A stretch of 64,000 nucleotides of DNA from an uncultured Acetobacteraceae bacterium (GTDB taxonomy: Bacteria > Pseudomonadota > Alphaproteobacteria > Acetobacterales > Acetobacteraceae), in NCBI GenBank assembly GCA_903895595.1, contig CAITUP010000091.1, forward strand, positions 124,001-188,000, given 5' to 3'. Shown piece by piece: positions 1 through 64,000 of this stretch; the stretch's first letter is position 1; the number at the start of each line of letters is the position of its first letter. Both the position numbers and the translations under genes were made by a program. The notes beneath the pieces are model-generated. The model had not been told where the DNA came from and ran no database searches. It saw only the letters and a list, made by a program, of their open reading frames with translations.

Positions 1-58
1 CGGCGACCCAGGCCAAGGGTCCGGCGGCGGCAAGAAGCGTGCGGCGGATGGGGGTCAT
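1..58 (-). CDS. N-terminal fragment of an exported protein (signal peptide only)
   Basis: Only 19 codons are inside the window, reading MTPIRRTLLAAAGPLAWVA and running off the left edge. An arginine pair, then a hydrophobic stretch rich in Ala and Leu, is a typical Sec or Tat signal peptide of a periplasmic protein, for example a solute-binding protein. An AGGG stretch lies about 8 bases before the ATG. The gene is co-directional with and downstream of the giant repeat gene, separated by a palindromic repeat. The mature protein is outside the window, so no function can be given. Confidence 0.55.
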   Translation of the reverse strand, partial: MTPIRRTLLAAAGPLAWVA

Positions 59-76
59 GGGGAGAGCCCTTTTCAG

Positions 77-111
77 CCCGTCATGGTCGGGTCAGGCCCG
101 ACCATTACGGG
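77..111. repeat. REP-like palindrome, single hairpin
   Basis: A 15-base arm (CCCGTCATGGTCGGG) and its near-perfect inverted copy are separated by TCAGG, with one mismatch. This is the core of a dispersed family found about 11 times in this window. It lies 12 bases past the stop codon of the giant gene and could limit read-through into the next gene. That role is inferred, because no T-run follows. Confidence 0.85.
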
Positions 112-122
112 TGGTGCCTGCG

Positions 123-3100
123 TTAAGTGAAGTGCTTCACAACAATCTCCGACGGATCCAACGAAGCCGGATGCGTCGCCGACCCCAAAGTCACCAGCAC
201 CAGCGGCGCGTGCCCGGTAATATCCAGCGACAGCGTGTGCGCCGTGGCGTCGTAGACCAGCACCGGATTGGCCGGTGCCACTGGAGCATTCGCTGTCGTG
301 TAGAGGTTGACGTATTGCCCAACCCCCACCTGCACGGACCCCGACCCGGCGAAGGTCGCGCTGTCGGCGGTGGCGGCGTCGGTCAGCACCGTCTGCTCCA
401 GCGCGATGATCGGCGCGGACTCGCTGGTGGCGGCCGAGGCCCCCACGGTTTCCGTCACCACCACGCCATTGCCGATCGAACCCTCCGCCGCGTCGGCGGT
501 GAAGGCGGCACTGACGCCCGCGGTTTGCGACAGCGAAGCGCCGGACGAGGCGTAGACATTCAGTGTCGCCCCATCGACCCCGTTACCGGACACATGCACG
601 GTCCCGCCGCCGGAGGTCACGCCGATCCCCGTCGCCAGGGCCGACAGCGCGTGCCCGTTCAGCACGATATTGTCGGACTGCACCGCCGCGTATTCGGTCG
701 GCGTCAGGGACAAAGCATCTTGGGTTAGCGTGATCGTGTGCCCGTTCGCATCGAAGCCGGAGCCGAAATCCGCGAGCGCCGTCACCGCCGCCGCATTGGC
801 GTAGTCGTTGGTCGCCAGATGCAGCGTCGCACTGCCCAGGGTAAAGTTCGGCACCGCCGCCAGCGCCACGGCGGTGGCGACCGACACGGTTTCGTCGCCC
901 ACCAACGTCACGCTGGTCGCATCCACCTCCGCGGTGTGGTTGGCGGCATTGAGCAGGTAGTCGGAACTGTCCTGGATGCTCAGATCGCCGTTGTTGGTGA
1001 AGCCCGGCAGGGCGACCAAAGCGGCGGCGGTTTGCGCGTCCAGCGTTTCTGCCCCTGCCAGTTGCACATGCACATGCGATACGCCGGAGAAACCGGAGAT
1101 ATCGCCGCTGAGCACCCCGTCCAGCAGGTTGTCGGAACTGTCGGAAATCGTCAGCGTGTGGCCGTTGACGCTGAATTTCGCCGAAGTCAGCAGCGTTTCG
1201 GCATCCGCCGCCGCGACGGTGTCGTTGCCGGACAGGTTCCAGGCGGTGGCGATCGCCTCCCCGTCCGCGTTGGACGGATTGAGGATATTGGCGGCGGTGT
1301 CCTGGATGGTGACAGTGTGTCCGCCCAGGCTGAAGTGGATGCTGCTGGACAGGTTGACCAGGGATTCCGCGTTTGCGGCGGTGGTGGTCTGGTTGCTGGA
1401 AAGGGTCGTGCCGGCCAGCGCCTCCAGCGCGGCGGTATTGGCGGGGTCGATCAGGTGGGCGACGGTGTCGGCGGCGACCAGCGTGAAATCCGCGTGGACG
1501 GCGGCGTTGGACGTCCAGCCGGCCGAGCCGGTCATGGTCTGAATGTTCGCCAGGGTGTCGGTGATCGCCTCGGTATGCCCGCCGAAGGACACGTTGGCGA
1601 TCGGGATGCCGCCGTTGCCGCCGGCCAGCAGCAGCGCCAGGAAGGCATTGGCCTGCGCGACGGTCGGCGATGCGCTGTCGGTGATCGTCAGCGTGCCGGT
1701 CAGCAGGCCGGACGCGATCGTCAACGTGGCGATGTTGGCGAAGGTGTCGGTGATCGCCGTGACGACGATGGGTTTGGCCGCACCGCTTAGACCCGACACG
1801 GTGGCCACGGACCCGGCGACCCCCACCGTGTGCCCGCCCAGATGCAGCGTCGCGCCGAGACTGCCGAGCTGATTGGCCTGGGTGACGGTGGCGGTGCCGT
1901 TCGCGCCGATGGTCAGGGTGGATGCGCCGGGGCTGAACCCGGTCAGGCCGCCGAGGAAGGCTGCTCCCGCGATGGTCACCGTCGCGCTGCCGGACAGCGA
2001 CCAGGTCGTCGGCGTCAAGCTGGGGGAGCCGGATACTTGGGACGGTGCGTTGGCGATAATATTGGCGGCGGTGTCGCGCACCGTCAGGCTGGCGCCGAAG
2101 GAAGCGGTGGCGCCCAAAGTCAGCAAATCGCCATACACCGCATCGGTAACGGTGGTGCTGGCACTGACGACGATGCCGGACACCGCGGTCTTGTGGGCAT
2201 TCAGGGCGGCGAAGGCACTTTCCAGATGCGCGGCGGTATCCTGCACCGTCAGCGTGTTGGTGGAACTGTCCGGGTTGTTCTTGCTGAACCTGGGGATGGA
2301 GAACAACGCGGCGGCGGTGCTGGCGGACACGGTAGCCGTGCCGCCGACGGTTTTCAGATAAACCCCGTCGATGATCCCGGCGCTGACCGCCGCCAGATAC
2401 CCGTCGATACTGTCGGTCAGATGCGAGGCGGTGTCCCAGGCAACAAGGGTGTAACTGCCCTTCTGCAGTGCGGTCAGGGATTCCAGCGACAGCGCCTGCG
2501 ACGCGGTCACCACCGAATTCGCCGTCAGTTGCACCGTATGCGCGTTCAGGAACGTCAGCGCCGAGGCGCCGCCGGACTGGATGGTCGCGGCCAGTTGCGC
2601 CCCGGTGTCGGCGATGGTCAGGCTGCTGGCATGCAGGTTCGGGATGGTCAGCAGGCTGGACACGTACGATGCGTTCAGCGTGGCGTCGGTGATGGTGGCC
2701 GAGGAGAACTTCGCGCCGATCCCGTTCAACGCCGTCAGGTTGGACAGGATGTTGGCGGCGGAGTCGGTGACATCGACCTCCCCCACCACCGTATCGGCGG
2801 CCAGGCTGGACGATAGTGCCGCCAACTGCGCGGCGGTGCCGATGACCCGCACGGCCCCGGCGGTGGTAATCGTGTCGATGGTCGCGGCATCGGCCCCGTA
2901 GGTCGCGGCGGTGACGGTGATGGACGGGGTGTGCGCGACCCCGTCGCTCAGTGCGATCGACAGCGCGTGGCTGTGGCCGGTGACCACCGATTGCAGGTTG
3001 TTCAACGCGGCTTGCACATTGGCAGACGTATCGGTCACCGCCGCGAGGCTGGAGAAGCCAAGCGCGGGTTGCCCCAGGGCGGCGATGGCGGCGGCGGTGT

Positions 3101-6100
3101 CGGCGACGGTGATCGCGTGGCCGCCGTCGGCGAAGTTGGCGATGCCGCTAAGCGACGTCAGTTGCGCCGCGGTGACGGTGACATCGCTGGCGACCTCCAC
3201 CGTGCTGGCGGCGGCCAGGCCGTCGGCGTTGGCGGGGTCGAGCAAATGCGCGACGGTATCGGCGACGACGATCGCCGCCCCGGCGGTGAAGCCGTGCAGA
3301 TCGGCGAGTAGGGTGACGTAGGACGCGGAACTCAGAATGCCGACGCTGAGCTGCACCGTCGTCGCCAGCGCGATGCCGGCGGCGTTGGCGCTGTCCAGCA
3401 GATGCGCGGCGGTGTCGCTGACCCCCAGCGTCTGCCCGCCGCCCAGATGGCCGCCGAGGATGCTCGACAGAGTGGTGGCCTGGGCCGCGGTCAGTCCGGT
3501 GGGATTGCCGGTCATCGTCACCGCGTGCGCCGCCGTCAGCATGGCAGGCACGCCGGTGTGCGCGGTCAGCAGGTCGGCGGCGGTCCCGGTAATGGTCAGC
3601 CCGCTCTCGTTCAGCGTCGCGACACCCAACAGGGCATTATACAGGTCCGTGGCGTCGGCGACGGCCAAGGTCGCGTCGGTCGGCGTGACGCCGGTAATGG
3701 CGCTGGCGTTGGCGGCGATGACCGACGACCCGCCGGTCAGGTCGGCGATCAGATTCGCCTCGCTGTCCACCACGGTTATGTGCGCCGGAACGACGCCGAG
3801 GCCCATGATCGTGGCGATGTCCGCGACCGGCACGCCGGTCACGACCAAGGTTTCCCCGGTCATCAGCGACAGGGCCGAACCGGCTCCGTCATCGACGCCC
3901 GCGAACTGCACTTGTGCGTCGGTCAAGGTGATCGTCCCGGCCGGGCTGACGGCGATGCCGCCGATCAGGCCGAGGTTCGCCAGGATCGCCGACGCGCCGC
4001 CGGCCGCCAGATCGGCCTGGATATGCGCCGCCGTGTCGGACATCGCGATGCTGGCAGGCGTGACGAACAAACCGGCGATGCTCGGCAGCAGCGCGGCGGT
4101 GACCCCGGTGACGTGCAATGTCGCACCTGTCATCAGTGCCAACGCCGACCCGGCGCCGTCGTCCATACCCGCGATCGCGGCCTGCGCCGCCGTCAGCGTA
4201 ATGGTGCCGGCGGGGCTGACGGCAATCCCGGTAATGGCACTCAGATTGGCCAGAATGCCGGACGATCCGGATGTCAGATCGGCCTGGATATGGGCCGCGG
4301 TGTCGATGATGCCGATCTCGGTCGGAGGCACGTCCAAAGCCGCGACGATGGCGACGTCGGCGGCGAGGACATGGGTGACCGCCAGGGTCTCGCCGGTCAT
4401 TTGCGCCAACGCCGATCCGCCGGCGTCATCGATGTGGATGGCCCGCAGCTGCGTTTCCGTCAGGGTGATGGTGCCGGAGTCGCTGACCGCGATTCCTCCG
4501 ATCAGAGACAAATGCGTCACGATATGCGACGAGCCGGAGGCCAGGTCGGCCTGGATATGCGCGGCGGTGTCGCTCAGGTAGATCGTCGTCGGTGCAACCG
4601 GCAGCGTCGCCACGGTATCGATATCCGACACCGCCACGCCGGTCACGGTCAGCGTGCCACCCGACAGTTTCGAAAATACCGAACCGGCGCCGTCGTCGAT
4701 GTGCGAGGTTTCCGCCTGGCCGATGGTCAGCTCGATGGCGCCGCCGAAGCTGACCGCGATGCCGCCGATGGACGACAGATTGGCCAGGATCGCGGACGAC
4801 CCGCCGGTCAAATCCGCCTGAATATGCGCCGCCGTATCCGACACCGCGATGCTGCTCGGCGGCACGCCGAGGGCCAGAATCGTGCCGATATCGGCCACCG
4901 CGACGCCGGTCACGTGCAGCGTCAGGCCGGTCATCTTGGCTAGCGCGGATCCGCCGAAATCGTCCACGCTCGCGCCCAGCACCTGCGCCTCGGTCAACGT
5001 GATGGTGCCTGCCGGGCTGACGGCGATGGCGGAAATCGCCCCGAGATAGGCAAGGATGTGGGGCGATCCGGACACGAGGTCGGCCTGCAGATGCGCCGCC
5101 GTATCGGCGACCGCGAAGCTGTCCGGCGCCACCGTCAGCGCCCCGATCGTCGGCAGTTGGGCGGCTGTGACATGCGTCACCGCCAGCGATCCGCCGCTGG
5201 TCAGCGCCAGTACGGACGCCGGCCCGTCATCGACATGCGCCGCGAGCAGCTGCGTCGCCGTCAGCGTGATCGTGCCGGCGTCGCTGACGGTAATCGCCCC
5301 GATCAGAGACAGATTGGCCGCCAGCTGCGACGAACCGGAGGTCAAATCCGCCTGGATATGCGCGGCGGTGTCGGAGATCGACAGGCCGGTCGGGGCCACC
5401 GACAGGGCGCCGAGCGTGCCGATGTCGGAGACGAGGGCGCCGGTGACGTGGAGGGTCTCGCCGGTCATCTTGGCGAACACCGACCCGGCGCCGTCGTCCA
5501 CGTGGGCGGCTTCGATCTGCGCCACGGTCAGGGTGATCGTGCCGGAGTCGTTGGCCGCGATGGCGGAAATCGCCGAGCGTTGGGCGACCAGGACGGAGGA
5601 TCCGCCGGTCAGATCGGCTTCGATATTCGCGGCCGTGTCGGACACCGCGATGCTGTCGGGCGGCACGCCCAAGGCGAGCATGGTGCCGATGTCGGCGATG
5701 GGCACGCCGGTGACCGCCAGGGTTTCGCCGGTCATTTTGGCGAACGCCGATCCGGCGCCGTCGTCCACGCCGGCCGCCTGCAACTGCGCCTCGGTCAGCA
5801 CGATCGTGCCGGCGGGGCTGACGGCGATGCCGGCGATGTCCGCCAGATTGGCCAGGATGGCAGAGGACCCGCCGGCCAGATCGGCCTGGATGTGCGCTGC
5901 CGTGTCGGACACCGCGATGGTCGTGGGGGCGAAGGGCAGCGCCAGGATGGTGCCGATTTCCGCCGTCGTGACATGCGTGACCACCAGATCGCCACCGGAC
6001 AACAGCGCGAACACCGACCCCGCGCCGTCATCGACATGTGCCGCCAGGGCTTGGGTTTGCGTCAGGGTTACGGTGCCGGAGTCGCTGACGGCAATGCCGG

Positions 6101-9100
6101 AAATTGTCCCAACGTTAGCCACCAGCTTCGACGCGCCGGACGCCAGATCGGCCTGGATATGGGCGGCGGTATCGGAGATCGCCAGACGGGACGGCGGCAC
6201 CGAGAGAGCCTCCAAAGTCGCGATGTCGGACACCGCCATGCCCGTGACCGCCAGGGTTTCGCCAGTCATCTTGGAGAGGATGGAGCCCGCGCCGCTATCG
6301 ACATGCGCCGCCTCGGCCTGCGCCACCGTGAGGGTGATCGTCCCGCTGTCGCTGACGACGATGCCGGCGATGACGGACCGGTGGGCGAGCAGTTCGGAGC
6401 TGCCGCCGGTCAGATCGGCTTGGAGATCGGCGGCGGTGTCGCTGACATGGATCGTGTCGGGCGGTACGCCCAGTGCCAGGACCGTCGCGATGTCCGCGAC
6501 CGGCACGCCGGTGACATCGATGGTTCCGCCGGTCAGCAGCGACAGTGCCGATCCGGCCCCGTCGTCCACGCCGGCCGCTTCGATCTGCGCCTCGGTCAGA
6601 TGGATCGTGCCGGCGTCGCTGACGGCGATGCCCGCGATGGTGGCCAGATTGGTCAGGATGGCGGATGTGCCGGCGATCAGATCGGCCTGGATATGGGCGG
6701 CGGTATCGCTCAGCGCGATGTGGGTCGGCGCGAAGGGCAGCCCGACGACGGTGCCGGTTTCGGCCACCGTCACGCCGGTCACGATCAGGCCGCCGCCGCT
6801 GAGGACGGAGAACACGGACCCGGCGCCGTCATCCATATGCGCCGCCAGGACCTGCGTTTGGGTCAGCGCGATGTTGCCGGCGTCACTGACCGCGATGGAC
6901 GAAATCCCGGTCCGATGCGCCAGCAGCGCGGACGAACCGGAGGTCAGATCGGCCTGAAGATGCGCCGCCGTGTCGGAGATTGCCAGACTGTACGGCGTAT
7001 CGATCAGCGCCAAAGCGGCGTGGCTGGCGGCCAGTTGCGCCAATGTCAGCCCCAGGGCCGGCGTCCCCGCGTCGGTCAGCGCGATGGCGCCGATCGTCGC
7101 GATATGCGCCAGGATGTCGGACGCGCCGGAGGTCAGGTCGGCGTCCACGTCGGCCGCGCTGTCGCTGAGGTCGATCGCATGCGGCACCACGCCCAAGCCC
7201 GCCAACGTCGCGATGTCGGACACCGCCGCGCCGGTCACGACGATCGTGCCGCCGGTCGTTTCCGCGAGGACCGATCCGGCGCCGTCGTCGACTCCCGCGG
7301 CCTCGATCTGCGCCACGGTCAGGGAGATTGTGCCGGAGTCGTTGACGGTAATGCCGGTGACCGAACCGATATTACCCACCAGGACCGAAGAGCCGGAGCC
7401 GAGATCGGCCTGAATATGCGCGGCCGTGTCGGACACGGCGATGGACGCGGGAGGGACTCCGAGTCCCAGGACGGTGGCGATATGTGCGACGTCGACATGG
7501 GTGACGACCAGGGTCTCGCCGGTCATCAGCGCCAAAGCGGAACCGGCGCCGTCGTCCACGCCCGCGGTCAGCACCTGCGCCTGGGTCAGAGTGACCGTGC
7601 CGGCCGGGTTCACCGTAATGCCGGAAATCAGACTCCGTTCAGCGAGGATCGCCGACGAGCCGGACGCCAGATCGGCCTGGATATGCGCGGCCGTGTCCGT
7701 CACGGCGATGGACGATGGCACCACGGCCAAGCCGGCAATGGTCGAAAGATCGCTGACGGCGGCGCCGGTCACGACCAAGGTTTCGCCGGTCGTTTTGGCC
7801 AGCGCGGTTTCGACGCCGGCGGCCTCGATCTGGGCAACGGTGAACGCGATCGTGCCGGAGTCGTTGACGTCGATGCTGGCGACTGCGCTCTGGTGGCCGA
7901 TAATGCGGGATCCGCCCGCGATTAAATCGGCTTGCACGTGGGCCGCCGTATCGCTGACCGCGATGGCGGTGGGGGCGACGGGCAGAGCGGCGACGGTGGC
8001 GATATCCGCGACCGGGACGCCGGTCACCGTCAATGTGGCGCCGGTCAGCTTCGCGAACACCGACCCCGCGCCGTCATCGACATGCGCGGCGGTGGCTTGC
8101 GCCTCGGTCAGCGAAATGGCGCCGCCGCCCGTCGCGGTTATCGACGAAATCAGCGCCCGTTCGGCCACAAGTTCCGACGAACCCGAAGTCAGATCGGCTT
8201 GAATGTTTGCCGCGGTGTCGGCGATCGTCATGCTGGCGGGCGGGACACCCAGCCCCGCGACGATGCCGGCATCGGCCGCCGCGACGCCGGTCACCACCAG
8301 GGTGCCGCCGCTGAACAGCGCCATCGCCGACCCCGCGCCATCGTCCACGCCCGCTGCTCGGATATGCGCTTCCGTCAACGCGACGGTGCCGGAGTCGCTG
8401 ACGACAATGCCAGTCAGATCGGCCAGATCGCCCAGGATGACGGAACTGCCGGCGGTCAGATCGGCCTGGATATGCGCGGCGGTGTCGCGGACGGTCAGGT
8501 GATATGGCGAAGTAATCGCGGTCAGCACCGCATGATCGCTGCCCAACTGGGCGACGGAGACGGCGATGGTGGGCGTGGTGCCGTCGGTCAAAGCGATGGA
8601 GGTCACGACGGCATGGATCGCCTCCAGCCCGTCCAGCGCCGCGTTCACGTGCGCGGCGGTGTCGGAGATCGTGGCGGTGGCGCCCAGCGACACCAAAGCG
8701 GACCCGTGGGCGAGGACATGCGCCACGGTTTCGTTCGCCGCGACGATGCCGGAGATGCGGGAATGCCCGAGCATGGTCGCCAGACCGGCGGACGCGGTGT
8801 CGATATGCGCGGCGGTATCGGTGATGCTGAGTTGGACGCCTCCGCCCAGATGCGCCTGGATGGGCACCAAGGCGGCGGCGGTGGCGGCATCGGTCGCGGT
8901 GCCATCGGACAAGGCGACGGTGCCGAGGTCGCTGCCGAGCGCGGCCAGACCGCTGGCCTGGGCGGCGATGGCGGCGCCGGTGTCGCTGACGTCGATCGAT
9001 GTGCCGCCGGCCAGATCGGCCACAAGCGGGAGCAATCCGGTGGCGACGGCGACCGCGACGGGGCTGGTGTCGGTCAGCGTGATGGTGCCGAGATGCGCGC

Positions 9101-12100
9101 CCAGCGCCAGCAGGTTGCCGCTGTCGGCGACGACGTGCGCCGCGGTGTCGGACACGTTCACGGGCGAGCCGGCCAGCACCGCCACCAAGGTATGCAGTCC
9201 GGCCGCGGCATCGGCCGAGACCGCGCCCGTATCGGTGGGCGTCACCGATGCCAGATGCGCGCCCAGGCTCAGGAGACCGGCGACGTTCGCGTCGATGTTG
9301 GCGATGCTGTCGGTCACCGCGGCTTCGATCGCGAGCGACGTCAGCGCGGCACCGTTGGCGACAACGTTGGCGGCGGTGTCCGCCATGGTCAGGGTAAAGC
9401 CGCTGTTGTTGTAGTGGGACCCGAGGCCCGCGAGGAGGGTCGCCTCGGCGCCGGTCACCGAACGGCCGGCCGTGAGGATGTAGAACGGCGCGACGCTGCC
9501 CCAGTCGTGGGCGGCCGCCGTGACCAGATTGGCGGCGGTGTCGGTGACATCGATGACGCTTGCCAGCGCCACGCCGCCGGCATTCGCCGCGTCGGACAGG
9601 TGCGCGAAGGTATCCGCGACGACCAGATGGTTGCTGCCGGAGAAGGTCAGTTCGGAGGCGTTGGCCAGCGGCACCAGTTCCTCGGCTTGGGCAGCGGTGA
9701 GGCTGCTGGAGGAAATGATGCGCGCGGCGCTCGCCACGGTCAGGATCGCGGTGGCGTGGTCGGCGATGGCATCGGGGCTGTCGGCGACGACCAATGCGGC
9801 GGTGCCGCGGGTAAAGTTGGCGATGCCGGCGAGCGTATCGACCGTGGTGGTGTCGATGACGGAATCCCCGGCCAGCACCACGGACGCGGCGTTGGTCAGC
9901 AGTGGGGCGCTGGCGTTGGCCACGATATGCGCGACGCTGTCGGTCACGTCGTAGCTGGTGGCGACGGACTGCCAGCCGCCGGTGTTCAGATGCGCGAAGG
10001 TGTCGCTGACGACGATGGTGGCGCCGGTGTTGGAGAAGGCGTTCAGCGCCGCCAGACCTTGGGCCTGCGCCACGGTCAGGGTGACCGATGCGCCGGGGCT
10101 CAGGGTTTCACCGGTCGCGATGGCCTGCGCCGCGCCGGACAGCGCCGACAGGTTGGCGACCGTATCGACGATGGTTAATGTCGCTCCACCTGTGCGGGAG
10201 AAGTTCGGCAGGGCCGCCAGGGCCTCGGCGGTCGCGGCGTTGACGGTGGCGCTGGCGTTCAACACTTCGCCGCTGGCGAGACGGGTTTCCAGCGTGTTCA
10301 ATGTCGCGAGGTGTTCGGCGGTGTCGGCCACGGTCAAAGTATGGCCGTGCAGGGAGAAACGGGTGCCGAGTTCGGTCAGGCCCAGCAGGGTGGCGACATC
10401 GACGGTTTCCGATGCGACCAAAGCGAGGGTGCCGGTTTTGGCGTCGATGTCGCTGCTCAGTCCCAGCAGGGACGCGGCGGTGCCTTCGATGGTCAGGACA
10501 TGGCCACCGGTATTGAAGTCCGGATTGCCGAACAGCAGCGTGGCCTGGCTGGCGGAGGCGGTGGCGTCGCCGGACAGCGTCAGGACGGAGGCCAGCGCGA
10601 TTCCGGCCGCGTTGCCGCCGCTCAGCAGATTGGCCGGTGTGTCGGCGACGGTCAGGACGTTGTCGCCCATCAGCGCGCCGATGGCGGCGAGATGGTTGGC
10701 TTGCGCGGCGGTCAGGGTCGCATCGCCGATCAGATCGATTTCGGTTGGCACCGCGCCCGCGTTGACGGTGTAGGCGGCGAGGTGGCGGCCGGAGTCCATC
10801 ACGGTCAAAGCGTGGCCATTGAGGACGAAATGCGCGAACTCGGGCAGCAGGGCCAGGGTGTTCATCTGCGCCACGGTCGCGGTCGCGTCCTCCGACAGGC
10901 CGATGGCGGTGGCCTGCAGGATGGCGTTGTTGTGCGGCAGGCTCGCGGACCCGAGGCGCAGCAGATGGGTGAGCGAATCGGCGATGGCCAGGGCGGCGGT
11001 GCCGTTGGTCTGGAAGTTGATCAGCCCGATCAGGGATTCGGCCGCGGCGACGGACAGGGATGCGGCGACGCTGAGCTGGACACGATCCGCCAGCGCGATC
11101 CCGGCGGCGTTGGCCGGCAGCGCGAGGGAGGCAGCGGTGTCGGACACGGTGACGATGTTGGCGCCCTTGGCAAACCCGGCGATTCCGCTCAGTGCGGTGG
11201 CCTGCGCGGCGGAGATGGTCGCGTTGCCGGACAGGGTGACGGCGGCGGCGAGTGCCAGCCCGGCGGTGTCGGCGGGATTGAGTAGATTGGCGGCGGTGTC
11301 GCTGACAGTCAGCGTGTGGCCGCCGAGGATCAGGCGGCCTCCAAGCGCGGACAATTCCTCGGCCTGGGCAGCGGTGACGGTGGCGTCGCCGGTCAGGGCG
11401 ATGGTGGTCGCGACCAGCTCCCCGGCCCAGTCGTCGGGCAGAGGCCCGCTACCGGTGACATGCAGCAGGTTGGCGACGCTGTCGGAGATGGCGATATGCG
11501 CCGTGCCGGTCCCGAAGCCGGGCAGAGTCGTCAGGGATTCCGCCTGATCGGCTGTCAGGGTCGCGTTGGCGCGCAAAATGGCCGCGGTCGCGGGCGAAAT
11601 GCCGCCACTGACCAGGGTCAGGAGGTTCGCGGCGGTGTCCGACACCGTGAGCACATGGCCGTCGGTGCTAAAGTTCGGCAGCGCTTGCAGGGCCTGCAGG
11701 CGGGCGACGGACACGACGCTGTCGTCCGCGAGATCGATGGCGATGGCCAACGCGGCGGTGCCGGCGTCCAGCGTTGCCAGGGCCTTGGCGCTGTCGGCGA
11801 TGGTGATCGTATGCGTCCCGGCGGTGAACCCGGCGATCGTGTGCAGCGCGGTAGCCTGCCACGCCGCGACGGTCACGTTCGCATCGATGGTCACGGCGGT
11901 CGCGACCGCCAGCCCGGCCGCGTTGGCGGGCGCCAGCAGGTTGGCGACGCTGTCGGACACGGTCATCCCGGGTCCGGCGGAGAAATTCGGCAGGGACGCC
12001 AGGGTTTCCGCCGTCGCGGCGGACACGGTGGCGGCGGAGGTGAGCGCATAACCGGTGATTTGGCTGGCGATGCTGCTCCAATTGCCGCCGGCGGCGAGGT

Positions 12101-15100
12101 GCGCGGCGGTGTCGGCGATGGTCAGCATGTGGCCGCCATTGCTGAAACGGCCACCGAGCAGATCGAGAAGAGTGGCTTGGGCGGTGGCGATGGTGGCGTC
12201 GGCGGTGAGCGAAATGCTGCTGGCCAGCAGTTCCCCGGCCAAGTCGGCGGGGGCGATGCCGGAGGCGACCCGCACCAGGTTCGCGGCGGTGTCGGCGATG
12301 CTAAGACCGCTGCCCGTGAAGTGCGGCAGGGTGCTGAGCGTTTCCGCCTGATCGGCGGTCACCGTCGCCGGGGCGGCCAGGACGGTGCTGTCGATCGCGA
12401 TGGTGCCGCGGGTGAGCGTCAACAGATTCGCGGCGGTATCCGCGACGGTCAGCGACGCGCCGTTCTTGCTGAAGTTCGGTAGCGCGGCCAGCAGCGCCAG
12501 TTGCGCGACGCTGACGATGCCGTTGCCGGCCATGTCGATGGCGAAGGCCGTCGCGGCGGTGCCGGCGTCGAGCAATGTCAGCGGGACCGCGCCATCGACG
12601 ATGGTCAGATGGTGGGTGCCGGCGGTGAAGCCGGAAATCCCGTGCAGCCCGATGGCTTGGACCGCGTTGACCGTAGCATCGTTGTTCGGCGTCACCGAGG
12701 ACGCCGCCGCCAGCCCCGCCGCGTTGGCGGGGGCCAGCAGATTGGCGACGCTGTCGGACACGCTGTAGCCGGCCCCGGCGGAGAAGTGCGGCAATGTGGC
12801 GATGGCCTCGGCCATGCCGGCGGTCAGGGTCCAGGGCGCGCCCGTGGCGGTCAGCGTCGCCCCGCTCGCCAGCGCCAGCGCGCCGGTCGGCGCTGCCAGC
12901 AGCGCGGTGGGTGTGTCCGATACGGTCAGCACGTGCGCGCCGGTCGCGAATCCCGGCAGCGCGGCCAAGGCCTGCATCGACGAGGCCGAGACGGTCGCGT
13001 CCGCCGACAGCGTGGCGTGGCTCGCGCCTTGCGCGGCGAGCAGCGCCGAACCGGGGGAGGCGGCGGCGAACATCGCCTCCAGCAGCACCAGATTGGCGGC
13101 GGTATCCACGACCGCGATCGGGCCGGAGAACACGAGATTCGGCAGCTGGGTCAGGGCGACGAGCTGCGCCTCGGTCAGCGTGAAGCCGGCGGCGTTGAGG
13201 CCTGTCAGCGGCACAATTTGTTCCTGCGCCGCCAGCGCCAGGGCGCCGCTGGTCAGGGTCAGGAGACCGGCCGGCGTGTCGGCGACGGTCAGCGGATTGG
13301 CGTCGGCCGCGATCCCCGGCAGCGCGGCGAGCGCGTTGGCGGTGGTAGCACTGACGGTGACTGGGGCGAGCAGGCCGACGCTGCCGGCGATCGACAGGCC
13401 GGGCGCGACGCCCGACGCCAGCAGCCCGGCGGGCGTGTCGAGGACCGCCAGCACGTGGCCGCCCAGGCCGAAATTCGCCATATGCGCCAGCGTGTTGGCG
13501 ATGGCGGCGGATACCGTGGCGTCGGCGGACAGTACTGGCACGACATGGGTCGGCAGCGATCCGGTCGCGGCATTGGCGATCGTGGGCGCCAGGGCGGTCA
13601 AAGCGGCGGCGGTGTCGGTGACGGTGATGGCGTTGACGAAGCCGGCGACCGACAGGTTGCTCAGTCCAAGCAGGATGGAGAACTGGGCGGCGGAGATCGT
13701 GTAATCGGCGGCGTTGCCGCTGGTGCGGGCGACCAGCGCCTCGGTGCCGGCCAATGCCGCGACCGGCAGTCCCATCGCCGCGAGATGCGCGGGGGTATCG
13801 GCGACCGTCACCGCCTGGCCGTTGGCGGAGAAGCCGTGCAGCGCCAACAGCGCGCCGGCCTGAGCAACGGTGACCGTCGCGGGCTGCGACAATGCGACGG
13901 TGCTCGCCACCGTCTCGGCGGCGGCGGCGCCCGAGGCCAACAGGTTCGCGGCCGTATCGGACAGCCCGATCCGGTGCGTGCCGGCGGAGAAGCCGGTGAA
14001 GCCCAGCAGGGCTTGCAGGCCGGCGACGTTCAGCGTGGCGTCGGCCGTCAGTTGCACCTGGGCGTGCCACCCATTCAGCACGGATGCCGACAGGCCGGCC
14101 AACGCGGCGGCGGTGTCCTGCACCGTCAGCCCCATGCCGTTGGGGGAGAAGACCGATCCCAGGCCGATCAGAGTCGCCGTCTGGGCGGCGGTGACGACGG
14201 ACGACACCGACAACGTCACGCTGCCCGCCAACGCGATCCCGGCAGCGTTGGCCGTGCCGGCGATGTTGGCGCCATCATCGCTGACGGTCACGGTGTGGCC
14301 GTTCAGGCTGAAATTGACGAACCCGACCGCGGTCTTGATCGCCGCCAAAGCGGTCGCCCCGGCAGCCGTCACGGTTTCGGAATCCGTCACGCCCACCGCC
14401 GTCGCGTAAGTGCCGATCAACCCGGCATGCGGGATCATCGCCGCCATCGTGTCGCTGACGGTCAAGGTCGCGCCGCTCGCCAGCGAGAAATTGGGCAGGA
14501 TCGCCAGCGAGATCAGCTGCGCGACGGACGCCGTCGTGGCGCCCATCAACTGGGCGCTCGCCTGCACGATCGTGACGCCGAGGGTGCCGGCCGAACTCAA
14601 GTCGGCGAAATGCAAAGTGGGGTCGAGCAGTTGCGCCTTGGTGCCGGCGAACACCCCCGAGCTGACGGTGATGCCGGTGAATCCGCGGCCGAAAACCTGG
14701 GAAGCGAACGCGGTCAGATTGGCCCCGGTATCGGTGACCGACAGGCCGGAGGTGGCGCCGGTATAGGCCGAGGCCTGCACCGCCGACAGAACGGACCCGG
14801 TGAAGGTGCCGCCATCGGTCGCGGTCAGGGTCACCGGGCCATCGCCCTGCAGCGTCGCCAAAGCGGAGGCCGCGGCGGTCAGATGCTGGGCGGTGTCGGC
14901 GATATGCAGCGTGGTCGCCGAACCGGCTGGGATCAGTGTCAGGTGGGCGGACAGCGCCAGCAGCGCCTGCGCCTGCGCCGCGGTGTAGGTGCCGCCATCG
15001 ATCTGCGCGACCACGCGCGCCGTCCCGGTTGGCAGGCTGGACGCGGCCAGCAGATCGGCGACGGTATTCAGCACGACGATCGGCCCGGCCACGGCCAGTT

Positions 15101-16178
15101 CCGCGCCGGACATGGCGTTCAGCGCGACGAGCGAATCCTCGATTGTCAGCACCGCGCCGCCGGTGGGGACGAAGGAAGGTAAGGCCACCAGCGCTGCCAG
15201 TTGCGCGACGCTGACCGTGGCGCTGGACGTCAGATTGACCCCGACCGCCATCCCGGCGAGCGATTGCGGCAGCGCCAGCAGATTGGCGGCGATGTCGGCC
15301 AGGATGAACCCGCCGCCGGGGGCCACGGAGAAGTGCGGCAAGGACGACGCGGCCAGCAATGTGGCGGCGGAAATCGTCTCGAAATCCGCCATCGCGGCGC
15401 TGGCGCCAGGGAAGTTTTGCGCGAAGGTCGCGATGCCGCCGGCATGGGCCAGCAGCGTCGTCAGGCTGTCGCCGATCTGCAGGGCAACACCGGGCATCGC
15501 GGCGTAGCCCGCGAGAGTCGCGGCAATGGCGGAATCGGTCATCGCGGCGAACGGGCCGGTGACCGTCAACGTCGTACCGTTCGCGACCGCGAAGCTCGGC
15601 AGGTGGAACAGCGTCGCGGCAGTGGAAATATCGACGGAGGAATCGACCGACACGGTAAACGCCTTAAGCGCCGCCTTGGTTTCCTGCGGCGTTAAGGCCA
15701 GCAGATTGGCGGCGGAGTCCGCCAGGGTGACGATCTGGCCCGGCAGCACCGAAAACCCGGGCAAGGTCTCCAAAGAAATCAACTGCGCCAGCGTCAGGCT
15801 GGCACTGGCGGACAGAACGGCGCTGTTGGCATGCGACGCGAAAATCGTGCCGGCGACCGACAGCAGGCCCTCGGCGTGGTCGTAAAACGCATAAACAGTG
15901 CCCAGCGCGACGCCGGCGGCGAAGTCCGGGTCGGTCAGGTTGGCCGCCGTGTCGCGCACGATCAAACGGTTGCCGCCAGTGCTGAAACGGCTGCCCAGGC
16001 CGGCGAGCTGCGTGGCCGCGGCAGCCCAGATCGCGCCATTGCCGTTCATCGTGAACTGGCTGACCCGCGCCACCAGCGCCGTATTCGACAGCGCGGCGGC
16101 GATGTTGGCCGGCGTGTCGGCGATGATGATACCCGTGTCGCTGGAAGCACGCGCTTGTGCGATCGTCATGGTTGCCAT
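123..16178 (-). CDS. giant tandem-repeat (beta-strand repeat) surface/secreted protein, 5351 aa
   Basis: One uninterrupted frame encodes about 5350 residues built almost entirely from degenerate repeats around the motif (V/S)DTAANL or SDTAAHIQADL. The N-terminal and C-terminal thirds have units with LPGFSxGxHxLTVSDTAANLL-like cores. The middle (about residues 2560-4160) has about 19 more regular units of about 89 residues containing VDDGAGS. The composition is Ala/Thr/Ser/Val/Gly-rich and I saw no cysteine. There is no Sec signal peptide (start MATMTIAQARASSDTG) and no RTX nonapeptides, so the export route is unknown; type I secretion is possible. I chose the ATG at 16178 over the track start at 16328 because AAGGAAAA sits about 10 bases upstream and the extra 50 codons look like untranslated leader. 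Function is unrecognised; a large adhesin or matrix protein is the best inference. Confidence 0.85.
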   Translation of the reverse strand: MATMTIAQARASSDTGIIIADTPANIAAALSNTALVARVSQFTMNGNGAIWAAAATQLAGLGSRFSTGGNRLIVRDTAANLTDPDFAAGVALGTVYAFYDHAEGLLSVAGTIFASHANSAVLSASASLTLAQLISLETLPGFSVLPGQIVTLADSAANLLALTPQETKAALKAFTVSVDSSVDISTAATLFHLPSFAVANGTTLTVTGPFAAMTDSAIAATLAGYAAMPGVALQIGDSLTTLLAHAGGIATFAQNFPGASAAMADFETISAATLLAASSLPHFSVAPGGGFILADIAANLLALPQSLAGMAVGVNLTSSATVSVAQLAALVALPSFVPTGGAVLTIEDSLVALNAMSGAELAVAGPIVVLNTVADLLAASSLPTGTARVVAQIDGGTYTAAQAQALLALSAHLTLIPAGSATTLHIADTAQHLTAAASALATLQGDGPVTLTATDGGTFTGSVLSAVQASAYTGATSGLSVTDTGANLTAFASQVFGRGFTGITVSSGVFAGTKAQLLDPTLHFADLSSAGTLGVTIVQASAQLMGATTASVAQLISLAILPNFSLASGATLTVSDTMAAMIPHAGLIGTYATAVGVTDSETVTAAGATALAAIKTAVGFVNFSLNGHTVTVSDDGANIAGTANAAGIALAGSVTLSVSSVVTAAQTATLIGLGSVFSPNGMGLTVQDTAAALAGLSASVLNGWHAQVQLTADATLNVAGLQALLGFTGFSAGTHRIGLSDTAANLLASGAAAAETVASTVALSQPATVTVAQAGALLALHGFSANGQAVTVADTPAHLAAMGLPVAALAGTEALVARTSGNAADYTISAAQFSILLGLSNLSVAGFVNAITVTDTAAALTALAPTIANAATGSLPTHVVPVLSADATVSAAIANTLAHMANFGLGGHVLAVLDTPAGLLASGVAPGLSIAGSVGLLAPVTVSATTANALAALPGIAADANPLTVADTPAGLLTLTSGALALAAQEQIVPLTGLNAAGFTLTEAQLVALTQLPNLVFSGPIAVVDTAANLVLLEAMFAAASPGSALLAAQGASHATLSADATVSASSMQALAALPGFATGAHVLTVSDTPTALLAAPTGALALASGATLTATGAPWTLTAGMAEAIATLPHFSAGAGYSVSDSVANLLAPANAAGLAAASSVTPNNDATVNAVQAIGLHGISGFTAGTHHLTIVDGAVPLTLLDAGTAATAFAIDMAGNGIVSVAQLALLAALPNFSKNGASLTVADTAANLLTLTRGTIAIDSTVLAAPATVTADQAETLSTLPHFTGSGLSIADTAANLVRVASGIAPADLAGELLASSISLTADATIATAQATLLDLLGGRFSNGGHMLTIADTAAHLAAGGNWSSIASQITGYALTSAATVSAATAETLASLPNFSAGPGMTVSDSVANLLAPANAAGLAVATAVTIDANVTVAAWQATALHTIAGFTAGTHTITIADSAKALATLDAGTAALAIAIDLADDSVVSVARLQALQALPNFSTDGHVLTVSDTAANLLTLVSGGISPATAAILRANATLTADQAESLTTLPGFGTGTAHIAISDSVANLLHVTGSGPLPDDWAGELVATTIALTGDATVTAAQAEELSALGGRLILGGHTLTVSDTAANLLNPADTAGLALAAAVTLSGNATISAAQATALSGIAGFAKGANIVTVSDTAASLALPANAAGIALADRVQLSVAASLSVAAAESLIGLINFQTNGTAALAIADSLTHLLRLGSASLPHNNAILQATAIGLSEDATATVAQMNTLALLPEFAHFVLNGHALTVMDSGRHLAAYTVNAGAVPTEIDLIGDATLTAAQANHLAAIGALMGDNVLTVADTPANLLSGGNAAGIALASVLTLSGDATASASQATLLFGNPDFNTGGHVLTIEGTAASLLGLSSDIDAKTGTLALVASETVDVATLLGLTELGTRFSLHGHTLTVADTAEHLATLNTLETRLASGEVLNASATVNAATAEALAALPNFSRTGGATLTIVDTVANLSALSGAAQAIATGETLSPGASVTLTVAQAQGLAALNAFSNTGATIVVSDTFAHLNTGGWQSVATSYDVTDSVAHIVANASAPLLTNAASVVLAGDSVIDTTTVDTLAGIANFTRGTAALVVADSPDAIADHATAILTVASAARIISSSSLTAAQAEELVPLANASELTFSGSNHLVVADTFAHLSDAANAGGVALASVIDVTDTAANLVTAAAHDWGSVAPFYILTAGRSVTGAEATLLAGLGSHYNNSGFTLTMADTAANVVANGAALTSLAIEAAVTDSIANIDANVAGLLSLGAHLASVTPTDTGAVSADAAAGLHTLVAVLAGSPVNVSDTAAHVVADSGNLLALGAHLGTITLTDTSPVAVAVATGLLPLVADLAGGTSIDVSDTGAAIAAQASGLAALGSDLGTVALSDGTATDAATAAALVPIQAHLGGGVQLSITDTAAHIDTASAGLATMLGHSRISGIVAANETVAHVLAHGSALVSLGATATISDTAAHVNAALDGLEAIHAVVTSIALTDGTTPTIAVSVAQLGSDHAVLTAITSPYHLTVRDTAAHIQADLTAGSSVILGDLADLTGIVVSDSGTVALTEAHIRAAGVDDGAGSAMALFSGGTLVVTGVAAADAGIVAGLGVPPASMTIADTAANIQADLTSGSSELVAERALISSITATGGGAISLTEAQATAAHVDDGAGSVFAKLTGATLTVTGVPVADIATVAALPVAPTAIAVSDTAAHVQADLIAGGSRIIGHQSAVASIDVNDSGTIAFTVAQIEAAGVETALAKTTGETLVVTGAAVSDLSTIAGLAVVPSSIAVTDTAAHIQADLASGSSAILAERSLISGITVNPAGTVTLTQAQVLTAGVDDGAGSALALMTGETLVVTHVDVAHIATVLGLGVPPASIAVSDTAAHIQADLGSGSSVLVGNIGSVTGITVNDSGTISLTVAQIEAAGVDDGAGSVLAETTGGTIVVTGAAVSDIATLAGLGVVPHAIDLSDSAADVDADLTSGASDILAHIATIGAIALTDAGTPALGLTLAQLAASHAALALIDTPYSLAISDTAAHLQADLTSGSSALLAHRTGISSIAVSDAGNIALTQTQVLAAHMDDGAGSVFSVLSGGGLIVTGVTVAETGTVVGLPFAPTHIALSDTAAHIQADLIAGTSAILTNLATIAGIAVSDAGTIHLTEAQIEAAGVDDGAGSALSLLTGGTIDVTGVPVADIATVLALGVPPDTIHVSDTAADLQADLTGGSSELLAHRSVIAGIVVSDSGTITLTVAQAEAAHVDSGAGSILSKMTGETLAVTGMAVSDIATLEALSVPPSRLAISDTAAHIQADLASGASKLVANVGTISGIAVSDSGTVTLTQTQALAAHVDDGAGSVFALLSGGDLVVTHVTTAEIGTILALPFAPTTIAVSDTAAHIQADLAGGSSAILANLADIAGIAVSPAGTIVLTEAQLQAAGVDDGAGSAFAKMTGETLAVTGVPIADIGTMLALGVPPDSIAVSDTAANIEADLTGGSSVLVAQRSAISAIAANDSGTITLTVAQIEAAHVDDGAGSVFAKMTGETLHVTGALVSDIGTLGALSVAPTGLSISDTAAHIQADLTSGSSQLAANLSLIGAITVSDAGTITLTATQLLAAHVDDGPASVLALTSGGSLAVTHVTAAQLPTIGALTVAPDSFAVADTAAHLQADLVSGSPHILAYLGAISAIAVSPAGTITLTEAQVLGASVDDFGGSALAKMTGLTLHVTGVAVADIGTILALGVPPSSIAVSDTAAHIQADLTGGSSAILANLSSIGGIAVSFGGAIELTIGQAETSHIDDGAGSVFSKLSGGTLTVTGVAVSDIDTVATLPVAPTTIYLSDTAAHIQADLASGSSHIVTHLSLIGGIAVSDSGTITLTETQLRAIHIDDAGGSALAQMTGETLAVTHVLAADVAIVAALDVPPTEIGIIDTAAHIQADLTSGSSGILANLSAITGIAVSPAGTITLTAAQAAIAGMDDGAGSALALMTGATLHVTGVTAALLPSIAGLFVTPASIAMSDTAAHIQADLAAGGASAILANLGLIGGIAVSPAGTITLTDAQVQFAGVDDGAGSALSLMTGETLVVTGVPVADIATIMGLGVVPAHITVVDSEANLIADLTGGSSVIAANASAITGVTPTDATLAVADATDLYNALLGVATLNESGLTITGTAADLLTAHTGVPAMLTAAHAVTMTGNPTGLTAAQATTLSSILGGHLGGGQTLGVSDTAAHLLDSANAAGIALATTVQLSVGILSSASYVTLLADLHGFTAGAAIVVADTVAHLLDPANADGLAAASTVEVASDVTVTAAQLTSLSGIANFADGGHAITVADTAAAIAALGQPALGFSSLAAVTDTSANVQAALNNLQSVVTGHSHALSIALSDGVAHTPSITVTAATYGADAATIDTITTAGAVRVIGTAAQLAALSSSLAADTVVGEVDVTDSAANILSNLTALNGIGAKFSSATITDATLNASYVSSLLTIPNLHASSLTIADTGAQLAATIQSGGASALTFLNAHTVQLTANSVVTASQALSLESLTALQKGSYTLVAWDTASHLTDSIDGYLAAVSAGIIDGVYLKTVGGTATVSASTAAALFSIPRFSKNNPDSSTNTLTVQDTAAHLESAFAALNAHKTAVSGIVVSASTTVTDAVYGDLLTLGATASFGASLTVRDTAANIIANAPSQVSGSPSLTPTTWSLSGSATVTIAGAAFLGGLTGFSPGASTLTIGANGTATVTQANQLGSLGATLHLGGHTVGVAGSVATVSGLSGAAKPIVVTAITDTFANIATLTIASGLLTGTLTITDSASPTVAQANAFLALLLAGGNGGIPIANVSFGGHTEAITDTLANIQTMTGSAGWTSNAAVHADFTLVAADTVAHLIDPANTAALEALAGTTLSSNQTTTAANAESLVNLSSSIHFSLGGHTVTIQDTAANILNPSNADGEAIATAWNLSGNDTVAAADAETLLTSAKFSVNGHTLTISDSSDNLLDGVLSGDISGFSGVSHVHVQLAGAETLDAQTAAALVALPGFTNNGDLSIQDSSDYLLNAANHTAEVDATSVTLVGDETVSVATAVALAAVPNFTLGSATLHLATNDYANAAAVTALADFGSGFDANGHTITLTQDALSLTPTEYAAVQSDNIVLNGHALSALATGIGVTSGGGTVHVSGNGVDGATLNVYASSGASLSQTAGVSAAFTADAAEGSIGNGVVVTETVGASAATSESAPIIALEQTVLTDAATADSATFAGSGSVQVGVGQYVNLYTTANAPVAPANPVLVYDATAHTLSLDITGHAPLVLVTLGSATHPASLDPSEIVVKHFT
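3690..8505 (-). repeat. in-gene tandem array, about 19 units of about 267 bp
   Basis: Within the giant gene, about 19 successive units of roughly 89 codons each carry DTAAHIQADL, a serine-rich GSS segment, an ITLTxAQ segment, VDDGAGS and a VTGV-like segment. Unit length varies: one lacks the DDGAGS stretch and one is clearly shortened. The units are closer to each other than to the flanking repeats, which suggests this block expanded most recently. Counts were made by eye from the translation. Confidence 0.75.
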
Positions 16179-16418
16179 GGTGCGGTTTTCCTTGCCTGGC
16201 CTGAGAAACTTGGCTCCGGCCCCCGAGGGGTTGCTCGCCGGTCGACAGGAAGTGTGGCAGCCAAAGGTTGACGAAAGGTTTACGCGGAACCCGAAAATGG
16301 CCTTTTTTTCGCTTATTTTCGTGAACAAAAAAGGAACTTCTTAACGAATGGTTAACAGCCCGCCGATGCCCGGACGGGTGGGGTATGACGCGCGCGGACG
16401 CTGGGCTATAGCGACCGC
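16179..16418. promoter_or_regulatory. divergent upstream region of the giant gene and the dehydratase gene
   Basis: This 240 bp gap is markedly AT-richer than its surroundings (runs of T and A near 16305-16330) and must hold the promoters of both divergent genes. Reading toward the giant gene, two adjacent 11-mers, CGTAAACCTTT and CGTCAACCTTT, form an imperfect direct repeat just upstream of its leader. A CtrA-type site (separate entry) lies on the dehydratase side. I could not assign convincing -35/-10 boxes. Confidence 0.5.
16341..16356 (+). promoter_or_regulatory. CtrA-type box TTAA-N7-TTAAC
   Basis: TTAACGAATGGTTAAC matches the alphaproteobacterial CtrA consensus TTAA-N7-TTAAC exactly. 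It is 63 bases upstream of the dehydratase start and 163 bases upstream of the giant gene start, in an AT-rich divergent promoter region. CtrA is known to regulate motility, pili and surface structures in alphaproteobacteria. Use by CtrA here is inferred from the match alone. Confidence 0.5.
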
Positions 16419-18341
16419 ATGCCCGCGGCACGCTCGCTGATTCGTATTGCCGTCAACGTCGCTCTGGATGCGCTCCTGGCGGCTATCGCGGTTCCAGTGG
16501 CGCGGTGGATCGCGGATCCGGCCGGCCACGCCTTCGCGCCGTTCTGGCTGATTCCGGCTGGGGCGGCGGCGCTTTTGCTCGCCGGTTTGCCATTCCGCCT
16601 GTCCCGCCAGTACTGGCGCTTCGCCGGCATCGAAGATCTTCTCACGGTCGCCGCCAGCAGCGCGGCCGGCTCGGTGTTGTTCGCCGCGATCACGATGGCC
16701 GGCGGCGCGGTGTCCGCCAACCCGGCCTTCCCCGTCGTCCACGCCTTCACACTGCTGGTGTTTCTCGGCGCCCCCCGCGTGTTCTACCGCCGCATGCGGC
16801 TGCGTGCCGCAGGGCATCCCCCGGAAGCCGACGCGGCCTCTATTCTTCTGGTAGGCGAAGGCGAGGACGCCGATCTGTTCCTGCGCGCCATGGCCCAGGA
16901 CCGCCGTCGCGCCTTTCAGGTGGAGGGGCTGCTGGCCCCGACCGCCCGCCTGACCGGACGGCGCATCCAGGGGTTCCCGATCCTGGGCTCCGTCGCCGAT
17001 GCCGGGGCGGTGCTGGAACAGTTGCGCGGCGAGGGACGGATGCCGGACATGCTGGTTATCGCATCCCCCGATCCGACGGGCGCACTGCTGACCGCCGTGC
17101 TGGCGGAGGCCGACCGCTTCGGGCTGCGGGTGCGACGGGCACCGCGGCCGACGGCGCTGGACAGCAACACCGGGGCGGACAAGGACCAGCGGCTGGAATT
17201 GAAGCCGGTCGCCATCGAGGATCTGCTGAACCGCGCCCAGGTACCGTTGGACCGCGACGGCATGGCGCGGCTGATCCAGGGTCGGCGCGTTATCGTCACC
17301 GGGGCCGGCGGCACGATCGGCAGCGAGCTGGCGCGTCAGGTCGCGGCGTTCGGACCGGCGTCTCTCGTGCTGATCGACAATGGCGAATTCGCGCTGTGGC
17401 AGATCGACCTGGAACTGGCGGAGACGCATCCCGGTGTGGCTCGCCGCACCCTGATCGCCGACATCCGCGACGAAGCCCGGATTCGCGCGGTGTTCGAGGA
17501 TGTGCGGCCGGAGCTGCTGTTCCACGCCGCCGCGCTGAAGCACGTGCCGATGGTGGAGGCGAACCCGCTCGAAGGCTTGCTCACCAACGCCGCCGGCACC
17601 CGCCACGTCGCCGACGCAGCGCGCGCGGTTGGGACTTTGGCGATGGTGCTGATCTCCACCGACAAAGCCGTAAACCCCACCAGCGTCATGGGCGCGTCGA
17701 AGCGGGTGGCGGAAATGTACTGCCAGGGGCTGGATATTCAGGCGCGGCAGACCGGCTCCGGCATGCGTTGCATCACCGTGCGGTTTGGCAACGTGCTCGG
17801 CTCCACCGGGTCGGTCGTGCCTTTGTTCCAGCGCCAGTTGGCGCGGGGCGGGCCGCTGACCGTGACCCACCCGGACATGCAGCGTTATTTCATGACGGTG
17901 CGCGAGGCCGTCGGTCTGGTCCTGCAGGCCAGCGTGCTGCGGGTGGGCGGCGCGGAACTGCCTTTGTCCAACGATGGCGGCATTTTCGTCCTCGACATGG
18001 GCGAACCGGTGAAGATCGTCGATCTCGCGCGCCAGATGATCCGACTGGCCGGGCTGCGGCCGGAGGAAGACGTGGAGATACGCTTCACCGGCCTGCGCCC
18101 CGGCGAGAAATTGTTCGAGGAACTGTTCCACGGCAAGGAACCGCCGGTTCCCACGGGGTATCAGGGCTTGTTGATGGCGTCGCCGCGGACCGCCGATCCG
18201 GCGATTGTCGGGCGTTCTTTGGATGAGATCGCCTCGGCCTGCCGAGCGGGGCAGCCTCGGTTGGCTTTGGCGTTGCTGGGGCGGCTGATACCGGAGTTCG
18301 AACATAACGCGGATGGTTCGTCCGGCGAGGTTCGGGCGTGA
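16419..18341 (+). CDS. membrane-anchored NDP-sugar 4,6-dehydratase/epimerase (WbpM/CapD family)
   Basis: This 640-residue protein has the WbpM/CapD layout. Four hydrophobic segments lie in about residues 6-118, followed by a first Rossmann-like region (about 140-260) and an SDR-type catalytic domain (about 285-560). TGAGGTIG near residue 293 is the NAD-binding glycine motif. SVMGASK at 422-428 gives the SMK-type triad in which Met replaces the usual Tyr, as in WbpM. The family makes 4-keto-6-deoxy sugars from UDP-GlcNAc-type substrates for surface glycans. The downstream aminotransferase fits the next step, a 4-amino sugar. The start is the ATG in the track; its ribosome binding site is weak. 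Confidence 0.88.
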   Translation: MPAARSLIRIAVNVALDALLAAIAVPVARWIADPAGHAFAPFWLIPAGAAALLLAGLPFRLSRQYWRFAGIEDLLTVAASSAAGSVLFAAITMAGGAVSANPAFPVVHAFTLLVFLGAPRVFYRRMRLRAAGHPPEADAASILLVGEGEDADLFLRAMAQDRRRAFQVEGLLAPTARLTGRRIQGFPILGSVADAGAVLEQLRGEGRMPDMLVIASPDPTGALLTAVLAEADRFGLRVRRAPRPTALDSNTGADKDQRLELKPVAIEDLLNRAQVPLDRDGMARLIQGRRVIVTGAGGTIGSELARQVAAFGPASLVLIDNGEFALWQIDLELAETHPGVARRTLIADIRDEARIRAVFEDVRPELLFHAAALKHVPMVEANPLEGLLTNAAGTRHVADAARAVGTLAMVLISTDKAVNPTSVMGASKRVAEMYCQGLDIQARQTGSGMRCITVRFGNVLGSTGSVVPLFQRQLARGGPLTVTHPDMQRYFMTVREAVGLVLQASVLRVGGAELPLSNDGGIFVLDMGEPVKIVDLARQMIRLAGLRPEEDVEIRFTGLRPGEKLFEELFHGKEPPVPTGYQGLLMASPRTADPAIVGRSLDEIASACRAGQPRLALALLGRLIPEFEHNADGSSGEVRA

Positions 18342-18354
18342 TTTTTTCACCCGC

Positions 18355-18431
18355 CCCGTCATGGTCGGGCATGACCCGTCCACCTTTATCCCATTGGCCT
18401 GACGTGGCCGGGTCAAGCCCGGCCATGACGG
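18355..18431 (+). repeat. REP-like element, paired hairpins with linker
   Basis: Two palindromes of the GTCATGGTCGGG family are joined by the conserved linker TTATCCCATTGGCCTGA. Both hairpins carry base changes relative to the consensus (for example GGCCGGG arms in the second). The element fills most of the gap between the dehydratase and aminotransferase genes. Confidence 0.85.
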
Positions 18432-18453
18432 CGTATTGTCCCACGAGGTCCCC

Positions 18454-19590
18454 ATGACCGCCACACCGATTCCGTTCCTCGACCTCAAGGCCCAGCAGGC
18501 ACGCATCGCCGCGGACCTGCGCCGCCGGCTGGACGCGGTGCTGGAGCATTGCCAGTTCGTCATGGGCCCGGAGGTCGCGGAGCTTGAAGCGACACTCGCG
18601 AAGTTCTGTGGCGCGAAGCACTGCGTCGCGGTCAGCTCCGGCACCGACGCGCTACAGATCGCGCTGATGGCCGAGGGCGTGGGGCGCGGCGATGCCGTGT
18701 TCCTGCCGGCCTTTACCTATACCGCCACGGCGGAGGTGCCGTTGGTGCTCGGCGCCACGCCGGTGTTCGTGGATGTCGATCCCCGGACCTTCCAGATCGA
18801 TCCGGCACATCTGGAACAGCGCATCGCCGAGGTGCGGGCTGCTGGGTTGTTGAAGCCTCGGGTACTGATCGGGGTCGACCTGTTCGGCCAACCCGCCGAT
18901 TGGCCGGCCTTGTCGGCGATCGCGGCGCGCGAGGGCTTGTTCACGCTCGACGACCTCGCCCAAAGCTTCGGCGGGTCGCTGCACGGCAAGATGCTGGGGT
19001 CGCAGGCGGATGCGACGGCGACGAGCTTCTTTCCGTCCAAACCCCTGGGCGCCTACGGCGACGGCGGCGCGATGTTCACCGAAAGCGACGAACGCGCGGC
19101 CCTGTTCCGCAGCCTGCGCACGCACGGCGAAGGGCCGACCCGCTACGAGGTGCTGCGTACCGGCATGAACGGGCGTTTGGATTCCATGCAGGCGGCGGTG
19201 CTGCTGTCCAAGCTGACCGTATTCCCCGAGGAACTGGCCGCTCGTGAAAAGATCGCGCGGTATTATGATTCGCGGCTTGGCAATGCGGTGACGATCCCGG
19301 CGCGCGTGCCGGACAGCACCAGCGCCTGGGCGATCTACGCGGTGCTGCTGAAAGACGGCGCGACGCGGGACGCGGTGCAGGCGGCGCTGCGGGCCGATGG
19401 GGTGCCGACGGCGATTTATTATCCGCGGCCGCTGCATCTACAGCCGGCGTACCGGGATGCGCACGATGGGGCACCGCTGCCGGTGTCGGAAGATTTGGCG
19501 ACGCGGATCATGGCGCTGCCGATCCATCCCGATCTGGACGATGCGGCGGTGGAGCGGATTTGCGATGCGGTGATCCGGGCGGTTGGTTAG
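18454..19590 (+). CDS. DegT/DnrJ/EryC1/StrS family sugar aminotransferase
   Basis: A PLP-dependent fold type I aminotransferase of 378 residues acting on nucleotide-linked keto sugars. It opens with PFLDLKAQQ, has the SSGTDAL cofactor-binding segment, DDLAQSFGG, and the lysine that forms the PLP Schiff base in FFPSKPLG (K196). DegT-family enzymes such as PglE and WbpE follow a 4,6-dehydratase or 3-ketosugar enzyme in amino-sugar synthesis, matching the gene upstream. I start at the ATG at 18454, preceded by ACGAGGT, rather than the track's TTG at 18436. The exact sugar product cannot be read from the sequence. Confidence 0.9.
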   Translation: MTATPIPFLDLKAQQARIAADLRRRLDAVLEHCQFVMGPEVAELEATLAKFCGAKHCVAVSSGTDALQIALMAEGVGRGDAVFLPAFTYTATAEVPLVLGATPVFVDVDPRTFQIDPAHLEQRIAEVRAAGLLKPRVLIGVDLFGQPADWPALSAIAAREGLFTLDDLAQSFGGSLHGKMLGSQADATATSFFPSKPLGAYGDGGAMFTESDERAALFRSLRTHGEGPTRYEVLRTGMNGRLDSMQAAVLLSKLTVFPEELAAREKIARYYDSRLGNAVTIPARVPDSTSAWAIYAVLLKDGATRDAVQAALRADGVPTAIYYPRPLHLQPAYRDAHDGAPLPVSEDLATRIMALPIHPDLDDAAVERICDAVIRAVG

Positions 19591-19645
19591 GGCCTTCCTC
19601 GCGTTCGATATGCATGTTTTTCCAACGGTACCACGCCGGCCGGCG

Positions 19646-19674
19646 TTGGTCGGGTTAAGCCCGACCATGACGGG
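19646..19674 (-). repeat. REP-like palindrome, single hairpin
   Basis: TTGGTCGGG, spacer TTAAG and CCCGACCATGACGGG form one hairpin of the dispersed family. The left arm is truncated. Confidence 0.75.
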
Positions 19675-19708
19675 CAGCAGTTCTCATTTTGCAATTTTGT
19701 TCCGCATA

Positions 19709-19751
19709 CCCGTCATGGTCGGGCTTGACCCGACCAACTCAGGCCAATGGG
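19709..19751 (-). repeat. REP-like hairpin plus linker, second hairpin missing
   Basis: CCCGTCATGGTCGGG and CCCGACC arms are followed by the linker CTCAGGCCAATGGGG. The second hairpin expected after the linker is absent, so this is a half element. Confidence 0.75.
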
Positions 19752-19800
19752 GTACCGCCAAAAAAAACCTCGCAATTTCAACGCGCCTCAAATCGCCAGA

Positions 19801-19860
19801 GATGGTCGGGTCAGGCCCGACCATGACGGAAAGTGTCGGAAATCCGCCATATACGATCCC
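19801..19860 (-). repeat. REP-like element, 60 bp extended variant
   Basis: One hairpin (GATGGTCGGG / CCCGACCATGAC) is followed by a conserved tail, GGAAAGTGTCGGAAATCCGC, ending at CGATCCC. The same 60 bp variant occurs near 39.4 kb and 39.7 kb, so hairpin plus tail is a distinct subfamily. Confidence 0.8.
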
Positions 19861-20096
19861 GCTGCGACCATGACGGGCATGTGTCATCGGTCGCGCCGGT
19901 TGCTATAAGTGGCTTGCATGTCGGCATGATGTGCAATGCGGTCGGCCACGCCTCATGGGTGTGGCGGCCGGTTACGACCGGATATTCACTCTAAATCCGC
20001 GTTTCGCGGTGTATCGAATAAGACATTTATCCAGAATTCTTAGATTGATTTGGCGAGGGCGCAGATCGATAAACGATCAACTCCACGGAAGCCGAG

Positions 20097-23000
20097 ATGC
20101 CCCTCACGATCTCCACGACCTACGCCAGCCTCGTCAGCCTGACGAGTACGGCGCAAAATCCCACGACGATCACCAATTCCGCGCGGCTGAAAGCGGGCTT
20201 GAAGGTTTCGGTCAACGGCCTGACGGTTACGAACGCTGGCACCGTCGAGCCCAATCCAACGCTGGGATCCGGCGCCGGCATCTACCTCGCCGGCACTAGC
20301 GATATCGTCATCAACCAGAGCGGCGGGACCATCCTCGGCAACCGGGGGATTGTCGGCTCGGGCGCGCCGATTAGCGCATCGGACCTGTCGACCGTCGTCA
20401 ACTTCGGGATCATCGCGGGGAACGCGACCTCTGTTTCCGACGGCATGCTGATGTTCGAAGGGGGCGTTGTCACGAACCAAAGCAGCGGCACGGTCAGCGG
20501 CTTCTACGGCATCGCCTTTTCCGAGCAGGTGCAGCCCGTGCAGCTCCCGGAGATCGTCGTGAACGGCGGACTGATCGCCGGCGATGCGACCAAGGGGGTC
20601 GGGATCGCATTGGGGGGCGGCGGTACGGTCACGAACCGAAGCGGAGGGACCATCAGCGGCCTAAAAGCACTCAGTGCCCAAGGTGGGCCGTCGGGCAACC
20701 CGAGCACCGTCGTAAATGCCGGAATCATTGCAGGTAATGCGTCGAGTACGACCTTCTGGAGCGTGGGGGTGGGGCTTAATGCCGGCGGCTTTATTACCAA
20801 CCAGAGCAGCGGGCGGATCTCCGGCGACCGCGGCATTTACATCGCTGGGGGTACCATCCTCAACGCGGGCAGCATTGTAGGATACTCGTCGGTCAGCATC
20901 AGCTCCAGCAAGCTCGGCATCGCGCTGTACGGGGTGTCGGTCGTAACCAACCAAAGCGGCGGCTATATCGGCGGTGCGATTGCGATTACCGGGGTATCTG
21001 GCACCGAGACGGTCGTGAACGCCGGCACCATCGCGGGGAGCAACGCCACCACCAGCGGCCAGGGCGTTCAGCTCAATGCGGGCACGCTTACCAACCAAAG
21101 CGGCGGCACGATCGAAGGCTTCATCGCGGTCACGGCCTTCGCGGCCGCGACCATCTTCAATGCTGGCAGCATCGCGGGGAATTTAACCGCCGCATCCGGG
21201 CGGGGGATCTACCTGAGCACCACCGGAAGCGTCGCGAACCTGAGCGGCGGCTGGATCGGCGGGAACGACGCGGTTCGGTTCAACAGCACCGCGACTTTCA
21301 CGAACGCCGGAACCATCGCTGGCAATGCCACACTGGGCACGGGCATCGGCCTCTTTTTATTCCGAGGCGGATCTGCAACAAATAAGAGCGGCGCCATCAT
21401 AACCGGCTACCAGGCCGTTGTGTCGTCCTACGCGCCGGTCTTCAATTACGGCACTATCGCGGGGAACACGACCAGGGGTATCGGCGCGCAGGTCGGGGGA
21501 GGGCTGACCAACGAAAGCATCGGCATAATCACGGGTAAAGTGGGGGTAAGCGGGGCCGGACAGGCGATTGTCGCGAACGCCGGATCGATTACAGGGAATA
21601 CGACGAACGGAACCGGTATCGTACTCACGGGGGGTACGGTCACGAATCAACTCTCGGGTTCTGTCAGCGGCTTTACCGGCATTGGCGGCGGGACCAACGT
21701 CGTCGGCGGGGTCGTCGTCGTGAACGCCGGAGATATTACGGGAAGCATGAACGGCGGCTTCGGCATAAATAACGTCTACAATATTACCAATCAAAGCAGC
21801 GGCACGATCGCCGGCTACGATGGCGTCAAGTACGGGAATGTCCTGAACGCCGGCCTCATTACCGGGAACACGGTCGCCGGCGCGGGCGTTGCAATCTCCG
21901 GTCAGCGCGTCACCAACCAGAGCAGTGGCACGATCGCGGGTTTTTACGGCGCCACGCTGTCGGGACAAGGGAGCATCGTGAACGCCGGCCGAATCGCCGG
22001 AAACACGGCCGGCGGCACTGGCATTGTGCTTGGCCATGGCGGACTGGTCACAAACCAAAGCAACGGTTCGATCGACGGCTACAATGGCATCCACGGCTCG
22101 CAATTCTATCGTAATTTTACCTATTACGGATCTCAACACATCACCATCCGTCAGCCGACCATCGCGAACGCCGGGCGCATTACAGCGAACATGACCGCCG
22201 GCACGGGTATTATACTCATTCAAGGTGGCTCGGTCGTCAACCAAAGCGGTGGCTCGATTAGCGGCTTCGTTGGCATCGATGGCGGAAAATTCTCCTACAC
22301 CAGCGCCTCCAGGACCAACGCCATCTACAACTACTCCAGCCACAGCTACACTTACGTCTTCTACCCGGGCACGCTCGTTGTCTTGCGGCCGAGCCTAACG
22401 AACGCGGGTTCCATCATCGGGAACATGACTACCGGAACTGGCGTTGTTCTCACCGGCGGTGGCACGATCGTCAACCAAAGCGGCGGGCTGATCGCCGGCT
22501 ATAGGGGGATCGCCGCCAGCGGCGGTCCCACGACCGTCGTGAATGCCGGCAGCATCGCCGGAGCGTCCAGCGCGATCGCACTTACCGGCGGTTACGCGAA
22601 TCGCTTGATCAGGTCTCCGGGCGCCGCGATCGCCGGGACCGTGTCGGGCGGCAACACCTTCGGTTCGACCGTCCAAAGCACGCTGGAGCTCGTTTCCGCC
22701 GCGTCCGCCGGCAGCATTTCCGGTCTCGGCACGCGGTATATCGATTTCGCGCAAACAACCATCGACTCCGGCGCCACCTGGAGCTTCACGGGGACCAACC
22801 TACTCGGCGCCGGCTATACACTGACCAACGCCGGGACCCTGATCAACACCGGGACGCTGACGTTGTTCGATGCGACCCTGACAGGGGGCGGCATTGTCAA
22901 CAACGGTGGCATTATCCTCGACCCCAGCACGATGGTCGTCGCCAGCCTCACCGGCACCGGCAGCGTCACCATCGCCTCCGGCAGCACGCTGGAGGTGCAG

Positions 23001-24233
23001 GGGACCGTATCGTCTGGTGAAACGATCGTGTTTGGCGGCGCCGGAGCATATTTGCATATCGACACGCCCAGCAGTTTCGCCGGCCGCATACTCGATTTCG
23101 CGGGATCGGAAACGATCGACCTGAAAGGCGTGTCGCCGGGATCGGTGTCCTACACAATCGGGTCCGGTGTGCTGCAGGAAGGCGGCGGCACTATCGCACT
23201 ATCGACGACACCGGAAGTCCCGCTGTCCGCCACGGCCAGCGCCGACGGCAGCAGTGTCGCGACGCTCTGCTTTTGTGTGGATACATATATTCGCACCCCG
23301 TACGGCGACCGGCGGGTTCAGGACCTGCAGGTTGGCGACATCGTCAGCACCTTCGGTGGCGGTGTTCGTCCCATCGTCTGGATCGGCCTCGGCAAGGTGC
23401 TGGCGACCCCCGGTCGGCGTGGCGCCGCGACACCGGCGATCGTGCGCAAAGGCGCGCTCGCCCCCAACGTGCCGGGGCGGGATCTGCATTTGACCAAGGG
23501 CCATGCGCTTTATCTCGACGATGTTCTGATACCGGTGGAGTTTCTGATCAACCACCGTTCCATCGTTTGGGACGATCGTGCACGGGAAGTGGAACTTTAC
23601 CATATCGAACTCGATGCCCACGACGTACTGATCGCCGACGGCGCACCGGCCGAAAGCTACCGCGACGACGGCAATCGATGGTTATTCCGGAATTCCAACA
23701 GCGGCTGGAACCTGCCGCCGCTGACACATTTTGCCCCTGTCCTGACTGGCGGCCCTGTCGTGGACGCCGCTTGGCGCCGTATTCTGGACCGGGCGGGCCC
23801 GCGCCCGGGGCTACCGCTGACCGAGGACCCCGATCTGCATCTGTCGGTCAATGGAAGACGGATCGACGCGGTCTCCTGCGCGGCGGGCGCTTACGCTTTC
23901 GAACTTCCAACCGGGGTATCGGAGGTGCGCATCGTATCCCGAGCCGGCAGTCCCGCCGAACTCGGGCTGGCCCGCGATCCTCGCCGGCTTGGTGTCGCGT
24001 TACGCTGGATGGTGCTGCGCCAAGGGACCATCACCCGATCGTTGGATATCGCAAGCGAGTTGCTGCACCAGGGCGTTCATGCGTTCGAAGCCGACAACAA
24101 ATTCCGTTGGACGGACGGGGACGCGCTATTACCGGCAGGATGGTTTGCCGGATTGAGCGGGGCATTTTCACTCGCCCTGCGCATAACGGCGATGGCAAAT
24201 TACCCGCTTGAGGGGACGCGCATCGCGGCTTGA
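20097..24233 (+). CDS. beta-repeat surface protein with C-terminal Hint (Hint_2) domain, 1378 aa
   Basis: About 15 repeats of roughly 45-60 residues fill residues 55-840. The core is NAGTIAGN...GTGIxLxGG then TNQSSGTIxG, which suggests a right-handed beta-helix. A Hint module starts at C1058 (CFCVDTYIRTPYGDRRVQDL), where the cysteine aligns with the intein/hedgehog nucleophile; LTKGHALY gives the TxxH-type block. About 180 residues follow. No Sec signal peptide is visible. Units 13 and 14 carry aromatic-rich inserts. Hint domains in other proteins cleave or splice the chain autocatalytically; here that is inferred. GGAAG precedes the ATG. Base composition looks somewhat less GC-rich than its neighbours. 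Likely a surface or shed protein. Confidence 0.85.
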   Translation: MPLTISTTYASLVSLTSTAQNPTTITNSARLKAGLKVSVNGLTVTNAGTVEPNPTLGSGAGIYLAGTSDIVINQSGGTILGNRGIVGSGAPISASDLSTVVNFGIIAGNATSVSDGMLMFEGGVVTNQSSGTVSGFYGIAFSEQVQPVQLPEIVVNGGLIAGDATKGVGIALGGGGTVTNRSGGTISGLKALSAQGGPSGNPSTVVNAGIIAGNASSTTFWSVGVGLNAGGFITNQSSGRISGDRGIYIAGGTILNAGSIVGYSSVSISSSKLGIALYGVSVVTNQSGGYIGGAIAITGVSGTETVVNAGTIAGSNATTSGQGVQLNAGTLTNQSGGTIEGFIAVTAFAAATIFNAGSIAGNLTAASGRGIYLSTTGSVANLSGGWIGGNDAVRFNSTATFTNAGTIAGNATLGTGIGLFLFRGGSATNKSGAIITGYQAVVSSYAPVFNYGTIAGNTTRGIGAQVGGGLTNESIGIITGKVGVSGAGQAIVANAGSITGNTTNGTGIVLTGGTVTNQLSGSVSGFTGIGGGTNVVGGVVVVNAGDITGSMNGGFGINNVYNITNQSSGTIAGYDGVKYGNVLNAGLITGNTVAGAGVAISGQRVTNQSSGTIAGFYGATLSGQGSIVNAGRIAGNTAGGTGIVLGHGGLVTNQSNGSIDGYNGIHGSQFYRNFTYYGSQHITIRQPTIANAGRITANMTAGTGIILIQGGSVVNQSGGSISGFVGIDGGKFSYTSASRTNAIYNYSSHSYTYVFYPGTLVVLRPSLTNAGSIIGNMTTGTGVVLTGGGTIVNQSGGLIAGYRGIAASGGPTTVVNAGSIAGASSAIALTGGYANRLIRSPGAAIAGTVSGGNTFGSTVQSTLELVSAASAGSISGLGTRYIDFAQTTIDSGATWSFTGTNLLGAGYTLTNAGTLINTGTLTLFDATLTGGGIVNNGGIILDPSTMVVASLTGTGSVTIASGSTLEVQGTVSSGETIVFGGAGAYLHIDTPSSFAGRILDFAGSETIDLKGVSPGSVSYTIGSGVLQEGGGTIALSTTPEVPLSATASADGSSVATLCFCVDTYIRTPYGDRRVQDLQVGDIVSTFGGGVRPIVWIGLGKVLATPGRRGAATPAIVRKGALAPNVPGRDLHLTKGHALYLDDVLIPVEFLINHRSIVWDDRAREVELYHIELDAHDVLIADGAPAESYRDDGNRWLFRNSNSGWNLPPLTHFAPVLTGGPVVDAAWRRILDRAGPRPGLPLTEDPDLHLSVNGRRIDAVSCAAGAYAFELPTGVSEVRIVSRAGSPAELGLARDPRRLGVALRWMVLRQGTITRSLDIASELLHQGVHAFEADNKFRWTDGDALLPAGWFAGLSGAFSLALRITAMANYPLEGTRIAA

Positions 24234-24307
24234 CCGCTCGGCGTTGCTCCGCATCTGCCGATCCGGACGATGCTGCAGTGCGGACCGTCGGGTAGGGCGT
24301 GCGCCGC

Positions 24308-25156
24308 TCATCCCCGCGGGTCCAACGCATCCCGCAGCCCATCCCCCACCAGATTGAACGACAGCACGCACAGAAAAATCGCCAGGCCCGGAAACACCGC
24401 CAGCCACGGCGCCTGAGTCAAAAACCGCTGCGCCGCGTTCAGCATCGATCCCCAGGACGGATCCGGCGGCTGCTGGCCCAGGCCGAGGAACGACAGCGAC
24501 GCCTCGGCGATAATCGCGGCGGCGATGGCGAGCGTCGCCTGCACCAGCACCGGCGGCACGATATTCGGCAGGATGTGAAACACCGCCACCCGCCAGGGCG
24601 GATTGCCGATGGCGCGTGCGGCTTCCACATATTCCAGCGCCGCTGCCTCCAACGTCGCGGCGCGTGCCACCCGCATGAAACGGGGCGCGGTGGAAATGCC
24701 GATGGCGATCATGGCGTTGGTCAGATTCGGCCCGAGGATCGCCGCCAGTGCGATGGCCATGATCAGAAACGGGCACGCCAATACCGCGTCCACGATGCGG
24801 CTGAGCACGGCGTCGATCCAGCCGCGCGCGAACCCGGCCAGCAGCCCCGTCGGCAACCCGATCCCCGCCGCGATCGCGACCGCGACGGCGCCGGCCAACA
24901 AGCTGGCGCGCGCGCCGAAAATCACGCGGGACAGCACGTCGCGGCCGTTCTCGTCGGTGCCCATCCAATGCGCGAACGAGGGCGCTTTGCGGATCGCCGA
25001 CCAGGATGTCGCGGTTGGATCGTAAGGTGCCAGCAACGGTGCGAACACGGCTGCCAGAACGAACAGGACGATGACGATCAGGGCCGCAACGGCGACGCGG
25101 CGTTCGAGGAAGCGGGCCAACGCCTCATACCGAGGGCCTATGGCGCGGTCAGCCAT
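24308..25156 (-). CDS. peptide/nickel-type ABC transporter permease (DppC-like)
   Basis: An inner-membrane permease of 282 residues in the DppC/OppC family. A first membrane segment (VAVAALIVIVLFVLAAVFAPLLA) is followed by YDPTATSW, HWMGTDENGRDVLSR and the cytoplasmic loop EAARAIGNPPWRVAVFHILPN, which contacts the ATPase. I place the start at 25156, not 25180, because AAGG precedes that ATG and it overlaps the upstream permease stop by 8 bases (ATGGCTGA), implying translational coupling. It forms an operon with the DppB-like and substrate-binding genes. No ATPase gene is adjacent. Confidence 0.9.
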   Translation of the reverse strand: MADRAIGPRYEALARFLERRVAVAALIVIVLFVLAAVFAPLLAPYDPTATSWSAIRKAPSFAHWMGTDENGRDVLSRVIFGARASLLAGAVAVAIAAGIGLPTGLLAGFARGWIDAVLSRIVDAVLACPFLIMAIALAAILGPNLTNAMIAIGISTAPRFMRVARAATLEAAALEYVEAARAIGNPPWRVAVFHILPNIVPPVLVQATLAIAAAIIAEASLSFLGLGQQPPDPSWGSMLNAAQRFLTQAPWLAVFPGLAIFLCVLSFNLVGDGLRDALDPRG

Positions 25157-26096
25157 CGCGTAGCCTTGGGTTAATGACAACGTAGAGAATATCGGCCAGT
25201 AAATTCAGCATCACCGTCAAAAACGCGGTGACCAGCACGACCCCTTGCACCACCGGGTAATCGCGGTTGAACACCGCATCGACAATCATCTTCCCAAACC
25301 CCGGAATGCTGAACACCTGCTCGGTCAGCACCGCGCCCGAAAGCAGCGTGCCGAGTTCCAGCGCCCCCAGCGTCACCACCGGCAGCAGCGCATTCCGCAG
25401 CGCATGGTCCACGATCACATGCATTTCCGACAGGCCCTTCGCCCGAGCGGTGCGCACGAAATCCTGGCTCATCGCCGTGAGCATGGCGCTGCGGGTGTGG
25501 CGCATCAGGATGGCCGCGATGGCGTTACCCAGCACGAAGGCCGGCATGATCGTGGTGGCCAAGGACTGCCGCCAATCCTCCGACGGTGGCACGAACCCCG
25601 ACGGCGGCAGCCAGCCCAGGTTCACGGACAGCAGCAGAATCAGCATGATCCCCAGCCAAAAATTAGGGGTGGACAGGCCGGCGAGCGCGGTGGCGGTGGC
25701 GGCGTAGTCCCAGACCTTGCCGCGGCACACCGCCGCGACGATCCCTGTCGGCACCCCGATCAACACGGCGATAACGAACGCCATGCCGCCGACCTGCAAC
25801 GTCACGGGCAGTTTCTGTCCGATCAGCTTGGCGATGGGTTCGCGCGTGTGCCAGGAAATCCCGAAATCGCCGCGTGCGATCTGCCCGATCCAATGCAGAT
25901 ATTGAACCGGCAGCGGCCGATCCAGCCACAGCTCCGCCCGTATCTGCGCCAGAACGACGGGGTCGCCGCGTTCCTCTCCCGCCAGGACGATGGCGGGGTC
26001 GCCGGGCATCAGATGTTGCAGGCAGAACACCAGAAGACTGACCAGCAGCAGAGTCGGAACGACCTGCGCGATCCGCGCCAGGAGCTGGGCGTTCAT
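25149..26096 (-). CDS. peptide/nickel-type ABC transporter permease (DppB-like)
   Basis: A 315-residue inner-membrane permease with the DppB N-terminal signature (LLARIAQVVPTLLLVSLLVF, LMPGDPA), then several membrane segments. The ATPase-contact loop is FVRTARAKGLSEMHVIVDHAL. It ends VINPRLRDG, as this family usually does. It lies 10 bases after the substrate-binding gene and overlaps the DppC-like gene by 8 bases. Substrate class is inferred from the family only: small peptides or related solutes. Confidence 0.9.
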   Translation of the reverse strand: MNAQLLARIAQVVPTLLLVSLLVFCLQHLMPGDPAIVLAGEERGDPVVLAQIRAELWLDRPLPVQYLHWIGQIARGDFGISWHTREPIAKLIGQKLPVTLQVGGMAFVIAVLIGVPTGIVAAVCRGKVWDYAATATALAGLSTPNFWLGIMLILLLSVNLGWLPPSGFVPPSEDWRQSLATTIMPAFVLGNAIAAILMRHTRSAMLTAMSQDFVRTARAKGLSEMHVIVDHALRNALLPVVTLGALELGTLLSGAVLTEQVFSIPGFGKMIVDAVFNRDYPVVQGVVLVTAFLTVMLNLLADILYVVINPRLRDG

Positions 26097-26106
26097 CCGG
26101 CGGCGC

Positions 26107-27609
26107 CTATTTCGCCAGCGCCATGCCTTGCAGCCGGATCATGCCGTCGGGCACCGATTTGAAACCGGACAGTTTCGCCGACATCCCCACGATATTGACC
26201 GGGGTGAACAGGTACAGCAGCGGCAGATCGGCCCGTTCCTGCTGCCACAGTTTCGCGTACAACGCCCGCCGAGCCGCCACATCCGAAAGCGTACGCGCCT
26301 GATCCAGCATCGCATCGACGGTGGCATTGGAATAACGGGCATCGTTTTGCTGCGTGCCGGTGTGCAGGAACCCGTAAAGATTCCCATCGGCGTCGGCGCG
26401 CCCGGACCATCCGATCAGCCAGCTCTCGAAATTGCCTTGCGAGCCGGCGGCGAGGGACGATGCGAATTCGATCAGGTTGATCTTCAGATCGAACCCGGCC
26501 TCGCGCACCATCGCCTGGATCACCTCCGCTTCCTGCGTCGGACCGGCGGTGGTCGGAACGTTGATGTTGACGACAATCGGCGTCGGCACGCCGGCCTGCT
26601 TGATCAGCGCCTTGGCGCGCGCCAAATCGCGCGGCGGCGGCGGGATTTCGGCGACGTAGAACGGCGATGCCGGAGAAATCGCCTGCGCGTTCGGCTGATA
26701 CATCCCGGCATAGACGACCTCCACCAGCGCCTGGCGGTCGATCGCGGCCTCGAACGCCTGGCGCAGCAGGGCGTTTTGGTTGATCGGGGCTTTGGAGCGG
26801 TCGCCGTGATCGATGTTGAAGGTGATGCCCTCGTAGCCCAGCCCGGGCGATGTCACCAACCGCAGCTTCGCATCGGCCTTCACCGCGGCCACGTCGGTCG
26901 GCAACACGCGTTCGGCGAGGTCGATGGCACCGGCGCGCAAGTTCGCCATCAGCACCGCGCTGTCGGGCATCGGGCGATAGACGATTTTGTCGAAATGCAC
27001 GTTCGCCGCGTCCCAATATCCCGGGAAACGGTCCAGCACGATACGGTCCTGCGCCACGCGTTCGTTGAACATGAAGGGCCCCGAGCAGATCGGGTGCTGG
27101 GCGAAATCCTTGCCGGCGGCCTCGGTTGCTTTCGGCGGCAGCATCATGCCGGCGCGATCCGTCAGCTGCGCCAGCAAAGGGGAGGTCGGGGCTTTCAGCA
27201 CGATCCGCACGGTGGCGGGATCGACGATCTCCACCCGGTCGATGGTGCCGATTTCGCCGCGCCGGAAACTGCCTTGCATCGTCAGGTGGCGCTCCAGCGT
27301 GTATTTCACCGCCGTGGCGTCGAACGGTTCGCCGTTATGGAATGTCACGCCCTGGCGGAGATGCAGTACCAGCGTGACCGGATCGGCCCATTCGTAGCCG
27401 GTGGCGAGTTGGGGCACGATCTCCAGCTTTTCGTTCAGGTCGAACAGCTTGTCGCACAGACCGGCGAAGACGATGCGGCCGACATAGGAACGCGCCAGGG
27501 TCGGATCGAGGCCGTCGGCGTCCTCCCGCAGCGCGATGCGCAGGGTTTGCGCCTGCGCGGCGGACACAAGGGCCATGAAACAGGTGGCGGCGAGCAGCAA
27601 ACGGCGCAT
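26107..27609 (-). CDS. ABC transporter substrate-binding protein, family 5 (DppA-like)
   Basis: A 500-residue periplasmic protein with a clear Sec signal peptide (MRRLLLAATCFMALVSAAQA, cleavage before QTLRIAL). The family-5 body shows LDPTLARSYVGRIVF near the N terminus, VTFHNGEPFDATAVKYTLER and FMFNERVAQDRIVLDRFPGYW. It binds the solute handed to the DppB/DppC-like permeases encoded downstream. AGGAG precedes the ATG. The actual ligand cannot be told from the sequence. Confidence 0.93.
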   Translation of the reverse strand: MRRLLLAATCFMALVSAAQAQTLRIALREDADGLDPTLARSYVGRIVFAGLCDKLFDLNEKLEIVPQLATGYEWADPVTLVLHLRQGVTFHNGEPFDATAVKYTLERHLTMQGSFRRGEIGTIDRVEIVDPATVRIVLKAPTSPLLAQLTDRAGMMLPPKATEAAGKDFAQHPICSGPFMFNERVAQDRIVLDRFPGYWDAANVHFDKIVYRPMPDSAVLMANLRAGAIDLAERVLPTDVAAVKADAKLRLVTSPGLGYEGITFNIDHGDRSKAPINQNALLRQAFEAAIDRQALVEVVYAGMYQPNAQAISPASPFYVAEIPPPPRDLARAKALIKQAGVPTPIVVNINVPTTAGPTQEAEVIQAMVREAGFDLKINLIEFASSLAAGSQGNFESWLIGWSGRADADGNLYGFLHTGTQQNDARYSNATVDAMLDQARTLSDVAARRALYAKLWQQERADLPLLYLFTPVNIVGMSAKLSGFKSVPDGMIRLQGMALAK

Positions 27610-27670
27610 ACGGGGACTCCTGGGGCGAGGCCGCAGTCTGGCAACTCTGTCCGCCGCGGTGCAAGGCGAA

Positions 27671-27859
27671 TTACCGGTTCGGATGCGCGCCGCTGCTGTC
27701 GATGGTTACGCAGTTCGTGCGGCCGGATGCGTAGCAGTCCTGCAGCGCGGCCGAACGGCGCAGCTGCGTCATGACAAACCAGACTCCGGCGAACAAAGCG
27801 ACGACCAGGGCCAGACCGACCAATGATCGCAGGCGGGACGAGCCGGGGTCCTGGGTCAC
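27671..27859 (-). CDS. 62-residue single-pass membrane protein coupled to the AI-2E family permease
   Basis: Absent from the ORF track as a separate entry because it starts with GTG. That GTG overlaps the TGA of the permease gene (GTGA, 4 bases), so translation is probably coupled. The product starts MTQDPGSSRLRSL, has one hydrophobic segment (VGLALVVALFAGVWFVM) and ends with DCYASGRTNCVTID, giving two cysteines nine residues apart on the far side of the membrane. That placement suggests a disulfide or metal site. Function is unknown; partnership with the permease is inferred from the overlap. Confidence 0.6.
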   Translation of the reverse strand: MTQDPGSSRLRSLVGLALVVALFAGVWFVMTQLRRSAALQDCYASGRTNCVTIDSSGAHPNR

Positions 27860-28893
27860 GATTTTTCCTCCGATCGTGCCCACTCGTTCATCAGGGTGTA
27901 GCCCACGCCCAGCAGAACCGGTCCCAGGAAAATCCCCAGCAGACCGAAGGCAATCGCCCCGCCCATGACACCCAGGATCGTCAGCAGGAACGGCAAATGG
28001 GCGCCGCGGGCGATGAACCAGGGGCGGATCAGGCTGTCGGCGCCGGAGATTACGATCGACCCGTACACCGCCAGGAAAATGCCCCATCCCAGATGACCCG
28101 TACTCAGCAGCCAGATCGTCGCGGGAATCCAGATCAGCGGCGCGCCCACCGGCAGCACCGCCAGCAGCCCGGCGGTCCCGCCCAGCAACATGGCGCGCGG
28201 GACTCCGGCCATGCCGAGGCCGATGGCTGTCAGAATGCCCTGCACGATCGCGGTGCCCAGGATGCCGTAGACCACGCCGCGCACAGTGTTGCCGGTGACC
28301 AGGATCAGCCGGTCGGCTCGTCCGCCCGCGATCCGGTGCAGCAGCAGTTTGACATGCGCCGCCATCGCCTCGCCGTTCACGTAAATAAAGAACGCGGCGA
28401 ACAGGGCCAGCAGGAACATCAGCACACCGCCGGCGATGCCCAGCAGCACGTGCAACCCGTTCTCCAGCGCGATCCCGAAATAGGGCTGCAGGGCGCTCAG
28501 CATGACCCCGATGTCCTCGGCCCAGTGGTTCCAAAGCTCGCCGATCGTGGGGCCGACCAGCGGTATGGCGAACAGCCAATCGGGCGCGAGGGGCAAGCCG
28601 GACTTCAGCGAATCCTCGATGGCAGCGCGCAGCTGCCTTATATCGTCCGACCGGCTCGGCGCCGCCAGCACGATCGGCAGCACGACAACGACCGCGGTCA
28701 GCGCAACCATGAGACCGGCGGCCGGGCCGTTGGACAGGCGCAGGCGCGCGCGCAGCCATTCGAACACCGGCCAAGTGGTGAACACCAGAATGGCCGCCCA
28801 CAGCAGCGCGGAAATAAACGGATACAGCACCAGCACGCAGCCGATTGCTACGCCGCCCAGCAGCAATCCCATCAGGATACGTTCGGCCGTCAT
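27856..28893 (-). CDS. AI-2E family transporter (PerM/TqsA-type membrane protein)
   Basis: A 345-residue polytopic membrane protein of the AI-2E/UPF0118 family. It has N-terminal membrane segments (MGLLLGGVAIGCVLVLYPF, LLWAAILVFTTW), a central soluble stretch and C-terminal segments including GLLAVLPVGAPLIWIPATI. Members export AI-2 or act in ion/solute efflux; the substrate here is unknown. AAGGACAG precedes the ATG. It is divergent from the hydroxypyruvate isomerase gene, with 86 bases between them, and overlaps the small downstream gene by 4 bases. Confidence 0.88.
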   Translation of the reverse strand: MTAERILMGLLLGGVAIGCVLVLYPFISALLWAAILVFTTWPVFEWLRARLRLSNGPAAGLMVALTAVVVVLPIVLAAPSRSDDIRQLRAAIEDSLKSGLPLAPDWLFAIPLVGPTIGELWNHWAEDIGVMLSALQPYFGIALENGLHVLLGIAGGVLMFLLALFAAFFIYVNGEAMAAHVKLLLHRIAGGRADRLILVTGNTVRGVVYGILGTAIVQGILTAIGLGMAGVPRAMLLGGTAGLLAVLPVGAPLIWIPATIWLLSTGHLGWGIFLAVYGSIVISGADSLIRPWFIARGAHLPFLLTILGVMGGAIAFGLLGIFLGPVLLGVGYTLMNEWARSEEKS

Positions 28894-28979
28894 ATGCGTC
28901 TGTCCTTTGGGCCGGCCCCATCTGGTAAAGCCGGACGGCCGCTTGTAGCTTCCCGCCGCGAGTCCGGGGAGGGTCCATC

Positions 28980-29759
28980 ATGCCACGCTTTGCCGCCAAT
29001 CTGTCGATGATGTTCAATGAGGTACCGTTCCTCGATCGCTTCGCCGCAGCCGCGAAGGCGGGGTTCGAGGGGGTGGAGTTCCTGTTTCCCTACGATTTTC
29101 CCGCCGCCGAGATCCGGAAACGGCTGAAAGGCGAGGGCCTGACTCAGGCGCTGTTCAACATGCCGCCGGGCGATTGGGCGAACGGGGAACGCGGGCTAAC
29201 GAGCCTGCCGGGTCGTCAGAGCGAATTCCATGAGGCGGTCAAGCGCGCGCTGGATTACGCGGCGGAACTGGAATGCCGGCACGTCCACTGCATGGCCGGC
29301 ATCCCCGGCCCCGATGTCGCGCCCGGCACCGCCGCTGCGTTGTTCGCCGCCAATCTGGCCTGGGCGACGGAACGGGCGGCTCCGGCCGGCGTGAAGCTGG
29401 TGATCGAACCGATCAACCACCGCGACATGCCCGGCTATTTCCTGAACACCCAGGCGCAGGGCGCGGCCGTGATCGAGGCCATCGGGCGCGACCGGCTCGG
29501 GCTACAGTTCGACCTGTACCATGTGCAGATCACCGAGGGCGATATCTCCAAACGGATGGAGAAGCACATGCCCATCATCTCCCACATGCAGATCGCCGAC
29601 GTGCCGGCGCGCAACGAGCCGGGCACTGGGGAAATCGGCTGGTCCTATCTGTTCCGCCGCATGGACGAGCTGGGCTACACCGGCTGGGTCGGCTGCGAAT
29701 ACCGGCCGGCCGGAGATACGGTGGCCGGGCTGAGCTGGCGGGAACGCTTCGCGGGGTAA
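28980..29759 (+). CDS. hyi: hydroxypyruvate isomerase (Hyi/OtnI family)
   Basis: A 259-residue TIM-barrel sugar isomerase. It opens MPRFAANLSMMFNEVPFLDRF, typical for Hyi. The metal-binding and catalytic glutamates are expected in LVIEPINHRDMPGYF and near the C terminus in VGCEYRPAGDT. The enzyme interconverts hydroxypyruvate and tartronate semialdehyde; close relatives isomerise 2-oxo-tetronates. The next gene is the matching reductase, so the pair sends glyoxylate-derived carbon to glycerate. GGGGAGGG precedes the ATG. A paired REP-like element separates it from the reductase. Gcl is not in the window. Confidence 0.88.
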   Translation: MPRFAANLSMMFNEVPFLDRFAAAAKAGFEGVEFLFPYDFPAAEIRKRLKGEGLTQALFNMPPGDWANGERGLTSLPGRQSEFHEAVKRALDYAAELECRHVHCMAGIPGPDVAPGTAAALFAANLAWATERAAPAGVKLVIEPINHRDMPGYFLNTQAQGAAVIEAIGRDRLGLQFDLYHVQITEGDISKRMEKHMPIISHMQIADVPARNEPGTGEIGWSYLFRRMDELGYTGWVGCEYRPAGDTVAGLSWRERFAG

Positions 29760-29764
29760 TTCGC

Positions 29765-29842
29765 CCCGTCATGGTCGGGCCTGACCCGACCGACTTTATC
29801 CCATTGGCCTGAGATGGTCGGGTTAAACCCGACCATGACGGG
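29765..29842 (+). repeat. REP-like element, paired hairpins with linker
   Basis: Two hairpins of the GTCATGGTCGGG family surround the linker TTTATCCCATTGGCCTGAG. It is nearly identical to the copy at 18355 and in the same orientation. It sits between the two glyoxylate-pathway genes. Confidence 0.9.
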
Positions 29843-29866
29843 TGGATCGCAAAGGAGAACACAACA

Positions 29867-30754
29867 ATGAAAATCGGATTCGTCGGCCTCGGCATCATGG
29901 GCCGCCCCATGGCTTTGAACCTCAAGAACGGCGGCCACGACCTGATCGTGCCGGAGCGCGCCAGCCTGACCGCGGAAATCCGCGCCGCCGCGACCGTCGT
30001 CGCCGACGGCAAGGCCGTGGCCGCCGCTTCCGATGTCGTGATCCTGATGGTGCCCGATACCCCCGATGTCGAATCGGCGCTGTTCGCCGCCAACGGCGTC
30101 GCGGCGGGGCTGAAGGCGGGCACGCTGGTGATCGACATGTCCTCGATCTCCCCCGTTGCGACCAAGGATTTCGCCGCGCGCGTCAACGCGCTGGGCTGCG
30201 ACTATCTGGACGCCCCGGTGTCCGGCGGCGAGGTCGGTGCCAAGGCCGCCAGCCTGACCATCATGGTCGGCGGGCCGGATGCCGCGTTCGCCCGAGCAAA
30301 ACCGCTGTTCGATCTTATGGGCAAGAACATCACGCATATCGGGGCCGAGAACGGCACCGGCCAGACCTGCAAGGTCGCCAATCAGATCATCGTCGCGCTG
30401 AACATCCAAGCCGTGGCGGAAGCGCTGGTGTTCGCATCCAAGGCGGGCGCCGATCCGGCCAAGGTGCGGTCGGCGCTGATGGGCGGGTTCGCGTCCTCGC
30501 GCATCCTTGAAGTGCATGCCGAACGCATGCTCGCCGGCACGTTCAACCCTGGCTTCCGCATCCGCCTGCACCAGAAGGACCTCAATCTGGCGCTGTCGTC
30601 GGCCAAGGACCTGAACCTTTCGTTGCCCAACACCGCCATCGCCCAGCAAATGATGTCGTCCTGCATGGCTCGGGGGGAGGGCGATCTGGACCACTCGGCG
30701 CTGGTTTTGGCCATCGAGAACATGGCCAATTACAGCATGCGCGATAAATCGTAA
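29867..30754 (+). CDS. glxR: 2-hydroxy-3-oxopropionate (tartronate semialdehyde) reductase
   Basis: A 295-residue beta-hydroxyacid dehydrogenase. It has the N-terminal NAD(P) motif GFVGLGIMGRPMALNL, the substrate motif DAPVSGGEVGAKAASL and the catalytic-lysine region GQTCKVANQIIVALN. It reduces tartronate semialdehyde to D-glycerate. Pairing with the hydroxypyruvate isomerase gene supports GlxR/GarR rather than 3-hydroxyisobutyrate dehydrogenase, a close relative. AAAGGAG precedes the ATG. Confidence 0.9.
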   Translation: MKIGFVGLGIMGRPMALNLKNGGHDLIVPERASLTAEIRAAATVVADGKAVAAASDVVILMVPDTPDVESALFAANGVAAGLKAGTLVIDMSSISPVATKDFAARVNALGCDYLDAPVSGGEVGAKAASLTIMVGGPDAAFARAKPLFDLMGKNITHIGAENGTGQTCKVANQIIVALNIQAVAEALVFASKAGADPAKVRSALMGGFASSRILEVHAERMLAGTFNPGFRIRLHQKDLNLALSSAKDLNLSLPNTAIAQQMMSSCMARGEGDLDHSALVLAIENMANYSMRDKS

Positions 30755-30790
30755 CGCCGATCAGTCCACGAGAATCCGTCGCAGAAACCG

Positions 30791-30818
30791 GCATGGAACT
30801 TGAAAAACAGTTCCATGC
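30791..30818. promoter_or_regulatory. perfect 10 bp inverted repeat, candidate operator
   Basis: GCATGGAACT and AGTTCCATGC are exact inverted copies separated by TGAAAAAC. It lies 88 bases upstream of the XRE regulator gene and 37 bases after the reductase stop. No T-run follows, so a terminator is less likely than a protein-binding site, possibly autoregulatory. This is inference from position and symmetry. Confidence 0.45.
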
Positions 30819-30905
30819 GGCGTAACTTGTGCCACGAACGCTGGTTCTGAGACTCGACTCGCGACGAGCGACAGAACCGGTGCGATACCGGCCAAGGGGC
30901 GAAAC

Positions 30906-31790
30906 ATGTCGATGCGGTTTACGGAAATTGGGCAGCAACTGCGGGCCTACCGGCTCGAGTCCGGATTGCGGGCCGAGGAAATCGCCGCCCGCCTCGGTGT
31001 GTCGCGCGCGGCGCTGTATCGCTACGAAAAAGGCGAGGTTATCAAGCTCGACACCATCAAGCGGCTGGCCGAACTGTTGAAAATTTCGCCGCTGTCGCTG
31101 TTGGGGATCGGAGTCGAGTATTACAGCCGCCCCATCGGCTACGCCGAACGCGTCCGCCAGATCGAGGAAACCACCGATCAGGTCCTGCAACTGACCGGGC
31201 CGCTCTGCTACCTCACGACGTCCGATTCCTACGACGCGACCCTGGCCGCGGCTTTCGACGAAGCGGTGGAGCAGGCCGGCGACGAACGCGTGGCGATGCG
31301 CAGCCTGACCGAACAGGTCCTGGGCATCCAGATCGCCCGCAAGCGCATGTACACGATGCGGCGCCCGAGCATCATCGCCATGGTCTCCATCGCTTCGGTC
31401 CGGCGTCTGCTGGAAGACGGCATCGCCAGCGGCATCGCGGTATCCGACCGGCTGCGCCGCATCTGCCGCGACGTGGCGGTGAAAGAGATCGAAAACATCG
31501 CGACGCTGATGGAAACCGAACCGATGGGCCTCCAATTCGGCCTGCTGACCGGGGTGCAACCCAGCTCGTCCTTCAAAATCCTGCGGGCGCGCGACCGCGT
31601 GTCGCTGGCGGTCAACCCGTTTTTGCCGGACATCTACCCCAATTCGCACACCGGCGTCGCGATGATCACCGGTGCCGATGAAGCGGTGGCGGCGCATCAG
31701 CGCGTGGCCGAGGCCAACTGGCGCGACGCGCTTAAGGGTTCGGTCGGTGCGGCTCGTCTGCGCCAGCTGATCGCCGCGGCAGCGGGATAA
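30906..31790 (+). CDS. XRE-family transcriptional regulator
   Basis: A 294-residue protein with an N-terminal helix-turn-helix at about residues 8-62 (LRAEEIAARLGVSRAALYRYEKG, recognition helix around SRAALYRYE). The C-terminal ~230 residues are an unrecognised, probably effector or dimerisation, region. AAGGGG precedes the ATG, and a second in-frame ATG follows two codons later. It converges on the BT1-like carrier gene with a 59-base overlap of coding tails. Regulated genes may be the carrier and hydantoinase, or the glyoxylate genes upstream; neither is proven. Confidence 0.82.
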   Translation: MSMRFTEIGQQLRAYRLESGLRAEEIAARLGVSRAALYRYEKGEVIKLDTIKRLAELLKISPLSLLGIGVEYYSRPIGYAERVRQIEETTDQVLQLTGPLCYLTTSDSYDATLAAAFDEAVEQAGDERVAMRSLTEQVLGIQIARKRMYTMRRPSIIAMVSIASVRRLLEDGIASGIAVSDRLRRICRDVAVKEIENIATLMETEPMGLQFGLLTGVQPSSSFKILRARDRVSLAVNPFLPDIYPNSHTGVAMITGADEAVAAHQRVAEANWRDALKGSVGAARLRQLIAAAAG

Positions 31791-32982
31791 TACGCGCCAG
31801 CGGCCAAGCCAGGGCGGTTACCGCGGCCGACACCAGGATCAATGGTGTCAGCCTGCCACCGAATGCGTGCTCGTAAAGCGCCGATCCGATCGTGTCGGCC
31901 AACGGGACGGCGAAGTTCACCGTTGACATCAGGGCCGCGAAACCGAACCCTTCCGCGCCCTCCGGACAGGCCTCAGCCGCGAGGCTGAACGTGGCGATGG
32001 TGGCCAACATGTTGGCGATCCCGGCGGCGAAATAAATCGCGACGGCGCTGGCGGGGCCGCCCAGAAGCAGATAGGCCAAGGTGGTGACGACGCCGGCCAA
32101 GATACTCAGGCGCAGCAACGACACGGTCGGCATGTCGCGCACGACGAAGCGGTAGAACACGCCGCCGGCGATCCACCCCGCCGCGTTGACCGACGCCAGC
32201 AGGCCGACGAACCCCTGGGAGAAACCCAGATGGTCCGTCATGTGGAAATATAGCGGCGTGCCGAAGCCGGGGCTGAAATAATACAGGAACAAATAGGCCG
32301 CGATCAGCCACAACACGCGGGACCGCAACGCCCGCAGCAACGCGGCGAACCGGTGCCGCAGGGCAACGAGGTCGATGGCGGCGCGCTCCTCATGGATTAA
32401 ACGCAGGGCCGGCAGCACGGCCAGCGGCGCGGCGGCGGCGATCCAGGCTGCGGTATGCAGCGCGTCGAGCGCGGCCAGATGCTGCGCCAACTGCCCGCCC
32501 ACCACCGACGCGGCGATCATCGCGACATTGTAGAACAGCCATTGCTGATTGACGAAAGCGCCGCTCCGCCCGGTGCGTTGCCCGTTCTCCACCAGCAAGG
32601 CACCGCACAAAGTGCTGGCGATCGCCAATGCCACCGACGCCAATACCAAAGCCGGCACAATCCCGGCCGGCGTGCTTGTCGTCGCCAAGCCGACGAAAGC
32701 TGCCGTACCCGCCAAACTCGCCAGCAACAGCCATCCCCGGCGGCGGGAGCCGAACAGCGGCACGAAATCCGACAGCACCCCGTATAATGGCTTGATCACC
32801 CAGGGCAGATCGACCACCGCCAGCGACGCGCTGATCTCGGTCGGGCCCCAGCCTTGCACCTCCTTCAGGAAATGCGTCAGCGGCACCCAGACGACGCCGG
32901 ATTTGGCCTGTCCGATCCCCTCCATCGCGTAAACGATGGCGAAGAACCACATCAGGCGGTGGGTGGGGGGAGAAGCGGTCAT
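31732..32982 (-). CDS. MFS carrier, BT1/folate-biopterin-like
   Basis: A 416-residue polytopic membrane protein of about 12 segments, with WVIKPLYGVLSDFVPLFGSRRR near residue 60, a pattern typical of BT1-like carriers. The track's 1053-residue ORF begins far upstream; the real start is the ATG at 32982 (MTASPPTHRLMWFFAIVYAM). It is divergent from the HyuA gene, 78 bases apart, so a shared control region and a role in importing the hydantoinase substrate are plausible. The last 59 bases overlap the end of the XRE gene on the other strand. Confidence 0.82.
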   Translation of the reverse strand: MTASPPTHRLMWFFAIVYAMEGIGQAKSGVVWVPLTHFLKEVQGWGPTEISASLAVVDLPWVIKPLYGVLSDFVPLFGSRRRGWLLLASLAGTAAFVGLATTSTPAGIVPALVLASVALAIASTLCGALLVENGQRTGRSGAFVNQQWLFYNVAMIAASVVGGQLAQHLAALDALHTAAWIAAAAPLAVLPALRLIHEERAAIDLVALRHRFAALLRALRSRVLWLIAAYLFLYYFSPGFGTPLYFHMTDHLGFSQGFVGLLASVNAAGWIAGGVFYRFVVRDMPTVSLLRLSILAGVVTTLAYLLLGGPASAVAIYFAAGIANMLATIATFSLAAEACPEGAEGFGFAALMSTVNFAVPLADTIGSALYEHAFGGRLTPLILVSAAVTALAWPLARIIPLPRRSAGADEPHRPNP

Positions 32983-33060
32983 ATGCACCCGACCCTGCAT
33001 GAGGCGTTGCCCCGGAACAAGGGGCGCGTCACGATACCGGGGTTCAACGGAGTTCGGCAC

Positions 33061-35136
33061 ATGCCCTGGCGCATCGGGATCGACATCGGCGGTACTTTCA
33101 CGGACGTGGCCATGGTGGAGGAAGGGACCGGCCGCATCGGCATCGCCAAGGTCCTGACCACGCCGCACGACTTTGGAGAGGGTGTGATCGCCGGCATCGC
33201 CCAGGGCCTGCGGGAAAACGCCATCGACCCCGCCGACGTGGCCCTCCTGTCGCACGCCACCACCGTCGTCACCAACGCGCTTCTCGAAAAGAAGGGCGCT
33301 CGGACCGGCTTCATCGCCACGCGCGGGTTCCGCGACCTGCTTGAATTGCGCCGTTCCTCCCGCCCCGACCTGTACGATCTGTTTCAGGACGGGCCGGCCG
33401 TGCTGGTCCCGCGCCGCCACCGGTTCGAGATCACCGAACGAATCGACGCGCAGGGACAGGTCGTGACGCCTCTGGCGGAAGACGAACTGCCGGCGCTGAT
33501 CGACGCCATCCGTACCGCCGGCGTGGAAACGGTGGCGGTCTCCTTCCTCTTTTCCTTCCTCAACGACGCCCACGAGCGGCGGGTCGGCGAAGCCCTGCGC
33601 GCCGCGCTGCCGGGCGTCGGGGTGTTTCTGTCCTGCGAGGTTCTGCCGGAAATCCGGGAGTTCGAGCGTGCCAGCACCACCGCCGTCTGCGCCTATGTCG
33701 GGCCGTTGCTCGCTGGCTATCTGGAACGGCTGTCGGAAGCGACGTCTGCGTTGGGTTTGCCGCCGTTGTATGTGATGGGGTCCTCGGGTGGGGTGTTCGA
33801 CATTGCCGAGGGGCTGCGGATGCCGGCGATGGCGGTCGAATCCGGCCCGGCCGCGGGTGTGATCGCGGCGGTGCTGGTGGGGCGGCAATTGGACCGACCC
33901 AACCTGATATCGTTCGACATGGGCGGCACCACCGCCAAGGCCAGCGTGATCGCCAACGGGGAAATCGCCGTGACGGCGGAATACGAGGTCGGCGGCGCGG
34001 CGAACACGAAGCGCTGGATGCACGGCACCGGCCACCCGATCCGGGTGCCGGTGATCGATCTGGCGGAGGTTAGCGCCGGCGGCGGCTCCATCGCCTGGGT
34101 CGATCCCGGCATGGCGTTGAAAGTGGGGCCGCACAGTGCCGGCGCGGCGCCCGGTCCGGCGGCCTACGGCCGTGGCGGCACACGGGCGACGGTCACGGAC
34201 GCCAATGTCGTGTTGGGCTATCTCGATCGGACCGCTTTGTTGGGCGGTGGGTTGCCGATCGACGCGGCGGCGGCGGAGCGCGCGGTGCTCGCCGATGTCG
34301 GGGTGCATTATGGCTTGTCGGCCATCGAAGCGGCGCAGCGCATCGTTGGCATCGTGAACGCCAACATGGCGCAAGCGCTGCGCATTGTCTCGGTCGAGCG
34401 CGGCTACGATCCCCGCGAATTCAGCCTGATCGCGTTCGGCGGCGCCGGTCCCGTCCAGGCCGTGGCGCTTGCCGAGGAGCTCGGCATTCCCGAAGTGATC
34501 GTTCCGCCGGCGCCCGGCGCCTTTTCGGCCTTGGGTCTGGTGGCGACCGATCTGAAGCGCGACTACGCCCGGACGCTGTATGCCGACCTCGGCACCGTGG
34601 CGCCGGAACGCGTGGCGGACGTGGTCGCGTCCATGGAACAGGCGGGGGCGGCGATGCTGGAGGCATCCGGTGTGCCGGCGGACCGACGGGCGCTGCTGCG
34701 GTTGGCGGATGTGCGGTACCGGCGGCAGGCCTACGAGCTGACGATTCCGGTGGCGGAGGGGCCGATTACCCGAGCGACATTGGACGAACTGGCGGCCGCG
34801 TTTCACGCACGTCACGAACAGACGTACGGTCATGCCAACCGCGCGGAAAGCGTGCAGTTGGTGACCCTGCGGGTGACAGCGGTCGGACGGCATGCTGCCT
34901 TGCAGCTAACGCGTGCCGGCGACGCCGGATTGGCCCGTGTGCGCCACCGGGACGTGTGGTTTCCGGCGGCGGGGCTTGTCAGTACACCTGTATATTGGCG
35001 GGATGGCCTCGTCGCGGGCGACACGCTGCCAGGGCCGGTTGTGATCGAAGCCTTGGATGCAACGGTTGTTATACTCCCCGGATGGAATGCCAAGGTCGAT
35101 ATTGGAGGATATTTGCACGTTACGCGGGTATCGTAG
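33061..35136 (+). CDS. hydantoinase/oxoprolinase family protein (HyuA-like)
   Basis: This 691-residue protein has the usual HyuA length. It carries the N-terminal nucleotide motif IGIDIGGTFTDVAMVEEG, SHATTVVTNALLEKKGARTGF, the second phosphate motif SFDMGGTTAKASVI and GPHSAGAAPGPAAYGRGG. The family uses ATP to open cyclic amides such as N-methylhydantoin or 5-oxoproline, or acts with HyuB as acetone-carboxylase-like enzymes. I start at 33061 because the protein family begins here and GGAG lies upstream; the track start at 32854 runs through the divergent carrier gene. No HyuB gene follows, which is unusual. Confidence 0.88.
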   Translation: MPWRIGIDIGGTFTDVAMVEEGTGRIGIAKVLTTPHDFGEGVIAGIAQGLRENAIDPADVALLSHATTVVTNALLEKKGARTGFIATRGFRDLLELRRSSRPDLYDLFQDGPAVLVPRRHRFEITERIDAQGQVVTPLAEDELPALIDAIRTAGVETVAVSFLFSFLNDAHERRVGEALRAALPGVGVFLSCEVLPEIREFERASTTAVCAYVGPLLAGYLERLSEATSALGLPPLYVMGSSGGVFDIAEGLRMPAMAVESGPAAGVIAAVLVGRQLDRPNLISFDMGGTTAKASVIANGEIAVTAEYEVGGAANTKRWMHGTGHPIRVPVIDLAEVSAGGGSIAWVDPGMALKVGPHSAGAAPGPAAYGRGGTRATVTDANVVLGYLDRTALLGGGLPIDAAAAERAVLADVGVHYGLSAIEAAQRIVGIVNANMAQALRIVSVERGYDPREFSLIAFGGAGPVQAVALAEELGIPEVIVPPAPGAFSALGLVATDLKRDYARTLYADLGTVAPERVADVVASMEQAGAAMLEASGVPADRRALLRLADVRYRRQAYELTIPVAEGPITRATLDELAAAFHARHEQTYGHANRAESVQLVTLRVTAVGRHAALQLTRAGDAGLARVRHRDVWFPAAGLVSTPVYWRDGLVAGDTLPGPVVIEALDATVVILPGWNAKVDIGGYLHVTRVS

Positions 35137-35293
35137 ACACGTCCAAGTTGAATTATCATCGTCACGTAAGGAATGACAAAACCCGACAAAACGCGCGTGG
35201 CCCATCGTTCGCCGATGCGCCACAGTCTTGCTGAAGCGGCGGCCTCGGCTGTACGGTTCTGTATAGCAATATTATTCCGGTGGAGGTTATCCC

Positions 35294-35542
35294 ATGGCTG
35301 AGAAGGCAAAAACTCCCATCGATCCGTCGATCCGGGGAATCGTCTGCTGCCTGATGGATCTTGAGCAAGAGGCATTGTCGTTGGGTCAAAATTTGGCGGC
35401 GAACCTGATCGCGGCGGCCCATCTCGCATTGGCCAACCGCGATGCCCCGGCCGTCAACGACAACCTCGGGCTACCGGTGGCAATCCTGAGCGGGCGGTCA
35501 GCTATCCGATTGAATGAGCGTCAGGGGATTGCCGGCGGCTGA
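35294..35542 (+). CDS. small hypothetical protein, 82 aa
   Basis: Preceded by a strong ribosome binding site (GGTGGAGGTT, 5-6 bases before ATG) and an AT-rich upstream region, which supports it as a real gene. The product starts MAEKAKTPIDPSIRGIV and contains a helical stretch (LEQEALSLGQNLAANLIAAAHLALAN). It has no signal peptide and two adjacent cysteines (CC) near residue 18. I do not recognise it. Its last 45 bases overlap the 3' end of the sensor kinase gene on the opposite strand. Confidence 0.6.
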   Translation: MAEKAKTPIDPSIRGIVCCLMDLEQEALSLGQNLAANLIAAAHLALANRDAPAVNDNLGLPVAILSGRSAIRLNERQGIAGG

Positions 35543-38003
35543 CACGCCGCCCGCGTCTCGTGCGCTGGAGATCGCCGCCTGCATCGTCAGGATAAAGCAG
35601 GCCCCAGTGCCCGTGTTGGTTACGGACAGGCCGCCGCCGATCGACTGCATCATGCCGTGACTGATCGACAACCCCAGGCCGGTCCCCTCGCCGGGGGATT
35701 TCGTTGTGAAAAAAGGTTCGAACAGGCGTGGCATGACGCTGGCGGGAATGCCGCCGCCACGATCCACGATCCGCAGTTCGACCTGCGCGCGCGGTTTGGT
35801 GGGCGCCTCGATCCGCAAAACCCGTTGGTCGGAAGAAATATTCCTCATCGCGTCCCGGGCGTTGACGCACAGATTGACGATAACGTTTTCGATCAGCACC
35901 AGCCGGCCCGTGACCCGCGGCAGATCCGATGGCAAATAGGTCTCGACCGTCACGCCGTAGCTGCGCAGCATCCCGCTGACCAGCGCCAGCGCGCCGGTCA
36001 CGGCTTCCTCCAGATGCACCGGCTCCAGCGGCCCGGTATCGCCGCGGCCGAAAATACGCAGATGCGACACGATGTTTTTCGCCCGTTGGGCCTGCTCGAC
36101 AATCCGGGTCAGCCGGACGCGCGCGCCGGGAATGCCGGCCGGTCCGATGGACAAGGCGTCCTCGGCGTTTTCGGCGGCCAGGGACATGACCGCGATGGGC
36201 TGGTTCAGCTCGTGCGCCAATCCGGTCGCGAGCTCGCCCAAGGTCGCGAGTTTGGCGTTGTCCATGACCTGCTGCGCCATGCCGTGCTCGCGGGTGATAT
36301 CGGTCCAGTTGCCGATGATCTCGGTGCTGTCCGTATAGCGCTCCACCACGCGCGCTCGGTCGCGGATCCAGACGCCGCTGGAGCCCGGCAAATGATATTC
36401 GGTTTGCGCTTCGCCGGCTTCCAGCACACGCTGGAAGAATGCGTCGATCTGCGTACGGGCGTTGTCGCCGAGGTCGTCGTACCAGCCGGTCCCGCCACCC
36501 ACGGCGTCGATGGTTCGGCCCGTGATCGTGGCGACGTTGTCGCTGATGAAGTCGATCGTCAGGCGTCCGTGTGCGTCTATGGTGCCGCGGTACACCGCGG
36601 TGGGCATGCCGGACAGCAACCGGCTGACTTCGCCCCGGGCTGTTTCCGCCGCGCGTTCGGCCTGCCGAGCGACGGCGGCCTCGGTTTGGGCTTTGCGAAG
36701 GGCGGTGATGTTGGTACCGATGGTTAGGATCTGGGCGACATCGCCGGCCGGCCCGAAGATCGGCGTCTTGGTCACCAGCATATGCCGCTCGGGCTCGAAC
36801 GGGGTGGCGAGGTACGATTGTTCGATATCGAAGATCGTTTTACCGGTCCGAAGAACCTCGCGATCCGCTTCGTTGGCGTCTTTGACGAATGGGGCATCGC
36901 CCATGAAGTCCCCGATGCGTTTCCCCACCGGGGAACCGCCGGCGGGTCTGAAAAACGCGAGATAGGCCCGGTTCGTCCAGCGGATGCGCAGGTCGCGGTC
37001 CTTCAATTGAATCGTCGCAGGGGCCGATTCCAAAACGGTTTCCAGCAGCTTTTCCCCATCTTGGCGGCGGGCGATCTCCCGGATCAGGAAGGTGGCGATA
37101 CCCAGCGCCAACGCACCGATGAAAATATTGCCGAGCAGCACCTGATCGCGGAATCTGATGTAGGGCGCGAGGACTTCCTCGGTCGACAGGCCGATATTCA
37201 CGATCAGCGGATATTCGCGGACGCTGCGGTAGCTGACGATGCGTTCGATACGATCGGTCGAGTAGGCGACGGTGTAGTTTCCCACCGGTTCGGCGCTTAT
37301 CCGCTTGAACAGTTCCGAATTCGCGATCGATCGTCCGGTCGCCGGCCGCGAGGCGGGAGCGGATGACACCGTCCAACCCGACCAAAGCGATCGCGCCATG
37401 CTCGCCCAGCGAAAGCGAGTTATAGAAATTGGCGAAGTAATTGGGGTCGAGGCCGAAGACGACCGTGCCGGCGAAACGCCCGTCCGGACGTTCCAGCCGG
37501 CGGCTGAATTGCAGGCTCCAGCGGCCGCTGGCCTTGGCCCGGACCGGCTGGCTGATGAACAGGCCGACATCGGTGCGGTCCCGCTGCACGATGAAGTGAT
37601 CCCGGTCGCCGATATTATGACCGGCGGTGCCGACATTGTTCAACACAACCGTGCCATCCGTGTTGGAAATACCCAGCACCGCGGCTTCCGGTTGCAGCAG
37701 CAGATCGCTATGCGACACCCAGTAGTTCAGATCGAAACGATCCGGGTTCTGGCGGTAGTCGCGCGCGACGTTTAACAACAACTGATCGATGGACCGGATT
37801 GTCGCGACAACGTGTTCCTCGGTCGCGCGGGCCAGGTTGCCCGCGTTCACCACCGCCTGTTCCTGAACGGCTTGGCGTTCCCGGCTGAGCGTGAACCAGG
37901 ACGCCGACACGAAAGCGACCACGACCACCAGCACGAACGCGGTGAATTTCCAATTGCCGGACCGGATCGGTATCGGCCAGTTCATCGTGATCGGAGACGG
38001 CAT
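35498..38003 (-). pseudogene. sensor histidine kinase interrupted by a frameshift
   Basis: Two track ORFs in different frames are halves of one gene. The first begins MPSPITMNWPIP at 38003 (GGAAG six bases before) with a membrane segment at about 20-39 and a Cache-type periplasmic sensor reading into GLDGVIRSRLAAGDRTI. Sense then continues in the other frame as ANSELFKRISAEPVGN, a second membrane segment, two PAS-like regions, the H-box (GLAHELNQPIAVMSL, about residue 597) and an ATPase domain (DRGGGIP, GTGLGLS). The switch lies near 37330-37345, at ATCGATCG; the span has one base too many for a single frame. Either a sequencing error or a recent inactivation. It would signal to the adjacent regulators. 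Confidence 0.8.
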
Positions 38004-38161
38004 CGACAGCTTCCGGATGGGACAAAGACAGGCAGCGGGCCATCCTAACCCCGTACGCCGCGATGCCCTAGTCCCCTGGCAAGAGGATTGAACGCGCGGT
38101 CCGAAGCCGTTAGCAAGGCACCGCCGCCGGCAGACGGTGGCATGAGGACCGCACACCCGCC

Positions 38162-38629
38162 ATGACGTTATTCGCCGCCCTCCCAACCGCTGAGAGCCCT
38201 CCACCGGTTCCGGTGCACTGGCAGGTCTTGATCGTCGACGACGAAGCCGCCGTTGTCGAGGAACTCGCGCACGGTCTGCGCCTGCGCGGCTATCGCATCC
38301 TAACGGCCACCTCGGGCGCGGAAGCGTGGAACCTGCTGACGACCCGCACCGACATAGGTGTTGCGGTATGCGACATCCGGATGCCCGGCATGGACGGCCA
38401 CGCATTGACCCAGGCCATCGCAATGCGCAATTGCGATGGACACCGGACGCAGGTTATCATGATCAGCGGACATGGCACGTCCCACGATGAAGCGATCGCG
38501 ACCGAGGCGGGCGCGGTTGCCTTCCTCAACAAGCCCTTTCGGGCCAGCGAGCTGCGCACCGCGCTCGGCATCGCCTTGCAGCGGGCCGGCGGGGACGATC
38601 AGACGTCGGGAAACGCCGTGAACGCGTAA
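38162..38629 (+). CDS. single-domain response regulator receiver
   Basis: A 155-residue protein that is one receiver domain with no output domain: acidic pair in VLIVDDEAAV, phospho-acceptor Asp in VAVCDIRMPGMDG, the switch threonine position in MISGHGTSHDE (here Ser/Gly), and lysine in FLNKPF. It is divergent from the kinase gene, 158 bases apart, and its last 31 bases overlap the end of the OmpR-type gene on the other strand. It may relay phosphate or titrate the kinase. Confidence 0.87.
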   Translation: MTLFAALPTAESPPPVPVHWQVLIVDDEAAVVEELAHGLRLRGYRILTATSGAEAWNLLTTRTDIGVAVCDIRMPGMDGHALTQAIAMRNCDGHRTQVIMISGHGTSHDEAIATEAGAVAFLNKPFRASELRTALGIALQRAGGDDQTSGNAVNA

Positions 38630-39303
38630 CCCTGGTTGCGGATGGTGACGATGCTGCGCTCCCCGCCCGGACCGAGCTTCTGGCGCAAGTGGAGGACCAG
38701 GTTGTCGATCGCGCGCTCTTCGGACCGCCAGGGCCGCATGAAGACGCGCCGTGTCAGGGTTTCGCGATCGACCGGCTGATTGGGCGTTTCGAGCAGTTGG
38801 GCCAATAATTCGAACTCCGCCGCGGTCAGCGGGACGATCGAACTGTCGGGCCGGTACAGCAGGCGCTCCGGCAACGAGAACCGCCAGCGCGGCTTCGCCT
38901 CCCCCGCGGCCGGCGCGGCCGCCGCCGCTCGGCGTAGATGCGCGCGCACACGCGCCACCAGCTCCCGTCCGGAAATTGGCTTGATCAGGAAGTCGTCGGC
39001 GCCGATTTCAAGCGCCAGAATCCGGTCGGCTTCGCGCTGGTTGGCGGTGAGGACCAGTACCGGCACCTGCGTCAGCATGCGCAGCCGCGGCAGCCGGGGG
39101 ATCGAGTCCACGGACCCGAGAAGCTGATCGAGGACGATGATGTCGATTTGGTTTGCCTCGACACGCGCCAGCGCCTGATCCCAGTCGGGTGCGGTCAGCA
39201 CCTGCATGCCGTGGTGACGCAGGGATATCGCCATTTCGTCCGCGAGGCTGAGATCGTCCTCGACGATCAGCACAGTGGGATTGCCGTCTTCTCTGTCCTG
39301 CAA
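38599..39303 (-). CDS. OmpR/PhoB-family response regulator
   Basis: This 234-residue protein has a receiver domain at about 9-120 (VLIVEDDLSLADEM, acceptor Asp in DIIVLDQLLGS, ADDFLIKPISGREL). A winged-helix DNA-binding domain follows at about 140-230 (LTAAEFELLAQLLE, DNLVLHLRQKLG, IRNQGYAF). It is a transcription factor, probably receiving phosphate from the neighbouring kinase. No autoregulatory site is evident. Confidence 0.9.
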   Translation of the reverse strand: MQDREDGNPTVLIVEDDLSLADEMAISLRHHGMQVLTAPDWDQALARVEANQIDIIVLDQLLGSVDSIPRLPRLRMLTQVPVLVLTANQREADRILALEIGADDFLIKPISGRELVARVRAHLRRAAAAAPAAGEAKPRWRFSLPERLLYRPDSSIVPLTAAEFELLAQLLETPNQPVDRETLTRRVFMRPWRSEERAIDNLVLHLRQKLGPGGERSIVTIRNQGYAFTAFPDV

Positions 39304-39420
39304 GAGCGCGTCACCTCTTCATGGTACGGACCGGTCGCACCCTGCGTTGGGCGCGCAATCCTTCAAGAGCAATAGGCTATCGGCGCCGTGTCGGGCAAGA
39401 GAACAGCGACCGGTCCTCAG

Positions 39421-39481
39421 GGGGATCGCATATGGCGGATTTTCGACACTTTCCGTCATGGTCGGGCCTGACCCGACCATC
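39421..39481 (+). repeat. REP-like element, extended 60 bp variant
   Basis: GGGATCGCATATGGCGGATT then ACACTTTCCGTCATGGTCGG and the second hairpin arm GACCCGACCAT. It is the inverted counterpart of the copies at 19801 and 39658. Confidence 0.85.
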
Positions 39482-39494
39482 TTCTGCGATTTTA

Positions 39495-39606
39495 TACCAG
39501 CTGACCTAACTATTGACACATCGGCGCGTGGTAAATCGTCATGCCGACCTGCGTCGGCATGACGATGTGGCGAATTCCGGTGCGTCAGTGGTTAGTTCGG
39601 TTGGTA
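39495..39606 (-). mobile_element. 112 bp MITE-like element, copy A
   Basis: The ends are imperfect inverted repeats of about 30 bases starting TACCAGCTGACCTAAC and (complement of the right end) TACCAACCGAACTAAC. The flanks are TTA on both sides, consistent with a 3 bp target duplication. The centre is a hairpin, GTCATGCCGAC / GTCGGCATGAC with loop CTGC. It is the reverse complement of copy B at 52707. There is no coding capacity, so it would need a transposase in trans. Confidence 0.75.
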
Positions 39607-39657
39607 TTACGCACCATTGAAAAGGCGGGTTTTTCGAACGGTGCCTAATTGGCAGGA

Positions 39658-39717
39658 GATGGTCGGGTCACGCCCGACCATGACGGAAAGTGTCGAAAAT
39701 CCGCCATATGCGATCCC
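39658..39717 (-). repeat. REP-like element, extended 60 bp variant
   Basis: GATGGTCGGG, spacer TCACG and CCCGACCATGACGG, followed by the AAAGTGTCGAAAATCCGCC tail. It matches the copy at 19801 with few changes and is inverted relative to the copy at 39421. Confidence 0.85.
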
Positions 39718-39757
39718 ACCGGACCGGTCCTGGCTCCTGCGGGTCACGTTTGTTATC

Positions 39758-40207
39758 TCAGGGGCGAACGATCACCATGATGACGATCGCGACCAACAGC
39801 AGCGTCGGGACCTCATTGGCCATGCGATAGAAGCGGTGAGATTTGGTGTTGCGGTCTTCCATGAACAGCCGCCGCCATTTGGACATCGCACCGTGGAAGC
39901 CGGACATCAGCAGGACCGCCGTCAGTTTCACGTACCACCAGGGGGCGGACCAATCGACGATCCCCGGGGTCAGCACCAGCATGACCCCGAATGTCCAGGT
40001 CGCGATCATCGCGGGATTGATGATCTGTCGCAGCAGGCGATACTCCATGACCTTGAAGCGTTCGCTTTCGGCGGAACCCGGTTGCAGTTCGCAGTGGTAC
40101 ACGAACAGGCGTGGCAAGTAGAACATGCCGGCCATCCAGGCGACCATGGAGATGACGTGGAACGCCTTCGTCCAAGGGTACAACACCGCAAGCCATTCGA
40201 CCGTCAC
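39758..40207 (-). CDS. hemJ: protoporphyrinogen IX oxidase HemJ
   Basis: A 149-residue four-helix membrane protein of the HemJ (UPF0093) family, which oxidises protoporphyrinogen IX in the penultimate step of heme synthesis. The signature YPWTKAFHVISMVAWMAG contains the conserved His, followed by MFYLPRLFVYH, SERFKVMEYRLLRQIINPAM and the C-terminal FYRMANEVPTLLL. I start at a GTG (40207) that overlaps the TGA of the HAD gene as GTGA. The longer track start would add a basic, non-membrane leader not found in the family. Confidence 0.92.
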   Translation of the reverse strand: MTVEWLAVLYPWTKAFHVISMVAWMAGMFYLPRLFVYHCELQPGSAESERFKVMEYRLLRQIINPAMIATWTFGVMLVLTPGIVDWSAPWWYVKLTAVLLMSGFHGAMSKWRRLFMEDRNTKSHRFYRMANEVPTLLLVAIVIMVIVRP

Positions 40208-40857
40208 GATACGCCTTTCAGCAGCTCGGGCAGAGCGTGCATGGGACGGAAGGGGATGGCGCCGACCGCCCGCAGCGCCGCCCCGTCGTGATCGGCGCTG
40301 AAACCGAGGCACGCCATGCCGGCTTCCCGCGCGGCGGTCGCGCCGGCCACCGAGTCCTCGATCACCACGCAGTGGGCCGGGTCTATATTTTCCGCCGCCG
40401 CGGCTTCCAGAAACACGTCCGGTGCCGGCTTGCCGCGGCCGCCGCGCAGGATGATCTCATGGGCGCTATGGACGCGGTCGCGCACCAGATCGGACCAGCC
40501 GACGCAGGCGAATTTGGCGGCCATTTCCGTGTGGGAGGAGTTCGACGCGATGCGCCAGGGAAGGCCGAGCGCGGTTATGCCGGTAAGGGCTTGGTGGGCG
40601 CCTTGGATGGGTTCGACCCCGGTCGCCAGGATCGCGGTCAGGCGCTGCACAACACGATCGACCCAGCCCGGGCCGAGGGAGCGGCCGATACGGGCCTCGA
40701 TCATCGGCACCATGTCGTGGAAGGACAGGCCGAGGAAGCGGAGGTGGCATTCTTCGGGGGCGATGGTCCAGCCGAGTTCGGTGATGCAGGCCGAGACGAC
40801 GCGATCGCACAGGGCCTCGCTATCGATCAGGACCCCGTCGCAGTCGAAGATGACCAT
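40204..40857 (-). CDS. HAD-superfamily phosphatase (phosphoglycolate phosphatase-like)
   Basis: A 217-residue HAD hydrolase subfamily I protein. The nucleophile motif FDCDGVLIDSE is near the N terminus, the second motif is in IASNSS, the lysine region in GRGKPAPDVF and the acidic motif in VIEDSVAGATAA. It dephosphorylates a small sugar phosphate or phosphoglycolate. The track start at 40953 reads through a REP-like palindrome (40901-40935), so I start at MVIFDCDG; no clear ribosome site is visible. It overlaps hemJ by 4 bases. Confidence 0.85.
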   Translation of the reverse strand: MVIFDCDGVLIDSEALCDRVVSACITELGWTIAPEECHLRFLGLSFHDMVPMIEARIGRSLGPGWVDRVVQRLTAILATGVEPIQGAHQALTGITALGLPWRIASNSSHTEMAAKFACVGWSDLVRDRVHSAHEIILRGGRGKPAPDVFLEAAAAENIDPAHCVVIEDSVAGATAAREAGMACLGFSADHDGAALRAVGAIPFRPMHALPELLKGVS

Positions 40858-40900
40858 GCGGATGGGGGTTGTGCGGGCGGACAGGTAGGTGCGGACACCC

Positions 40901-40935
40901 CCCGTCATGGTCGGGTCAAGCCCGACCATGACGGG
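40901..40935. repeat. REP-like palindrome, perfect single hairpin
   Basis: CCCGTCATGGTCGGG, spacer TCAAG, then the exact inverted copy: a perfect 15 bp stem. It sits between the lactonase-like gene and the HAD gene, 14 bases past the former's stop. Confidence 0.92.
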
Positions 40936-40949
40936 TGTGGGGTCGCTAT

Positions 40950-41744
40950 TCACCCCTTCGGCTCCACATCCAGCCGCACGGCGATCCCGTCCAACCCCGG
41001 CGCGGCGGCCGGGTAGCGGGCCAGGACCAGCGGGTCGTGGCCGGGGATGATGCCGTTCTTCTGGTCGGCAAGCTTCCGCATCGTGTCGTAGCCGTTCAGC
41101 GTGTCTTCATGGCTATGGACGATCGGAAAGGCGCGCCCTTCCTCCATGTTGGCATAGAAGTGGCTGGCATCCGCTGCCAGCACCATCCAGCCACGCTGGG
41201 TCCAGACGCGGACAATTTGCAGACCTTTGCTGTGGCCGCCGACGTGATGCACGGTCACGCCCGGCGCGATCTCATCCACGCCGTCGTGGAACGCCACTTG
41301 GCCGCGATAGAGCTTGCGGACGATGGCGACGACGTCTTCTTCCTCGAACGGACCGCGCAGGCCGGCGTGGCAGATGCAGCGCCCGGTGCAGTATTCCATC
41401 TCCTTGTCCTGGAGATGGTATTTTGCCGCCGGGAACATGTCGTAGTTGCCGCAATGGTCGTAATGCATGTGCGACAGGATCACGTCGCCGACTTTGTCGG
41501 GTTGCACACCGATGGCTTGCAGGCCCACGGCGGGGGAGCGCAGAAACTGCCGCCCCCGCTTCACGCCCATGGCCTCGTCGAAGCCTGTGTCCAGGATAAT
41601 GCTCCTGTCGCCGGACTTCATCGCCCAGACGAAGTAGTCCAACGGCATCGGCGCGTCGTGGGGGTCGCCGCCGATGAAGTTGGTGGACCGCCGCGCCGAC
41701 GGATTATGGGCGTAGCGGACGGCGTAAACCTCCCACGGAGCCAT
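40950..41744 (-). CDS. metallo-beta-lactamase-fold hydrolase, AHL-lactonase-like
   Basis: This 264-residue MBL-fold enzyme carries the two-metal motif HMHYDH at H92/H94/D96/H97, a later His in HHVGGHSKG, Asp in LAADASHFY and the last His in IIPGHDP. This layout matches the AttM/AiiB N-acyl-homoserine lactonase group, which opens lactone rings. The start at 41744 is 5 bases after the substrate-binding gene's stop, so it is probably the last gene of the Liv-type operon. That context suggests hydrolysis of an imported lactone or ester, or quorum quenching. Substrate is not provable here. Confidence 0.85.
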   Translation of the reverse strand: MAPWEVYAVRYAHNPSARRSTNFIGGDPHDAPMPLDYFVWAMKSGDRSIILDTGFDEAMGVKRGRQFLRSPAVGLQAIGVQPDKVGDVILSHMHYDHCGNYDMFPAAKYHLQDKEMEYCTGRCICHAGLRGPFEEEDVVAIVRKLYRGQVAFHDGVDEIAPGVTVHHVGGHSKGLQIVRVWTQRGWMVLAADASHFYANMEEGRAFPIVHSHEDTLNGYDTMRKLADQKNGIIPGHDPLVLARYPAAAPGLDGIAVRLDVEPKG

Positions 41745-41749
41745 AGCGA

Positions 41750-42982
41750 TCAGGCTTTCGGCCAGAAGGCTTTGTGGGTCGCCACCGCTTCGGGGAACAC
41801 CGGCACCGGCTCGCCGTTCTGCCATTGCACGACGCACAGCTTGGCGCCGACGCGGCGGCCGGCTTCATCGAACTTGATGCGCCCGTCCGGGAAGAAGCGC
41901 GCCGGGCCGTCGGTGATGTCGATGGTGTGCAGCGCTTCGTTAACCTTGCGGCGATCGGCGGAACCGGCACGCTCGATCCCCGCGACCAGGGTCATCACAT
42001 GGGTGTAGCCGAACAGCGAGTCATGACCGAACCAGGGTTCCTTCGTCCGTTCGATGAAGCGCTTGGTCACGTCGGCCATCGCCTTGCCGGGCCAGTTGGC
42101 CAGACCCACGATCACCGATTCCAGGTTTTCCTTGGTGGTGAGTTTGGTGAGTTCGGGCTGGCACCAGTGGCCACCGCCGCCGACCAGCGCCATCTTCTTG
42201 GCGGTCAGGCCGAACTCGGCGAATTTCTCGACCAGCAGCTTATCGTCGCCGGCGTTGGTGGACTGCAGCAGCACGAAGTCGGGTTTGCCCTGGCGCAGCT
42301 TCTGCACGATCGTGGTGGCATCGGCCAGCGGCGGGGTGAAGACTTCGTCCACCACGAGGTCGAGTTTTTGCGCCTGCACCACCGTGCCGCGGATCGGTTT
42401 GTAGAAGGCGACGGAGGAAGCGGAATTATCGCCGACCAGTGCCACCTTGGTGGGGCGCTTGCCGCCGGCCTTCGCCGCCATGTCCATGACGATCGGCACG
42501 ATATCCTCGGCCTGCGCGCCGGCGGTGGGGGAGCACTGGAACACGTATTTGAAGCCGCGGCCGGTGATCAGGTCGGAATAGGACAGGGTCAGCCAGGGCA
42601 GTTCGGCGCGTTCGGTGACCTCCGTCGCGGCGAGCGTGAAGGTGGACAGCCAGCAGCCGAAGCCGCCGGACAGATCGGGTTCCTGCGCGATCATGCGCTG
42701 CGCGGCGTCTTTCGCCTTTTCGGCGGACTCGCCGGCGTCGAATTCCATCAGCTTCAGCTTGGCGCCGCCGAGGGCCTTGATGCCGCCATTGGCGTTCACT
42801 TCGTCCACGGCCATGCGGGCGCCCATCTGCTCCAGCAGACCCGAGCGTGCCCAGGGGCCGGAGAGCGGCACGAGCATGGCGATCTTGACGTCCGGTTTCG
42901 CTTGCGCGCGGGCGCGGGTCGCGGTGCCGGCGAGCGCGGCGGTACCGGCCAAAGCGGCGCGGCGGGTGGTGAGAAGGGTCAT
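41750..42982 (-). CDS. branched-chain amino acid-type ABC substrate-binding protein (LivJ-like)
   Basis: A 410-residue periplasmic protein of the Peripla_BP_6 type. A Tat-like signal (TTRRAALAGTAALAGTATRA) precedes VKIAMLVPLSGPWARSG, the typical fold start, then AVDEVNANGGIKALGG and KDAAQRMI. It delivers solute to the Liv-type permeases encoded upstream on the same strand. GGGAGAT precedes the ATG. A REP-like pair separates it from the livF-like gene. The family also imports aromatic acids, amides and urea, so the ligand is open. Confidence 0.92.
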   Translation of the reverse strand: MTLLTTRRAALAGTAALAGTATRARAQAKPDVKIAMLVPLSGPWARSGLLEQMGARMAVDEVNANGGIKALGGAKLKLMEFDAGESAEKAKDAAQRMIAQEPDLSGGFGCWLSTFTLAATEVTERAELPWLTLSYSDLITGRGFKYVFQCSPTAGAQAEDIVPIVMDMAAKAGGKRPTKVALVGDNSASSVAFYKPIRGTVVQAQKLDLVVDEVFTPPLADATTIVQKLRQGKPDFVLLQSTNAGDDKLLVEKFAEFGLTAKKMALVGGGGHWCQPELTKLTTKENLESVIVGLANWPGKAMADVTKRFIERTKEPWFGHDSLFGYTHVMTLVAGIERAGSADRRKVNEALHTIDITDGPARFFPDGRIKFDEAGRRVGAKLCVVQWQNGEPVPVFPEAVATHKAFWPKA

Positions 42983-43010
42983 GGTTTTATCTCCCTGTTT
43001 GTTGCAATAT

Positions 43011-43085
43011 CGTCGTGGTCGGGCCTGACCCGACCAACTCAGGCCAATGGGATAAAGGCGGTCGGGTCAAGCCCGACCATGACGG
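43011..43085 (-). repeat. REP-like element, paired hairpins with linker
   Basis: First hairpin GTGGTCGGGCCTGACCCGACC, linker CTCAGGCCAATGGGATAAAG and second hairpin GGTCGGGTCAAGCCCGACC. It lies between the substrate-binding gene and the livF-like gene, within what is otherwise one operon. Confidence 0.88.
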
Positions 43086-43094
43086 TGGTTGCCA

Positions 43095-43797
43095 TCACGT
43101 CAGCCCCAAATACGACTTCCGTACACGGTCGTCCGCCAGCAGTGTCTCGTAGTTCCCATCCAGCACCATGTGCCCGGTTTCCAGCACATAGCCGTGGTCG
43201 GACAGTTCCAGCGCCTCGGCGACCCGCTGTTCGACCAGCAGGATCGTCACGCCGTCTTCCTTGTGGATCTGTTGCACCCGCTCGAAGATCGTGTCGGTGA
43301 CGGCCGGAGCCAGACCCATCGAGGGTTCGTCCAGCATCAGCAGGCGCGGCGCGCAGGCTAAGCCGCGGCCAATGGCGACCATCTGCTGCTCCCCGCCCGA
43401 CAACGTGCCGGCCATCTGCCCGGCGCGTTCGTGCAGGATGGGAAACAAGGTGTGGATGCGGTCCAATGTGCGCGCCCAGGCGGCCTGCCCGGCGGCAGGG
43501 TAAGCCCCCATTTCCAGGTTTTCGCGGACCGTCAGGGTTTTGAACACCTGCCGTCCCTCCGGCACATGCGCGATGCCCAGATGCGCGCGCTGCGACGCCG
43601 ACAGCGACAGCAGGTCTTTGCCGAAGAAGGTAATGCTCCCGCTGGCCGGTTTCACCACGCCGGAGATGGTTTTGAACAATGTCGTTTTGCCGGCACCGTT
43701 CGGCCCGACAACGGTGACGAACTGGCCCTCGGCCACGGTCAGCGACACATCGGTCAGCGCCCGCAAACCGCCGTAGGAGACGGAGAGGTTGGAAATC

Positions 43798-43805
<8 letters not shown>
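43095..43805 (-). CDS. livF: branched-chain amino acid-type ABC ATPase (LivF-like)
   Basis: A 236-residue ABC ATPase with Walker A GPNGAGKTTL, the LivF-type helical segment ERAGQMAGTLSGGEQQMVAIG (signature LSGGEQQ) and Walker B LLMLDEPSMGLAP. It powers the Liv-type importer from the cytoplasm. Its ATG overlaps the stop of the LivM-LivG fusion gene by 8 bases (ATGCTTGA), implying coupling. Confidence 0.94.
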
Positions 43806-45561
<1,756 letters not shown>

Positions 45562-45562
45562 G

Positions 45563-46519
45563 TCACGCGCGCTCCGCCGAACGGCCGAACAATCCCTGCG
45601 GGCGGAGCAGGACGATCAGCAGGAAGACGATAAAGATCGCCGCGTTCTGCAACTGCGGCGGCAGAATCAAGGCCGAAAACTGCTGCACGAAGCCGACCGT
45701 CAGCCCGCCCCAGAAGGCGCCCATAATGGAGCCGATGCCGCCCAGCACCACGCCGGAATACATGATGATGACGTAGTCGAAGCCGACGAAGGGGCCGAAG
45801 CTCAGATACGTGGCCATCAGCCCGCCGGCGATCGCGGTGATGCCGCAGCCCATGCCGAACGCCATGCGGTAGTACTTGTCCACGTCGATGCCCATATAGG
45901 TCGCAGCCGTCGGGTTATCCGCCGCCGCGCGCAGGGCTTTGCCGATGCGGGTGAACTCCATGGTCATATACAGCGCCAGCGCGGTGACGATGGCGACGGC
46001 GCAGGCAATCAGCTTGGCCTTGTTCAGGAACACCGAGGCGTCGCCGATTCCGAGCCCGACCTCGATGGCGGAGGACGACAGCGGCGTGCGCACCGTGAAG
46101 GGGGTCGAGCCGAACACGATCATGCCGCCGTTCTGCAGGATCAGGGAGATGCCCAGCGTCACGATCAGCTGCCCGAAATGCCCGTCGTCGATGCTGCCCG
46201 CCGTTTTCAGGCCGGAGACTCGCGATATCAGGAACTTATGGATCAGCGCCCCGACCACGAAAATAATCGGCCCCGCCAGGATCGCGCCCACGAACGGCCC
46301 GACATACGGCCCCAGAAACGCCAGCACGCCGCCGCCGGTTACCAGATACAGGCTGGCGAACATGCCGAGCATCAGGATCTCGCCCTGGGCGAAGTTGACG
46401 ACCTTCATGATGCCGAAGATCAGCCCCAGGCCGATGCACATCAGTCCGTAAATGCAGCCAATGGTCACCCCGGCGGTGAGCGCATTGGCGACGTTCTCGA
46501 TCAGGCTTTCGATATCCAC
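45563..46519 (-). CDS. livH: branched-chain amino acid-type ABC permease (LivH-like)
   Basis: A 318-residue inner-membrane permease. Near the N terminus it reads TAGVTIGCIYGLMCIGLGLIFGIMKVVNFAQGE-like text typical of LivH, and later LRAAADNPTAATYMGID, the ATPase-contact loop. I prefer the GTG at 46519 over the upstream GTG at 46561, since the family begins close to the first membrane segment; both remain possible. First gene of the operon livH, livM-livG, livF, substrate-binding protein, lactonase-like enzyme. Confidence 0.9.
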   Translation of the reverse strand: MDIESLIENVANALTAGVTIGCIYGLMCIGLGLIFGIMKVVNFAQGEILMLGMFASLYLVTGGGVLAFLGPYVGPFVGAILAGPIIFVVGALIHKFLISRVSGLKTAGSIDDGHFGQLIVTLGISLILQNGGMIVFGSTPFTVRTPLSSSAIEVGLGIGDASVFLNKAKLIACAVAIVTALALYMTMEFTRIGKALRAAADNPTAATYMGIDVDKYYRMAFGMGCGITAIAGGLMATYLSFGPFVGFDYVIIMYSGVVLGGIGSIMGAFWGGLTVGFVQQFSALILPPQLQNAAIFIVFLLIVLLRPQGLFGRSAERA

Positions 46520-46655
46520 CTTGGTCCGTCGCTTCCTGAGGCCGGCCTGAGTGGCCCGCACGTTCGGGCGGGGTCTTAGCTGGTTGGGGGGCGGGTCTCA
46601 AGGTGGGTGTTACGGAGCGGTTCCAAGCCGGCGTCTATGCGGGCCGTTTTCCCCC

Positions 46656-48008
46656 TCAGTGCCCGCTCCCCACACTTCCGGCCTTCCGTAGCCGCGCATG
46701 CGGGATCGCGAACGCGGCCAGGATCGTGCCGAACCCGATCAGGACCGCCGCCGCCGAGAACCCCGTGTAAATCGTGCCCGTCGCGTCCTTCAGATAACCG
46801 ACCGATGCCGGCCCGAGCAGCCCGCCGAACTGCCCCATCGCGCTGATCAGCGCGATGCCCGCCGCCGCACCTCGGCCTTCCAGCCACACCGGCGGGATCG
46901 TCCAGAAGATCATGAACAGGGAGTACGCGCTGCCCACGGAAATCGCGAGCAGAACGGCTGTCCCGATTACGCTGCCGGACACCAGCGGCAACAGAAGATA
47001 GGCGACCGCCGCCGCCGCGCCCGTGGCGAGCATGTGCCATTTGCGTTCCAGCATCCGGTCGGAGCTGCGGCAGAGCACCAGCACCTCGATCGCGGCGAAC
47101 CCCCAGACAAACATCAGGATATGCGCAGCCTCGGTCACCGATTTCGCGCCAGCCTGTCGCAGCAGGGTCGGGAACCAGACGTTGCTGTTGTTCAGGTAGG
47201 CAGTGGTGAAATATATGAACACCATCAGCCACACGCGCGGACTGGTGAAAACCGCCGTCACGCTGGACGCCACGCCATGTTTATGCGCGGCTCGGTCTGC
47301 CGCCATATCCGCGACGACGATATCCTTCTCTGCCTGCGTGAGGAATTTGGCATTTTCCGGCCGATCGGTCAGCATGAACCACGCGCACAGGCCGAGCAGA
47401 ACGGCGGGCACGCCGTCGATCAGAAACAGCCAGCGCCAGCCGCGCATGCCAAGGAACCCGTCCATCCCATCCATGATCCCGCCCGAGATCGCGCCGCCGA
47501 CGATACCGGCCAAGGGGATACCGACCAGAAACAGGCTGGTCGCGCGACCGCGCTGATGGTTCGGGAACCAGAAGCTTAAATACAGCAGCACGCCGGGGAA
47601 GAACCCGGCCTCGAACGCGCCGAGGAAGAAGCGCTGGATGTAGAACCACGTCTCGTTTTGCGCCCAGGCCATCGAGATCGTGACCAGACCCCACAGCGTC
47701 ATAATGCGCATCAGGGTTTTCGGCGCGCCGATCTTCAGCAGCCATAGGTTGCTGGGAATTTCGAACAGGATGTAACCGACGAAAAAGGCGGATGTGATCA
47801 GGCCGAAGACCGTATCCGACAGTTGCATATCCTTCAGGAATTGCAACTTCGCGTAGCCGATGCTGACACGGTCGAGATAGTTGACGATGTAGCACGCCAG
47901 CAGGAACGGCAGCAGGCGCCATCCGATCTTGCGATAGACGGCGTTATGGTCGGGGACTGCGGTTTCGGTCATCGTCGGAGTCTTCCATTCGTTCGGCGGA
48001 GGCTCCAT
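46656..48008 (-). CDS. MFS transporter, anion:cation symporter (ACS) type
   Basis: A 450-residue, 12-segment carrier. The ACS-family motif LDRVSIGYAK lies in the first segment, with RFFLGAFEAGFFPGVLLYLSFW in segments 4-5. Members import organic anions such as hydroxyphenylacetate, tartrate or phthalate. The start at 48008 is chosen for its very strong ribosome site (AGGAGGTG); the track start is 56 codons earlier. It is divergent from the amidohydrolase gene, 73 bases apart, suggesting a shared substrate pathway. Confidence 0.9.
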   Translation of the reverse strand: MEPPPNEWKTPTMTETAVPDHNAVYRKIGWRLLPFLLACYIVNYLDRVSIGYAKLQFLKDMQLSDTVFGLITSAFFVGYILFEIPSNLWLLKIGAPKTLMRIMTLWGLVTISMAWAQNETWFYIQRFFLGAFEAGFFPGVLLYLSFWFPNHQRGRATSLFLVGIPLAGIVGGAISGGIMDGMDGFLGMRGWRWLFLIDGVPAVLLGLCAWFMLTDRPENAKFLTQAEKDIVVADMAADRAAHKHGVASSVTAVFTSPRVWLMVFIYFTTAYLNNSNVWFPTLLRQAGAKSVTEAAHILMFVWGFAAIEVLVLCRSSDRMLERKWHMLATGAAAAVAYLLLPLVSGSVIGTAVLLAISVGSAYSLFMIFWTIPPVWLEGRGAAAGIALISAMGQFGGLLGPASVGYLKDATGTIYTGFSAAAVLIGFGTILAAFAIPHARLRKAGSVGSGH

Positions 48009-48081
48009 AGCGGGCACCTCCTGGACAAACAACAGCGACAGGCGGACAATCTGCGCAGTCCCCCATCGGAGCCCCGGTACG

Positions 48082-49188
48082 ATGAACGTCCAGGTCACCA
48101 CGCTGCCGCGCGCCACCAACCAGTCCAAGCTGGCGACCGCGGACTGCGACATCCATCCGCAGCGCAGCAACGACAAGCAGCTGCATCCCTACCTGGAAAA
48201 GCGCTGGATCGAGCATATGCAGATGTTCGGCGCCCGCCCGCGTCAGGCGTATCAGGCGGGACCGGCCTACCCGAAGGGGCAGCCCAACGCCTCCCGCCGC
48301 GACGCGTGGCCGCCGGAGGGCGGGCGTCCCGGCAGTTCGCTCCGCTTCATGCGCGAACAGCTGCTGGACCAAAACAACTGCGTCCTCGGTGTGCTGAACC
48401 CGACCGGGGACAACGGACAGGCCTACCAGAACCGGGAGTTCGGCGCCGCCGTCTGCCACGCCATGAACGAATGGGTTCTTAATGAATGGCTTATCCCCGA
48501 ACCGCGCCTGAAAGGCTCGATCGTGGTGCCGTTCGAGGACCCGGAAGCCGCGCTGGCGGAGCTGGAACTCTACGCCGGCGACCCGCGCTTCGTGCAGGTG
48601 CTGATGCTGAACCGCACCGCCGAACCGGCTGGGCAGAAGCGCTATTGGAAGCTTTACGAAGCCGCCGCCGCCGCCAACCTGCCGATCGGCGTCCACGCCT
48701 TCGGCTTCGGCGGGCACCCGTCCAGCGGCTCTGGCTGGCCGTCCTATTATATCGAGGACATGGTCGGCCACGCGCAGTCCTGCCAGACGTTCCTGACATC
48801 CATGGTGATCGAGGGCGTGTTCGAGCGGATCAGGAACTGCAAGCTGGTGCTGGTCGAGGGCGGCTTCGCCTGGCTGCCGTCCCTGGCGTGGCGCCTGGAC
48901 AAGCTATGGAACCGGTTGAAGGTCGAAACACCGCACCTGAAGCATCTGCCGAGCGAATACATCCACGAGCATCTGTGGCTGACGACTCAGCCGATGGAGG
49001 AGCCGGCGAAGCGGGAGCAGGTGCTGGACGCCATCGACTGGATCGGCTGGGACAGACTGCTGTTCGCCACCGACTACCCGCATTGGGACTACGACGACCC
49101 CGATCAGGTCCTGCCGATGCCGGTGGCGGAGGAGAAGAAGCGGGGGTTCTTCCTCAATAATGCGATGAAGCTGTACGGGCAGGGTTAA
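48082..49188 (+). CDS. amidohydrolase family protein (Amidohydro_2 type)
   Basis: This 368-residue TIM-barrel metal-dependent hydrolase or decarboxylase has ADCDIHPQ near the N terminus (one metal His), a second His in IGVHAFGFGG, LVEGGFAWLP and the catalytic Asp in FATDYPHWDYDD. The family includes ACMSD-like decarboxylases and aromatic-acid hydrolases; the substrate here is unknown. Its stop codon overlaps that of the dehydrogenase gene on the other strand in a shared TTAA. Confidence 0.88.
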   Translation: MNVQVTTLPRATNQSKLATADCDIHPQRSNDKQLHPYLEKRWIEHMQMFGARPRQAYQAGPAYPKGQPNASRRDAWPPEGGRPGSSLRFMREQLLDQNNCVLGVLNPTGDNGQAYQNREFGAAVCHAMNEWVLNEWLIPEPRLKGSIVVPFEDPEAALAELELYAGDPRFVQVLMLNRTAEPAGQKRYWKLYEAAAAANLPIGVHAFGFGGHPSSGSGWPSYYIEDMVGHAQSCQTFLTSMVIEGVFERIRNCKLVLVEGGFAWLPSLAWRLDKLWNRLKVETPHLKHLPSEYIHEHLWLTTQPMEEPAKREQVLDAIDWIGWDRLLFATDYPHWDYDDPDQVLPMPVAEEKKRGFFLNNAMKLYGQG

Positions 49189-50159
49189 CCCCGCGGCACC
49201 ACCGTCGGATTGGCCAGCCGCAACGGCTGGCCGGCCGCGTAAGCCGCGATCTGCTCGAACGTCTCGGCGAAATACAGCTCGAAATTGTCCCATTCCGCCC
49301 AGCCCAAATGCGGCGTGCACACCACGTTCGGCATCTTCAAATACGGGTGGTCGCCGTTGACGATCGGTTCCCGATCGTAAACATCCACCGCCGCGTAACC
49401 CGGACGCCCCGCTTGCAATGCCGCCAGCAACGCCCCCGGCGCGATCAGCTCGGCGCGCGAGGTATTCACGATCAGCGCCGTCGGCTTCATCCGAGCCAAA
49501 TCCTCGGTCCCAACGATCCCTCTGGTGTCCGGCCGCAACCGCACATGCAGCGACAGCACGTCGGACTGCTCGAAGAACGCCGCCTTGCTTTCGGCGACAG
49601 AATAGCCTCGTTCCAGCGCCCGCTTGGCCGATTGCGCCTGCCCGTAGACCAGGATTTTCATTCCCAGCCCGGCCCCGGCCTCGGCCACCAGCGAGCCGAT
49701 ATTGCCCAACCCGAAAATCCCCAGCGTGCTGCCGCGCAGCCGGTGCGACAGCGTCATCGGCCATTCGCCTCGCCGCATCCGTTCGGCCTCCAGCACGATA
49801 TTCCGTCGCGCCGCCACCATCAGCGCGACCGTCAGTTCGGCCGGAGCCACCGGAGAGTTGCTCTTCCCCGTCGACACCATCACCCCGTGATCCGTCGCGG
49901 CCGCGTAATCGATCGTCGTGGCGTTCCGCCCCACCAGAGCGATCAGTTTCAGGTTCGGCAGCCGCTCGATCAGCGCCCGCGAAAACGCCACCCGTTCGCG
50001 AATGGATACGATCACGTCGGCCGGTCGCAACCGCTCCACCAACGCCTCGAAATCCGCCGCGGGTTCGCGATGGATCGTGACCGTGTGGCCGGCGATCAGC
50101 TTGTAGCAGTCCAGGCGAGGGACGATGTCCTGGTATTCGTCCGGGATGACAATGTGCAT
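49185..50159 (-). CDS. D-isomer-specific 2-hydroxyacid dehydrogenase
   Basis: A 324-residue NAD-dependent enzyme. The NAD motif GIFGLGNIG is at about 147-155, the catalytic Arg in NTSRAEL, Glu in VYDREPI and His in CTPHLGWAE. It interconverts a 2-oxo acid and a D-2-hydroxyacid. The start at 50159 (MHIVIPDEYQ) has AGGAAAC upstream and fits the family better than the track start six codons earlier. A REP-like pair follows upstream of it. Confidence 0.9.
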   Translation of the reverse strand: MHIVIPDEYQDIVPRLDCYKLIAGHTVTIHREPAADFEALVERLRPADVIVSIRERVAFSRALIERLPNLKLIALVGRNATTIDYAAATDHGVMVSTGKSNSPVAPAELTVALMVAARRNIVLEAERMRRGEWPMTLSHRLRGSTLGIFGLGNIGSLVAEAGAGLGMKILVYGQAQSAKRALERGYSVAESKAAFFEQSDVLSLHVRLRPDTRGIVGTEDLARMKPTALIVNTSRAELIAPGALLAALQAGRPGYAAVDVYDREPIVNGDHPYLKMPNVVCTPHLGWAEWDNFELYFAETFEQIAAYAAGQPLRLANPTVVPRG

Positions 50160-50177
50160 GGGTAGACGTTTCCTCAT

Positions 50178-50254
50178 CCGTCGTGGTCGGGCCTGACCCG
50201 ACCATCTCAGGCCAATTGGATAAAGATGGTCGGGTTACACCCGACCATGACGGG
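50178..50254 (-). repeat. REP-like element, paired hairpins with linker
   Basis: CCGTCGTGGTCGGGCCTGAC hairpin, linker CTCAGGCCAATTGGATAAAG and the second hairpin GATGGTCGGG / CCCGACCATGAC. It sits three bases beyond the stop codon of the TauD-type gene. Confidence 0.88.
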
Positions 50255-50257
50255 GGG

Positions 50258-51163
50258 TCAGTACGGCACCGTCCCTTTGACCACCGTCCGGTGCAACACC
50301 CGCCGATGAGTCCCCATCGCCTCATGCGGCAGCGCGCGGTGCACCAAACACCGGTTGTCCCACAGCACCAGATCCCCCTGCCGCCAGCGGTGCGTGTAAA
50401 CGAACGGCGCTTGAGTCGCGTGCGCCAGTAACCGCCGCATCAGCACCTGCCCGTCCGGCACCGGCCGCCCCACGATGTGCGAGGCATGATTGCCGAGGTA
50501 CAGCACCTTCGCCCCCGTATCCGGATGCGTCCGCACCACCGGATGATCGACCGGCGGCCGTTCGGCCATTTGCTCCGCCGTCGCCGGGCGGCTGTTGGAC
50601 TGGATGCGGCTCGCCTCCCAGCTATGGATCGCGCGCAGCCCCGCGACCAGAACCTTGTCCGCCTCAGGCAGCGCCGCGTAGGCCTTTGCTGTATTCGCGA
50701 ACTGCGTCTCGCCCCCCTTGGGCGGCAATTCGACCGCGTGCAGCATCGTTAGCAGCGACGGCACGGCGTGATAGGACTTGTCGCTATGCCAGTAGTAGTT
50801 GCCGCGCTCCCGCAGCACCTCCGACGGGTTGCCCTCGGAATCGAGGTTCGAAACCGTGTGCACCGGCGCGTAGTTCTTGGCGTCGATCAGTCGGTTGACG
50901 TGCGCGCCCTCGATTTCGCCGAAGTTCAGGGTGAAGGCGTATTGCTGGTCCTTGGTCAGGCTTTGCCCACGGAACACCAGCACCGGATGCGCCTTGAACA
51001 TCGCCAGCAGCCGGTCGCGCTGCGCCTCCGTCAGCGGCTGCGACAAGTCCATATCGGCGATTTCCAGACCGCCGAAATCCTCCAACCGAGCGGTCTCGTC
51101 CGGGCGGGGACCGGTGGGGGGAATGCCATGGGCCGGGCGAGGGGCGTCGATGGTCGCGCTCAT
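50258..51163 (-). CDS. TauD/TfdA family 2-oxoglutarate-dependent dioxygenase
   Basis: A 301-residue Fe(II)/2-oxoglutarate oxygenase. Iron ligands are H126 and D128 in YWHSDKS and H275 in CLVHRAL; an arginine in THRRVLHR binds 2-oxoglutarate. LWDNRCLVHRA is the typical C-terminal motif. Members hydroxylate sulfonates or aryloxy acids, releasing sulfite or phenols. The track ORF starts 234 codons upstream; I start at MSATIDAP with AAAGGCAG before it. It is divergent from an MFS gene, 84 bases apart. Confidence 0.9.
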   Translation of the reverse strand: MSATIDAPRPAHGIPPTGPRPDETARLEDFGGLEIADMDLSQPLTEAQRDRLLAMFKAHPVLVFRGQSLTKDQQYAFTLNFGEIEGAHVNRLIDAKNYAPVHTVSNLDSEGNPSEVLRERGNYYWHSDKSYHAVPSLLTMLHAVELPPKGGETQFANTAKAYAALPEADKVLVAGLRAIHSWEASRIQSNSRPATAEQMAERPPVDHPVVRTHPDTGAKVLYLGNHASHIVGRPVPDGQVLMRRLLAHATQAPFVYTHRWRQGDLVLWDNRCLVHRALPHEAMGTHRRVLHRTVVKGTVPY

Positions 51164-51247
51164 GAGACTGCCTTTCTGAATCGATAAGAGTCTTTCAAAG
51201 CCGCCAGCCCCTGTCAAACCATCGCGGTTCCGGTAGCATGGCGGGCA

Positions 51248-52522
51248 ATGACGGACTCGCCCACGGAAGCAACCGGAACGCCCGGCCCCACACTGCCGCC
51301 CAGCAACGCCGGCTGGCAACGCACGCTTTGGGCCATGGTCGGCATCCAGTTCGTCATGACCGGTGCCATGAGCTTCCTGTCCCCCATCATCCCCCTGATG
51401 CTGCCGCAACTCGGCGTCGAAACCATTGAGGGCATCGACATCTGGGCCGGCCTCATTACTGGATCGACGTCCTTCATCGCGGCCTTCGCATCTCCGATTT
51501 GGGGCCGGGTCGCCGACAAGCACGGGCGCAAGCTGTCGCTGGTCCGGTCCAGCTGCGCCATCGCCTTGTTTACCGGCCTGATGGGACTGGCCACCAACGT
51601 CTGGTGGTTCTTCGGCGCCCGAGCGGTGATGGGGGCGTTCGCGGGGTTCTCGACGTCGGCCATCGCGCTGGTCGCCAGCCAGGTGCCGGAGCGTCGCATC
51701 GGCTACGCCTTGGGCTGGCTCAGCACCGGCCAGATGGTCGGCTCTCTGATCGGCCCTGTCCTGGGCGGCGCTTTGGCAGACATCACCGGCAGTTACCGAG
51801 CGCCGTTCTTCTGGGCCTCCGCCACCACGTTCGGGACCCTGGCGATGGTGTGGTTTTTCGTCCATGAGGACTTTACGCCCCCCAAGGCCAGCACCAAATC
51901 CCGTTCCCTACGCGGCGGCTACGCGCTGCTGACCAGTTCCGGCGCCGTCATGGCGCTGCTGTTCGTGCTGTTGATGGCGCAGTTCGGCGTCCGCACCGTG
52001 CAGCCGGTCGTGACGATCTTCGTGCAGGAGCTGATCGGCTCCCCGCCGCAAATCGCCACGCTGGCGGGGGTCGCGTTCTCCATCACCGGGCTGGCCAACC
52101 TGATGGCGTCCCCGTTTCTGGGCAACCGATCCGACATCATCGGCTACCGCAAAGTCCTGCTCATCTGCCTGCTCGGCGCCACGTTGACCAGCATCCCGCA
52201 GATCTGGGTGAGCAACTACTGGGTCTTCGTGGCCGAACGCTTCGCCGTTGGCCTGTTCATCGGCGGCATCCTGCCGACCGCCAATGCCCTGATCGGCCGC
52301 AGCGTATCGCGAGAGAACCGGGGCACGGTCTACGGCATGACCGCCTCTGCCACGTTCCTGGGCAATTCGCTCGGCCCGCTGACCGGCGGGACCCTGGCGG
52401 CGGGCCTGGGCATCCGCTGGGTGTTCGCGGTCACGGCGCTGCTGATGGCGGTGAACCTGATCTGGGTGTGGTTCACGGTGCCGGAGTATAAGGAAGGGCC
52501 ATCGGGAGAAGCCGCGTCCTGA
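51248..52522 (+). CDS. MFS transporter, drug:H+ antiporter-1 (DHA1) type
   Basis: A 424-residue carrier of about 12 segments. MFS motif A appears as GRVADKHGRKLSL in the loop after segment 2; segment 5 has STGQMVGSLIGPVLGGALAD. DHA1 members usually export small molecules. The divergent position next to the TauD-type gene may mean shared control. The ribosome site is weak. Confidence 0.88.
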   Translation: MTDSPTEATGTPGPTLPPSNAGWQRTLWAMVGIQFVMTGAMSFLSPIIPLMLPQLGVETIEGIDIWAGLITGSTSFIAAFASPIWGRVADKHGRKLSLVRSSCAIALFTGLMGLATNVWWFFGARAVMGAFAGFSTSAIALVASQVPERRIGYALGWLSTGQMVGSLIGPVLGGALADITGSYRAPFFWASATTFGTLAMVWFFVHEDFTPPKASTKSRSLRGGYALLTSSGAVMALLFVLLMAQFGVRTVQPVVTIFVQELIGSPPQIATLAGVAFSITGLANLMASPFLGNRSDIIGYRKVLLICLLGATLTSIPQIWVSNYWVFVAERFAVGLFIGGILPTANALIGRSVSRENRGTVYGMTASATFLGNSLGPLTGGTLAAGLGIRWVFAVTALLMAVNLIWVWFTVPEYKEGPSGEAAS

Positions 52523-52706
52523 AACGCATGGTACTGAAGAAGGCTCCCGCCCGTTCACGAATCCTGGGACGAAAGCTGCGTATTTCCCAGCGTTGTCGTT
52601 CGACGCGACAAACCGAGTTCCCTCCGATCGCCGAACAACACGACTGTTATAATCGACTACGCCACAACCATCGCTCGGACGGCGATATTCGCGATCGCCG
52701 CGATAA

Positions 52707-52818
52707 TACCAACGGACCTAACCATTGACGCACCGGAGTTCGCCACATGGTCATGCTGACGGAGGTCAGCATGACGATTTACCACGCGCCGGTGCGTCAA
52801 TGGTTGGTTCGGTCGGTA
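52707..52818 (+). mobile_element. 112 bp MITE-like element, copy B
   Basis: The ends are TACCAACGGACCTAACCATT and the complement TACCGACCGAACCAACCATT. TAA flanks both sides as a candidate 3 bp duplication. The central hairpin is GTCATGCTGAC / GTCAGCATGAC with loop GGAG. Compared with copy A, one stem pair has changed from C-G to T-A, keeping the pairing. There is no coding capacity. Confidence 0.78.
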
Positions 52819-53277
52819 TAATACCCTCGCCTGTCAACAGATGCGTCAGCCCGATCCGCAGACCGGTTTGGCGTTGGCGCGGGGCAGGGGGTGGGGTAAG
52901 AACGGAGGATGAACAGTCATCGCCCTCCGCCTCCGCCTCCCGTGGCTGCCGTCTGTGTCCGTCGCGTCAATACCGCATGCACCGTGAGCGGTTCGTTCGG
53001 TTGCTCGGGTGTTTCGGTTTTTTTACACGGATGAACACCGATGGCCATGATGGGCGTCGGTGGTGGCGGTTTCGGTGTGTTCCGGCGGCGGGTGGGGTTT
53101 GTCGCGAGTGGTGAGACGGAGTCTCGGATTTCGTGGGTTGAGACGGTTGTGAGACTCCGAGAGCAGTGGTGGTGGGAGTTTCGGGGATGGCGGTCGGTTC
53201 CCGGCGGCAAGACCCGATACAACGTGAGAGATCGCGGTGCCGCGTTTCGCGGGGCCGTGCCGGGATCGGTCCGCGGG

Positions 53278-53316
53278 ATGATCCTCGGGTCAAGTCCGAG
53301 GACGCGCATGACGGGC
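53278..53316. repeat. diverged REP-like hairpin
   Basis: ATGATCCTCGGGTCAAGTCC then GAGGACGCGCATGACGGG: the same layout as the family (hairpin with TCAAG spacer, ending ATGACGGG) but with CCTCGG/CCGAGG arms. Confidence 0.5.
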
Positions 53317-53373
53317 CGGGGCAACACCCCATGCACCGTGAGCTTTTTAGCCGCTTCGGCGCGGCGTTATTCC

Positions 53374-54159
53374 TTATGACGCGGGCGGGAGGTCGACGAT
53401 GAACTCGCTGCCGCCGTAGCCTGCTTCTTCGGGGATCAGGAGTTTCCGGCGGGTGTCGTCGATCTTGGCGGAACGGGGGAGAACGGTGACGACGGTCGAG
53501 GCCTGGGCGGCCGCGATGGCCTCGGCGACGGTGGCGGAGCGGGCCAGTTTCTGCAGGTTCATTTGGGTGGCGAAGACCAGCTTGTAGCGGCCCTCCTCGG
53601 TTCCCTTCAGGGCGTCTTGCGGGGAAATCCAGATGGAATCGACGGACTCGTGCCCATCGTGGACGGCGACGTGTTCGGCCGGGGCCTCGGCGAGGAAGAA
53701 GTGGGTGTCGTAGCGCTTGGGCTGGTTCGCCGGGGTGATCCAGTGGGCGTAGTGGACCAGCAGGTCGGCGGCTGGTTCCAGCCCGTGCGTGGTCAGGATG
53801 GTGCCGAACTCGATCTCGCCGGCGTTCAGCGGGCCGCGATGCTGGTCTTCGACCCGGCGGAGGGTCTCGGCGCCGATCAGGACGGGGCAGAAGGCGGGGC
53901 GGGCGAGCAGGACGCCGCATTCCTCGAAGGTCTCGCGGATGGCGGCGAGCTGGAAGGCGCCGGTCACCGGATCGGGAGCGCCGAGCTGAACGGCGAGGGC
54001 GTGGTCGGAGTCCTCGACACGCCCGCCGGGGAAGACCAGGGCGCCGGAGGCGAAGTCGATCGCATGGTGGCGGACCACCATGAACACTTCCAATCCGTTC
54101 GCCCCGTCCCGCAGCAACAGAATGGTTGCCGCCGGTCGTGCCACTGCTTCTTGCGCCAT
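53374..54159 (-). CDS. Nudix hydrolase (NUDT19-like, with insertion in the Nudix box)
   Basis: A 261-residue protein. FPGGRVEDSD begins the Nudix region, and AAIRETFEECGVLL gives the REUXEEXGU core, separated by a longer stretch than in classical members, as in NUDT7/19-type proteins that act on CoA or related diphosphates. The start at 54159 (MAQEAVARPA, with GGAG upstream) avoids overlap with the glpD end. It follows glpD on the same strand after 40 bases. Confidence 0.85.
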   Translation of the reverse strand: MAQEAVARPAATILLLRDGANGLEVFMVVRHHAIDFASGALVFPGGRVEDSDHALAVQLGAPDPVTGAFQLAAIRETFEECGVLLARPAFCPVLIGAETLRRVEDQHRGPLNAGEIEFGTILTTHGLEPAADLLVHYAHWITPANQPKRYDTHFFLAEAPAEHVAVHDGHESVDSIWISPQDALKGTEEGRYKLVFATQMNLQKLARSATVAEAIAAAQASTVVTVLPRSAKIDDTRRKLLIPEEAGYGGSEFIVDLPPAS

Positions 54160-54199
54160 CGTTCGTGTCTCCGTTTGGCGCCAGGGTAGCGGGCGGGTG

Positions 54200-55630
54200 T
54201 CAGGGCGCAAGATGGCGGGCGAGTCGCTCGGTTTGGGCCGGGGTGAAGCGGAGGCCGAGCTTGGTGCGGCGCCAGAGGATGTCTTCGGCGGTGCGGGCGT
54301 ATTCGTGGCGGACCAGCCAGTCGATTTCGCGCTCGGTCAGGCCGGCGCCGAGGTCTTCGCCGGGGTTTTCCGTCAGTGCGGCCGCGTCGGTACCGTAGGC
54401 GCGGATCAGGCGGCGGGCGGTCGCTGGGGGCAGGGTGGATGTGCGGCGCAGCAGGTCTGCGATGAGGGCGTCCGCGCCGTCCCAGGGGAAGTTACCTCCG
54501 GGGAGGGTCGCGTGTGCGGTCCAGGGCTGTTTCAAGCCGGGGAAGAACGGCGCCAGCTTGGCCATCGCGGCCTCGGCGAGGCGGCGATAGGTGGTGATCT
54601 TGCCGCCGAAGACCGACAGGACCGGGGGCGTGCCGGTCAGTTCCAGGACGTAATCGCGGGTCGCTTCCTGCGCCTTGCTGGCGCCGTCGTCGCGCAAAGG
54701 GCGGACGCCGGCGTAGCGCCAGACGATGTCCTCGCCCGTGACCGGGGTGCGGAGGTAGGTGTTTACGGCGCCGAGCAGATAGGCTTCCTCGGAGGGGGAG
54801 ATGGCGACGGTGCGCGGGTCGCCCGTGTAGTCCTCGTCGGTGGTTCCGATCAGGGTAAAATCGTCCTGGTAGGGGATGGCGAAGCAGACCCGGCCATCGG
54901 CGTTCTGGAAGATGAAGGCGTGCTCGCCGGGGAAGAGGCGGCGGGTGACGATGTGGCTGCCTTTGACCAGACGGACCCGCGTGGGGGCGTTTTGCGCCGC
55001 GACGCCGGACAGGACCTGGGACACCCAAGGGCCGGCGGCGTTGACCAGGACTCGGGCGCGGGCTTCCTGGCCGGGGTCCAGCGTCAGGGACCAGACGCCG
55101 TCCACGGGCCGAGCGGCGAGGCAGCGTGTGCGGGTGCGGATGTCGGCGCCGCGGAGGGCGGCGTCGCGGGCGGTCAGCACGACCAGCCGCGCGTCGTCCA
55201 CCCAGCAGTCGGAGTATTCGAAGCCGCGCGGGAAGCCGGGTTTCAGCGCTCCGTCGGACAGGGCGACGGAGCGGGTGGGTGGCAGCAGCTTCCGTCCGCC
55301 CAAATGGTCATACAGGAACAGCCCCGCCCGGATCGTCCACCAGGGCCGCAAACCGGCATGGTGCGGCAGGACGAAGCGCATGGGGCGCACCAGATGCGGG
55401 GCGGCTCGGAGCAGGATTTCGCGTTCGGTCAGAGCCTCCCGCACCAGGCGGAATTCGTAATGCTCCAGATAGCGCAGCCCGCCGTGGATCAGCTTGGTGG
55501 AGGCCGAGGATGTGGCGCCCGCCAGATCGCCTTGCTCCAGCAGGAGAACGGACAGGCCGCGTCCGGCGGCGTCGCGGGCGATGCCGGCGCCGTTGATCCC
55601 GCCGCCGATGACCGCGACGTCGAAGATCAC
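54200..55630 (-). CDS. glpD: aerobic glycerol-3-phosphate dehydrogenase GlpD
   Basis: A 476-residue FAD-dependent, membrane-associated enzyme that oxidises glycerol 3-phosphate to dihydroxyacetone phosphate and passes electrons to quinone. The FAD motif VAVIGGGINGAGIARDAAGR is at the N terminus, then SSASTKLIHGGLRYLEHYEF, a GlpD hallmark, and FGGKITTYRRLAE. The start is a GTG at 55630 overlapping the TGA of the CBS-BON gene (GTGA). The track ORF extends through that gene. No glpK or glpF is nearby. Confidence 0.92.
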   Translation of the reverse strand: MIFDVAVIGGGINGAGIARDAAGRGLSVLLLEQGDLAGATSSASTKLIHGGLRYLEHYEFRLVREALTEREILLRAAPHLVRPMRFVLPHHAGLRPWWTIRAGLFLYDHLGGRKLLPPTRSVALSDGALKPGFPRGFEYSDCWVDDARLVVLTARDAALRGADIRTRTRCLAARPVDGVWSLTLDPGQEARARVLVNAAGPWVSQVLSGVAAQNAPTRVRLVKGSHIVTRRLFPGEHAFIFQNADGRVCFAIPYQDDFTLIGTTDEDYTGDPRTVAISPSEEAYLLGAVNTYLRTPVTGEDIVWRYAGVRPLRDDGASKAQEATRDYVLELTGTPPVLSVFGGKITTYRRLAEAAMAKLAPFFPGLKQPWTAHATLPGGNFPWDGADALIADLLRRTSTLPPATARRLIRAYGTDAAALTENPGEDLGAGLTEREIDWLVRHEYARTAEDILWRRTKLGLRFTPAQTERLARHLAP

Positions 55631-56343
55631 CGCGGTTCGTCGGGCGCTTCGATGACGGTGCCGGAGTAGGGCTCGATGAACACCAGATGATCGTGCACCT
55701 TCGTCACGCCCGCGGTGTTCTCCGCCACCACCATGATCGCGCGGCGTTCGGCGTCGTCGGTGATGGTGCCCCAGACGTCCACGACGCCGTCCGCGACGGT
55801 GACGTTCAGCGAGGTGACGGGCGCCCAGGCCTGCTTTTCCAGCGCGTCCAGGATCGCGGTGCGGATGGCACTGTCGCCGCCGGCCGCGGGTTCGGCCTTG
55901 CGGGCATGCCCGATCAGATAGCGCAGCAGGTCGGAACGGCTGACGACGCCGGTCACGCGGTTGTGCTCCACGACCGGCAGCCGCTTGATGCGGTGCTTTT
56001 CCATGGTCTCCACCACCTCCTCCAGCGCCGCGGTGGCGGGGACGGCGATGACGTCGGTGGTCATGACATCGCGCACATGGTGGCCGTGGGAGTGGGTGAA
56101 ATCCGCCGCCTGCCGCCCGGGGGAGACCAGCAGCCGCAACCACCAGGGCCGGTGCCGCTGGGTGCCGAGTTCGGTGCGGCGGAGCAGATCGCCCTCGGTC
56201 ACGATGCCGGCGAGTTCGCCCTTGGCATCGACCACGAACAGGCCGGAAATGTCGCGGGCGAGCATGGTCTTCGCCGCTTCCTCCACCGTCGCGTCGGGGG
56301 AGACGGAGATCACGTTGCGGTTCATCACATCGGCGACGATCAT
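55627..56343 (-). CDS. tandem CBS-domain and BON-domain protein
   Basis: This 238-residue cytoplasmic protein has CBS domain 1 at about 8-60 (VISVSPDATVEEAAKTML, GIVTEGDLLRR), CBS domain 2 at about 95-148 (TTDVIAVPATAALEEVVETM, GVVSRSDLLRYL) and a BON domain at about 165-228 (LNVTVADGVVDVWGTI). CBS pairs bind adenosine nucleotides; BON domains often bind membranes or lipids. The start at 56343 has GAGGAC upstream; the track start is 77 codons earlier. Its overlap with glpD suggests a role tied to energy state, which is inference. Confidence 0.88.
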   Translation of the reverse strand: MIVADVMNRNVISVSPDATVEEAAKTMLARDISGLFVVDAKGELAGIVTEGDLLRRTELGTQRHRPWWLRLLVSPGRQAADFTHSHGHHVRDVMTTDVIAVPATAALEEVVETMEKHRIKRLPVVEHNRVTGVVSRSDLLRYLIGHARKAEPAAGGDSAIRTAILDALEKQAWAPVTSLNVTVADGVVDVWGTITDDAERRAIMVVAENTAGVTKVHDHLVFIEPYSGTVIEAPDEPR

Positions 56344-56508
56344 GGTTTTGTCCTCTGCGGTTGCCTCGGTGAGTTCGTGTATCCCGCTTATAGCCGGGTT
56401 GCATTGATCTCGCACCGTCGCTGCGTATTCACGTCCAACGGATAATGTTGACGCGAACTCGTGCGATTGCCAAATAGGAACCATCGACCCGAACGCAGAG
56501 ATCGCCCC

Positions 56509-57163
56509 ATGTTTCGTATTTTTTTTGATAAGCGCCATTATTTTTACCGGGGCACTGTCGCAAGCCTGGGCCAATGTGGTGTTTTACACCGATAAAACCA
56601 GCTTTGCCGCCGCCGCGTATACATCGCTGCTGGAGGATTTCGAAAACACGGGTGCGTCGGTCGAGGTGCCACTGCCGGGCTTCAGCCATAACGGCGTGAC
56701 CTATACCGGTCTGGCGGGAACCCCTTTCCCCAATGTCTACATTGTGACGCCGGGGGCTACCGGTTACGGCGCGGGCGTATCCCAACCGGTCCCAACCAGT
56801 GTTCTGGTGGGTAACGGCGATGAGAGTTTTCGCGTCGCATTCGACGTATCCCGTAACGCGGTTGGGTTCGACGTGTATCTCAATGGACTTGGTGCGGCCC
56901 AGGTAAGGGTTTACGGGGGTTCGGATTTGCTGGGGAGCTATGATTTTAACCCGGCCGAGAACGATCTGACCTATCTTGGGTTCACCAGTACAACGCCGAT
57001 CGATGCGTTCGAGTTTACATCGACGGACGGCCGTATATTGAATACCGGAATCGACAATATTGCCACGGATATCCCGGAACCCGGTTCCCTCGCGTTGTTG
57101 GGAATGGGTTTGGCGGGATTCCTGGGACTGCGCCGCCGCGCCGGAACCGACACCCCGGCCTAA
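56509..57163 (+). CDS. PEP-CTERM sorting-domain protein, out of frame at a T8 tract
   Basis: The body (about 205 residues) is a secreted beta-rich protein (FYTDKTSFAAAAYTSLLEDF) ending in IPEPGSLALLGMGLAGFLGL then RRR, the exosortase-type PEP-CTERM tail. The ATG at 56509 is in another frame: ATGTTTCGTA followed by eight T. With seven T it would read MFRIFLISAIIFTGALSQAWA, a perfect signal peptide joined to the body. So either the T8 run is a sequencing error, a phase-variable slippage site, or a disabling mutation. The track uses a TTG at 56525 with no ribosome site. Function is unknown. Confidence 0.7.
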
Positions 57164-57183
57164 CCAGGGGGGGCGCTCGGCGC

Positions 57184-58581
57184 TTATCCGCCGGCCAGTT
57201 TCGCCAGCAGGCGGATGTGGGAGCGGATTCCGTGGTGGAAACACGCCTGTTCGAATTTTTCGTTCGGGCTGTGGATCTGGTCGTCGTCCAGGCCGAAGCC
57301 CATCAGCACGGAATCCAGGTCCAGCACCTTCCGCAACGACGTCACCACCGGAATGGAGCCGCCGCAGCCCATCAGGACCGCCTGCTTGCCGTATTCCTCG
57401 GTCAGCGCGTCGAGTGTCGCCTTGATCCACGGTGTGTCGGTGTTCACCGCGATCCCCGGTGCTCGGGCGTGGTCGGCGAATTCCACCGTCGCACCCGGCG
57501 GCAACCGGTCTTGGACGAACTGCTGAAACTGGGCCACGACTTCGTCCGGTTCCTGCCCCGGCACCAGCCGGAACGATACCTTGGCGGACGCGTGCGCCGC
57601 GATCACGGTCTTGCTGCCCTCGCCGATATAGCCGCCCCAGATGCCGTTGATATCCGCGGTCGGCCGCGCCCACAGCCGCTCCAGCGCGGAATAGCCCCGC
57701 TCGCCAGATGGCGCGGTCAGCCCGATATCGCGCAGGAATGCGGCCTCATCGAACCCGAGCGCATCCCACTGCGCGCGTTGGGCGTTGGAGATCGGCTTCA
57801 CCCGGTCGTAAAATCCCGGCAACTGAATCCGCCCGTTCTCGTCATGCAACTGCCCGAGGATGCGGGTCAGCGCGTTGATCGGGTTCAGCGCCGCCCCCCC
57901 ATACAACCCCGAGTGCAAATCCCGTTTCGCCGCCTTCAGGGTCAGTTCGGCGTAAACCATCCCGCGCAGCATCGTCGTCACCGCCGGGGTTTCGACGTTC
58001 CACATGTTCGTATCGGAAATCAGTGCCACATCGGCGGCGGAAAGTTCCGCTTTGTTCGCGATCAGGAAAGGTTCGAGGTTTTTGGAACCGACCTCTTCCT
58101 CCCCCTCGATCAGCAGAGTCAGACGCGCGGGAATGCAGCCGCCAGCGGTGTGCCAAGCGCGCAGAGCCTCGATGAACATCATCGCCTGACCCTTATCGTC
58201 CACCGCGCCGCGCGCGACGAAACGCTTGCCGCGCGGGCCGTCGATCAACTGCGGTTCGAACGGCGGGCTGTTCCAAAGCTCCAGCGGGTCGGGCGGTTGC
58301 ACATCGTAATGGCCGTAGAACAGTACGTGCGGGCCTTTGTAGCCGGCCGGCCCAGGATGATGCGCGACTACCACCGGATGGCCAGCGGTCGGGCGCACGC
58401 TGGCCTCGAACCCCATGCCGGACAGTTGGTCCCGCACCCATTCGGCGGCTTTGACACACTCGCCTTTATATTCCGGCTGCGTGCTGATGGAGGGGATACG
58501 CAGCAGATCGAACAAGCGGTCGCGAGAGCCCGCCAAATCGGCGTCGGCGTGGGCGAGAACAGCATCGACAGACGCGGACAT
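57184..58581 (-). CDS. M20-family metallopeptidase (dipeptidase)
   Basis: This 465-residue di-zinc enzyme has a first metal His in FYGHYDVQPPDP, bridging Asp in GAVDDKGQ, catalytic and metal Glu in IEGEEEVGS, Asp in ISDTNMW and the last His in DQIHSPNEKF. The dimerisation domain contains RDLHSGLYGG. Members hydrolyse dipeptides or N-acyl amino acids. Last gene of a four-gene operon, 15 bases after the LLM gene. Confidence 0.92.
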   Translation of the reverse strand: MSASVDAVLAHADADLAGSRDRLFDLLRIPSISTQPEYKGECVKAAEWVRDQLSGMGFEASVRPTAGHPVVVAHHPGPAGYKGPHVLFYGHYDVQPPDPLELWNSPPFEPQLIDGPRGKRFVARGAVDDKGQAMMFIEALRAWHTAGGCIPARLTLLIEGEEEVGSKNLEPFLIANKAELSAADVALISDTNMWNVETPAVTTMLRGMVYAELTLKAAKRDLHSGLYGGAALNPINALTRILGQLHDENGRIQLPGFYDRVKPISNAQRAQWDALGFDEAAFLRDIGLTAPSGERGYSALERLWARPTADINGIWGGYIGEGSKTVIAAHASAKVSFRLVPGQEPDEVVAQFQQFVQDRLPPGATVEFADHARAPGIAVNTDTPWIKATLDALTEEYGKQAVLMGCGGSIPVVTSLRKVLDLDSVLMGFGLDDDQIHSPNEKFEQACFHHGIRSHIRLLAKLAGG

Positions 58582-58596
58582 GGCGGACTCCTTCGT

Positions 58597-59739
58597 TCAA
58601 GCCGGCGCGAACAGACGTTCTTCGGAGCCGGTGGCACTGCCCTCGAACGGATCGATCTCGCCCTGGAACGCCTTGTCGCGTTGCAGCACCGGCATCACCT
58701 TGTCGGCGAACAGGCGCATGTTCAACTCGGCGAGGTGATGCGGCATACTGCCGAAGGAGAATTCCGTCACGAAATGATCCATCCCTGTCAGTCGCCGCAG
58801 TTCGGCGATTTGTTGGATGCAATCGTCCGGCGTGCCCGCGACCTGGATGCTGACGTAGAAGTCCGTTGCCTTGTCGCGGAACGTGTCGTCCTTCATTTTG
58901 GTGTAGGTTTTCGCCAGCTTGCCGTAGGATTCATAGCCTTTCACGTTGGCCAGATGCCCGTCGGCGAAATGGTAGTGGTTGTCGATGGACTCCCATTTCT
59001 CACCGAGGTACCGCGTTGCCAGGTCGCGCGCTTCCTGACGCGTCGGCGCGCAGGCGACATTACTCAGGATAATCGGCGGCCGGGGCGTGTGGCCGACGCT
59101 GCGGGCGATCTCTCGGTAACGGAGCACATCTTCCGCCGCTTTCGGCCATTCGTTCTGCATCACGACCAGCATGCCGAAGCCGAGTTTCGCCATGATCTCC
59201 GACGACTCGGGGCTGACCGAGGACGCATAAAACCGCCGTTCGGGATGCGAAATCGGCCGGGGGCGGATCGACATTTCGGGGATTTTGTAAAACTCCCCGT
59301 TCCAATCGAACCGCTCGTTCGACAGCGCCTTCACGATCAGCTGCGCCGATTCCACGAAACGCGGGCGTGCTTCCTCCATCGGAATGCGGAAGCCTTCGTA
59401 TTCGACGGTGGCGGCACCGCGGCCGAAGCCCATCAGGGTGCGCCCGCCGCTCATGACATCCAGCAGCGCGATTTGTTCCGCGACCCGGATCGGGTCGTGC
59501 CAGGGCAACACGATCACGCAGGTGCCCAGCGTGATCTTGCTGGTGCGGCCGGCGTAGTACGACAGCAGCTGCAACGGCGCCGGCGACATCGAGTAGCCGG
59601 TGAAATGATGCTCCAGCGCGAACAGCGAGTCGAAGCCCAACGGCTCCGCCAGATCGCCCAGGCCCATGTGTTCGTGATAAAGCGCAACGTCGGGGCGCCC
59701 GGGTTGGGCCAGGATGCTGAGTGCGGTACCGACTTTCAT
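58597..59739 (-). CDS. LLM-class flavin-dependent oxidoreductase
   Basis: A 380-residue TIM-barrel monooxygenase of the bacterial luciferase-like family. FALEHHFTGY, TLGTCVIVLPWHDPIRVAEQ and GRTLMGFGRG are typical. It uses reduced FMN and oxygen. The strong AGGAGG site precedes the ATG. It is 12 bases after the extradiol dioxygenase gene, which suggests joint oxidation of an aromatic or related substrate. Confidence 0.92.
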   Translation of the reverse strand: MKVGTALSILAQPGRPDVALYHEHMGLGDLAEPLGFDSLFALEHHFTGYSMSPAPLQLLSYYAGRTSKITLGTCVIVLPWHDPIRVAEQIALLDVMSGGRTLMGFGRGAATVEYEGFRIPMEEARPRFVESAQLIVKALSNERFDWNGEFYKIPEMSIRPRPISHPERRFYASSVSPESSEIMAKLGFGMLVVMQNEWPKAAEDVLRYREIARSVGHTPRPPIILSNVACAPTRQEARDLATRYLGEKWESIDNHYHFADGHLANVKGYESYGKLAKTYTKMKDDTFRDKATDFYVSIQVAGTPDDCIQQIAELRRLTGMDHFVTEFSFGSMPHHLAELNMRLFADKVMPVLQRDKAFQGEIDPFEGSATGSEERLFAPA

Positions 59740-59751
59740 GGTTCATTCCTC

Positions 59752-60732
59752 CTAGCGAAAACTCGCGAAACACAAGCCCGTGCCGGTCAACGCGGGCGTG
59801 CGATAGCCGGGCACATAGGTGACCCAATCCAGGTCCAGCGGGCCCAGCGCGCCGGCCATGCAGATCCAATTGCGAATTTCCGAGCTGCCCGCTTGCAATT
59901 TCGACAGCGGCGCGTGGCGGAAAAAGGCGGCATCGTGCCGGCGCAGAGCATCGATCACACGGTGGTCCCATTCCTCGTCGACGACGAAATGGCTCAGCCC
60001 TCCGGACGCCAGAACACCGATCCGCGCATCGCCTGGGAACAGACGCACCGCGCGCGCCAAGGCTTCACCCAGGGCGTAACAGCGCGCCGGACTGGGCTGG
60101 TTCGGCGGGTAGTAGGCGTTCAGAAATACCGGCACGATCGGCAACGGTTTTTCATCCAGGCAAAACTTATGGACATACGAATACGCATGCCCTTCCGCCC
60201 GACCGGCCGGAATACGGTCCGACACCGAAAGATCGAAATCCGCATCGCGCAGATGTTCGACCAGATGCGTGGCCAATGCCGGTTCGCACGGATATTCCAC
60301 ATCGCCTTCGGTTTCCAGAAACCGCATCCGTGCTCGGCTCATCGCGTCCGTCGCCGGTTTCCCTTGGGCATTGCGGATCGTCGCGCCCAGGTAAAATCCG
60401 ATCGCCGGCATGTTCGAATGGTCGAACAGTTCCTCCTGATCGTCGCCCACGACAATCAGTGCATCCAAGGCCGCCTCGGCGATGGAGGCGCGCAGCCGAG
60501 CCTGGGCGGCGCGGATGTTGGCGTGGCGCTGGCGCAGGACGTCGGGGGCGATTCGGTCGAGGGCGTCCAGCGGCGCCACCGCCAGCAGATCGTCGTAGCG
60601 GCAGGGGCGCCCGTCGAGGCCGAAATGGGCGCGGGCGCGGTCGCGGGGCAGAAAACTTTCCCGCCATTCGTCGGCCTCTCCCGCCAGCATGGGGCTGTGG
60701 GAGGTGCCGAATGCCGCGACCAACTCGGCCAT
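59752..60732 (-). CDS. class III extradiol ring-cleavage dioxygenase (LigB-type)
   Basis: A 326-residue LigB-like protein. The first iron ligand is H12 in FGTSHSPML; a second His is in ELFDHSNMPA, the proton-transfer His in GGLSHFVVDEEWD, and the Glu ligand in SSEIRNWICMAGAL. Relatives cleave protocatechuate, gallate or related catechols. No alpha-subunit gene (LigA) is adjacent. Flanked by NIPSNAP and LLM genes with 9 and 12 base gaps. Confidence 0.88.
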   Translation of the reverse strand: MAELVAAFGTSHSPMLAGEADEWRESFLPRDRARAHFGLDGRPCRYDDLLAVAPLDALDRIAPDVLRQRHANIRAAQARLRASIAEAALDALIVVGDDQEELFDHSNMPAIGFYLGATIRNAQGKPATDAMSRARMRFLETEGDVEYPCEPALATHLVEHLRDADFDLSVSDRIPAGRAEGHAYSYVHKFCLDEKPLPIVPVFLNAYYPPNQPSPARCYALGEALARAVRLFPGDARIGVLASGGLSHFVVDEEWDHRVIDALRRHDAAFFRHAPLSKLQAGSSEIRNWICMAGALGPLDLDWVTYVPGYRTPALTGTGLCFASFR

Positions 60733-60741
60733 GGATGCCTC

Positions 60742-61362
60742 CTACCGAATGGGGGAGAACGAGGCCGGCGCGACCAACTGGTTTTCCTGCTTCAGGATCG
60801 CCCCCGTCGCGCCGCTTCCCGGCGGCCACAGGCCGCGCGCGACCGCATCGGCGCGAATGCGCTGGCGTTCGGCGGCGTCCTTATAGGCCCAGATATGGAC
60901 CCATTTGTTCAGCCCGCCGAATTCCGAATACATCGCGGCGACCAGGGGGGAGAGCTTCACGCGTTCGTCGATTTTCGTTGCCCAGCGCTCCATCACACCC
61001 GGCATGGCGCCCGGGGCGATCGTGTAGCTGCGGATTTCGAACACCGGTCCGACTTCTCGGGGTGTCCAGGCAGGGGAGAACGGGGCAGGGGTGAAAACCT
61101 CGCTTTGCTGCGATTCCACGAACTCCCGGATCGGCGGGGGCCAGCCTTCTTCCTTGGCGGCGGCAGCGCGGACTTCGGTGCGGTGTGCGAAACTGTCGTA
61201 GCACCAGACGTGGATAATTTGGTTCAGCGCACCGACTTCGGTGTGCCAGAAGGCTGCGAGCTTGGAGTGTTTCTCCCGCACCGGCAAAGCGGCGGCGAAG
61301 CGCTTCTCTGCCTCGGCCAAGGTGCCGGGTTTCAGCTGGTAGGTGCGTACTTCGACGATCAT
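60742..61362 (-). CDS. NIPSNAP-family protein, two tandem domains
   Basis: This 206-residue protein has two ferredoxin-like NIPSNAP domains, one starting IVEVRTYQLKPGTLAEAEKR and one starting VFEIRSYTIAPGAMPGVMER, each followed by a conserved Trp/His region (IIHVWCYDS, WVHIWAYKD). The biochemical role is not established for the family; in bacteria such genes often sit in catabolic operons. First gene of the four-gene operon. Confidence 0.9.
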   Translation of the reverse strand: MIVEVRTYQLKPGTLAEAEKRFAAALPVREKHSKLAAFWHTEVGALNQIIHVWCYDSFAHRTEVRAAAAKEEGWPPPIREFVESQQSEVFTPAPFSPAWTPREVGPVFEIRSYTIAPGAMPGVMERWATKIDERVKLSPLVAAMYSEFGGLNKWVHIWAYKDAAERQRIRADAVARGLWPPGSGATGAILKQENQLVAPASFSPIR

Positions 61363-61421
61363 GACCGTTCCTCGTTCTTGTCCGCGATAACGTTAGAACG
61401 GGTCGGTTCGGACGCAAAGAC

Positions 61422-62159
61422 CTATCCGCCGCCCGCCCGTTTCTCGCGGAGCGCTTCGAGGACCTGCTTGATCTCCGGCGGCGACATATCGCGGCCGAGG
61501 ACCGCTTCCGCGTCGCGTTCCCGCCCGGCCATTGCCAGCACAGCGGCGTAATCGTGCCGCACCTTGGATGACGCCGAGGGGTCGTTGGCCAGCGGTTCGA
61601 TCAGCGGCAACGCTTCGGCGGCATTGCCGGTCATTGCCAGCGACAGCGCGAGATTGACACGGGCGGCGATGTTCGCAGGTTCGATCGATCGCACCTTGCG
61701 ATACGCGACCTGCGCTTCCTGGTGCTGACCCAGCAGGTCACGGGCGATCCCAAAATTGTTGAGGGCGTTCAGATTGGCCGGTTCTTGCCGCAGTACATCT
61801 TCGAACAGCGTTGCCGCGGCGGCGGCGTCCGTTCCCAACCGCAGTCGGCCCAGGCCGATCTTGCCGTGCACGGATTTGGGGTCCAGCGCCAGCACCTGCA
61901 GAAACGCTGCCTCGGCATCGTTGTTCTGTCCCAGCTGCGTGGCGGCGTCGCCCTTGATCAGCAAAGCCTGCTTATCCGACGGCGATCGAGTCAGAATCCC
62001 TTGCGCCACCTGCAACGCGATTTGAGGGGACCCGTTCCGCAACGCCGACTCGCCGACCTGAATACCTGGTTCCGCCGAATGCCGGCCGGCGCATCCCGAC
62101 AAAACCAGCGCCAGGACGAGCCCGCATAACCCCGTTCGCACGAATGGATTACCCCTCAA
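61422..62159 (-). CDS. tadD: TPR lipoprotein of the Tad pilus locus (TadD)
   Basis: A 245-residue protein with a lipoprotein signal (LVLALVLSGCAGR, lipobox LSGC), then TPR-like repeats (LALDPKSVHGKIGLGRLRLG, NLNALNNFGIARDLLGQ, NIAARVNLALSLAMTG). TadD is the outer-membrane-associated pilotin-like factor of Tad pili. Its ATG overlaps the tadC stop by 4 bases (ATGA), confirming operon context. Confidence 0.88.
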   Translation of the reverse strand: MRGNPFVRTGLCGLVLALVLSGCAGRHSAEPGIQVGESALRNGSPQIALQVAQGILTRSPSDKQALLIKGDAATQLGQNNDAEAAFLQVLALDPKSVHGKIGLGRLRLGTDAAAAATLFEDVLRQEPANLNALNNFGIARDLLGQHQEAQVAYRKVRSIEPANIAARVNLALSLAMTGNAAEALPLIEPLANDPSASSKVRHDYAAVLAMAGRERDAEAVLGRDMSPPEIKQVLEALREKRAGGG

Positions 62160-63091
62160 TGGCCGAAAACCCTGCTGACCTGAAGAAAAGCCGGACCGGC
62201 CGCTACGATGAACACCGCGGGCAGAATGAAAACGATCATCGGACCGGTGATCGCCACCGGAAGACGCGCGGCCTTCTCTTCGAATTTGGTCAGTATTTCC
62301 TCGCGCAACTCCGCCGAAAGTGCGCGCAGTGCCTGGGATACGGGCGTGCCGTACTGGAGCGTTTGGATAAGTGTCGTTGTGAACCGTTTAAAGCTTTCGA
62401 TGTTGGTGCGCTGGCTGAGGTTCAGCAATGCCTGCCGGTTGTCGGTCATGATCTGGAATTCGGTGGCCGTGAGCGCGAACTCCAGCGACAGTTCGCGATA
62501 GGAGTGCCGCATCTCCTCGGCAACCCGCACCACGGCGGAACCGAGGCCCAAACCGGACTCCGTGCAAATGACCATCAGATCCAGCGCGTCCGGCAAACCT
62601 TGCTCGACCCGCTTCAGATAGTTTTTCCGGCGTTTGCCGATAACCCAATCCGGCATGATCAAGCCAACGATGAAGAACGCAGGCAGGATAAGGATTTTCA
62701 AACCGCGCAACGACTCGAAGTAGTTGGTTACGAACAGGCCGATAATCAGCATGAACAGCGGCGAAAACAGTTTGAAACCGAGGAAAACATGCAAACCTTG
62801 GTGTCCCCGCAGTCCCGAACTTGCCAGCATCAGTTCCAGTTCAGTCCGGGTTCCGGCGGGAATCAGGCCGCTGCGCAACAACAGAGTGCCGACGGCCGAT
62901 GCGACACCGGTCATGGTGTCGCGCATCGCGTCGCCCTGCGAACCCGGAACGCTCGTACCCCCTTCGCCGTGAATCATGCGGATTCGCGCGGCCATCGTCT
63001 CACGCGCGCGAATATCCTGCAGCAGCAGCAAGCCCGAGACCATTAGCATCACGAGCAGGAAGCCAGAGGTCATAAGGAGGAAGGACTTCAT
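62156..63091 (-). CDS. tadC: Tad pilus inner-membrane platform protein TadC
   Basis: A 311-residue type II secretion F-domain protein. The N-terminal membrane segment (FLLMTSGFLLVMLMVSGLLL) is followed by two central segments, the F domain (LPDALDLMVICTESGLGLGSAV, about 190-300) and a C-terminal segment (PMIVFILPAVFIVAAGPAFL). With TadB it forms the assembly platform for Flp pili. The start at 63091 overlaps the tadB stop by 4 bases; the track start is 230 codons earlier inside tadB. Confidence 0.9.
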   Translation of the reverse strand: MKSFLLMTSGFLLVMLMVSGLLLLQDIRARETMAARIRMIHGEGGTSVPGSQGDAMRDTMTGVASAVGTLLLRSGLIPAGTRTELELMLASSGLRGHQGLHVFLGFKLFSPLFMLIIGLFVTNYFESLRGLKILILPAFFIVGLIMPDWVIGKRRKNYLKRVEQGLPDALDLMVICTESGLGLGSAVVRVAEEMRHSYRELSLEFALTATEFQIMTDNRQALLNLSQRTNIESFKRFTTTLIQTLQYGTPVSQALRALSAELREEILTKFEEKAARLPVAITGPMIVFILPAVFIVAAGPAFLQVSRVFGH

Positions 63092-64000
63092 GACAGAGCC
63101 CTTTTGATGATGAAGTGGATGCTGAGCAGCCCCGCTGTGAGCAGTACGATAGCCAGTCCGAGCATGTATTGCCCGGCGGGGTCGGTGAATAACACGCTGA
63201 TGTATTTGGGGTTGACGAGCCAAAGGAGAAACCCGATCGCGATCGGGAGCACCGCGAGCACCATTGAGCTGCTGCGCGCCTCGGACGTCATCGCGCGACC
63301 TTTGGCTTTCAGAGCCGCACGCTTTCTGATGACGTCGGCCAAGCTTTCCAGCGTGTCGCTCAAGGTGCCGCCAGTTTGACTTTGCAATGTCAGCGTGGTG
63401 GCGAAGAAGCGGTATTCTGTCAAACCGGTGCCTCGTGCGAGGTTTTGCAGTGCCTCTTCCATCGTCACGCCAACCGAAACCTGGTCGACCAGCCGGGCGA
63501 ACCCGTTCGCGGTCGTCGGCGGCGCGACACGCGACACATTTCGGATGGCTTCCATCACCGGAATGCCGACGCGGATGGCGCGCACCATCAACGACAGGAC
63601 ATCCGGAAATTCGTTGAGCAGCGCTATTTGCCGCCGGCGCACGAAATAGCCGAAGTAATTGCGGCACATCAGTACCCAGATAACCGGCACGGACGCGGTA
63701 GCCCAGGAACCGAGGAAGGCGGATACCGTGGCTTCCGCGAGGCGCGCCGCGACCAGCAGTCCCGCCAGCGCGACCCACCAAGGTGTCGGATAAAGGGCGC
63801 TTTTGAGTGGATCGAACCCAAAGACCCAGCCGATGCGCGCGACAACCGAACGTCCGATCACCTGCTCGGACTCGCCGAACGCCGATACCTCGATATAGGT
63901 CGGGCGCAGGTGGGAGGCGACGATCGCCGCCAAACGTTTATCCCGCTTTTCCGCTTGCTTTTGCGCCTGTGTGACCAGCACCGCGCTGATGCACAGGCCA
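63088..64000 (-). CDS. tadB: Tad pilus inner-membrane platform protein TadB (5' end missing)
   Basis: The frame is open to the right edge, reading GLCISAVLVTQAQKQAEKRD before the GTG the track used at 63981, so that GTG is not the start. The F domain (FPDVLSLMVRAIRVGIPVME ... TGLTEYRFFATTLTLQSQTG) is followed by two C-terminal membrane segments (VLAVLPIAIGFLLWLV, GLAIVLLTAGLLSIHFI). It overlaps tadC by 4 bases. tadA would be expected just beyond the window. Confidence 0.9.
   Translation of the reverse strand, partial: GLCISAVLVTQAQKQAEKRDKRLAAIVASHLRPTYIEVSAFGESEQVIGRSVVARIGWVFGFDPLKSALYPTPWWVALAGLLVAARLAEATVSAFLGSWATASVPVIWVLMCRNYFGYFVRRRQIALLNEFPDVLSLMVRAIRVGIPVMEAIRNVSRVAPPTTANGFARLVDQVSVGVTMEEALQNLARGTGLTEYRFFATTLTLQSQTGGTLSDTLESLADVIRKRAALKAKGRAMTSEARSSSMVLAVLPIAIGFLLWLVNPKYISVLFTDPAGQYMLGLAIVLLTAGLLSIHFIIKRALS

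Follow-up and report, generated by a model that had tools for sequence, protein, structure and literature searches.

The last ~320 residues of a 1378-residue repeat protein, encoded in a 64,000-nucleotide stretch of DNA from an uncultured Acetobacteraceae bacterium (the window), appear on balance to constitute a portable, self-processing C-terminal sorting module, which combines a Hint_2 domain with a β-sandwich C-terminal domain (CTD) and resembles the Hog part of hedgehog proteins. Hint_2 and the ~185 residues that follow it form a portable two-domain unit, which is found on unrelated passengers. Whereas the Hint_2 family is already known and named, the CTD, its association with Hint_2 and the deployment of both as a common tail of unrelated exported proteins appear to be new, as none of them was found in the libraries and open-licence papers that were searched. 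The same open-licence literature did not contain a described function for Hint_2 (PF13403) tails. A genome of the Acetobacteraceae, a family with members in vinegar, the bee gut and peat, may encode as many as about 40 exported proteins with the Hint_2-CTD tail, and the presence of this tail on dozens of unrelated exported proteins makes it look like a reusable tag for processing or anchoring. If the tail cleaves, it would define a sorting system with a built-in catalyst; if it ligates, it would be the bacterial equivalent of hedgehog lipidation and could serve directly as a tool for modifying the C-terminus of proteins.

A repeat protein ending in a Hint_2 domain and a conserved C-terminal domain

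The protein is encoded by a single open reading frame, which starts with an ATG at position 20097, preceded by GGAAG, and ends with a stop codon at 24231-24233. Its features, in positions of the window, are as follows:

20097..24233, + strand: gene for repeat passenger, Hint_2 and CTD, single ORF of 1378 amino acids
20097..23267, + strand: passenger, residues 1-1057, without Sec-like N-terminus and without Pfam match
~20232-22601, + strand: diverged NAG...TNQSSGTIxG β-repeats, residues ~46-835, assigned from the sequence
23268..23666, + strand: Hint_2, residues 1058-1190, Pfam PF13403, predicted intein/BIL fold
23268..23270, + strand: codon of C1058, predicted nucleophile of an N-S acyl shift, Cys in 94/94 copies
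23493..23504, + strand: T1133-K-G-H1136, block B TxxH, T/S in 94/94 and H in 94/94 copies
23601..23621, + strand: H1169...H1175 in the block-F-like YHIELDAHDV, H1169 in 94/94 and H1175 in 93/94 copies
23652..23654, + strand: E1186 in the motif AES(Y), 94/94 copies, a count biased by overlap with the search pattern
23667..24230, + strand: CTD, residues 1191-1378, comprising linker, helix and β-sandwich, from conservation and model
24225..24230, + strand: Ala-Ala C-terminus, with AA or VA at the end of 75/94 copies

The open reading frame, the Pfam match and the alignment agree with the coordinates and residue numbers of the original prediction. Its count of fifteen NAG...TNQSSGTIxG units is equally well founded, with 16 occurrences of 'NAG' and 12 of the strict core [TVIS]N[QRKEL]S[SG]G. 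When the first 860 residues were shuffled, the strict core appeared 0.09 times on average and at most twice, and about 15 units are thus a fair estimate that is well over chance. On the DNA level, the units of the repeat region are too diverged for Tandem Repeats Finder.

Searches of the whole protein against NCBIfam and PDB sequences did not return any match, and its sole Pfam domain is Hint_2 (E 3.9e-33, 115.3 bits compared to a curated cut-off of 28.4), which on sequence grounds makes the protein a member of PF13403. The match starts precisely at C1058, the first cysteine of an 'LCFC' sequence, and it encompasses T1133-K-G-H1136, as anticipated in the proposal of a Hint module with an aligned Cys nucleophile and a TxxH-like motif. 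The expected scissile bond is L1057-C1058.

In an alignment of 94 copies, C1058, T/S1133, H1136 and H1169 are invariant, and the loss of catalytic residues in orthologues, which had been named as an argument against self-cleavage, was not observed. Since these copies were selected via a motif at residues 1185-1193, conservation in that stretch is biased and was not used; the catalytic residues fall outside of it. Similarly, the pattern employed to locate Hint starts demands a Cys and was not counted as evidence of its conservation. C1060, two residues past C1058, varies freely and constitutes an internal control. The mean majority amounts to 0.23 in the 25 residues upstream of the Hint, 0.75 in the Hint and 0.64 in the CTD, and the same catalytic residues are found in copies from Rhizobium, Cupriavidus, Commensalibacter and Microvirga. 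Immediately before C1058, 86/94 copies have L, I, V or P and none has Gly. Residues of this kind, most notably Pro, frequently retard the acyl shift.

At the end of the Hint, the C-terminal His-Asn of inteins is missing, with the Glu motif AES(Y) in the same place, and there is no downstream arrangement with a Cys, Ser or Thr nucleophile. In inteins, block B contributes a Thr and a His to the reaction at the N-terminal scissile bond (PMC4031507). Because the C-terminal His-Asn is absent, N-terminal cleavage without splicing would be expected.

Predicted structures are consistent with these assignments. The AF2 model of Hint and CTD has a mean pLDDT of 87.9 and that of the CTD alone of 90.6. 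For the Hint part, which is predicted to adopt a HINT fold, Foldseek identified BIL2 of Tetrahymena BUBL1 as nearest structure (E 2e-5), besides a BIL from Clostridium thermocellum and the gp41-1 intein, with values of E 2e-5 to 1e-4 across BIL2, 2lwy and the gp41-1 intein. A profile search of PDB sequences gave marginal block A matches to BILs and inteins and one evident chance match only, and no reliable alignment to hedgehog. The CTD is predicted to consist of a helix and a β-sandwich, the latter being read from the strand pattern. This domain had been described as a tail of about 180 residues; the length holds (188 residues), but the tail is not undefined, as the residues after the Hint form a distinct conserved domain, which in the source genome nearly always accompanies Hint_2. 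The CTD has no match in Pfam at E 1 and none in NCBIfam, and the CTD-alone fold search of the PDB gave a best E of 0.087 and thus no usable match. Its copies end in AA or VA in 75/94 cases compared to 149/2247 control ORFs (6.6%).

Copies of the two-domain unit in the source genome and its relatives

The search of genomes for this architecture, which the original prediction had suggested, revealed 21 Hint_2 loci in the source genome, 18 of which carry the same CTD behind the Hint, whereas the rest of each of these proteins differs between loci. Outside these 18, the CTD profile was found in four places (one stand-alone copy, one remnant and two fragments at contig ends). When 84,980 species genomes were scanned with a single peptide pattern, 529 relatives were identified, 80 of which were retrieved; named relatives among the pattern matches are Acetobacteraceae such as Rhodopila and Acidisphaera. 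Of 33 genomes sampled from the genus, only one lacks the CTD, which reaches up to 40 copies per genome, and in other genomes of the class sample it directly follows Hint_2 in 12/12 matches. More distant Hint_2-CTD proteins reside on plasmids of Acetobacter, Gluconobacter, Commensalibacter, Rhizobium, Microvirga and Cupriavidus, where they are annotated merely as 'Hint domain-containing protein' or 'outer membrane protein'.

Some Hint_2 proteins lack the CTD and stop soon after the Hint, and in three loci Hint_2 is followed by ~110 residues and a GT4-type glycosyltransferase domain instead of the CTD. Together, these cases suggest that Hint_2 accepts exchangeable C-terminal partners.

Passengers and the route of export

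Pfam matches of the passengers include GH114, a GH113-like barrel, β-helix and DUF4347 domains. Further passengers contain the NF038122 metalloprotease, ELWxxDGT repeats, AIDA/Ag43-type repeats without translocator barrel and 'choice-of-anchor' GloVer repeats (TIGR03803), whose name reflects that members of the family bear differing C-terminal sorting tags. Neither the protein studied here, for which the absence of a Sec signal had been predicted, nor any of 92 passengers starts with a Sec-like sequence, as judged from a hydrophobicity heuristic that was used in place of SignalP and that recognizes two positive controls. In another alphaproteobacterial family, the Hint_2 of 7/7 sampled proteins comes after RTX repeats. 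As such repeats are a hallmark of substrates of type I secretion, this arrangement points to type I secretion; RTX repeats are not found in the present protein. The proposed role of the domain in secretion has thus become likelier, in view of the lack of Sec-like starts, the exported type of the passengers and the RTX-Hint_2 proteins found elsewhere.

The neighbourhood of the gene contains a type I secretion operon encoding a giant adhesin, PrtD and HlyD, which is located 4-20 kb to its left and whose exporter, a candidate for the transport of the protein, is encoded just beyond the edge of the window, besides two genes of sugar metabolism that are listed for context only:

123..16328, - strand: giant repeat protein, ORF of 5401 amino acids, heading the type I secretion operon
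1..58, - strand (contig positions 122382-124058): 5' end of prtD, type I secretion ABC transporter (TIGR01842, 584 bits)
contig positions 121101-122369, outside the window: hlyD, following prtD
16419..18341, + strand: polysaccharide biosynthesis NDP-sugar dehydratase/epimerase (PF02719), upstream neighbour
18436..19590, + strand: DegT/DnrJ aminotransferase (sugar), upstream neighbour

Since no type I secretion genes were found around Hint_2 in 98 loci elsewhere (1.58 Mb), we have discarded this operon linkage as evidence for the export route. Among 160 genomes of the family, HlyD is present in 123/125 genomes with Hint_2 and in 32/35 without, a difference that is not significant (p=0.07). One single-contig genome contains six Hint_2 genes and no HlyD over the cut-off, and one Hint_2-CTD gene of Cupriavidus is located amid type II secretion genes. 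Due to the missing linkage and the non-discriminating co-occurrence, we grade type I secretion as a likely route with about even prospects.

Proposed mechanism and its relationship to known systems

In the mechanism that we favour, a passenger lacking a Sec signal would be synthesized and leave the cell by means of a C-terminal signal, for which a type I secretion system is the most probable route. C1058, aided by T1133, H1136 and H1169, would then convert the L1057-C1058 peptide bond into a thioester, a step that we infer from the invariance of the catalytic residues. Attack by water or by an acceptor would either free the passenger from the Hint-CTD tail or join it to the acceptor, while the CTD may act as export signal, hold the acceptor in position, or do both. 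We are rather confident that cleavage itself occurs, and we slightly favour release over attachment.

The alternative that survives best is a narrower form of the sorting-module explanation, in which the CTD with its -AA/-VA end does nothing but direct secretion and Hint_2 detaches itself by hydrolysis once outside the cell, freeing the passenger without the involvement of an acceptor. We regard it as a real possibility of lower probability. It would account for the enrichment of AA/VA ends (75/94 compared to 6.6%), the missing Sec starts, the RTX-Hint_2 fusions and the presence of free enzymes such as GH114 and the metalloprotease among the passengers. However, ordinary type I secretion substrates manage with uncleaved signals, the conserved β-sandwich would be left unexplained, repeat adhesins would be of little use if they diffused away freely, and Hint_2 proteins without CTD occur in the same family. 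In the opposite outcome, the CTD would bind a surface glycan or lipid, to which Hint_2 would transfer the passenger from the C1058 thioester, resulting in the covalent anchoring of dozens of different proteins per cell independently of sortase and Sec; we consider this version rather unlikely.

Less probable still is a scaffold for modification in cis, where the C-terminal partner of Hint_2, glycosyltransferase or CTD, acts on the passenger before Hint_2 cuts itself free. Although the three loci where a GT4-type domain replaces the CTD and the passengers with AIDA-type repeats (TIGR04415), which are known targets of O-glycosylation, would fit such a process, the CTD has no enzyme-like match and glycosyltransferase fusions are few. 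Slightly below it in probability, the Hint might be catalytically silent and have a structural or binding function within a surface protein. The unfavourable residue before C1058 (Leu in this protein and L/I/V/P in 86/94 copies) would argue in this direction, yet the invariance of Cys, Thr/Ser, His and His in 94 copies, in other orders and in a betaproteobacterium is hard to explain without catalysis.

Two further readings are highly improbable. The release of the 188 residues as a C-terminal toxin, as by PT-HINT or BIL domains in Rhs/MafB, would agree with the Hint preceding the toxin in known polymorphic systems and with a tail directly after the Hint in our case, but this tail is not variable and instead a single conserved family (18 loci, hundreds of relatives) without toxin match, in a genome without PT-HINT. 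Equally remote is the ligation of passenger and CTD by a splicing intein or type A BIL: the fold and the residues of blocks A and B are the same, but the C-terminal His-Asn and the downstream Cys/Ser/Thr nucleophile are missing, with Glu in place.

Two assignments to known systems were ruled out, namely to PT-HINT, as PF07591 has no match in the source genome and the CTD is one conserved family, and to inteins and type A BILs, whose C-terminal His-Asn is missing with the Glu motif in its place. The protein shares its Hint with PF13403, and relatives in Acetobacter, Gluconobacter and Rhizobium are annotated alike, but this annotation spans the Hint alone and the architecture of CTD and portable tail was in no library searched. 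As in hedgehog Hog, a C-terminal Hint with Cys1 and TxxH and without C-terminal His-Asn is followed by a dedicated partner domain, and in nematode Hog proteins the tail is likewise conserved while passengers vary (PMC2362128). Unlike in Hog, the CTD is a predicted β-sandwich without detectable relation to the sterol-recognition region, and the unit is bacterial and found on many unrelated passengers per genome. By analogy, the best explanation would be that the CTD stands in place of the adduct-recognition region of Hog.

With type B BILs, for which cleavage without coupled splicing is expected (PMC4031507), the domain shares a predicted intein fold without similarity to block G, and BILs are its nearest folds in the PDB; whereas BILs sit in variable places, Hint_2 here invariably follows the passenger and has one conserved CTD as its partner. 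PEP-CTERM, the T9SS C-terminal domain and LPXTG are also portable C-terminal units on unrelated exported proteins, including 'choice-of-anchor' proteins, but the present tail occurs without Sec signal and brings a putative catalytic domain along, so that no sortase acting in trans would be required. Finally, an RTX protein with Hint/intein and no signal peptide was detected extracellularly in the exoproteome of Ruegeria pomeroyi (PMC2953401), and PF13403 and RTX are enriched in Rhodobacteraceae bloomers (PMC12487129). In the Ruegeria protein, the putative intein is N-terminal, contains His-Asn and is not accompanied by a CTD, whereas the RTX-Hint proteins of Rhodobacteraceae resemble our case in the association of a Hint with likely substrates of the type I secretion type that lack a signal peptide.

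Type I secretion and the C-terminal end

At the edge of the window, the gene of a giant repeat protein forms a type I secretion operon with prtD and hlyD and encodes its substrate, PrtD being present in a single copy above the TIGR01842 cut-off in this genome (G000).

Window 123-16328, minus strand: 5401-residue protein with repeat units of VSDTAAHIQADL type
G000:C91:121101-124058, directly after this gene: prtD, then hlyD

In the 94 aligned proteins combining the predicted self-cleaving Hint_2 domain with the conserved C-terminal domain (CTD), a terminal -AA or -VA is conserved, preceded by a variable stretch of low confidence. This end could serve as an export signal or, once the tail has been cleaved off, as its ClpXP-like degron.

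Hint_2 joined to a glycosyltransferase

Three loci encode, within a single polypeptide, a beta-repeat passenger, Hint_2, about 110 residues and a GT4-type glycosyltransferase, where Hint_2 could separate an exported protein from the enzyme modifying it.

G000:C14:38520-38927, minus strand: L023
G000:C69: L024
L161

Plasmid-borne, split and stand-alone copies

Hint_2-CTD proteins are encoded on very small plasmids, namely a 10.7-kb plasmid of Commensalibacter melissae (L181), where the gene is by far the largest, and an 11-kb plasmid of A. pasteurianus (NC_021977.1), which suggests that this cargo is mobile. Anecdotally, polysaccharide or nucleotide-sugar genes adjoin Hint_2-CTD genes on a Microvirga sp. 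VF16 plasmid (L182) and at window 16419-19590.

Two Hint_2-CTD genes divided between two frames reflect either pseudogenes or assembly indels, and a CTD-like domain is also found without Hint_2.

G000:C80:6071-6941: split gene (L040)
G000:C101:24326-25263: split gene (L035)
G000:C163:8804-9229: CTD-like domain alone in a 287-residue ORF (L142)
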